Notes under the pieces: generated by a model
What the model was told of the DNA's origin: nothing
What the model saw: the letters and a program-made list of their open reading frames with translations, nothing else
Database searches by the model: none
From: Chloroflexota bacterium
GTDB lineage: Bacteria; Chloroflexota; Dormibacteria; Dormibacterales; Dormibacteraceae
Assembly (NCBI GenBank): GCA_005880175.1
Contig: VBJR01000217.1
Coordinates: 1 to 31,548, forward strand
Length of the DNA: 31,548 nt
Reading direction: 5' to 3'
Translations under genes and position numbers: made by a program
Shown here: positions 1 through 31,548 of the stretch, in pieces
Layout: each line of letters begins with the position of its first letter
How positions within the stretch are numbered: the stretch's first letter is position 1

Positions 1-48
1 GGGCACGTATCGACCTCCCCGGAACGGGACGTTTGACGACAACTGTCC

Positions 49-63
49 GCCCGCGCAGCGGGC
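49..63 (-). terminator. Possible terminator hairpin after the M23 peptidase gene
   Basis: A perfect 6-bp stem, GCCCGC at 49-54 and GCGGGC at 58-63, with a 3-base loop, lies just past the stop codon of the leftmost minus-strand gene. The stop codon sits in a short run of CTGAG-type pentamer repeats (62-85). There is no clear T-tract on the minus strand, so intrinsic termination is only suggested. The rest of 1-73 shows nothing else recognisable. Confidence 0.35.
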
Positions 64-73
64 TCAGCTCAGC

Positions 74-1000
74 TCAGCAGCTCAGAGAGCTGCAGGGGTC
101 CAGGGGGTGACCGCTGAAGCGCGTTTCGAAGTGCAAATGTGGGCCCGTCGAGTTGCCCGTCGTTCCCACCAGGCCTATCGGGTCGCCGCGGCGGACCGTG
201 TCGCCTTCGTGGACCGTGAACGCGCTCAGGTGCGCGTACAGGGTCGACCAGCCGTTGCCGTGCATCACCAGCACATAGTTCCCATAGCCCGTCGTGCCCG
301 GGAACACGTGCGCCACGCCCGCCTCCGCCGCGTAGACCGGGGCGCCCGTGTGGTCGGCCAGGTCGATGCCGCTGTGGAACCGGTGCGTCGCGCACTCCGC
401 GCTGTACGGCTCGATCGCCACGTTCGTGCATCCGAACCCCTGCGTGATCGGCGGCCGGCCGGTGAACGTGATCGGCCACGTGAAGCGCCCGTCCCCGCCC
501 CCCATCGCCTGCGCCTGCGTCCCGTCCTGCGCATCGAGGCCCGGCGACCAGCTCGCCAGCCACGCCTGCTGGCCCTCCAGCGCGACCCGCCCGGGCTCCG
601 GCGGGAGCGCCGCCTGCTCCTCCGCGGGCGGCTGGTACGGAGGCGGCGACGGCTGAGCAGGAGGAGCATCCGCCGAAGAAGTGCCGGCGCCCGCGCCGCC
701 GCTGCCGGCGGCGGACGCGGGCTGACCGGACTGTGACGGGTGGAGTGGTTGAGCTGGAAGCGCGTTCACCACCGGGTTGACCACCTGGTTCACCGTGCTC
801 GCCACGGGCGACGGCACGGGCAGGGGCACCGGCGGCAGCGACGGCAGCAGAGACGGCAGCGGCAGCGGGCTCGGCAGCAGGTCCGCGGAGGCAGGTCGAG
901 GCGCGACACCGGGACCCGACGCGACCAGCAGCGAAGCCACCGCGCACCCCCCGGCCACGACCGCGAACAGACGGCGCAGACGACGCACCCGGTGACTCAT
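74..1000 (-). CDS. Secreted M23 family metallopeptidase (LytM-type endopeptidase)
   Basis: A 308-aa protein. Residues 1-40 form a signal peptide: Arg-rich start, hydrophobic core (FAVVAGGCAVASLLVAS), and an ASA-like cleavage site. A Pro/Ser-rich low-complexity stretch follows to about residue 130, probably a cell-wall-spanning linker. The C-terminal 130 residues are a peptidase M23 domain with the zinc and catalytic motifs HSGIDLAD and GPHLHFE. M23 enzymes cut peptide cross-links in peptidoglycan, or act as degenerate activators; here both His/Asp motifs are intact, so activity is likely. The ATG overlaps the TGA of the upstream MMPL gene by four bases (ATGA), making it the last gene of the mce operon. 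A wall hydrolase in this position suggests it opens or anchors the envelope for the lipid transporter, which is inference. The longer open frame upstream is only the shadow of the MMPL gene. Confidence 0.9.
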   Translation of the reverse strand: MSHRVRRLRRLFAVVAGGCAVASLLVASGPGVAPRPASADLLPSPLPLPSLLPSLPPVPLPVPSPVASTVNQVVNPVVNALPAQPLHPSQSGQPASAAGSGGAGAGTSSADAPPAQPSPPPYQPPAEEQAALPPEPGRVALEGQQAWLASWSPGLDAQDGTQAQAMGGGDGRFTWPITFTGRPPITQGFGCTNVAIEPYSAECATHRFHSGIDLADHTGAPVYAAEAGVAHVFPGTTGYGNYVLVMHGNGWSTLYAHLSAFTVHEGDTVRRGDPIGLVGTTGNSTGPHLHFETRFSGHPLDPCSSLSC

Positions 1001-3423
1001 CGCAGCCACGACCGCGCCGCCGGCGGCAGCAGCACCAGCACCGCCACCGTGGCCAGCGCCAGGTCCCCGGCGCACCACAGCCCGAAGTCGCGCACCATCG
1101 GCACCGGGCTCACGGCCAGCGCGGCGAACCCCGCCACCAGCGCCGCCGCCGAGGCCACGATCGCGGGCCCGACCCGCTGCGACGCCACGGCAGCGGCCGA
1201 CGAAGCGTCCGACCCGCCCGACCGCTCCGACCGGTACCGGCCCAGCCAGAGCACGCCGAACTCCGTCGCGAACGCGATCACGACCCCCGCCAGCAGCACC
1301 GTGATCGGCGTCTCCCGGGCGCCGACCACCCACATCAGGCCGGTCGCCCAGCCCGCGGCCACCACGGTCGGCATCACCGCCAGCAGGGCCGGCAGCGGGT
1401 GCCGGTACACGGCCAGCAGCACGACCAGCACCAACCCCAGCGCCAGCAGCGTCAGCCGCACCCGGTCGGCCGTCAGCTCGTCCAGCGCCGACGCGGCCAC
1501 CACGGCCAGCCCCGCCGGGTACGCACGGTACCCGGCGGGCGGCTGCCCGGCCCCGTCCACCTGCCGCACGAGGCCCTGGTCCTGCGTCACCGACGTCAGC
1601 CGGGGCACCCCGAACGCGACGCGCGCCAGGTGCTTGTCGGGACTGGCCACGGCCTGCGTGAGGTAGGTCGGCAGGCGGTCGAGGATCAGCTTGGTCGTCG
1701 CCGCGTCGGGCGGCTTGCCGTAGTTGAACGTCGTCAGGAACTGGGGCAGGCCGGTGATCGGCGTCAGCTCCTTGCTCCCCGTCGCGCGACCCTCGGCCGC
1801 CGCCATCCAGGCGACCACGGCCGGAGACGAGACGTCCGACCCGGTCACCACCAGGTCCAGCTCGCCGATCACGCCCACCGCCTGGCGCACGTGCTCGGCC
1901 TGCTGGACGGACTGCGACCCGGGCGGCAGCAGCCGCACCGGGTCCGTCTCGACCTGGATGAACGGGAGCGCCGCCCAGCCGAGCACCCCGACGGCCGCGA
2001 GAGGGAGGACTGCGACCGAAGGCAACCGCCCGGCACGGGCGAGACGCTCCCACGAGGGCGCCTGAGGAAGGGGCGTGATCGTCTCGTCCGACACCCGCCC
2101 GGAGCGCCGCGCCGCGATCAGCGCGACCACGGGCAGGCCGACGAGCAGGCCCGCGAGCAGCGACATGGCCACGCCGATCGCCATGAAGAACGCGAACTGC
2201 TGGACCAGCGGCACCGGCGAGACCGCGAACGCGAGCACGCCTGCCGCGGTCGCCGCCGCCGCCGCCGCCGTCGCCGGCACGATGGCGCGCGCGGCCCGGA
2301 GCACTCCGCCCGTCCCCCGCGGCTCCTCGGCCAGCCGGTTGGCGAGCTGGAGCACGTAGTCGGTCGTGAGCCCGAGCACGACCGGCAGCACCGCCAGCGT
2401 GGCCGGGGTCAGCGGCAGCCGGAGCAGCGCGGCCGCGCCGGCGGTCCACAGCCCGGCCAGCACCGCCACCGGCACCGCCAGCCAGCGGTGGCGGACCCGC
2501 AGCACCAGCGCGCTGATCACCAGCATCGCCAGCACCGTCAGCGGCAGCAGGAGGACCAGCGAGCGCCGGACCGACTCGGCCAGCTCGGCCGCCACGGCCG
2601 GCGTGCCGGTGACGGTGAACCGCGTCCCCGCCAGCTCGCCGGCGGTCGTCGGCGCGCTCACCGTCTGGCCGGTGCTGGTCGGCACCTGGCGCGTGGCCGG
2701 GCCCGACGTCGCGTGCTGCACCCGGTCCACCACCGCCTCGACGTCCGCCAGCGACGCGTTGCGGTCCATCCGCACCGTGATCAGCGCGTGGCCCGTGTCC
2801 GGCAGCACCGCGTTCCAGAACGGCCGCACCTTGCCGTCCGGCTCGAGCAGCAGCTCCTGGTAGAAGCCCGGGTTGTTCAGCGCGGGCGCGCCCAGCGTCG
2901 GGTACTGCGCGGCCAGCTGCTGCGCGCACGTCCGCACCGACGCGTCGAACGCGGCCTGGCCCGCCGCCGTCTGGTCGCTGGCGCTCTTGCCCGCCGCCCT
3001 GGCGTCGGCGGCCGCCTTCGACTCGGCCTGGTTGCCTTCCGTGCCGCACAGGTCCAGCGCCCGCCGCGTCACCTCGCTTGCGAACGTGTTCACGAGCGTG
3101 CCGGGGCCGTACACGTGGCGCACGCCGTGCAGCCGCGAGAGGTCGCCCTCGAGCTGGGCCAGCCCGACCAGCCGGTCCGGCGTCAGCAGCTGCTGACCCT
3201 TCGCCGGCTCGGCCATGACCACGACCGGGTCGGCGCCGAAGAAGTCCGCGAACCGGACCTGGTCCGCGTACGCCGGCGAGCTGGTGTCGGCCAGCAGGTT
3301 GGCGGACGCGTCGAACGTGACGCGGGTGACGCCGAACCCCGCCGCGATGGAGAGGACCAGCGCGACGGCGAGCGGCACGACGGGACGGGCCAGGAACGTG
3401 GACAGCGTCCCGCTCCGGCGCAT
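997..3423 (-). CDS. MMPL/RND family lipid transporter
   Basis: An 808-aa protein of the RND superfamily, MMPL type. An N-terminal membrane segment (about residues 14-35) is followed by a large extracytoplasmic loop, then a bundle of five or six helices (about 260-430), a seventh helix, a second periplasmic loop, and a final five-helix bundle ending at the C-terminus (VAVLVLLPPAARSWLR). The two-fold repeat and size match MmpL/HpnN-like transporters that export lipids or hopanoids. Repeated runs such as VASAAALVAGFAALAVSPVPMVRDFG in both halves are typical of the sterol-sensing-like core. ATG at 3423 lies 13 bases after the MCE stop; a TTG at 3453 preceded by GAGG is an alternative start adding ten residues. 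The gene sits between the last MCE protein and the M23 peptidase, with a four-base overlap on the latter. Substrate is unknown; a lipid is inferred from context. Confidence 0.9.
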   Translation of the reverse strand: MRRSGTLSTFLARPVVPLAVALVLSIAAGFGVTRVTFDASANLLADTSSPAYADQVRFADFFGADPVVVMAEPAKGQQLLTPDRLVGLAQLEGDLSRLHGVRHVYGPGTLVNTFASEVTRRALDLCGTEGNQAESKAAADARAAGKSASDQTAAGQAAFDASVRTCAQQLAAQYPTLGAPALNNPGFYQELLLEPDGKVRPFWNAVLPDTGHALITVRMDRNASLADVEAVVDRVQHATSGPATRQVPTSTGQTVSAPTTAGELAGTRFTVTGTPAVAAELAESVRRSLVLLLPLTVLAMLVISALVLRVRHRWLAVPVAVLAGLWTAGAAALLRLPLTPATLAVLPVVLGLTTDYVLQLANRLAEEPRGTGGVLRAARAIVPATAAAAAATAAGVLAFAVSPVPLVQQFAFFMAIGVAMSLLAGLLVGLPVVALIAARRSGRVSDETITPLPQAPSWERLARAGRLPSVAVLPLAAVGVLGWAALPFIQVETDPVRLLPPGSQSVQQAEHVRQAVGVIGELDLVVTGSDVSSPAVVAWMAAAEGRATGSKELTPITGLPQFLTTFNYGKPPDAATTKLILDRLPTYLTQAVASPDKHLARVAFGVPRLTSVTQDQGLVRQVDGAGQPPAGYRAYPAGLAVVAASALDELTADRVRLTLLALGLVLVVLLAVYRHPLPALLAVMPTVVAAGWATGLMWVVGARETPITVLLAGVVIAFATEFGVLWLGRYRSERSGGSDASSAAAVASQRVGPAIVASAAALVAGFAALAVSPVPMVRDFGLWCAGDLALATVAVLVLLPPAARSWLR

Positions 3424-3436
3424 GAGTCGGGGTCGT

Positions 3437-4591
3437 TTAGCTGCTGCTTCCAAGGAACAACCTCAGCAGGTCCTGGTCGCTGGTGTGCGACGCAGGTGGC
3501 GCCGGCGCCGGCGGGGTAGCCGGCACCGGCATGTTGGAACGGCTCGAGTTCGCGCTGGTCTGAGCGGCGGTCGCGCCGCCGGACGTCCCCTGCCGGGCGC
3601 AGCCGGCGTTGAGGCCGACGGTGCACGTGCCGAGGATCGCCTGGATGCGCACGAAGTGCCCGTTCGCGTCGGAGCCGGAGAACGCGCTCTCCGTCTCGAC
3701 CACCGCCGTCATCAGCGAGGGCACGGCCGGGTTCACGCCGTTCACGAGGCCCGTCGCCTCGCTCAGCACCGCGCGCAGCCTGGTCACGGTCGCGGGCGCC
3801 TCGTCCAGCGTCCGGGCCAGGTTGCCGGAGTTGCCGTCCAGCACGACGTCCAGCTCCTGGAGCGTGCTGGCGGTGTGGTCGATGCCGTCGCCGATCGAGC
3901 CGTTGACCTGGACCAGGCCGCTCAGCACCTGGTTCGTGTCCCGGATCTGGGCGTCGAGCGGCGCGTTCTGGAGGTCGCGGCTCAGCTGCTCCGACGCGAC
4001 CACCGTGCCCGCCAGGTCCTGGTCGCGCTGGCGCAGCGTCGCCGTCACCGCGGCCAGGTCGTCGGCCGCGGCGCTCAGCGACTGCAGCGTCGCGTTCACG
4101 TCCTGGCCGCGGCCGCTGCTGGCCGCCCCCAGCTCGACGATCAGCGTCTGCAGGCTCTGGCGGACGTCCGGCTGGAGCGCGTTCAGCACCTGGTCGAGGT
4201 CCGTCGTCACGTGGACCCGCGAGATCGGGATCGTGGCGCCGTCGGCGAGCTGGCCGTGGCGGCCGCCGTCGAGCTCGACGTAGCGCGGGCCGAGCAGCCC
4301 GTGCGGCCGGATCAGCGCCGACGCGTCGGAGTGCAGCAGGTTCGCGTACGTCCGGTCCACGGAGATGTCCACCAGCGCCCGGCCCTGGCGCAGCTCCAGC
4401 CCGTCCACCGAGCCGATCCGGATGCCGGCCAGCTCCACGCTCGCGTCCGGGTTCAGCTCGCCGAACGAGCCCGCCTCCAGCGTCACGTGCACGGTCTGCG
4501 ACCAGGGCAGCGACGGCGGGTGGAACAGCAGGACCAGCAGCGCCACCGCGGCGGCGGCCGCGGCCAGGCCGGTCACCCGGGCGCGGCTCAT
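3437..4591 (-). CDS. MCE family protein, sixth in the operon
   Basis: A 384-aa MCE (mammalian cell entry/MlaD) protein. It has one N-terminal membrane anchor (about residues 8-25), an MCE domain (about 33-115) with the motif IRPHGLLGPRYVEL, then a long Gln/Leu-rich helical region (about 140-300) predicted as coiled coil, and a tail with two cysteines (GTCTVGLNAGC) and Ala/Pro-rich low complexity. MCE proteins form hexameric rings or tubes that carry lipids across the envelope, fed or emptied by a YrbE/Mkl ABC core. The start is set by TGATG overlap with the previous MCE stop, so the longer open frame is not used. The MMPL gene follows after 13 bases. Confidence 0.92.
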   Translation of the reverse strand: MSRARVTGLAAAAAAVALLVLLFHPPSLPWSQTVHVTLEAGSFGELNPDASVELAGIRIGSVDGLELRQGRALVDISVDRTYANLLHSDASALIRPHGLLGPRYVELDGGRHGQLADGATIPISRVHVTTDLDQVLNALQPDVRQSLQTLIVELGAASSGRGQDVNATLQSLSAAADDLAAVTATLRQRDQDLAGTVVASEQLSRDLQNAPLDAQIRDTNQVLSGLVQVNGSIGDGIDHTASTLQELDVVLDGNSGNLARTLDEAPATVTRLRAVLSEATGLVNGVNPAVPSLMTAVVETESAFSGSDANGHFVRIQAILGTCTVGLNAGCARQGTSGGATAAQTSANSSRSNMPVPATPPAPAPPASHTSDQDLLRLFLGSSS

Positions 4592-6054
4592 CAGGGCAAA
4601 CCCAGGAGCGCGCCCACCGCGCTCGGCAGGGGCGCCGGCAGCTGTCCGGTCACGCCGCCCACCACCGACGTGCAGCCCGGGGAGGCGCTGGGCGACGGCG
4701 TGGGGGTAGGCGTGGGCGTCGGGCCCGGCACCGGCACGCACGGCGACGGCGTCGGGCACACGAGCTGCGGGAGCGGCGTCGGCAGCAGCGGGGGCAGGGA
4801 AGGCAGTGGCAGCGGCAGCACGGGCTGCCCGCTCGGGCACGGCGTCGGCTTCGGCGTGGGCTTGCCGGAGCCCGGCGCGCCCGTGGCCCCCGCCCCGCCC
4901 CCCGGCGACGAGGGCGGCGCGGCCGGCGGCGCGTGCGAGCCGGGCGGCGCCGCGGGCCCGCTCAGCGAGACGCCGCCCAGGCAGCCGGTCCCGGTGGCCG
5001 GATCGACTTTCGTGCTGGTCCGCTGGTCCACGCACGTGTCCAGCACGATGTACTGGCGCAGGAAGTTCCCGCCGGCGTCCCGCTGGGCGATCGCGCTGCC
5101 GATCTCGGGCAGGAGCTGGTTGAACGCGCCCTTCAGCGAGGCCTGGTTGTTGTGCAGGTACGGGTACGTGGTGGCCAGGTTGTCGTTGAGCCCGACGAGC
5201 AGTGGGTCGAGCGTGGTCACCGTGTCGTGCAGGTTGCCCTCGTTGCCGTTCAGCGTCTGGTCCACGTCGTGGCTCGTGGCGGCCAGGTGGACGAGCAGGT
5301 CGTCCAGGCTGCGGTCGTTCGCGCTCAGCGTGCCCGCCACGCTGGCCGTGTTCGCGACCAGGTCGCCGAGCTGCTGCCGGCTCACGGCCAGCCGCTGGCT
5401 GGTCACCGCGAGGTTGGCCGTGATCGAGCTCAGGTCGCCGGTGTGCGCGTTCAGGGTCCCCAGCCCGCCCTGCGACTCGCCGGCCAGGCCGGAGAGCTGG
5501 TCGAGGAGCAGGTTCAGCGTCTCGCCCCGACCCTCGACGCCGCCGCCCAGCTGCTGCACGAGCACCTGCGCCTGGCGCCGCGTCTCCGGGTCGAGCGTGG
5601 ACAGGAACTGGTCGAAGTCCACCGGCGTGACCGTCTCGGTGCTGGGGATGGTCGCCCCGTCGCCCAGCGGCTTCGTGCCGGCCGCCGGCGACAGCTCCAC
5701 GTACTTCTGGGCGAGCAGCGTCGAGTAGCGGATGGCCGCGATCGTGCCGGTGTGCAGCGGCGCGTAGCGGTGGTCGATGCGCATGGCCACGATGGCCTGC
5801 CGGCCGCTGCCCGTGACGCCGGTGACCTGGCCGATCGGGGTGCCGGCGACCTGGACGCCGGCGCCCTTGATCAGCCCGTTGGCGTCGGTGAACGTGGCGC
5901 GCAGCGTGTAGTCGCGGGTCGGAGGCAGGCCCAGGCTGACGTCGCCGGGCAGACCGAAGCTCGTGTCGATGCCGACGGCGAGCAGCACGACCGCGCCGAT
6001 CACGGCGAGCGTCAGCACGCCGGCCAGGAGCGGGTTGCCGCGGGTGAGCCTCAT
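4591..6054 (-). CDS. MCE family protein with long Pro/Thr-rich tail, fifth in the operon
   Basis: A 487-aa MCE protein, the longest of the six. N-terminal anchor about residues 9-28, MCE domain about 40-125 with IRYSTLLAQKYVEL, helical coiled-coil-like region to about 330, then a tail of about 110 residues rich in Pro, Ser, Gly and Thr, with the repeat PTPTPTPTPSPS near the end. Such tails are seen in some mycobacterial Mce proteins and may cross peptidoglycan; that role is inferred. The ATG overlaps the preceding stop (ATGA at 6054-6051). A GTG nine bases upstream is a less likely start. The stop overlaps the next MCE start by one base. Confidence 0.92.
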   Translation of the reverse strand: MRLTRGNPLLAGVLTLAVIGAVVLLAVGIDTSFGLPGDVSLGLPPTRDYTLRATFTDANGLIKGAGVQVAGTPIGQVTGVTGSGRQAIVAMRIDHRYAPLHTGTIAAIRYSTLLAQKYVELSPAAGTKPLGDGATIPSTETVTPVDFDQFLSTLDPETRRQAQVLVQQLGGGVEGRGETLNLLLDQLSGLAGESQGGLGTLNAHTGDLSSITANLAVTSQRLAVSRQQLGDLVANTASVAGTLSANDRSLDDLLVHLAATSHDVDQTLNGNEGNLHDTVTTLDPLLVGLNDNLATTYPYLHNNQASLKGAFNQLLPEIGSAIAQRDAGGNFLRQYIVLDTCVDQRTSTKVDPATGTGCLGGVSLSGPAAPPGSHAPPAAPPSSPGGGAGATGAPGSGKPTPKPTPCPSGQPVLPLPLPSLPPLLPTPLPQLVCPTPSPCVPVPGPTPTPTPTPSPSASPGCTSVVGGVTGQLPAPLPSAVGALLGLP

Positions 6055-7079
6055 CCGCTGCACCTCGCTGTGGGCGTCAGCGTTCCGTTCGTCGCCCCGA
6101 CCAGCTGCGGGTCCACGCGGAGCATGAATCCGTTGCCGTCCGTCGAGCCGGCGGGGTGCGAGTAGTCGGTGGCGCTGCGCATCTCGCCCAGCGTGTTGAA
6201 CAGGTCGTTGACGCAGGGATCGATCGTGCCGAACGTGGTGGTCGAGCTGGCCTCGAACTCCTGCAGCTGCTGGAGGAGCGCCGGCTGGTCCTTCAGCAGC
6301 TGGTTCAGCGACGCCTGGTGGCCGTCCAGCGCGGTGTTCAGGTTGCCCAGCGAGCTGTTGGCCGCGCTGAGCTCGTCCTGCAGGTGCTGCTGGTGGGCGG
6401 CCAGCGTGTCCAGCAGGGTGGCGCCGTTCGCGACGTCGCCGCGCAGCGACTTGTCCTCGCCCGAGACCTGGGACGCCACCCGGTCGAACTCGATCGCGAG
6501 CGCGTTCAGCTCCTGGTCCTGGTCGTCGAGGGCGCCGGCGGTCTGGGCCAGGTCGGACGAGACCTGGGGCAGGCGCTGCAGCACGTGGTTCACGTCGGGG
6601 CCGCGGTTCTGGAGCGCCACCGCGCCCTGCTGGTTCAGCGTCTGGAGCGCCTGCCGGGTCTGCGCGTCGAAGATGTCGGTGACCTGGTCGAGCGTCACCG
6701 GCGAGGCCGTGTCCTGGACGGGGATGGTGCCGCCGGACGCGATCGTGCCACCGGCGCCGGAGGGCGTCAGCTCCACGAACATGTTCCCGAGCAGGCCCTT
6801 GGGCCGCAGCGTCACGCGGGTGCCGTGGTGCAGCGGCGCGTACCTCTGGTCGAGCTGCATCGTGATCTGGGCGCCGGCCGGGCCGCCGTCGGGGGCCAGC
6901 CCGACCGCGCTGACGTGGCCGACCGGGACGCCGCCCATGACCACGTCGTTGCCGGGCACGACCTGGGCGGCGGACACGACGTACGCCGTCACCTCGTACG
7001 GCCGGGTGCGCTGGAAGATCGTGACGCCGGTCGCGGTGCCGGCCGCCAGGAGCAGGGTGAGGAACCCGAGCAGCTTCAT
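6051..7079 (-). CDS. MCE family protein, fourth in the operon
   Basis: A 342-aa MCE protein. The N-terminus is a membrane anchor (LLGFLTLLLAAGTATGVTIF, about residues 3-22). The MCE domain covers about 28-110 and contains GGVPVGHVSAV and LRPKGLLGNMFVEL. A long Gln/Leu-rich helical region (about 130-290) follows. It lacks a long disordered tail and ends with a single-Cys motif (TARCSG). Start and stop are both fixed by overlaps with neighbours: TGATG upstream and ATGA downstream. It is one ring-forming subunit of the predicted lipid channel. Differences between the six paralogues imply a hetero-oligomer, as is accepted for actinobacterial MCE systems. Confidence 0.92.
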   Translation of the reverse strand: MKLLGFLTLLLAAGTATGVTIFQRTRPYEVTAYVVSAAQVVPGNDVVMGGVPVGHVSAVGLAPDGGPAGAQITMQLDQRYAPLHHGTRVTLRPKGLLGNMFVELTPSGAGGTIASGGTIPVQDTASPVTLDQVTDIFDAQTRQALQTLNQQGAVALQNRGPDVNHVLQRLPQVSSDLAQTAGALDDQDQELNALAIEFDRVASQVSGEDKSLRGDVANGATLLDTLAAHQQHLQDELSAANSSLGNLNTALDGHQASLNQLLKDQPALLQQLQEFEASSTTTFGTIDPCVNDLFNTLGEMRSATDYSHPAGSTDGNGFMLRVDPQLVGATNGTLTPTARCSG

Positions 7080-8308
7080 CACAGCGGCAGCCCCAGGAGC
7101 ATCTGGACGGCGGAGGGGATCAGACCCTGCGCGGACGCCGGCGCGGGCACGCTGCCCGCGCCGGCGCCGGTTCCGGACGAAGCGGTCCCCCCACCCTGGC
7201 TGCTTCCCGCGAGCGGGTTGGGCAGCGAGGTCGGCAGCGCCGGCTGTCGCACGGCCGTGGCCGGGTCGACGATGCCGGTGATGCGGAACGCGTTGCCGTT
7301 GGAGTCCGACTGCGAGAACGCCGAGATCCACTCGGCCGCCAGGGTCACGGCGTCGGGCTGGCTGACCGCCAGCTGGTTGTTCGGGTAGTTGACCTGGGCC
7401 AGCAGCAGCTCCGGCAGCAGCCGGTCGATCGCCGGGTTCAGCGTCGAGACGAGCTGCCGGCCCGAGGAGATCGTGGCCGGCGCCTGGGCCAGCGACGCGC
7501 GGTCGGCCGGCGTCGTGTCGGCGAGGATCTGCTGCAGCGAGGCGAACAGCCTGTCGGCCTGCTGGATCGTCCCGGCGAGCTGCTGGTCGCGGTTGGCCAG
7601 CGCCGCCGTCGCCGTGTCGCCGCTGACGATCACGCGGCCGAGCGCGTCCTGCTCGTCCGCGAGCGCGGACAGGATGATCGCCAGGTCGGTGAGGATCCGG
7701 CCGATCTGCTGCTGGCGGGCGTCGGCGATCTGGGCCAGCGGGCGGAGGTTGGCGGCCGCCTGCTCGACCTGCGGGATGGCGGCGCTGATGTCGTCCTGGC
7801 GGCCGGTCACCGCGATGCCGAGCTGGCGCAGCGACTGCGAGATCGCCGCCCGGGTCTGGGGGTCGAGCTCGTTCAGCACCGTGTCCAGCTCGACGGCCTG
7901 GCCGGTCTGCTGGCGGGGCAGCTCGTAGCCGTCGGTCACGTACGCGGCGGTCGAGCCGGTGCGGCGGACCAGCTCCACGTACTTCTCGCCGATCGCGGTC
8001 TTGGGCCGCAGCAGCGCCCGGGTGTCCGACCGGAGCCGGACGGTGGGGTCGAGGACCATCGTGACGATCGCCCCGCCCTGGGGGTCGGGCGCGATCGCCG
8101 TCACCCGGCCCACGTGCACGCCGGCGACGTCCACGTCGGACTGCGTGACCAGGCCCTCGACGCCGGCGAAACTGGCCTCCAGGCGCCAGCCCTGGCGGAG
8201 GCCGGGGACCTCCAGGCCCATGCTGACGGCCAGGAAGCCGAGGCCGCCGACGCAGAGCAGCGCGAAGGCGCCGACCATGGCGAGGTTCGTGGCGGTGCGG
8301 CGTCTCAT
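7079..8308 (-). CDS. MCE family protein, third in the operon
   Basis: A 409-aa MCE protein with an N-terminal anchor (about residues 9-30), an MCE domain (about 37-118) containing VDVAGVHVGRVTAI and LRPKTAIGEKYVEL, a long helical region (about 135-330), and a Gly/Ser/Ala-rich tail from about 355 to 390 followed by a short hydrophobic end (IPSAVQMLLGLPL). A similar end, VGALLGLP, closes the fifth MCE protein, and FLLGRK lies near the end of the first, so a short hydrophobic C-terminal element may be shared. The ATG overlaps the preceding stop (ATGA) and its own stop overlaps the next start (TGATG), showing strong translational coupling. Confidence 0.92.
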   Translation of the reverse strand: MRRRTATNLAMVGAFALLCVGGLGFLAVSMGLEVPGLRQGWRLEASFAGVEGLVTQSDVDVAGVHVGRVTAIAPDPQGGAIVTMVLDPTVRLRSDTRALLRPKTAIGEKYVELVRRTGSTAAYVTDGYELPRQQTGQAVELDTVLNELDPQTRAAISQSLRQLGIAVTGRQDDISAAIPQVEQAAANLRPLAQIADARQQQIGRILTDLAIILSALADEQDALGRVIVSGDTATAALANRDQQLAGTIQQADRLFASLQQILADTTPADRASLAQAPATISSGRQLVSTLNPAIDRLLPELLLAQVNYPNNQLAVSQPDAVTLAAEWISAFSQSDSNGNAFRITGIVDPATAVRQPALPTSLPNPLAGSSQGGGTASSGTGAGAGSVPAPASAQGLIPSAVQMLLGLPL

Positions 8309-9333
8309 GGGATGCCCAGACCTCCGGTGCTGACCGACCCGCCACTCGCCACCACGTAGATGCGCCACATGCTGTCGCCCTGCGGGTCGGTGCCGCTCAT
8401 CACCGACGCCAGCCGGTTGAACACGTCCGAGATGGCCGGCGAGTCGGCGTTCAGGTCGCCGAAGATGACCTGGCCGTTGGCCAGGTAGTGGTTCGTGTTG
8501 TCGAGCAGCGCCGGCGCCTCCGCGACCGCCTGGTGCAGGCCCTGCGCGTTGCCGTTGGCCAGCGCCTGGTCGAGGATCGTGACGACCCTGTCCTCCTGCA
8601 CGACCACGCCCTGCAGGTCCGTCTCCCGCGACGCCAGCGTCCGCATGAGCTTGTCCCAGTCGGTGACGAGCTGGCGCAGCTGAGCGTGGTAGGCGGCCAG
8701 CGTGTCCAGCACCTTGCGCAGGTCCATCAGCAGCGCGTCCAGGTGGCCCGACTGGCTGGCCACCGCGTGCGCGATCGTCTCCAGCGACTGGGCCACGTCG
8801 CGCAGGTCCGCCGCGGACGCGTTGAGGTCCTGGCCGCGGCCCTGGACCGTCTCGCCCAGCTCGTTGATCGCCACGACCAGCCGGTCGCGCGTGCTCGCGT
8901 CGAGCACGTCCAGCACCTGGCTGACCTCGACCGGGATCAGCGTGTGCTGGAGGTCGATCCGGCCCCCGTCCGGCATCGGTCCCGACTGCGGGGTGCCCCG
9001 GTTCAGCTCGACGTACGTCTCGCCGAGCAGGTTCTTGGTCTTGACCATCGCCCGGGCGTCCTTGAACAGCGGCGCGTACTCGGGGTGCAGCTGCAGCCCC
9101 ACCTCGGCGCCGCCCTCGACCGGCCCCAGCGACTCCACCCGGCCGACCGGGAACCCGTCGATGGTCACCTCGTCGCCGGACACCAGCTCGGCGCCGTTCG
9201 CGAACGTCGCCAGCACCCGGTAGGACGGCCGGAGCAGGAACTCGCCGCCCATCTGGCTGCCCAGCACCGCCAGGGCGACCAGGCACACGGCCAGGTAGCC
9301 CAGGCAGACGGGCACGTTGGTGCGACTCCTCAC
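8305..9333 (-). CDS. MCE family protein, second in the operon
   Basis: A 342-aa MCE protein starting at GTG (GTGA overlap with the preceding stop). Anchor about residues 8-27 (CLGYLAVCLVALAVLG), MCE domain about 35-125 with TIDGFPVGRVESL and VKTKNLLGETYVEL, then a helical, heptad-like region to about 300 and a short non-repetitive end (ASGGSVSTGGLGIP). It has no Pro-rich tail. Its composition and codon use match the neighbours. It is likely a subunit of the same MCE hetero-oligomer. Confidence 0.92.
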   Translation of the reverse strand: MRSRTNVPVCLGYLAVCLVALAVLGSQMGGEFLLRPSYRVLATFANGAELVSGDEVTIDGFPVGRVESLGPVEGGAEVGLQLHPEYAPLFKDARAMVKTKNLLGETYVELNRGTPQSGPMPDGGRIDLQHTLIPVEVSQVLDVLDASTRDRLVVAINELGETVQGRGQDLNASAADLRDVAQSLETIAHAVASQSGHLDALLMDLRKVLDTLAAYHAQLRQLVTDWDKLMRTLASRETDLQGVVVQEDRVVTILDQALANGNAQGLHQAVAEAPALLDNTNHYLANGQVIFGDLNADSPAISDVFNRLASVMSGTDPQGDSMWRIYVVASGGSVSTGGLGIP

Positions 9334-10382
9334 TGCGGCTTCCTCCCGAGCAGGAAGTCGATCGCCGAGTTGCTGCCCAGATTCGGGCAGAGGCTGACCG
9401 TCGAGCAGCCGACGATCGGCGTGATGCGGGTCGAGAAGCCGTTCGCGTCGAGGCCGCCGAACACGGACGGGCCCTCGGCGATGGCGGCGTTGAGCTGGCC
9501 CAGGTGCGGCATCAGCACGTCGCTGTCCGGGCCCAGGTCGGCCATGATCAGGTCCGCCAGGTGGACGGTGACCGGGAGCTGGTGCGCGACGTCGGCCAGG
9601 TTGCCGCCGGTCCCGTTCAGCGCGTTGGCGGTGCGCGTCAGGGCGGCGTTGGTCTCGGCCAGCGCCTGCTGGAGCTGGACCTCCTGGCCGGCCAGGTTCT
9701 GGAGCAGCGACTCCAGGTTGGTGATCAGGTCGCCCAGCTGCTGGCGGCGGTCGCTCCGGGCCAGCTCCTGGGTGACGCTGTCCAGGTTCGCGATCGCGTC
9801 CTTCAGCTCCGCGTCGCGATTGGCCAGCGTCGCGGAGATGCCGCGCAGGTCCGAGATGTCCTGCCGGCCGGCGACGAGCGCGCCGTTGAGCTCGTCGCCC
9901 CGGCCCGCCACGCCGCCGCCCAGCTCGACGACGAGCGTCTGCAGCTTGGCCCGCGTCGGCTCGTCGAACGTGTTGATCACGTCCTGCAGGTCGGTGGACT
10001 GCGTCACCTGCGTCGCCGGCAGCGTGGCGCCGGAGGGCAGGGTTTCGCCCGCCTGCCCGGGGTCGAGCGCCAGGTAGCGCTCGCCGAGCAGGCTCTTGGG
10101 CCGGATGCTGACGGTGGCGTCGCGGTGCAGCGGGGCGTGCTCCGCGTCCACCGTGACCCTGACGAGCGCGGCGCCCGAGCCCAGCGAGATGCTCTCGACC
10201 CGGCCGGCCAGCGCCCCCGCGATCATCAGGTCGCTGCCCGGCGACAGCCCGGCGGCGTCCTGGACCGGCACCGTCACCTCGTACGCGCCCACGCCGGGCA
10301 GCAGGCGGGTGATGCCGATGGCGGCGGCGACCACGGCGACGAAGGCCAGGCCCAGCTCGATCCGGCGCAGCGCCCCTCGCAT
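9330..10382 (-). CDS. MCE family protein, first in the operon
   Basis: A 350-aa MCE protein. Anchor about residues 10-29 (LGLAFVAVVAAAIGITRLL), MCE domain about 33-112 with LMIAGALAGRVESI and the well-conserved IRPKSLLGERYLAL, helical region about 130-300, and a tail with two cysteines (GCSTVSLCPN) that resembles the Cys pair of the sixth MCE protein. It starts by TGATG overlap with the ABC ATPase gene. That position, directly after the permease and ATPase genes, corresponds to MceA of actinobacterial operons; the letter assignment is inference from order only. Confidence 0.92.
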   Translation of the reverse strand: MRGALRRIELGLAFVAVVAAAIGITRLLPGVGAYEVTVPVQDAAGLSPGSDLMIAGALAGRVESISLGSGAALVRVTVDAEHAPLHRDATVSIRPKSLLGERYLALDPGQAGETLPSGATLPATQVTQSTDLQDVINTFDEPTRAKLQTLVVELGGGVAGRGDELNGALVAGRQDISDLRGISATLANRDAELKDAIANLDSVTQELARSDRRQQLGDLITNLESLLQNLAGQEVQLQQALAETNAALTRTANALNGTGGNLADVAHQLPVTVHLADLIMADLGPDSDVLMPHLGQLNAAIAEGPSVFGGLDANGFSTRITPIVGCSTVSLCPNLGSNSAIDFLLGRKPQ

Positions 10383-11182
10383 CAGTCCATCGCCAGCGGC
10401 CCGGTGACCGCCCCCCTGATGAACTGCCGGGTGAACGGGTGCGTGGACTCGCGCAGCTGCTCTTTCGGGCCCTGCTCGACCACGCGGCCGCCGTGCAGCA
10501 GGATCACGTTGTCGGCGACGTCGAACACGGCCTTGGTGTCGTGGCTGATGACCACGGCCGTGGACCCGTACCGGCGCTGGATCTCCCGGATCAGCTCGCA
10601 CAGCAGCGCCGTGCGGACGGGGTCGAGCCCGGAGTCGGGCTCGTCGAACAGCAGGATGCGCGGCTCCAGGACGAGCGCCCTGGCGAAGCCGGCGCGCTTG
10701 CGCATGCCGCCCGACAGCTCGTTGGGCATCTTGCGCTCGGCGCCGGTCAGGCCCACCTCGGCCAGCCGCTGCATCACGATGTCGCGGATCTCGCGCTCCG
10801 ACTTCCGCGTGTGCTGGCGGAGCGGGAAGGCGACGTTGTCGAACAGGTTCATCGAGCTGAACAGGGCGCCGTCCTGGAACAGCATCCCCATGTGCCGGCG
10901 CAGCTCGAGCAGCTCGTCCTCCGAGAGCCTGGGCACGCTCCGGCCCTCGACGATGACGTGGCCGCGGTCCGGCTTGAGCAGGCCGACGAAATGGCGGAGC
11001 AGGACGGACTTGCCGGTCCCGGACGGGCCCATGATCACGGTGATCTGGCTCCGGGGCACCTGGCAGTCCACGCCGGCCAGCACGCGGTGGCCGGAGAACG
11101 ACTTCTCGACGCCGATGCATTCGATGACGACGTCGAGGGAGGCGGGATCGGCGCGATTGGGCATGGGATAGGTGCTGTGCAT
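10382..11182 (-). CDS. ABC transporter ATP-binding protein of the MCE system (Mkl/MlaF-type)
   Basis: A 266-aa ATPase. Walker A is GPSGTGKS (about residues 52-59), the Q-loop region is LFQDGALFSSM, the signature is LSGGM, Walker B is ILLFDEPDSGLD, and the switch His is in VVISHD. The FQDGALF and NELSGGMRKR stretches are typical of the MlaF/Mkl branch that drives MCE lipid transport. In mycobacteria mkl is unlinked from mce operons; here it lies inside, between the permeases and the MCE genes, as in Mla-like systems. The TGATG overlap with the permease stop sets the ATG at 11182; a second ATG at 11164 would shorten the N-terminus by six residues. Confidence 0.95.
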   Translation of the reverse strand: MHSTYPMPNRADPASLDVVIECIGVEKSFSGHRVLAGVDCQVPRSQITVIMGPSGTGKSVLLRHFVGLLKPDRGHVIVEGRSVPRLSEDELLELRRHMGMLFQDGALFSSMNLFDNVAFPLRQHTRKSEREIRDIVMQRLAEVGLTGAERKMPNELSGGMRKRAGFARALVLEPRILLFDEPDSGLDPVRTALLCELIREIQRRYGSTAVVISHDTKAVFDVADNVILLHGGRVVEQGPKEQLRESTHPFTRQFIRGAVTGPLAMD

Positions 11183-12003
11183 CACGTGGGTATGGGGAGG
11201 TTGGGGTTGGTGCCCCAGAAGGCCTGCGTCAGAACCGCGTTGAGCACCACGGTCAGCACCAGGCTCAGGGCCATCGTCTTGGCGACGGCGCGGCCGATGC
11301 CGACGGGGCCGCCTGTCACGTGGTAGCCGTAGTACACGGCCACGCAGATGATCGTGAAGGCGAAGACGACCGCTTTGATCAGCGAGAAGAGCAGGTCCAG
11401 CAGGTTCGTGAACCTCCAGAAGTAGCTGAAGTAGACGCCGTCCGAGATGACGCCGACCTGGTAGTGCTGGACGACCCAGCTGGCCAGGAAGCTGCTCGCG
11501 AGCGCGAGCACGTACATCAGCGGCATCACCAGCAGGGCCGCGAGCATGCGGGTGGAGACCAGGAAGCGGACCGAGTTCACGCCCATCGTCTCGAGGGCGT
11601 CGATCTCCTCGTTGATCCGCATCGTCCCCAGCTCGGCGACGAGGCCGCAGCCGACCTTGGCCCCGACCGCGAATCCGAAGAACAGCGGCGTGATCTCGCG
11701 CAGGTCGCAGAGCGCGTTGAAGACGCCGGCCAACGACTCCGCGCCGCCCAGCTGGTGCAGCGAGTAGTACGCCTCGACGGAGCACTCGGAGCCGCTGAAG
11801 TACGTGATGACGAGCGCGACTGGCGTCGAGCCGAGCGCGAGGAATGCCGCGTACCACCAGACCTCGCCGGCGTACCGGAGCGCTCGCGGGATGCCGGCCA
11901 GCGCCCGGGCCGAGAACGCGATGACCTCGCCCAGGACGTCGAACGGCTGGAGCCCGGGCGCCCAGAACGGGCCGCGATCGGGGGCGACAGGCGCGGTGCT
12001 CAT
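11182..12003 (-). CDS. MlaE/YrbE family permease, second copy
   Basis: A 273-aa integral membrane protein of the MlaE (YrbE) family, with about five or six hydrophobic segments spread from residue 50 to the end. The family hallmark is visible around residues 120-150 (GCGLVAELGTMRINEEIDALETMGVN), the cytoplasmic coupling region that contacts the ATPase. It pairs with the other permease encoded upstream to form the membrane core. ATG start; stop overlaps the ATPase start by one base. The 256-bp gap before it breaks an otherwise gapless operon. Confidence 0.93.
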   Translation of the reverse strand: MSTAPVAPDRGPFWAPGLQPFDVLGEVIAFSARALAGIPRALRYAGEVWWYAAFLALGSTPVALVITYFSGSECSVEAYYSLHQLGGAESLAGVFNALCDLREITPLFFGFAVGAKVGCGLVAELGTMRINEEIDALETMGVNSVRFLVSTRMLAALLVMPLMYVLALASSFLASWVVQHYQVGVISDGVYFSYFWRFTNLLDLLFSLIKAVVFAFTIICVAVYYGYHVTGGPVGIGRAVAKTMALSLVLTVVLNAVLTQAFWGTNPNLPIPT

Positions 12004-12259
12004 CCGAGCGCCTTGACCTTCTGACCGCCCTGGTCAGCGGACACCCGGGACGCCGAAAGCAAGGGCTCTGCCCGAGTGTGTGAGTCCGTCTTCCCTGGTC
12101 CGCACGGCCGATCCTCAGACGCGGAGCGATGCGCCGCAGCCCGGGGTCCCCACGAAATCGCGGTGGTGGGGTGCGGATTTCGTGGGGTGGGAGGCGCCCC
12201 CAACGTCCCGGACAAGCGGGGGGGTTCCGGAAGGGGGGGCCTGCCCCCTCTCGCATCGT
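12004..12259. other. Structured intergenic gap inside the mce operon
   Basis: No convincing coding sequence. It contains a perfect 12-bp inverted repeat (12148-12159 and 12176-12187, half-site CCCCACGAAATC, 16-base spacer), two runs of seven G on the plus strand (12218-12224 and 12233-12239) flanking the palindrome TTCCGGAA, and a G5/C5 hairpin (12235-12239 with 12244-12248) about 11 bases past the stop of the first permease. On the mRNA strand the last is a strong stem that could attenuate transcription. Function is unproven. Confidence 0.6.
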
Positions 12260-13039
12260 TCATCGCAGCGTCAGCTGGTCGTGGAACAGGGCCAGCACCG
12301 TCGGGGTGAACAGGTACTCGAACGCCAGCAGGCCGACGAACGACCAGATGACCGAGGAGTGCACGGCCTTCGCCACCCCCTCCGCCCCGCCCCGGGCCCC
12401 GATGCCGCGGCCGATGCAGATCGCCGCGACGATCGCCCCGAAGACGATGCACTTGACCTCGCCGCTGATCACGTCGACGACCGTGCCCTGGGTGAAGAAG
12501 CTGGCCAGGAAGCCGCCCGAGTTCACGCCGACCACGACCACCCCGACCAGGTACGAGGCGACCATGGTGAACACGATCATCGGGAAGTTGTAGAGGGCGG
12601 TCATCAGCATCAGCGCGAGCGCCCGGGGCACGACGATGAACAGGACGTTGCTGAGGCCCATCACGCTCAGGGCCTCGAGCTCGGAGCGGACCTGGCGGGC
12701 GCCGAGGTCGGCCACGATCGCCGTGCCGCTGACGGCGGCGATCATCAGGCCGGTGGCGACGGGCGAGAACTCGCGGATGTTGGACATGACCGTGAACCCG
12801 CCCAGCCGGTACTCGGCGCTGGCCGCTCGGAAGAAGTGGCCGGCCTCCAGGGAGACGATCGCGCCGAATCCCATGCCGGTCAGCAGCAGGGGCACGAAGT
12901 TGGCGGTGAGGATGAACCGGCACTGCTCCAGGAGCTCGTGCCAGTAGAACGGGCGACGCATCGAGCCGCGGAGCGCGGCCCCGAAGAGGAGTGTCAGCTC
13001 GCCCAGATCCGTGACCCAGCGCCAGGTGGCCGCGATCAC
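12260..13039 (-). CDS. MlaE/YrbE family permease, first copy
   Basis: A 259-aa MlaE-family permease, the first gene of the operon. The conserved segment TAIVADLGARQVRSELEALS (about residues 110-135) is the family coupling region, and several hydrophobic helices follow to the C-terminus. I chose GTG at 13039 because a GGGAGAG Shine-Dalgarno sequence lies five bases upstream; in-frame GTG codons at 13078 and 13072 would add 13 or 11 residues (PVRLPNSDGREV) without a clear ribosome site. It is followed by an unusual 256-bp gap before the second permease. It faces the ArsR-type regulator gene across a 285-bp divergent region. Confidence 0.9.
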   Translation of the reverse strand: MIAATWRWVTDLGELTLLFGAALRGSMRRPFYWHELLEQCRFILTANFVPLLLTGMGFGAIVSLEAGHFFRAASAEYRLGGFTVMSNIREFSPVATGLMIAAVSGTAIVADLGARQVRSELEALSVMGLSNVLFIVVPRALALMLMTALYNFPMIVFTMVASYLVGVVVVGVNSGGFLASFFTQGTVVDVISGEVKCIVFGAIVAAICIGRGIGARGGAEGVAKAVHSSVIWSFVGLLAFEYLFTPTVLALFHDQLTLR

Positions 13040-13129
13040 GACTTCTCTCCCATCACTGTTCGGGAGACGCACGGGCACGCCGGATTGTTCGGTAGGCCCG
13101 AGAAAATCGCCGGCTGAGTGGGATGGGTT

Positions 13130-13158
13130 GACCGGCCCCGGGGGGGCCGGGGCCGGTC
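13130..13158. repeat. GC-rich inverted repeat in the divergent mce/regulator region
   Basis: GACCGGCCCC at 13130-13139 pairs perfectly with GGGGCCGGTC at 13149-13158 around a 9-base loop. It lies between the minus-strand mce operon start and the plus-strand regulator. It could be a bidirectional regulatory dyad or a leader hairpin. No convincing -10/-35 pair for the mce operon was found in 13040-13129. The rest of 13040-13324 has no supported gene. Confidence 0.4.
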
Positions 13159-13301
13159 TGGAAGGAGGGGAGGATGTTCAGATCGGTGAGGAGCGCCCCG
13201 GCCGGCCCGGGGGCCGGCGCCGCCCGTCAGAGGCGCTCACTCACCAGTACAAACGCGCGGCCGCGGAGGATTGATCGGTCGAGGTGGGCAGCGTCCGCCA
13301 C

Positions 13302-13321
13302 GGTTCGACTATCATCGAACC
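13302..13321 (+). promoter_or_regulatory. Operator-like dyad overlapping a -10 box of the regulator gene
   Basis: GGTTCGA (13302-13308) and TCGAACC (13315-13321) form a perfect 7-bp inverted repeat with a 6-base spacer. The -10-like hexamer TATCAT (13310-13315) lies within it, and the ATG at 13325 starts nine bases later, so transcription would begin at or near the start codon. The layout fits autorepression by the ArsR-type protein and a leaderless mRNA. No good -35 box is visible. Confidence 0.5.
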
Positions 13322-13324
13322 GCG

Positions 13325-14343
13325 ATGCCGGCACGGGTTCAACGGCTGACGCCTCCGCTGCTCGATCCTCGGCTGGAGATCCGGGTCAGCGAGGCCGCCG
13401 AGTCGATCACGGCGCTGGCGATGGTGACCGGCAGCGACGACGTCAAGTTCGACATCGGCACCGACTGGTTCCACGAGATTCGTACGCAGCTGACCGGAGA
13501 CCTGGCCCGGGTGATCGCCCTCCTGCAGCCTTCATCGCGCACCTGGAGGCGATGCCGCCGGACGAGCTGTGGCTCCAGCTGCTCGGCTACCACGCCCAGC
13601 CCGATCCCTCGCCGGAGCTGCGCGACACCATGCTCGCCGCCGGCCGCGGGCTGGTCGAGCCGCTGGAGCGGTGGTTCGAGCGGGACCCGGCCCGGCCCGG
13701 CGGGTGGGTGCACGGGCTCGCCGGCGCGCTCGGCGGGGACGCCGAAGGGGCGCGGCGGCTGGTCCTCGACGTCCTCCGGCGCTGGCACGACCAGGTCTTC
13801 GCCGCCCGCTGGGCCGAGATCGCGCCGATCCTGGAGCGCGACGCCGCCGAGAAACGGCGGTTCGCCCGCGACCACTCGCCGGCCGAGGTGGTCGAGGAGG
13901 CGACCAACGGCGGCGAGTACGAACCCGAGGCCGGCGTCGGCCGCATCGTGCTGCTGCCCGACTACGTGGGCCGGCCCTGGATGCGGCTGAGCCGGCAGCG
14001 GGGCGTGCTCGTGATCGTCCACCCGGTTGCCGCGGAGGCGCTCGCCGCCTCGCCGGAGGAGGCGCGGCGGCAGCGCGTGCTGCGGCTGGCCAGGGCGCTG
14101 TCCGACGACACCCGCCTGCGGGCGCTGCGGCTGCTGGCGGGCTCCAGCCTCACGCTGCAGGAGATGGCCGACGAGCTCGGCGTCCGCAAGTCCACCATGC
14201 ACCACCACGTGGCGGTGCTGCGCTCGGCCGGGCTGCTCCGGCTCCGCTTCGGCGAGAAGCGCTACTCGCTGCGGACCGCGCAGCTGGGGAACCTGCCCGG
14301 CCTGCTGGGCGACTACCTGGGCGAGGGGAGGAGGCGACCGTGA
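13325..14343 (+). pseudogene. ArsR-type winged-helix regulator, interrupted by a one-base frameshift
   Basis: The N-terminal 68 residues (MPARVQRLTPPLLD to DLARVIALLQ) are read in one frame to about 13528, and the remaining 271 residues (AFIAHLEAMPPDELW onward) in the frame one base back. Restoring a G in CAGCC at 13526-13530 gives CAG GCC and joins the two as a smooth 339-aa protein. The C-terminal 90 residues are an ArsR-like winged helix: ALSDDTRLRALRLL, then LTLQEMADELGVRKSTMHHHVAVLRSAGLL as the helix-turn-helix. The long middle domain is not recognised; it may bind a ligand. No metal-binding Cys motif is seen, so metal sensing is unlikely. It is divergent from the mce operon, a natural regulatory target. 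The break may be a sequencing error or a real inactivation. An alternative start at 13174 is discussed under rejected items. Confidence 0.8.
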
Positions 14344-14537
14344 TCAACGGCGATCTGGACCAGATCCTGGCGGCGCGGAAGGCCGCCGAGTGGCTGCGCG
14401 ACGCGGAACGGGGTCGACTGGCGGCGGCGGCCCGGCCCCGGCGCTCGATCCGGTTCCGGCTGGGCTCGATCACGGTCCTGATCGAGCACCAGCCTCACCG
14501 GCCGTCGGTCAGCCTTCCAGGCTCGCCTCCAGCGTGA
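14340..14537 (+). CDS. Small hypothetical protein coupled to the ArsR-type regulator
   Basis: A 65-aa protein starting at GTG 14340, which overlaps the regulator stop by four bases (GTGA). A strong purine-rich ribosome site (GAGGGGAGGAGG, about 14323-14334) lies just upstream. The sequence begins INGDLDQILAARKAAEWLRDAERGRLAAAARP, probably one amphipathic helix, followed by a short strand-like part (SIRFRLGSITVLIEHQP). The coding frame keeps the GC-rich third positions of its neighbours up to about 14500. No family is recognised. Its last 29 bases run antisense into the end of the OsmC-like gene. The tight coupling suggests a partner of the regulator, which is inference. Confidence 0.6.
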   Translation: MINGDLDQILAARKAAEWLRDAERGRLAAAARPRRSIRFRLGSITVLIEHQPHRPSVSLPGSPPA

Positions 14538-14940
14538 TCTCGGGCACTCCGGCCAGCGCCTTCGAGACCGGGCAGTTGGCCTTGGCCCCCTCCGCCGCCT
14601 CGCGGAACGCGTCCTCGGACAGGCCGGGGACGCGGCCCCGCACCGTCAGGTGGATGGCCGTGATGCCGGCTCCCGGCTGGAACGCGACGCGGGCCGACGT
14701 GTCCAGGCGCTCGGGTGCATGGCCCGCGTTGCCCAGGCCGAACGACAGCGCCATCGCGAAGCAGCCCGCGTGGGCGGCCGCGATCAGCTCCTCGGGGCTG
14801 GTTCCCGATTCGCGCGACTCCGCGCGCGCCCGCCAGGTCAGCGTCTGCTCGGAAAAGGCCCCGCTGGCGACGCGGACGCTGCCGCTGCCGCCCATCAGTT
14901 CGCCGTTCCAGGTCGCGGACGCGCTGCTCTCTACTGCCAA
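14509..14940 (-). CDS. OsmC/Ohr family protein
   Basis: A 143-aa OsmC-like protein. The two reactive cysteines of the family are present: C60 in AAAHAGCFAMALS and C123 in ANCPVSKALAG. OsmC/Ohr enzymes reduce organic or fatty-acid hydroperoxides using this Cys pair, usually with lipoyl or thiol donors. The length is normal for the family. I chose TTG at 14940 because GGAGG lies nine bases upstream and the protein then begins just before the first expected strand; an ATG at 14982 would add 14 atypical residues. The DUF2236 gene lies 54 bases upstream on the same strand, so they are probably co-transcribed. A role in lipid peroxide defence beside the lipid-import operon is plausible but unproven. 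Confidence 0.88.
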   Translation of the reverse strand: MAVESSASATWNGELMGGSGSVRVASGAFSEQTLTWRARAESRESGTSPEELIAAAHAGCFAMALSFGLGNAGHAPERLDTSARVAFQPGAGITAIHLTVRGRVPGLSEDAFREAAEGAKANCPVSKALAGVPEITLEASLEG

Positions 14941-14994
14941 GGCTTCGATCCTCCGGTGTGCGGGCGCAGGGCGAGCGCCCATCGACCGGCAAGG

Positions 14995-15813
14995 CTACTC
15001 GGCGGCGCGGGCCCTCGCCGTCCGCGCCGGGGGCACCTGGCGGAACCGCCGCGGCAGCACCCGGAGCGTTCGGGGCAATGCGCCCCGCACCGCCCCGAAG
15101 CCCATCTGCTCCAGCCGGCCCCAGGGCAGCTCGTAGTCCAGCCGCAGGCTGGCCGGCAGCAGGCCGGCCGTGATCGCCTCGAGCGGCCGGAACACGGGCG
15201 GCGGCACGCGCTGCACGTTCGGCCTGAGCACGGCCCGGGCGAGCTCGCGGGCGCGAGCGTCCACCATCAGCTCGGGGCCCGTCAGCATCTGCGCCATGTA
15301 GGCCTCGAACTCGGACAGGCTGCCGGGGTACCGGGAGTTGGCGAGGCCGAGCAGGCCGCCGATCAGCTTCGCCTCCTGGTAGTACGCATCCTGGTCCACG
15401 GCGGAGACCGGGCCGACGAACTCCGTGTACGTCACCAGCGCGCTGTCGATCAGCGTCGCGTGCACCCAGAGCAGCAGGCGCGGGTCGGTGGCGCTGTACC
15501 CGTTGCCGCGGATGCGCTGGTGGACGGCGTTGATCTGCTGGGCGGCGCCGAGCGCCTCCGCGCGGGTGCCGAACGTGAGCGCGAGCGTCAGCTCCAGCGT
15601 GCGCAGGAGCCGGTCGAGCGGCCGGCGCCGGAAGTCGCTGTGCTCGGCGACGCCGGCGGCCACCCCGGGGTGGGCCAGCTGCATGAGGAGCGCCCGCCCT
15701 CCTCCGAGCAGCAGCGCAGGCTCCTGGTTGATCCGCCAGGTGATCGAATCGGGACGAAACAGCGACTGCGGCAACGGGACCCCCGTCCTCCAACATAGTC
15801 CGTCCGGCGACAT
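14995..15813 (-). CDS. DUF2236 / MpaB-type oxygenase domain protein
   Basis: A 272-aa protein of the DUF2236 family, related to the MpaB oxygenase and the latex-clearing protein Lcp. Recognisable blocks are SITWRINQEPALLLGGGRALLMQ (N-terminal), QLAHPGVAAGVAEHSDFRR with two conserved His, and WVHATLIDSALVTYTEFVGP with another His in the middle. In Lcp-like relatives such His residues bind heme; many bacterial members have no proven function. No signal peptide or clear membrane helix is visible. The length is typical. It is divergent, by 51 bases, from the TGA-containing redoxin gene. Confidence 0.85.
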   Translation of the reverse strand: MSPDGLCWRTGVPLPQSLFRPDSITWRINQEPALLLGGGRALLMQLAHPGVAAGVAEHSDFRRRPLDRLLRTLELTLALTFGTRAEALGAAQQINAVHQRIRGNGYSATDPRLLLWVHATLIDSALVTYTEFVGPVSAVDQDAYYQEAKLIGGLLGLANSRYPGSLSEFEAYMAQMLTGPELMVDARARELARAVLRPNVQRVPPPVFRPLEAITAGLLPASLRLDYELPWGRLEQMGFGAVRGALPRTLRVLPRRFRQVPPARTARARAAE

Positions 15814-15864
15814 TGCAAGCTGCTACGCAAGAACGCGGGGCGCGGCCCGTGTACCTTCGTGGAC

Positions 15865-16911
15865 ATGATCCTGAGCGAGCCGAGGGTCCGCCGCGACGAC
15901 TTCAGCGCCCGCACGGGCTGGCGCTTCGAGCCCCAGGGCGCCTGCCGGGGCGACCTGTGCGTGCCGCTGCCCGAGCCGCCCGGCGAGTGGCTGGACGCCG
16001 CCACGCTGGGCGAGCGGCTGGGCATGCCGCTGGTGAGCGAGGAGGCGGCGGGGGTGTGGTGCCTCGGGCCCGAGTCGATGGGCCGGGTCCTGCAGACCGC
16101 CGAGGCGCCGGACCTGCGGCTGCCGGACTGGAAGGGGAAGCCGTTCGCGCTGTCGTCGCTGCGCGGCAGCAAGGTGCTGCTGCTGGCCTGGGCCTCCTGG
16201 TGAGGCTGCCGGTTCGACCTGCCCGTGTGGCAGGAGCTGCGTGAGGAGCTCCACCCGAAGGGGCTGGAGGTCGTCACCGTCGCGCTCGACCTGAAGGGGG
16301 TCGAGACCGCGGGCCGCTGGATCGAGGCGGCGGCGCCGGCGCACCCGTCGCTGATCGATCAGGCGCACGTGGTGGACGAGCTGCTGGGCGTGGTGAACGT
16401 CCCGAACGGCGTGTGGATCGATGAGCGGGGGGTGATCGTGCGGCCGGCGGAGCCGGCGTTCCCGAAGCGGGCAGCGTTCCTGGAGCGGCCGCTGCCGCCG
16501 GACCCGGACCCGTACCTGGCCGAGGTGCGGCAGGAGGCGCGGCGGATCCGGACGCAGCCGGACCTGTACACGGCGGCGCTGCGGGACTGGGTCGAGCTGG
16601 GCCCGGCTTCGCGCTACGCGCTGACGCCGGAGGAGGTCCTGCGGCGCTCGGGTGAGCGAGGCCGGGACCGGAGCGAGGCGGCCGCCCACTTCGAGCTGGC
16701 ACAGCACCTGTGGCGCGCGGGCCAGGAGCAGGAGGCGGTGCCGCACTTCCGCGCGGCGAGGCGCCTGCAGCCGGCGAACTGGACGTACAAGCGCCAGGCG
16801 TGGGTGCTGGCCAACCGCTTCCAGGCGCCGACCGAGCTGCTCGAGGGCGACTGGCTCTCGGACGTCCGCGAGATCGGCGCGGAGAACTACTACCCGAAGT
16901 TGGACATGTAG
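15865..16911 (+). CDS. Thioredoxin-fold redoxin with in-frame TGA at the active site (candidate selenoprotein)
   Basis: Read through the TGA at 16201-16203, this is a 348-aa protein. Residues 1-80 form an N-terminal domain with cysteines C27, C32 and C66. Residues about 81-205 are a TlpA/AhpC-like thioredoxin fold: DLRLPDWKGKPFALSSLRG, strand VLLLAWASW, then residue 113 (the TGA), then GCRFDLPVWQEL, and a cis-Pro loop NVPNGVWID. The C-terminal part holds a TPR-like helical repeat (AAAHFELAQHLWRAGQEQEAVPHFRAARRLQP). The TGA falls exactly where the first catalytic Cys follows WASW in this fold, giving U-G-C. A hairpin with a G-containing loop starts 14 bases later. The frame stays protein-like and GC3-rich for another 235 codons. 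Start ATG 15865 has TACCTT seven bases upstream. If not selenocysteine, it is a Cys-to-stop mutation or sequencing error. Confidence 0.8.
16201..16234 (+). promoter_or_regulatory. Candidate bacterial SECIS element after the in-frame TGA
   Basis: CCTGCC (16218-16223) and GGCAGG (16229-16234) form a perfect 6-bp stem with the 5-base loop CGTGT, whose second base is G. The loop begins 20 bases after the TGA. Bacterial SECIS elements are known to place a small loop, with G in one of its first two positions, roughly 16-37 bases after the UGA. A second, mutually exclusive hairpin (16233-16252, 8-base loop starting with G) also falls in range. In such GC-rich DNA hairpins are common, so this alone is weak evidence. 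Confidence 0.5.
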
Positions 16912-17075
16912 GTCCTTTTTCTGGGCCTGGGGCTGTGAGGCGCCGGGCCATCGGCTGGGGGCGCCCTGGTGGCCGCGCGGCGTCCGGGGTGTGGGCGTTC
17001 GACGAAGGGGGCCTCCGGTGGGCTAGCACTGTGCCACCTCTGGGTAGCAAGTAGCCCGCTAGTGGGTCTGGCCAA

Positions 17076-17132
17076 CTTGCTGCGCGTGAGAGTGGTCATT
17101 CAGGCCGAGTGACCACTCTCATCCGCAGCAAG
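17076..17132. repeat. Central hairpin of the inverted-repeat region
   Basis: CTTGCTGCG (17076-17084) pairs with CGCAGCAAG (17124-17132), and TGAGAGTGGTCA (17087-17098) pairs with TGACCACTCTCA (17110-17121), leaving a 2-base internal mismatch and an 11-base loop. This is the point where the two outer arms converge. A smaller stem overlaps its left edge: GCAAGT at 17048-17053 can pair with ACTTGC at 17075-17080, suggesting alternative folds. Confidence 0.8.
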
Positions 17133-17167
17133 CCGCAAACTGTGCCGCCCCCGGCCGGCAGATATGC

Positions 17168-17246
17168 CACGACTGGGTCTTGCCGTACACGGGCCACCCT
17201 TCGAAGGCCGGCATGGGTGGCGCCGGTACGGCAAGGCCGTGTCGTG
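17168..17246. repeat. Asymmetric second hairpin of the inverted-repeat region
   Basis: Three stacked paired blocks: CACGAC (17168-17173) with GTCGTG (17241-17246), CTTGCCGTAC (17179-17188) with GTACGGCAAG (17226-17235), and GCCACCC (17193-17199) with GGGTGGC (17215-17221). It exists only on the right side, between the central hairpin and the right outer arm, so it looks like an insertion into one copy of an otherwise symmetric element. Confidence 0.75.
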
Positions 17247-17396
17247 AACCACTTACCACCCAGAGGCAGCACAATGCTAGCCCACCGGAGGCCCCCCTCG
17301 GTGAACGCCCACACCCCGGACGCCGCGCGGCCCCAGGGCGCCCCAGGGCGATGGCCCAGACCCGGAACAGCCCGCAGGCCCGGGAAGAGAGCGCGC

Positions 17397-18221
17397 TCAG
17401 CGCCGGATGTACGCCACCCCCACCGCGCCGGGGCCGATGTGGGTGCCCAGCACCGCGCCGATCTCCCCCACGTCCACCTCGACGTCCGGGAGGTCCGCCG
17501 CCAGGCGGGCCCTGATTCGCTCCGCGTCCTCCGGGGCCTGGGCGTGCATCACCGCCAGGCGCTCGACCGGCAGGTCCTGCCGCAGCCGCTCGATCAGGCG
17601 CGGGATCGCCTTCGCCCGCGTTCGCACCCGGTCCAGCGGCACCACCTTCCCGTCGGCCAGGCTCAGGATCGGCTTCACGTCCAGCACCGTCCCCAGCATG
17701 GCCTGCGCCCTCCCGATCCGACCGCCCATCTCCAGGTAGCGCAGCGTGTCGAGCAGGGCCAGGATGCGCTGCCGCGGCACCCGCTCCTCGACCCGCCGCA
17801 CCGCCGCCTCCAGCGAGCTCGACTCCGCGGCCGTCCGGCACAGATAGGCCAGACAGATCGTCAGGCAGCGGCTGTCGATCACGTGGACCGGGAACCCCTC
17901 CACCGACGCCGCCCCCACCCGCGCCGCCTCCGCCGTGCCGGACAGCTCGCCGCTGATGTGGATCGACACCACGCCCTCGCACTCGTGGCTGAGCCGCTCG
18001 TACACCGTCGCGAAGTCGCCCGGCGCCGGCGCCGACGTCGTCGGCAGCCGGTCCGACTGCCGCAGCCGGTCGAAGAACTGGTCGGTCGTCAGGTCCACCC
18101 GGTCCCGGAACGACTCGGTGCCGAACAGCACCCGCAGCGGCACCACCTCGATGCCGAGGCGCTCGCACCAGTCGGCCGGCACGTCGGCGGTCGAGTCGGT
18201 GACGACGCGGAAGCCGGACAC
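17397..18221 (-). CDS. DegV family fatty-acid-binding protein (FakB-like)
   Basis: A 274-aa DegV protein. Family motifs are present: VVTDSTADVP at the N-terminus, TTSAPAPGDF, HISGELSGTAEAA, the LEMGGRIG block, and KPILSLADGKVVPLDRVRT. DegV/FakB proteins bind one fatty acid in a buried pocket and present it to the kinase FakA for phosphorylation, feeding exogenous fatty acids into phospholipid synthesis. The GTG start at 18221 lies three bases after the stop of the FakA-like gene, so they are co-transcribed. This linkage supports the FakB assignment over other DegV roles. The 3' end faces the long inverted repeat. Confidence 0.9.
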   Translation of the reverse strand: MSGFRVVTDSTADVPADWCERLGIEVVPLRVLFGTESFRDRVDLTTDQFFDRLRQSDRLPTTSAPAPGDFATVYERLSHECEGVVSIHISGELSGTAEAARVGAASVEGFPVHVIDSRCLTICLAYLCRTAAESSSLEAAVRRVEERVPRQRILALLDTLRYLEMGGRIGRAQAMLGTVLDVKPILSLADGKVVPLDRVRTRAKAIPRLIERLRQDLPVERLAVMHAQAPEDAERIRARLAADLPDVEVDVGEIGAVLGTHIGPGAVGVAYIRR

Positions 18222-18224
18222 GCG

Positions 18225-19758
18225 CTACTCGACCGACAGGATGAAGGGGTAGTGCTCCTGGCCCCCGGACTGGACCTCGACCTCGAGGTCAGGGAAGGTG
18301 CCGCGGATGGAATCGGACAGGCGCTCGGCCTGGGAGTCCGTCGCCTGCTGGCCCCGGTAGATCGTGACGAGCTCGTAGTCCGCCGCGCCGATGCCGCTCA
18401 GCGCCGCCCCGACGACGGCGTTGTACTCCTTGCCGGCGTGCTCCAGGCGGTCGTTGATCACCGCGATCACGTCGCCCTTGTGCACGTTCAGCCCGTCGGA
18501 CCGCGTGTCGCGCACCGCGTGCGTGACCTCGATCGTCTGCACGTGCGCCGCCGCCTCCCGCATCGCGGCCGCGTTCTCCTCGAGCGACCGCTCGGGGTGG
18601 AACGCCACCACGGCAGCGATGCCCTGCGGCATCGTGTGGGTCGGCAGCACCTCGAGTGACTTCCCGGTCAGGTCCCCGACCTGCGACGCGGCCAGCACCA
18701 CGTTCTTGTTGTTGGGCAGCAGCAGCACGTGCTGGTAGGGCAGGCGCTCGACCGCCAGCAGCATGTCCTGCGTGCTGGGGTTCATCGTCTGGCCCCCCTC
18801 CACGATCTCGTCCACGCCCAGCCCCCGGAAGATCTCCACCAGTCCGGGCCCGGCCACCACCGCCACCAGCCCGACGCCGTTGGACCGCAGCTCCGCCGGC
18901 TCGGCCGGCTCCGGGGCCTCCGGCGCGGCGCCCTCGTCGCGGATCCGGCGGTGCTGGATGGACATGTCGCCCACGTTCAGGCGGTCGAGCCGGCCGTACC
19001 GGGCCGCGAGCGTGATGACGCGGGACGGGTCGTCGGTGTGGACGTGGACCTTGACCAGCTCCGCGTCGCCGACGACCAGCACCGAGTTGCCGAGCGACTC
19101 GATCTCGTCCCGGATGCCCTCCACGTCGAGGTCCTCGCCCTCGATCAGGAACTCGGTGCAGTAGCCCCAGCCCTCCTCGGGCAGGTCCAGCGTGGCCTGC
19201 GCCGCGGGCCGGGCCGGGCCCTGCTTCGACAGCTCGTCCTCGACCTCCTCGACCGAGCGGAGCATGCCCTCGAGCATGATCTGGAGCCCGTAGCCGCCGG
19301 CGTCCACGACGCCCGCGTCGCGCAGGATCTTGAGCTGGCTCGGCGTGCGCTCGACCGCCGACCGGGCGCCCGCCGCCGGTCCCCTCGGTGGGCTTGCTGA
19401 CCGCGCGGTACGCGGCGTTGGCCGCCTCCTCGAACGCCTCCGCCAGCTCGACCGGGCTCAGCTGGGCCTTGTCCTGGACCGCGCTGGCGAACCCCCGGAA
19501 GATCTGCGACAGGATCACGCCCGAGTTGCCGCGAGCGCCCATCAGGCTGCCGTGCGCGGCGATCCGGGCGATCTTGCTGACCTCGGTCGCCGGCGACTCG
19601 CGGATGTCCTCGACCGCCGATTGGAGCGTCAGCAGCATGTTCGTCCCGGTGTCGCCGTCCGGCACCGGAAAGACGTTCAGGCGGTTGATCTCCTCCTGGT
19701 GCGCGCCCAGCCACGCCAGGCTGCCCAGCAAAGACTGCTTCAGGAGCTGGCCGTCCAC
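18225..19758 (-). pseudogene. FakA-like fatty acid kinase (DhaL/YloV family), reading frame disrupted
   Basis: The N-terminal part (GTG at 19758) has the DhaL Mg-ATP motifs NVFPVPDGDTGTNM and GSLMGARGNSGVILSQ and runs to SKPTEGT near 19381. The continuation, SAVERTPSQLKILRDAGVVDAGG onward, is in another frame from about 19368 down to the TAG at 18225. In the family, roughly 30-35 residues separate these two blocks; here they nearly abut, so about 100 bases (two modulo three) appear to be missing at a very GC-rich point (19365-19380). The C-terminal half holds the middle and DegV-like domains (HVHTDDPSRVI, LLLPNNKNVVLAA, TMPQGIAAVVAF). FakA phosphorylates FakB-bound fatty acid. Asp23 lies 19 bases upstream, DegV directly downstream. 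It is either a real pseudogene or an assembly deletion; the rest of the sequence is not decayed, which favours a recent event or an error. Confidence 0.85.
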
Positions 19759-19777
19759 TCTGCCGGAGCCAGCGCCT

Positions 19778-20182
19778 CTAGAGCTTCCCGTTATCTCCGT
19801 GTACCCCCTGCACGAAGACGTTCACCTCGGCGACCGGCACGCCGGTGGACCGCTCCACCTCGAACCGCACGGCGCTCTTGAGGTTGTGCGCCACCTCCGT
19901 GATCCTGACCCCGTACTGCACCACGACGTAGATGTCGATCGCCAGCTGGCCATCGACGTCGCGGACGTCCACGCCGCGATGCAGGTTCTCTCTTCTCAGC
20001 AGTGTCGCGACGCCGTCGCGCAGGCCACGAGCCGCCATCCCCATGACCCCGTAGCATTCGATCGCGGCGTGGCCGGCGATGGCGCCGACGACCGCCGGGA
20101 AGACCTCGATCCGGCCCTTCTCCCGTGCCGAACGAAGCGTTCCGGTTGGCATCGACTCCTTCTCCGCAGCGCTGAGGTTCAT
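19778..20182 (-). CDS. Asp23/Gls24 family envelope stress protein
   Basis: A 134-aa protein of the Asp23 (YloU) family. The pattern GRIEVFPAVVGAIAGHAAIECYGVMGMAAR and the later IDIYVVVQYGVRITEVAHNLKSAVRFEVERSTG and VAEVNVFVQGV are characteristic. Asp23 proteins are small envelope-associated proteins; YloU is regularly found next to the FakA homologue YloV and near rpmB, as here. ATG at 20182; an ATG ten codons later (20152) is an alternative. A -10-like TACCAT on the minus strand (20199-20194) lies 11 bases upstream and overlaps the rpmB -10. Confidence 0.92.
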   Translation of the reverse strand: MNLSAAEKESMPTGTLRSAREKGRIEVFPAVVGAIAGHAAIECYGVMGMAARGLRDGVATLLRRENLHRGVDVRDVDGQLAIDIYVVVQYGVRITEVAHNLKSAVRFEVERSTGVPVAEVNVFVQGVHGDNGKL

Positions 20183-20193
20183 GAGCAGGGCCT

Positions 20194-20203
20194 ATGGTAC
20201 AAT
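20194..20203. promoter_or_regulatory. Overlapping divergent -10 boxes of the Asp23 and rpmB genes
   Basis: TACAAT on the plus strand (20198-20203) is a good -10 box for rpmB, giving a leader of about 26 bases. TACCAT on the minus strand (20199-20194) is a matching box for the Asp23 gene. The two overlap by two bases, so the promoters should exclude one another. No strong -35 is seen for either. Confidence 0.5.
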
Positions 20204-20235
20204 CCGGCCTCGTTCCTCAACCGAAAGGGTCAAAC

Positions 20236-20421
20236 ATGGCAAAGAGATGCGCAATCTGCGGTAAGAGCCCGCAGTACGGACACAACGTGAGCCACGCCAA
20301 GAACCGCACCAACCGGCGGTTCCTGCCGAACCTGCAGATCGGGCGGGTGCGGATCGGGAAGCAGGTGGTGCGGGCCCGGGTCTGCACGCGCTGCCTGCGG
20401 ACCAACGCGGCGTCCCTCTGA
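20236..20421 (+). CDS. rpmB: 50S ribosomal protein L28, zinc-binding form
   Basis: A 61-aa L28 protein: [29 protein letters not shown] is diagnostic. Two CxxC pairs, CAIC near the N-terminus and CTRC near the C-terminus, form the zinc-binding (C+) version. An AAAGGG ribosome site lies six bases before the ATG. It is divergent from the Asp23-FakA-FakB cluster, a gene order common in Gram-positive-type bacteria. A bacterium with this form may also carry a zinc-free paralogue, not seen here. Confidence 0.97.
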
Positions 20422-20478
20422 CCTGAGCTTCCTGCGGCCGGGCTGCGCGAGAGCGCCCCGGAGGCCCAGCAGCGGGGC

Positions 20479-20673
20479 ATGAAGCGCTGGCTCGTCTTCG
20501 CCCTCGTCTGGCAGGCGCTGGTCATCGTGGGCTGCTTCGTGTATGCCTTCGTCATGACGCGCATGCACCCGGCGGGCCTGGCCTGGATCGCGCCGCCGAT
20601 CGCGGCGCTGCTCGGCACGGCCCTGCCCTACCAGCTCGCCGCCACCCGCCTGCTGCGCGCGGTCCGGCAGTGA
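20479..20673 (+). CDS. Small two-helix membrane protein
   Basis: A 64-aa protein with two hydrophobic segments, about residues 4-26 (WLVFALVWQALVIVGCFVYAFVM) and 33-52, and a positively charged end (ATRLLRAVRQ). No family is recognised. The ATG lies 57 bases after rpmB, and its TGA overlaps the GTG of the next gene by four bases (GTGA), good evidence that it is translated. It may be co-transcribed with rpmB. Codon use matches neighbours. Confidence 0.7.
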   Translation: MKRWLVFALVWQALVIVGCFVYAFVMTRMHPAGLAWIAPPIAALLGTALPYQLAATRLLRAVRQ

Positions 20674-21386
20674 CCGCGCTCGTCCACCGGGTCCGCGCCG
20701 TCAACGAGTCGCGGTCCTCGAACCTGATGCACGACGACGCGTTCGCCCAACGGCTGGGGTTCCGGGGCGGGCTGGTGCCGGGAGCGGCGGTCTACGGCTA
20801 CATGGCAGTCCTGCCCGAGCGGCGCTGGGGCGCCGCCTGGCGCGCCGGCGGCACGATGTCGGCCCGGTTCGTGAAGCCGTTCTACGACGGCGAGGAGGTC
20901 ACGGTGTCGGCCGCCGGGGACGGCGACGTGCTGGACCTGGAGGCGCGCAACCCGGAGGGCCAGGTCTGCGCGACGGGCCGGGCGACCGCGGCCGCCGCCG
21001 ATGCGCCGCCCGACGCCGGCCACTACCCGGCCCCCGAGCTCCCGGCGGAGAGGCGGGCGCCGCTGGACGTGGCCGAGGGCGAGGCGCTGGGGGCCCTGCG
21101 GACCGCCCTGCGGCTGGAGCCGGCCTGGCCGGCCCGGCTGGGCAACGAGGTGCTGATGGCCAGCGTCGCGCTGCCGCCGTGGATCCACGTCGAGACGCGC
21201 ACCCGCCACCTGGCGGAGGTCCGCGACGGCGAGCCGGTCGAGGTCAGGGCGCTGGTCGCCGGCGCCTGGGAGCGCCGCGGCCACCACTTCGTGGACCTGG
21301 ACGTTCTGGTGCTCGGCGAGTCCGGCCGGCCCGCGGCGCAGCTGCGCCACATCGCGATCGTGACGCTGGCGCCTAGGGAAGCCTGA
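20670..21386 (+). CDS. MaoC-like hot-dog fold protein
   Basis: A 238-aa protein starting at GTG. The N-terminal half has the MaoC-like dehydratase pattern: RSSNLMHDDAFAQRLGFRGGLVPGAAVYGYM, with the His-Asp pair at about residues 21-22 near the expected active site, then TMSARFVKPFYDGEEVTV. The second half (from about 150) looks like a second, degenerate hot-dog unit. MaoC-type enzymes hydrate or dehydrate acyl-CoA or acyl-ACP. The substrate cannot be inferred; neighbouring fatty-acid genes make an acyl substrate reasonable. Its 3' end overlaps the convergent AcuC gene by 14 bases. Confidence 0.75.
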   Translation: MTALVHRVRAVNESRSSNLMHDDAFAQRLGFRGGLVPGAAVYGYMAVLPERRWGAAWRAGGTMSARFVKPFYDGEEVTVSAAGDGDVLDLEARNPEGQVCATGRATAAAADAPPDAGHYPAPELPAERRAPLDVAEGEALGALRTALRLEPAWPARLGNEVLMASVALPPWIHVETRTRHLAEVRDGEPVEVRALVAGAWERRGHHFVDLDVLVLGESGRPAAQLRHIAIVTLAPREA

Positions 21387-22476
21387 GCTCCGTCTCCAGC
21401 TCCCGCGACAGCGCCGCCACGTCGCGCTCCAGCAGCGACCACACGCGCTCGCGCGCCGACGCCTCCGGCGCGTACCGCTCCGCGTCCACCAGCTTCGCCG
21501 CCGCCTCCGGGTGCTCCACCATCTCGGCGAACAGCAGCGTCCACGCGCGCGGCACCACCTCCCGCACCGCGTAGCCGCCGCCCCCCGTCGCCACCCAGCG
21601 CCCCTCGCACAGCTCGTGGGCCAGCTCGTGGAACCGGCGGCCGACGTGCGGCCAGATGGCCGTGGACCCGAGCAGGTGGGCCAGCGGGTCCAGGGCGTGC
21701 GTGTCGCAGCCGTCCTGCGTGACCAGGACCGTCGGCCGGAACGCCTTCAGCAGCGGCGGGATCGTGGCCTCGAAGGCCGCCAGCCACGGCTCGTCCCACG
21801 TGTACGGGGCCACCGGCAGGTTGGCCGACGTGCCCCGGGCCGCCCCCACCCCGCTCTCGTCGGGGAAGCCGGTGCCGGGGAACAGGTACCGGCCGCTCTC
21901 GTGCAGGCTGATCGTCAGCACCTCGGGGTCGGCGTAGAACAGCGCCTGCGTGCCGTCGCCGTGGTGCACGTCCACGTCCACGTACGCGACCCGGTGGCCG
22001 CGCGAGCGCAGCCACGCGACCGCGACCGCCACGTCGTTGTAGACGCAGAAGCCGGACGCCCGGTCGCGCATCGCGTGGTGCAGGCCGCCCGCCGGGCTGA
22101 AGGCGTGCAGCGCCGCGCCCGAGTGGACCGCCTCCGCGGCGACCAGGCTGGCGCCCACGACCTCGGCGCACGCGTCGTGCATGCCGAGCGCGACCGGGTT
22201 GTCGGGGGAGCCGAACCCCGCCGACACCGCGTCCCCGCCGATCGGGGCGCCCTCGCTGAGCAGGCGGACCAGCTCCACGTACCGCGGCGAGTGGCACAGC
22301 GCGATCTCCTCGTCGGACGCCCGCCGGGGCGCCAGGACCTCGGCGTACGCGTCGAGACCGAGCTCGTGGATCAGGTCGATGGTGAGCTTGACTCGCAGGG
22401 GTTGGAGCGGATGATCCTCGCTGAGGCGATACGCCATGAGCTCGTCTCCCCAGACGAGGCTGACAGTGCCGGACAC
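21373..22476 (-). CDS. acuC: AcuC-type deacetylase (histone deacetylase family)
   Basis: A 367-aa class I HDAC-like protein. Motifs: PAGGLHHAMRDRASGFCVYND (catalytic His pair), VAYVDVDVHHGDGTQALFY (zinc Asp and His), TQDGCDTHALDPLAHL (third zinc Asp), and ATGGGGYAVREV (final Tyr). FGSPDNPVALGMHDACAE matches AcuC better than other bacterial members. AcuC removes acetyl groups from lysine, for example reactivating acetyl-CoA synthetase; the target here is unknown. In bacteria the QCGADSL stretch is more usual than QDGCDTH, a mild variation. GTG start at 22476 follows a -10-like TAGAGT by nine bases, suggesting a leaderless message divergent from hutI. Confidence 0.9.
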   Translation of the reverse strand: MSGTVSLVWGDELMAYRLSEDHPLQPLRVKLTIDLIHELGLDAYAEVLAPRRASDEEIALCHSPRYVELVRLLSEGAPIGGDAVSAGFGSPDNPVALGMHDACAEVVGASLVAAEAVHSGAALHAFSPAGGLHHAMRDRASGFCVYNDVAVAVAWLRSRGHRVAYVDVDVHHGDGTQALFYADPEVLTISLHESGRYLFPGTGFPDESGVGAARGTSANLPVAPYTWDEPWLAAFEATIPPLLKAFRPTVLVTQDGCDTHALDPLAHLLGSTAIWPHVGRRFHELAHELCEGRWVATGGGGYAVREVVPRAWTLLFAEMVEHPEAAAKLVDAERYAPEASARERVWSLLERDVAALSRELETELRLP

Positions 22477-22484
22477 TGGCCATC

Positions 22485-22491
22485 TACTCTA
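22485..22491. promoter_or_regulatory. Shared divergent -10 boxes of acuC and hutI
   Basis: TACTCT (22485-22490, plus) and TAGAGT (22491-22486, minus) overlap almost completely. The first leads to hutI at 22507 with a short leader; the second leads to the acuC GTG with nine bases between. The two transcription units therefore seem to share one opening site. Confidence 0.4.
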
Positions 22492-22506
22492 TCGAGCGGA
22501 ACCGCG

Positions 22507-23718
22507 GTGATCGAGGCAGACCTGGTCGTGCACGGCATCGGGCAGCTGGTCACCTGCGAGCCGACCCAGGGTGAGGGCCCATTGGGCCTGCTGGAGAACG
22601 CGGCGGTCGCAGCCCGGCAGGGACAGATCGTCTGGGTCGGCCCCACCTCCCGGTGGCAGGGGCGTCTGCAGCTCCCCGCCCACGCGACCATCGTGGACGC
22701 GCAGGGCTGCTGCGTCCTGCCCGGCTTCGTGGACGCGCACTCCCACCTGCTCTGGGCCGGCTCGCGGGCCGACGAGTACGCGGCCCGGGTCCGCGGCCAG
22801 CCCTACTGGGGCGGCGGCATCATGCGCACGGTCCGGATGACGCGGGCGGCGCCGTACGACGAGCTGCTCCGGATCGGGCGGCGCCGGCTCCGGAGCTACC
22901 TCCGCCACGGCATCACCGCGCTGGAGGTCAAGTCCGGGTACGGCCTCGACACGGCGACCGAGGAGCGGCTGCTCCGCGCCGGCACCCAGCTCGCCGAGGA
23001 GACGCCACAGCGGCTCGTCACCACGTTCTTCGGCGCCAACGTGGTCCCGGACGGCGTGGCGCCCGAGGAGTACCTGCGCGAGGTCGTGGACGTGATGATC
23101 CCGCGCTTCCGGCCGCTGGCCGCGTTCTGCGACGCCTGGTGCGACCCCGGCGCGTTCAACGGGGCCCAGTGCCGCCGCATCCTGAACAAGGCGCACGGCC
23201 TCGGCTACCAGCTCAAGCTGCACGCCTCCCAGCTCGCGCCCGGCGACGGCCCCCGCCTGGCGGTGGACCTGGGCGCGACGTCGGTCGATCACCTCGACTA
23301 CCTGCGCGACAGCGACGCCCGGATGCTCGCGGAGTCGTCGGTCGTGTGCGTCGTCTGCCCGGGGACGACCACGAACCTGCGGCTGGCCGGCGAGGGGTCG
23401 GCCCGCGCGCTCGCCGCCGCCGGCTGCCAGCTCGCGATCGCGACCGACTACAACCCCGGCACGTGCTGTTCCGAGAACATGTGCCTGATGATCGGGCTGG
23501 CCTGCCAGGAGCTGGGCCTCTCGCCCGAGGAGGCCGTGCGGGGGGCGACGCTGGGCGGGGCGCGGGCGCTGCGCCTGCAGCGCCAGTGCGGCTCGGTGCG
23601 GCTGGGCAAGCGGTGCGACCTCCTGCTGCTCGACGCCGAGAGCTACCTGGAGCTGCCGTACCGGCTTGGCGTGAACCTGGTGGACAAGACGGTCTGCCAG
23701 GGCCGCCTGGCCGGCTAG
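22507..23718 (+). CDS. hutI: Imidazolonepropionase
   Basis: A 403-aa amidohydrolase-superfamily enzyme that hydrolyses 4-imidazolone-5-propionate to N-formimino-L-glutamate, the third step of histidine breakdown. Diagnostic stretches: LPGFVDAHSHLLWAGSRADEY (metal His pair), EVKSGYGLD, FFGANVVPDG, KLHASQLAPGDG, SVDHLDYL and AIATDYNPGTCCSENM. Length is normal. Start GTG 22507 gives a natural N-terminus (IEADLVVHGIGQL); the much longer open frame upstream is antisense to acuC. It is followed after four bases by the formiminotransferase. The genes for the first two steps, hutH and hutU, are not in this window. Confidence 0.95.
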   Translation: MIEADLVVHGIGQLVTCEPTQGEGPLGLLENAAVAARQGQIVWVGPTSRWQGRLQLPAHATIVDAQGCCVLPGFVDAHSHLLWAGSRADEYAARVRGQPYWGGGIMRTVRMTRAAPYDELLRIGRRRLRSYLRHGITALEVKSGYGLDTATEERLLRAGTQLAEETPQRLVTTFFGANVVPDGVAPEEYLREVVDVMIPRFRPLAAFCDAWCDPGAFNGAQCRRILNKAHGLGYQLKLHASQLAPGDGPRLAVDLGATSVDHLDYLRDSDARMLAESSVVCVVCPGTTTNLRLAGEGSARALAAAGCQLAIATDYNPGTCCSENMCLMIGLACQELGLSPEEAVRGATLGGARALRLQRQCGSVRLGKRCDLLLLDAESYLELPYRLGVNLVDKTVCQGRLAG

Positions 23719-23722
23719 CGGC

Positions 23723-24787
23723 GTGGTCTGGGAGGCGGTCCCCAACTTCTCGGACGGCACCGATCCGGCGCTGCTGGACCGGCTCGGGACCGGCCCGGCC
23801 GTGCTCGACGCGCACGCCGACGCGGACCACGACCGCTGCGTGGTCACGATGGTCGAGGCGCGGCTCGACCGGCTCGCGGCCGCGGTGTTCCGGCGGGTGG
23901 CGCTGGCCGTCGAGCGGATCGACCTCCGCGCCCACTCCGGCGTGCACCCGCGGGTCGGCGCCGCCGACGTGGTGCCGCTGGTGCCGCTGGCCGGCGCGCC
24001 GATGGACCGGACGGTGGCCGCCGCCCGCGGCCTCGGCGAGCGCATCTGGCGGGAGCTGCGAGTGCCCGTCTTCTTCTACGCGGAGGCGGCTGACGGCCGC
24101 CGGCTGGCCGACATCCGGGCCGGCCGGGTCGCGCCCGACCTGGGGGGCGCCGCCCACCCCACCGCCGGGGCCGTCTGCGTGGGCGCCCGGCGCCCGCTCG
24201 TCGCCTACAACGTGGTGTTCGCGGGCCTGCCGCTGGCCGCCGGCCGCCAGGTGGCGGCCGCCATGCGGGAGCTGCCCGGCGTCCAGGCGCTGGCGTTCGT
24301 GCTGCCGGGCGGCCGGACGCAGGTCAGCATGAACCTGACCCGGCCGGACGAGACGGCGGTGCCGGACGCGTACGCCCGCGCCTGCGAGCTGGCCGGCTCG
24401 CGGGGCGCGCCAGAGCTGGTCGGGCTGTGCCCGGCGGCGTCCGCCGGCCCCGGCTGCGACGGCGGCCTGCTGGAGGCACGGATCGCGGGGCTGGTGGGCC
24501 GGAGGGGCGCGGCGGTCGCCAGGGGCGAGCTGGCCCGGCGGCTGGCCGCCGAGGGACGCTTCCTGTGCGACCTGGCGACGGGCCCGGAGACGGTGCTGGA
24601 GGGCGCGGAGCGGGCCGCCGCGCTGCGTGGGCTCCTGCGCGGGGCCGGCCTGGCCACGCCGGACCTGGAGGCGCTGCTGTACGCGGCGGTCCAGGGCCTT
24701 CGCGGCGCCGTGCCAGCCACGACGCAGGCGCGGTTCAGGGGCCGCGTCCAGGTGCTCGATCGCTGGCTCGCGCGCGGTGACCTATAG
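23723..24787 (+). CDS. ftcD: Glutamate formimidoyltransferase
   Basis: A 354-aa protein. The first 300 residues form the two formiminotransferase subdomains: VWEAVPNFSDG at the N-terminus, RIDLRAHSGVHPRVGAADVVPLVPL, and VAYNVVFAGLPLAAGRQVAAAMRE. The enzyme transfers the formimino group of formiminoglutamate to tetrahydrofolate, the next step after HutI. The full cyclodeaminase domain is absent; only about 50 C-terminal residues follow. GTG start at 23723, four bases after the hutI stop. The end carries the -10-like TATAGT that may start the next gene. Confidence 0.92.
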   Translation: MVWEAVPNFSDGTDPALLDRLGTGPAVLDAHADADHDRCVVTMVEARLDRLAAAVFRRVALAVERIDLRAHSGVHPRVGAADVVPLVPLAGAPMDRTVAAARGLGERIWRELRVPVFFYAEAADGRRLADIRAGRVAPDLGGAAHPTAGAVCVGARRPLVAYNVVFAGLPLAAGRQVAAAMRELPGVQALAFVLPGGRTQVSMNLTRPDETAVPDAYARACELAGSRGAPELVGLCPAASAGPGCDGGLLEARIAGLVGRRGAAVARGELARRLAAEGRFLCDLATGPETVLEGAERAAALRGLLRGAGLATPDLEALLYAAVQGLRGAVPATTQARFRGRVQVLDRWLARGDL

Positions 24788-24788
24788 T
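24783..24788 (+). promoter_or_regulatory. Possible leaderless promoter -10 box
   Basis: TATAGT lies at the very end of ftcD, six bases before the GTG of the fusion-protein gene. Transcription from it would begin at the start codon. No good -35 is visible, so the gene may instead depend on read-through from hutI-ftcD. Confidence 0.4.
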
Positions 24789-24794
24789 GGATTC

Positions 24795-25640
24795 GTGCCC
24801 CGTACGGTGGAGCTGGACGAGTTCACCGGTAAGGCCAGCATCCTCATCGATGCCGTGGCGGCCGGCGACGAGTCCGTGGTCGTGGTGAGGGGTGGAGCGC
24901 CGATCGCCGTGCTCGCCCCCCTCGGCGCCCCGGAGTCCCAGGCCGTCCTGGCCGACCTCCCGCGCTGGGAGGAGTGGGTCCACGAGGTCCGCGAGTCGTT
25001 CGCGGAGGCGGCCGGCCGGGCGCTCGCGCCGCAGGTGCCGCTGCCCGACCCGCCGCTCCTGGACAAGACGCTGCTCGGGTTCGACCCGGCCGCCGGCGTG
25101 ATCGGGTCCGACGCCGGTCGCGAGTACCTGACCCTCCAGCTGGAGCGCCTGAGCATGCCGGTCCGGGACGAGGAGCTGCTCAGCGCCGTGTACGCGGCGG
25201 TCCTGCGCCTGTGCGAGGACAAGGAGCAGGTCTACGAACCGGACCTGCGGGTGCTCGCCCAGGAGGTGATCGCGGAGGCGCCCCAGCGGCTGCGGCTCCT
25301 CGCCGTCACGGTGACGTCCAGCACCGGGCTGCCCGCCACCGCCGAGGTGACGCTCGAGCTGGGCCAGGGGCCGGCCATGCGCCGCGAGCACGGCGACGGC
25401 CCACTGGACGCCGCGTTCAAGGCCATCCAGCGCCTCACGCAGCTGGAGCCGGTCGTCGAGAACTTCTCCGTGGTCGCGGCCACGCCCGGCCGCGACGCCA
25501 TGGCCGAGGCGGTGATCGGGTTGGTGCTCGACGGCCGCCGGGCGGTCGGCTCGGGCGCGTCCACGAACGCGATCGAGGCCGGCATCCACGCGTACGTGAA
25601 CGCCCTCAACTTCCTGATCGAGGCGCGCATGCCCGCATGA
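24795..25640 (+). CDS. Phd/YefM-like N-terminus fused to LeuA regulatory (dimerisation) domain, no catalytic domain
   Basis: A 281-aa protein from GTG 24795. Residues 1-45 match the Phd/YefM antitoxin fold pattern: VELDEFTGKASILIDAVAAG, then ESVVVVRGGAPIAVLAPLG. Residues 46-105 are a linker. Residues 106-155 (GREYLTLQLERLSMPVRDEELL, then EDKEQVYEPDLRVLAQEVI) resemble the helical subdomain that follows the barrel of alpha-isopropylmalate synthase. Residues 165-278 match its C-terminal leucine-binding domain: HGDGPLDAAFKAIQRLTQL, VVAATPGRDAMAEAVIGL, and GSGASTNAIEAGIHAYVNAL. The TIM barrel with its HxH metal site is wholly absent. The stop overlaps the next ATG (ATGA). A ligand-sensing DNA-binding protein or an enzyme-regulating subunit are both possible; a leucine-like ligand is inferred from homology only. 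Confidence 0.8.
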   Translation: MPRTVELDEFTGKASILIDAVAAGDESVVVVRGGAPIAVLAPLGAPESQAVLADLPRWEEWVHEVRESFAEAAGRALAPQVPLPDPPLLDKTLLGFDPAAGVIGSDAGREYLTLQLERLSMPVRDEELLSAVYAAVLRLCEDKEQVYEPDLRVLAQEVIAEAPQRLRLLAVTVTSSTGLPATAEVTLELGQGPAMRREHGDGPLDAAFKAIQRLTQLEPVVENFSVVAATPGRDAMAEAVIGLVLDGRRAVGSGASTNAIEAGIHAYVNALNFLIEARMPA

Positions 25641-27031
25641 CGCCGGCCCGGCCGGCCGCGATCCTCGCGGCGGTCCTGGTCTGCGCCTGCGCCTGCGCCT
25701 CCACCGGCACCTCCACGGCCGGGTCCGTGCCGCCGGCGACCGCCGCCTCCTCCCCGCTCGCCTCGCTGGGGGCCGTGCCCAACTGGCCGACGTACCACGG
25801 CGACCTGGCCCGGACCGGCGTCGCGGCGGGCCCCGCGGGCGCGTTCCAGTCGGCGGCCCGGGACTGGGTCAGCGGCGGCCTGGACGGCGACGTGTACGCG
25901 TCGCCGATCGTGGCCGCCGGGCTGGTGCTGGTGGCGACCGAGAACGACACGGTGTACGCGTTCGACGCCGTCCGCGGCGACCTGCGCTGGTCGCGCCACC
26001 TGGCCACGCCGGTGGACGCGTCCACGCTGCCCTGCGGCGACATCCGGCCGGTCAGCGGCATCACCGGCACGCCCGTGGCGGACGTCGCGCACGGCCTGGT
26101 GTACGTGGTCGCGTTCGTCCGGCCCGCGCAGCACGTGCTCTACACGCTCGACCTCGCCGGCAACGTCAAGGACAGCCGGCCGGTGGACCCGCCCGGCGAC
26201 TCGGCCCAGGTCGAGCAGGAGCGGGGCGCGCTGACGCTGTCCGGGGGCACCGTGTACGTGCCGTACGGCGGGCTGGCCGGGGACTGCGGTCAGTACCACG
26301 GCTGGGTGGTCGGGGCCCCGGCCGCGGGCGGCGCGACGATCGCGTACCAGGTGCCCTGCCACCGCGAGTGCGGCCTGTGGGCGCCGGGCGGCCCGACGGT
26401 GGACTCCGGCGGCGACCTCTGGGTCGCGAGCGGCAACGGCGACAGCAGCTCGACGTTCGACTACGGCAACGCCGTGCTCCGGCTCTCGCCCGACCTGAAG
26501 CTGCGGGACTGGTTCGCGCCGTCCGACTGGGCGTCGCTGAACAGCTCCGACGCCGACCTGGGCTCGATCTCGCCCGTGCTGCTCGGGAACGGCCTGGTCT
26601 GGATCTCGGGCAAGGGCGGCACCGGCTACCTGCTGCGCCAGGACCAGCTCGGCCACATCGGCGGCCAGGCGGCGACCGGCGGCGCCTGCTCGAGCTACGC
26701 CGGGACCGCGTACGCGGCCCAGACGCTCTACCTCGCGTGCAGCGGCGAGGTGCGGGCGGTCCGCGTCGATCTCGCCGGCCGGGCGTTCACGACGCGCTGG
26801 CGGCAGTCGTACAGCGGCCCGGGCGCGCCCATCCTCGCCGGGGGCGCCCTGTGGGTGGTGGAGACGTCCAGCGGCCGCCTGCTGGCGCTGGACCCCGCGG
26901 ATGGGCACCAGCGGTTCACGTACACGGGCGGCTCGACGGCGCACTTCGCGACGCCGGCCGTGTCGGGCGACCACGTGTACGCCGCGCTGGGCCGCCAGCT
27001 GGTCGCGGTGCGGGTCCAGGTGTCGGGCTGA
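25637..27031 (+). CDS. Secreted PQQ-type beta-propeller protein
   Basis: A 464-aa exported protein. Residues 1-22 form a short signal peptide with the odd run CACACAS, coded by a tandem hexamer repeat; one of these cysteines could be a lipoprotein site, though the lipobox is poor. From about residue 50, repeated blades appear: NWPTYHGDLARTGV, YASPIVAAGLVLVATENDTVYAFDAVRGDLRW, LWVASGNGDSSSTFDYGNAVLRLSPD, ILAGGALWVVETSSGRLLALDPADGHQRF. The pattern is that of PQQ-like/outer-membrane-assembly-type propellers; enzymatic residues for PQQ dehydrogenase activity are not evident. Four extra Cys in the middle (CGDIRP, GDCGQYH, PCHRECGLW) suggest disulfides. The ATG overlaps the stop of the fusion gene. 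Role unknown. Confidence 0.85.
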   Translation: MTPARPAAILAAVLVCACACASTGTSTAGSVPPATAASSPLASLGAVPNWPTYHGDLARTGVAAGPAGAFQSAARDWVSGGLDGDVYASPIVAAGLVLVATENDTVYAFDAVRGDLRWSRHLATPVDASTLPCGDIRPVSGITGTPVADVAHGLVYVVAFVRPAQHVLYTLDLAGNVKDSRPVDPPGDSAQVEQERGALTLSGGTVYVPYGGLAGDCGQYHGWVVGAPAAGGATIAYQVPCHRECGLWAPGGPTVDSGGDLWVASGNGDSSSTFDYGNAVLRLSPDLKLRDWFAPSDWASLNSSDADLGSISPVLLGNGLVWISGKGGTGYLLRQDQLGHIGGQAATGGACSSYAGTAYAAQTLYLACSGEVRAVRVDLAGRAFTTRWRQSYSGPGAPILAGGALWVVETSSGRLLALDPADGHQRFTYTGGSTAHFATPAVSGDHVYAALGRQLVAVRVQVSG

Positions 27032-27064
27032 CCCGACGCGCCGCCGGCCAGTAGCCTTGGGGCG

Positions 27065-28249
27065 ATGAGCGCGGACCCGCAGTACCTCCGACTCACGTGG
27101 ACCGACCCCGTCACCGGCCGCCACGGCTTCCTGGTCATCGACCGCCTGGTGCGCGGCCTGGCGGGCGGCGGCACGCGGGTGCGAGCGGGCTGCCACCTGG
27201 AGGAGGTGTCGCGCCTGGCGGCCGGCATGTCGCTGAAGAACGGCGTGCTGGGCATCCCGGCCGGCGGCGCGAAGTGCGGGCTCGACAGCGATCCCCGCGA
27301 CCCGGAGACGGCGCCGCTGCTGACCCGGTTCGTACGCGCGATGCACCCGTTCTGGAACAGCTACGTCGCGACCGGCGAGGACATGGGCGTGCAGCAGTCC
27401 ACGCTCAACGCGATATTCGCGGACCTCGGCCTGGGCAGCTCGATGCGGGCCGCGCTCCGGATGCGCCCGGACTTCGACGCCGCGCTGGCGGAGATGCGGG
27501 ACGCCCTCTCGGCGATCCACGACGGCACGCCGCTGGTGGACCTGGTCGGCGGGTACGGAGTCGCCGTGGCCGCGACGGCGGCGATGGAGCGGCTGGGCCT
27601 CGAGGCGCGCGGCGCGCGGGTCGTGCTCCAGGGGTTCGGCTCGATGGGCGGGTCGGCGGCCCGCTACCTGGCCCGCCGGGGCGCCGTCGTGATCGGCGTG
27701 GCGGACGTGCGCGGCCTGGTGGTCAACCAGGACGGCCTCGACGTCGAGCGGCTGCTCGCGGCGCGGGACGAGTTCGGCGTGATCGACCGGTCGGTGCTGA
27801 CCGACGACGACACCGAGCTGCCGCGCGACGAGTGGGTGGCGCTGGAGTGCGACGTGCTGGTGCCGGCGGCCGTCGCCGACGCGATCAACCCGGCCAACTG
27901 CGAGCGCGTCCGCGCCCGCCTGGTCGTGGAGGCGGCCAACCTGCCCACCTCGACCGCGGCGGACGCCCGGCTGCTGGGTCGCGGCGTGACGGTGGTGCCG
28001 GACTTCGTCGCCAACGCGGCGACGAACGGCTGGGCGTGGTGGCTGGCGCTGGGCCAGATCGGGCCGTCGCCCGAGGCCGCGTTCGCCCGCATCGACGAGG
28101 CGATCTCCGGCGCGGTCGGCGAGGTGCTGGAGCGGGCCGCCCTGGCGCGCATCGGGCCGCGCGAGGCGGCGCGCCACATCGCCAGGGACCGGCTCGACCG
28201 CCTGGCGGCCGAGCACGGTATCGAGGGACCGCTGGCGCTCCCGGTCTAG
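27065..28249 (+). CDS. Glu/Leu/Phe/Val dehydrogenase family protein
   Basis: A 394-aa amino-acid dehydrogenase. N-terminal domain: GMSLKNGVLGIPAGGAKCGLDSDPRD, with the substrate and catalytic lysines, and YVATGEDMGV with the catalytic Asp. The Rossmann domain has VVLQGFGSMGGSAARYLARRG, and near the end VVEAANLPTSTAADARLLGRGVTVVPDFVANAATNGWAWW. These enzymes oxidatively deaminate amino acids with NAD(P). Two motifs differ from the usual forms: PAGGAKCGL instead of PFGGAKGGI, and NAATNGWAW instead of NAGGVTVSYFEW, so substrate choice among Glu, Leu, Val and Phe is open. ATG at 27065 with TAGCCT seven bases before it. Its stop overlaps the ribH stop by three bases on the opposite strand. Confidence 0.9.
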   Translation: MSADPQYLRLTWTDPVTGRHGFLVIDRLVRGLAGGGTRVRAGCHLEEVSRLAAGMSLKNGVLGIPAGGAKCGLDSDPRDPETAPLLTRFVRAMHPFWNSYVATGEDMGVQQSTLNAIFADLGLGSSMRAALRMRPDFDAALAEMRDALSAIHDGTPLVDLVGGYGVAVAATAAMERLGLEARGARVVLQGFGSMGGSAARYLARRGAVVIGVADVRGLVVNQDGLDVERLLAARDEFGVIDRSVLTDDDTELPRDEWVALECDVLVPAAVADAINPANCERVRARLVVEAANLPTSTAADARLLGRGVTVVPDFVANAATNGWAWWLALGQIGPSPEAAFARIDEAISGAVGEVLERAALARIGPREAARHIARDRLDRLAAEHGIEGPLALPV

Positions 28250-28743
28250 TCCTCGTCCTCGTCCGTGCGGTCCTGGAGCCGGCGGATCAGGTTGGCCATC
28301 TCGATCGCGGTCTCCGCGGCCTCGGCGCCCTTGTTGTTCCTGGGGCCCGAGCGGGCCAGCGCCTGCTCGCGGTCGAACGTGGTCAGCACGCCGAACGCGC
28401 AGGGCACGCCGGTGTCGAGGTTGACGTGCTGGACCCCGGCCGACACCTGCTCGCAGACGTACTGGAAGTGGGCCGTCTCGCCGTTGATCACGCAGCCGAG
28501 CGCGACCACGGCGTCCACGCTGCCCGACTCGGCCAGCGTGAGGGCCGCCAGCGGGATCTCCACCGCGCCGGGCACCCACACGATCTCCGGGTCCTGGGCC
28601 CCGTGCTCCTCCAGCGTCTCCAGGGCGCCGCGCACCAGGCGCTTCGTGATGTCGAGGTTGTACCGGGAGGCGACGACGGCGACGCGCAGGTCGGCTGCGT
28701 CGAGATCCTCGTCCCGTGGCTTCTCGCTGCTTCGCTCACCCAT
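28246..28743 (-). CDS. ribH: 6,7-dimethyl-8-ribityllumazine synthase
   Basis: A 165-aa lumazine synthase that condenses ribityl-aminouracil with dihydroxybutanone phosphate. Motifs: VAVVASRYNLDITKRLV, VWVPGAVEIPLAA, ALGCVINGETAHFQYV, and FGVLTTFDREQALAR with GPRNNKGAEAAETAIEM. The N-terminal 18 residues are charged and variable. It lies 32 bases after ribBA on the same strand. Length is typical. Confidence 0.96.
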   Translation of the reverse strand: MGERSSEKPRDEDLDAADLRVAVVASRYNLDITKRLVRGALETLEEHGAQDPEIVWVPGAVEIPLAALTLAESGSVDAVVALGCVINGETAHFQYVCEQVSAGVQHVNLDTGVPCAFGVLTTFDREQALARSGPRNNKGAEAAETAIEMANLIRRLQDRTDEDED

Positions 28744-28775
28744 ATCTGAGCGCGTGATGGTAGCGGAGCGGCTCC

Positions 28776-29975
28776 CTACAAGTTGTGGCCGAGCTTCTCC
28801 TTCTTGGTCTTGAGGTACAGCTCGTTGAACGGGTTGGGCGCGACCTTGATCGGCACCTGCTCGACGACCTCCAGGCCGTAGCCCTCGATGCCGATGAGCT
28901 TGCGCGGGTTGTTCGTCATCAGCCGCATCTTGCGGACGCCCAGGTCGTACAGGATCTGGTTGCCGGGCCCGTAGTCGCGGGAGTCGGCGGGCTGGTCCAG
29001 CGCCTCGTTGGCCTCGACCGTGTCCATCCCCTGGTCCTGCAGGTTGTACGCCCGCAGCTTGTCGATCAGCCCGATGCCCCGGCCCTCGTGGTTGCCGATG
29101 TACAGCACCACGCCGCTGCCCTCCTCGGCGATCCGGTCCATCGCCGCGTGCAGCTGGGGGCCGCAGTCGCAGCGCAGGCTGCCGAACACGTCGCCGGTGA
29201 GGCAGCAGGAGTGCGAGCGGACCAGGATCGGCTGGTCGGGGTCGACCTGGCCCAGCACCATCGCCAGGTGGATGTCGTGCGAGATCAGGTCCTCGTACGC
29301 GTACGCCGTCCAGGCGCGGTTCCGGATCGGGATGTTGGGGGTGACCACCCGGCAGTCCACCAGCTTCTCGTTCCGGCGCCGGTACGCGATCAGGTCCTTG
29401 ATCGTGACGATCTTGATGTCGTGCGCGGCCGAGAACTTCTCCAGGTCCGGCATGCGGGCCATGGTCCCGTCGTCGTTCATCACCTCGCAGATGACGGCGG
29501 CGGGGTAGAGCCCGGCCAGCCGGGACAGGTCGACCGAGGCCTCGGTCTGGCCGGCGCGCCGGAGCACCCCGCCCTCCACCGCTCGCAGCGGGAACGTGTG
29601 GCCGGGCTTGGCGAAGTCGCGCGGCCTGGCATCGGGGTGCACGAGGTGGCGGATCGTCGCCACCCGGTCGTACGCCGAGATGCCGGTCGTGACCAGGTCC
29701 CGGGCCTCCACGGAGACGCTGAACGCGGTCCCGTAGCGGCTGGTGTTGTGGTCGACCATCGGCTCGATCTCGAGCTCGTCGAGCCGGCCGGAGACCATCG
29801 GGGCGCAGATCAGGCCGCCCGCGTGGCGGGACATGAACGTGATCTGCTCCGGCGTCACCAGCTGGGCGGCGACGCAGAGGTCGCCCTCGTTCTCCCGGTC
29901 CTCGTCGTCCACGATGATGATGAACCGGCCGTCCTCGAGGTCGGCGAGCGCCTCGGGGATCGTCGCCAGCGGCAT
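28776..29975 (-). CDS. ribBA: Bifunctional DHBP synthase / GTP cyclohydrolase II
   Basis: A 399-aa bifunctional riboflavin enzyme. The N-terminal 200 residues are dihydroxybutanone-phosphate synthase: IIIVDDEDRENEGDLCVAA, FMSRHAGGLICAPM, PGHTFPLRA, and AAVICEVMNDDGTMAR. The C-terminal half is GTP cyclohydrolase II with zinc site CLTGDVFGSLRCDCG (three Cys) and NHEGRGIGLIDKLRAYNLQDQGMDTVEAN. The residue before the first zinc Cys, often Glu or Ser, is Cys here (HSCC). The ATG overlaps the ribE stop by one base (TGATG). ribD is not in this cluster. Confidence 0.97.
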   Translation of the reverse strand: MPLATIPEALADLEDGRFIIIVDDEDRENEGDLCVAAQLVTPEQITFMSRHAGGLICAPMVSGRLDELEIEPMVDHNTSRYGTAFSVSVEARDLVTTGISAYDRVATIRHLVHPDARPRDFAKPGHTFPLRAVEGGVLRRAGQTEASVDLSRLAGLYPAAVICEVMNDDGTMARMPDLEKFSAAHDIKIVTIKDLIAYRRRNEKLVDCRVVTPNIPIRNRAWTAYAYEDLISHDIHLAMVLGQVDPDQPILVRSHSCCLTGDVFGSLRCDCGPQLHAAMDRIAEEGSGVVLYIGNHEGRGIGLIDKLRAYNLQDQGMDTVEANEALDQPADSRDYGPGNQILYDLGVRKMRLMTNNPRKLIGIEGYGLEVVEQVPIKVAPNPFNELYLKTKKEKLGHNL

Positions 29976-30574
29976 CAGCGGGCCCCCACAGGGGCGGTTC
30001 GGCCGATCAAGCGCGCCACGTATCGGGCCACGACATCCACCTCCACGTTCACCAGCGTACCGGGAACGTACTGACCGGCGATCGTGGCCTCCAGCGTGTG
30101 CGGGATGAAGGCCACCCGGCAGGATGACGTGGCGTCGTCCACGTCCATGACGGTGAGGCTGATCCCGTCGATGGCGATGGACCCCTTCTCGGCCACGTAG
30201 GGCATCAGCTCGTCGGGGATCTCGAAGCGGACCTCACGGCCCATCTCCACGTCCGCGACGGCCAGGACGCGTCCCGTGCCGTCCACGTGGCCCTGGAGCA
30301 CGTGGCCGTCCAGGCCCTGATCGGCCCGGACCGGCCGCTCCAGGTTCACGCGGCTGCCCGCCTCGACGAGGCCGAGGTTCGTCCGCCGGCGGGTCTCCGG
30401 CACGACGTCGGCGAAGAACACCTCGCCCTCGACCTCCACCACCGTGAGGCAGACGCCGTTGACGGCGATGCTGCCTCCCAGCCCGAGGCCCGATGCGAGC
30501 TCCGAGCGGACCGCCAGGTGGCCCGTACGCCACTCGACCACCTGACCCACTGCCCCGACGATGCCAGTGAACAT
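29975..30574 (-). CDS. ribE: Riboflavin synthase, alpha chain
   Basis: A 199-aa riboflavin synthase built from two homologous lumazine-binding barrels: residues 1-95 (MFTGIVGAVGQV, GSIAVNGVCLTVVEV, FFADVVPET) and 96-190 (GHVDGTGRV, EKGSIAIDGISLTVMDVD, FIPHTLEAT). It dismutates two lumazines into riboflavin. It is the first gene of ribE-ribBA-ribH. Upstream, only 117 bases separate it from the zinc-ribbon gene; I see no FMN riboswitch there. Confidence 0.97.
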   Translation of the reverse strand: MFTGIVGAVGQVVEWRTGHLAVRSELASGLGLGGSIAVNGVCLTVVEVEGEVFFADVVPETRRRTNLGLVEAGSRVNLERPVRADQGLDGHVLQGHVDGTGRVLAVADVEMGREVRFEIPDELMPYVAEKGSIAIDGISLTVMDVDDATSSCRVAFIPHTLEATIAGQYVPGTLVNVEVDVVARYVARLIGRTAPVGAR

Positions 30575-30620
30575 CCTCTGGTTCTTACCAGGTTCCGGCA
30601 GCTCGCCGCCGGAGCGCCCG

Positions 30621-30695
30621 CCGGCTCAGTCGGATTCCACCGCGCGAGCGGAAGGACGGGCCTGATCCGCGTGTCGTCGGTGGAATCCGGCTCAG
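30621..30695. repeat. Inverted and direct repeats upstream of ribE
   Basis: CGGATTCCACC (30631-30641) and GGTGGAATCCG (30679-30689) are perfect inverted repeats 37 bases apart. CGGCTCAGT (30622-30630) recurs as a direct copy at 30688-30696. The position, directly after the zinc-ribbon stop and before ribE, suits a terminator or a regulatory structure for the rib operon. Confidence 0.55.
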
Positions 30696-30982
30696 TTGCG
30701 CGAGCGGATCTGCTGGAAGCAGTCCTGGCAGTAGACGGGCCGGCCCTGTGTGGGCAGGAACGGCACCTGGGTGGTCTGGCCACACACCGCACACGTCACG
30801 TCGTGCATCGTGCGGGCTCTGGTCACGCCACGACCCTCGCGGCGCAACGACCGGCATTCCGGGCACCGGCCGGGCTCGTTGACGAGCCCTTTGGCCTGGT
30901 AGAACTCCTGCTCGCCGGCCGTAAAGGTGAACTCGATGCCGCAGTCGCGGCAGGTCAGCGTCTTGTCGACGAAGGTCGTCAC
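30692..30982 (-). CDS. Zinc-ribbon protein with four CxxC motifs
   Basis: A 96-aa protein with four CxxC pairs: LTCRDCGIEF (Cys 11 and 14), RCPECRSL, CAVCG, and YCQDCF. The N-terminal pattern TFVDKTLTCRDCGIEFTFTAGEQEFYQAKG belongs to a small zinc-ribbon family common in Chloroflexi- and Actinobacteria-related genomes; function unknown, possibly nucleic-acid or protein binding. I chose GTG at 30982, since GGAGG lies six bases upstream; a GTG at 31000 would add MPEEVP and contain the ribosome site. A good promoter lies about 80 bases upstream. Confidence 0.85.
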   Translation of the reverse strand: MTTFVDKTLTCRDCGIEFTFTAGEQEFYQAKGLVNEPGRCPECRSLRREGRGVTRARTMHDVTCAVCGQTTQVPFLPTQGRPVYCQDCFQQIRSRN

Positions 30983-31060
30983 CGGTACCTCCTCGGGCAC
31001 GTATGGTGTAACCCGTACCGGCGCTCTTCTCTCTCGCGCGGTCCCCCGGGCCAGCGCGAA

Positions 31061-31090
31061 AGTATAAACGACTGAACACCGTCAAGTAAA
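31061..31090 (-). promoter_or_regulatory. Promoter of the zinc-ribbon gene
   Basis: On the minus strand TATACT (31066-31061) is a strong -10 box, and TTTACT (31090-31085) lies 18 bases before it as a fair -35; an overlapping TTGACG has only a 13-base spacer. This gives a leader of about 70 bases. Upstream, GATTC-GA-GAATC (31112-31123) and CGCCG/CGGCG (31125-31139) are small dyads that could be operators or a terminator for the rRNA. Confidence 0.55.
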
Positions 31091-31163
31091 CCTTGGTCAA
31101 CCGAAATAGGTGATTCGAGAATCCCGCCGCTTGCCGGCGAGTACTTGACTGGATTCCTAGCCA

Positions 31164-31189
31164 CCACCTTCAGCTGAGCTGAAGAGTGG
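31164..31189 (-). terminator. Hairpin after the 23S rRNA 3' end
   Basis: CTTCAGC (31168-31174) and GCTGAAG (31178-31184) pair around a 3-base loop, extended by CCAC and GTGG with a one-base bulge. It starts about nine bases past the predicted 23S end. It may terminate the rRNA transcript or be part of a processing stem; no T-tract follows. Confidence 0.5.
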
Positions 31190-31197
31190 AGGTGCAG

Positions 31198-31548
<351 letters not shown>

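What the first reader, a model, noticed from the sequence alone, without database searches (positions are those of the whole stretch)
15865..16911. Candidate selenoprotein: redoxin with TGA at the catalytic Cys position
Seen: one open frame is split by a single TGA at 16201, and both sides belong to one thioredoxin-fold protein (WASW before it, GCRFDLPVW after it, cis-Pro loop later). The TGA sits where the first catalytic Cys is expected, giving U-G-C. A 6-bp hairpin with loop CGTGT begins 14 bases after the TGA and fits the known bacterial SECIS spacing and loop rule. TGA is used as an ordinary stop in many other genes here, so a changed genetic code is excluded. The N-terminal Cys-containing domain and C-terminal TPR-like part make the architecture unusual. 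Two frame breaks elsewhere in the window keep sequencing error possible, although a clean Cys-to-TGA change is a different kind of event from an indel.
Basis: partly seen in the sequence, partly recalled or inferred. Interest (0 to 1): 0.88.

Follow-up and report, generated by a model that had tools for sequence, protein, structure and literature searches.

The report
Known-family selenoprotein redoxin gene (WAxxUGC)
A stop-like TGA in the middle of an uncultured bacterium's redox-enzyme gene is very probably read as the rare amino acid selenocysteine, which makes the gene a good new example of a selenoprotein family that databases already name.

Summary
Confirmed, and mostly already explained. 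The frame 15865-16911 has one internal stop, TGA at 16201-16203, with both halves of one protein around it. Read through, it scores 526 bits (cut-off 300) against NCBIfam NF041054, 'ResA-like WAxxUGC motif-containing protein'. In 80 related loci the codon at this column is TGA (68), TGC (17) or TGT (3) of 88 matches. A 6-bp hairpin sits at the same place behind TGA in 67 of 68 rows; synonymous recoding gives 28.3 +/- 3.7. selB is over its cut-off in 33 of 35 genomes with the TGA form and 0 of 14 with the Cys form. A changed code, sequencing error or pseudogene is very unlikely. The window's own genome is not held, so its Sec machinery is unchecked. Beyond the finding: Cys forms are nested among Sec forms (5 changes, bootstrap 4-5), so the family looks like repeated Sec-to-Cys loss, which reviews call rare in bacteria. 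New member of a known kind.

The parts
15865..16911 (+). Coding sequence of a WAxxUGC (NF041054) redoxin, 348 residues with Sec113, stop TAG
   Evidence: NF041054 526 bits, cut-off 300, profile 1-354 of 354
15865..16098 (+). N-terminal domain (residues 1-78) with invariant Cys27 (15943-15945) and Cys32 (15958-15960)
   Evidence: Both Cys invariant in 48 aligned proteins; pLDDT 89-96 in the model
16099..16443 (+). Redoxin / ResA-like thioredoxin-fold domain (residues 79-193)
16201..16203 (+). TGA read as selenocysteine (Sec113), at the place of the first catalytic Cys
   Evidence: TGA 68, TGC 17, TGT 3 of 88 matches
16207..16209 (+). Cys115, second redox residue of the U-G-C motif
   Evidence: Invariant in 48 aligned proteins; aligns with the second Cys of CxxC with a one-residue gap
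16218..16234 (+). Bacterial SECIS-type hairpin, 6 bp, loop CGTGT
   Evidence: 67 of 68 TGA rows with 6 pairs vs 28.3 +/- 3.7 on synonymous recoding; 99.7% of cells paired, both-side changes in 2 pairs
16402..16404 (+). Pro180, the cis-Pro position of the thioredoxin fold
   Evidence: Invariant in 48 aligned proteins; that this position is cis is recalled knowledge of the fold
16510..16812 (+). C-terminal helical, TPR-like part (residues 216-316) with the family motif WTYKRQAW
   Evidence: Helices in the model; TPR_2 21.7 bits, under cut-off 27; W306-R310 and W313 invariant

Best explanation
The gene encodes a selenoprotein of the WAxxUGC family (NF041054), a thioredoxin-fold oxidoreductase. 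During translation the hairpin 14 bases behind the UGA recruits SelB with Sec-tRNA, and UGA at codon 113 is read as selenocysteine, giving a U-G-C active site at the start of the long helix 114-132 of the redoxin domain (shown: the codon, the hairpin, their conservation and their co-occurrence with selB in relatives; inferred: the reading itself in this organism). Most likely chemistry (inferred): the Sec selenolate attacks a peroxide or an oxidised substrate, the selenenic acid or mixed bond is resolved by Cys115, and the pair is reduced again by a thioredoxin-like donor; the invariant Cys27/Cys32 pair of the N-terminal domain may act as an internal relay.
For: Single TGA in an otherwise intact frame; NF041054 full-length, 526 bits; TGA, TGC or TGT in 88 of 88 matches; 41 of the 120 listed homologues, the 41 most identical over the part they cover (77.7-98%), are gene calls that start just behind the stop, as a gene finder would cut a selenoprotein gene; hairpin in the same register in 67 of 68 TGA rows, synonymous expectation 28.3, both-side changes in two pairs, 78 of 79 in a larger set; selB over cut-off in 33 of 35 TGA genomes vs 0 of 14 Cys genomes, Fisher p 1.8e-10; tRNA-Sec over 60 bits 30 of 35 vs 0 of 14; selA 30 of 35 vs 4 of 14; model pLDDT 94.2 with a ResA-like domain.
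Confidence: 0.94

Rival explanations
1. Sequencing or assembly error, or a recent point mutation, turned TGC/TGT into TGA in a Cys-type gene.
For: A frame break elsewhere in the window (a split YloV-like gene, 18225-19758) shows that errors may exist.
Against: The same codon is TGA in 68 of 88 related matches from many assemblies; the 41 closest of the 120 listed protein relatives are cut at the same place; the hairpin goes with TGA, not with Cys.
Confidence: 0.02
2. Pseudogene or two separate proteins: translation ends at TGA and the downstream 228-residue piece starts anew.
For: Gene finders call only the downstream piece, from about residue 120, in 41 of 120 listed homologues.
Against: Invariant residues lie on both sides of 113 and there is no further stop; the split would cut inside the redoxin domain; synonymous sites behind TGA are constrained; the TGA form tracks selB.
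Confidence: 0.03
3. TGA is reassigned (for example to Trp) in this organism.
For: One of the 120 listed homologues, P0068, is recorded with Trp at this column, probably from a gene finder run with code 4 (inference).
Against: TGA ends 14 of 22 supported frames of the window, and the column is otherwise TGA or Cys.
Confidence: 0.01

Closest known systems
NCBIfam NF041054 WAxxUGC_long, 'ResA-like WAxxUGC motif-containing protein' (equivalog)
   Same: Full-length match, WASW-U-GC motif, same length and domains
   Different: No defining difference seen; the window's best relatives among 84,980 species genomes are only about 62% identical, so it is a divergent branch
'Prx-like (UGC-containing)' selenoproteins of the Global Ocean Sampling set (PMC2398784) and 'UGC-containing TlpA disulfide reductase family protein' of the 2026 review (PMC13188914)
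   Same: pfam00578 / TlpA-like (cd02966) fold with UGC motif (table passages)
   Different: Their sequences were not compared here; that they are this very family is an inference from motif and fold
ResA / TlpA / DsbE (CcmG) thiol-disulfide oxidoreductases
   Different: U-G-C in place of C-x-x-C, extra N-terminal domain with C-x4-C and a C-terminal helical part; no hydrophobic N-terminal anchor seen by eye

Membership tests
NF041054 WAxxUGC_long | Whole-protein score over the curated cut-off (300 bits) | tested here: met
   526 bits, profile 1-354 of 354, with TGA read as Cys
NF041054 WAxxUGC_long | WAxxUGC motif with in-frame TGA or Cys codon | tested here: met
   WASW-TGA-GGC-TGC
Bacterial selenoprotein gene | SECIS hairpin: loop 3-9 nt, stem 4-16 bp, G in first two loop positions, spacing 16-37 nt, MFE <= -7.5 | tested here: met
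   Loop 5, stem 6, CGTGT, spacing 20, -9.3 kcal/mol
Bacterial selenoprotein gene | selA, selB, selC, selD in the same genome | not testable with these tools
   No genome held for the window; in 35 genomes with the TGA form selB 33, tRNA-Sec over 60 bits 30, selA 30; selD was not searched
Bacterial selenoprotein gene | Detected Sec-containing full-length protein | not testable with these tools
   Needs mass spectrometry or 75Se labelling
ResA (NF002854) | Score over cut-off (170 bits) and CxxC active site | tested here: not met
   47.8 bits; motif is U-G-C
Peroxiredoxin (by activity) | Peroxide reduction | not testable with these tools
   AhpC-TSA domain match only

The most novel reading that the evidence does not exclude
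The WAxxUGC family was Sec-containing at its root and changed Sec for Cys several times (5 changes on the careful tree, bootstrap range 4-5, 3 forced by starred branches; root state Sec with a 41-45%-identical, TGA-bearing clade as outgroup), in lineages whose searched genomes lack selB (0 of 14). While Sec lasts, the SECIS hairpin dictates the protein: the residue encoded in the loop is Val or Gly, with G at loop position 2, in 68 of 68 TGA rows, whereas 18 of 20 Cys rows have Leu or Ile there. The Cys gene of Patulibacter minatonensis (L034) still carries the intact hairpin and loop, a fossil of the lost Sec. Reviews call Sec-to-Cys change in bacteria rare and mostly limited to FdhA and SelD.
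Probability: 0.6. Interest if true: 0.5.

Novelty: new member of a known kind. Interest (0 to 1): 0.33.

Why it matters
It is a clean case of a gene that pipelines cut: 41 of 120 listed homologues are recorded only as the piece of about 228 residues behind the Sec codon, several under the name 'hypothetical protein'. I met no experimental study of the family in my paper searches, though none of them was aimed at function alone and subscription journals are mostly not held. Sec and Cys forms with matching presence and absence of selB make it a good test case for what selenium buys in a thioredoxin-fold enzyme and for how an RNA signal inside a coding region constrains the protein.

Tried and rejected
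Changed genetic code: rejected (TGA stops in the window). Sequencing error and pseudogene: rejected. Gene neighbourhood: ORFs within 6 kb of 81 loci (15 Cys, 66 Sec, window included) were clustered; the most shared cluster reached 14 of 81 loci and looked like a generic short-chain dehydrogenase by eye, and nothing tells of an operon partner of the Sec forms. A SnoaL/epoxide-hydrolase-like gene directly upstream goes only with Cys forms (see Noticed in passing). Viral contigs: no relative. Folding energy alone is a weak argument. The looser SECIS loop rule (G in loop position 1 or 2) does not separate the forms: 79 of 79 Sec rows but also 15 of 20 Cys rows meet it; with six pairs as well, 2 of 20 Cys rows do (L026, L034). 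Solved structures with the same three-part architecture: none stood out; the lists are filled by the redoxin domain and by TPR proteins, so the N-terminal part is barely tested. Literature: 'WAxxUGC' 0 papers; two of 'selenoprotein', 'ResA-like', 'UGC motif' 0 papers; the kind was found in print only as 'UGC-containing'. Papers were seen as search listings and passages only; none was read whole.

Limits of the counts: the machinery searches used 50 of the 80 loci (49 genomes), all 15 Cys loci (14 genomes) among them; the 30 loci left out are all TGA loci. The 80 loci are the best of 204 and were found by six exact peptide patterns, one of which (FDLPVWQE) includes the Val of the hairpin loop, so the Val/Gly count may be somewhat inflated. 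One TGA match on the minus strand of L019 was left out but is in the tree; the long-branched L010 paralogue was left out of the tree. The split of tRNA-Sec at 60 bits is mine: Rfam's own cut-off (47) is passed by 37 of 49 genomes, 4 of them Cys genomes at 47.8-49.2 bits, probably tRNA-Ser look-alikes.

Full report
OBSERVATION. The frame from ATG 15865 to TAG 16911 holds one stop, TGA at 16201-16203; read through it gives 348 residues with the motif WASW-U-GCRFDLPVW. Pfam finds AhpC-TSA and Redoxin over their cut-offs at residues 80-196 and TPR matches under theirs near 260-307. A hairpin of 6 bp with loop CGTGT lies at 16218-16234, its loop 20 bases behind TGA; it meets the rules of the bacterial SECIS model as given in a 2026 review (passage of PMC13188914; energies). 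TGA ends 14 of 22 supported frames in the window, so the code is the standard one.

FAMILY. NCBIfam names the protein outright: NF041054, 'ResA-like WAxxUGC motif-containing protein', 526 bits against a cut-off of 300, over the whole model. A scan of one genome for each of 84,980 species returned 80 loci, the best of 204; in 88 matches that cover the column the codon is TGA 68, TGC 17, TGT 3. Of the 120 listed protein relatives (of 3440 found among 7998 scored), 78 have Cys, 1 has Trp, and 41 are fragments that start behind the column. The 41 are the most identical (77.7-98% over the 66% or so of the query that they cover), which is what gene finders make of a TGA selenoprotein gene; TAA or TAG would give the same fragments, and the DNA of these 41 was not seen.

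SECIS. Aligned without gaps, 67 of 68 TGA rows (window included) form all six pairs at the same place; recoding the same peptides with synonymous codons drawn from the same genes gives 28.3 +/- 3.7, at most 41 in 500 draws; of 20 Cys rows 2 do, expected 1.7 (ten of the 20 Cys rows are Frankia, so they are not independent). In the TGA rows 99.7% of cells pair, two pairs show changes on both sides and no shuffle of 500 reaches the covariation score; in Cys rows 65.7% pair. Three of the six pairs never vary, partly because the peptide L-P-x-W-Q fixes them. Loop position 2 is G in 68 of 68 TGA rows and 2 of 20 Cys rows; the residue encoded there is Val or Gly in the TGA rows and Leu (15), Ile (3), Val (1) or Gly (1) in the Cys rows. 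The looser rule, G in loop position 1 or 2, is met by 15 of 20 Cys rows too. Energy tests are weaker: over TGA rows mean Z -0.92, -0.54 and -0.43 for three stretches; they differ from Cys rows in two (p 1.4e-4 and 2.3e-4) and not in the widest (p 0.19), and the window alone is unremarkable.

MACHINERY. For 49 genomes reached through 50 of the 80 loci, selB over its cut-off is in 33 of 35 with the TGA form and 0 of 14 with the Cys form (Fisher p 1.8e-10; related genomes, so not independent draws). tRNA-Sec over 60 bits: 30 of 35 and 0 of 14. selA: 30 of 35 and 4 of 14, the four being Frankia with a selA-like gene but no selB over cut-off. G007 has none of the three over threshold. The window's genome is not held. 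Its riboflavin synthase is 79% identical to a protein named from a Candidatus Dormibacteraeota bacterium, the closest named hit, and its ribBA 81% to two genomes, the nearest of 400 drawn from the phylum of G002, a MAG titled Thermomicrobiales. In the class of these two (110 genomes) selA is over cut-off in 79, both of them included, and in all 6 that carry a WAxxUGC-type gene with one internal TGA; as 73 of the other 104 have it too, that is only mild support.

EVOLUTION. A careful tree of 98 rows (78 Sec, 20 Cys) needs 5 changes between Sec and Cys, 4-5 in bootstrap trees, 3 forced by starred branches; rooted on the more distant TGA-bearing clade the root state is Sec (the quick tree of 99 rows gave 4). 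The direction rests on that outgroup. The Cys gene of Patulibacter minatonensis (L034, 494.8 bits to NF041054) keeps six pairs and the loop CGTGT. A 2006 survey found Sec-to-Cys events in only four families, mostly formate dehydrogenase and selenophosphate synthetase, some with remnant SECIS-like structures (passages of PMC1794560); the 2026 review says much the same (passage). This family would be a further, well-sampled case.

KNOWN OR NEW. In print the kind appears as 'Prx-like (UGC-containing)' in the Global Ocean Sampling set (a table row with the numbers 46, 15 and 855, the first seemingly the Sec sequences; said to be more abundant in nonmarine samples; passages of PMC2398784), and as 'UGC-containing TlpA disulfide reductase family protein' (table passage of PMC13188914). 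I did not compare those sequences. The window gene is therefore a new member of a known kind; the Sec-to-Cys history and the hairpin's hold on the protein sequence are what I would follow.

Noticed in passing
L021, L026, L046, L048, L050, L055, L061, L062 (directly upstream of the WAxxUGC gene): In 8 of 15 Cys loci and none of 66 Sec loci (window included) an upstream gene of the same family ends 4 bases inside the WAxxUGC gene's start (e.g. L048:9561-10004); three of the eight were scanned and match SnoaL_2 and limonene-1,2-epoxide hydrolase domains. A partner gained with the Cys form could hint at the substrate.
   Followed up: partly
L010:6433-7218: A second, shorter TGA-bearing redoxin 3.5 kb from the WAxxUGC gene in a Thermomicrobiales MAG, motif W-U-R-C, with a perfect hairpin GCTGCC-CGGGT-GGCAGC at the same spacing; only 142.6 bits to NF041054 (cut-off 300), which is still its best hit. 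Possibly an unnamed sister selenoprotein family.
   Followed up: partly
L089:400-1461, L090:1414-2475: WAxxUGC relatives with U-S-C instead of U-G-C (Ser codon AGC behind TGA); L089 scores 312 bits to NF041054, L090 was not scanned.
   Followed up: partly
L034:10001-11050: Patulibacter minatonensis gene with TGC at the Sec column but an intact SECIS-like hairpin and loop; its genome has no selB over cut-off.
   Followed up: partly
L048, L050, L055, L061 (Frankia): Four of five Frankia genomes with tandem Cys-type WAxxUGC genes hold a selA-like gene of 331-333 bits (over the TIGR00474 cut-off) but neither selB over cut-off nor a tRNA-Sec above 50 bits: a SelA relative with some other job, or a relic.
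   Followed up: no
window 18225-19758: A YloV/DAK2-type gene is split over two frames on the minus strand (Dak2 in one, the C-terminal part in the other): a frame break, probably an error.
   Followed up: partly
window 24627-25640: A LeuA dimerisation domain (92 bits) in a frame without the expected synthase domain in front: possible second frame break or gene fusion.
   Followed up: no
window 997-13078: A run of MCE/MlaD, MlaE and HAE3/MMPL-type lipid transport genes on the minus strand.
   Followed up: no
window 14509-15813: An OsmC-like gene (68 bits) and a gene without an NCBIfam match run divergently from the selenoprotein gene; OsmC proteins often reduce organic hydroperoxides (recalled), which may hint at a shared stress.
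   Followed up: no
P0068 (protein record): A homologue on a 1015-base contig recorded with Trp at the Sec column, probably a gene call under code 4.
   Followed up: no
P0003/P0312 and P0007/P0308 (protein records): Truncated WAxxUGC proteins and riboflavin synthases of relatives share contig lengths (18,033 and 235,900 bases), so the linkage of this gene with the rib genes may be kept in related organisms.
   Followed up: no
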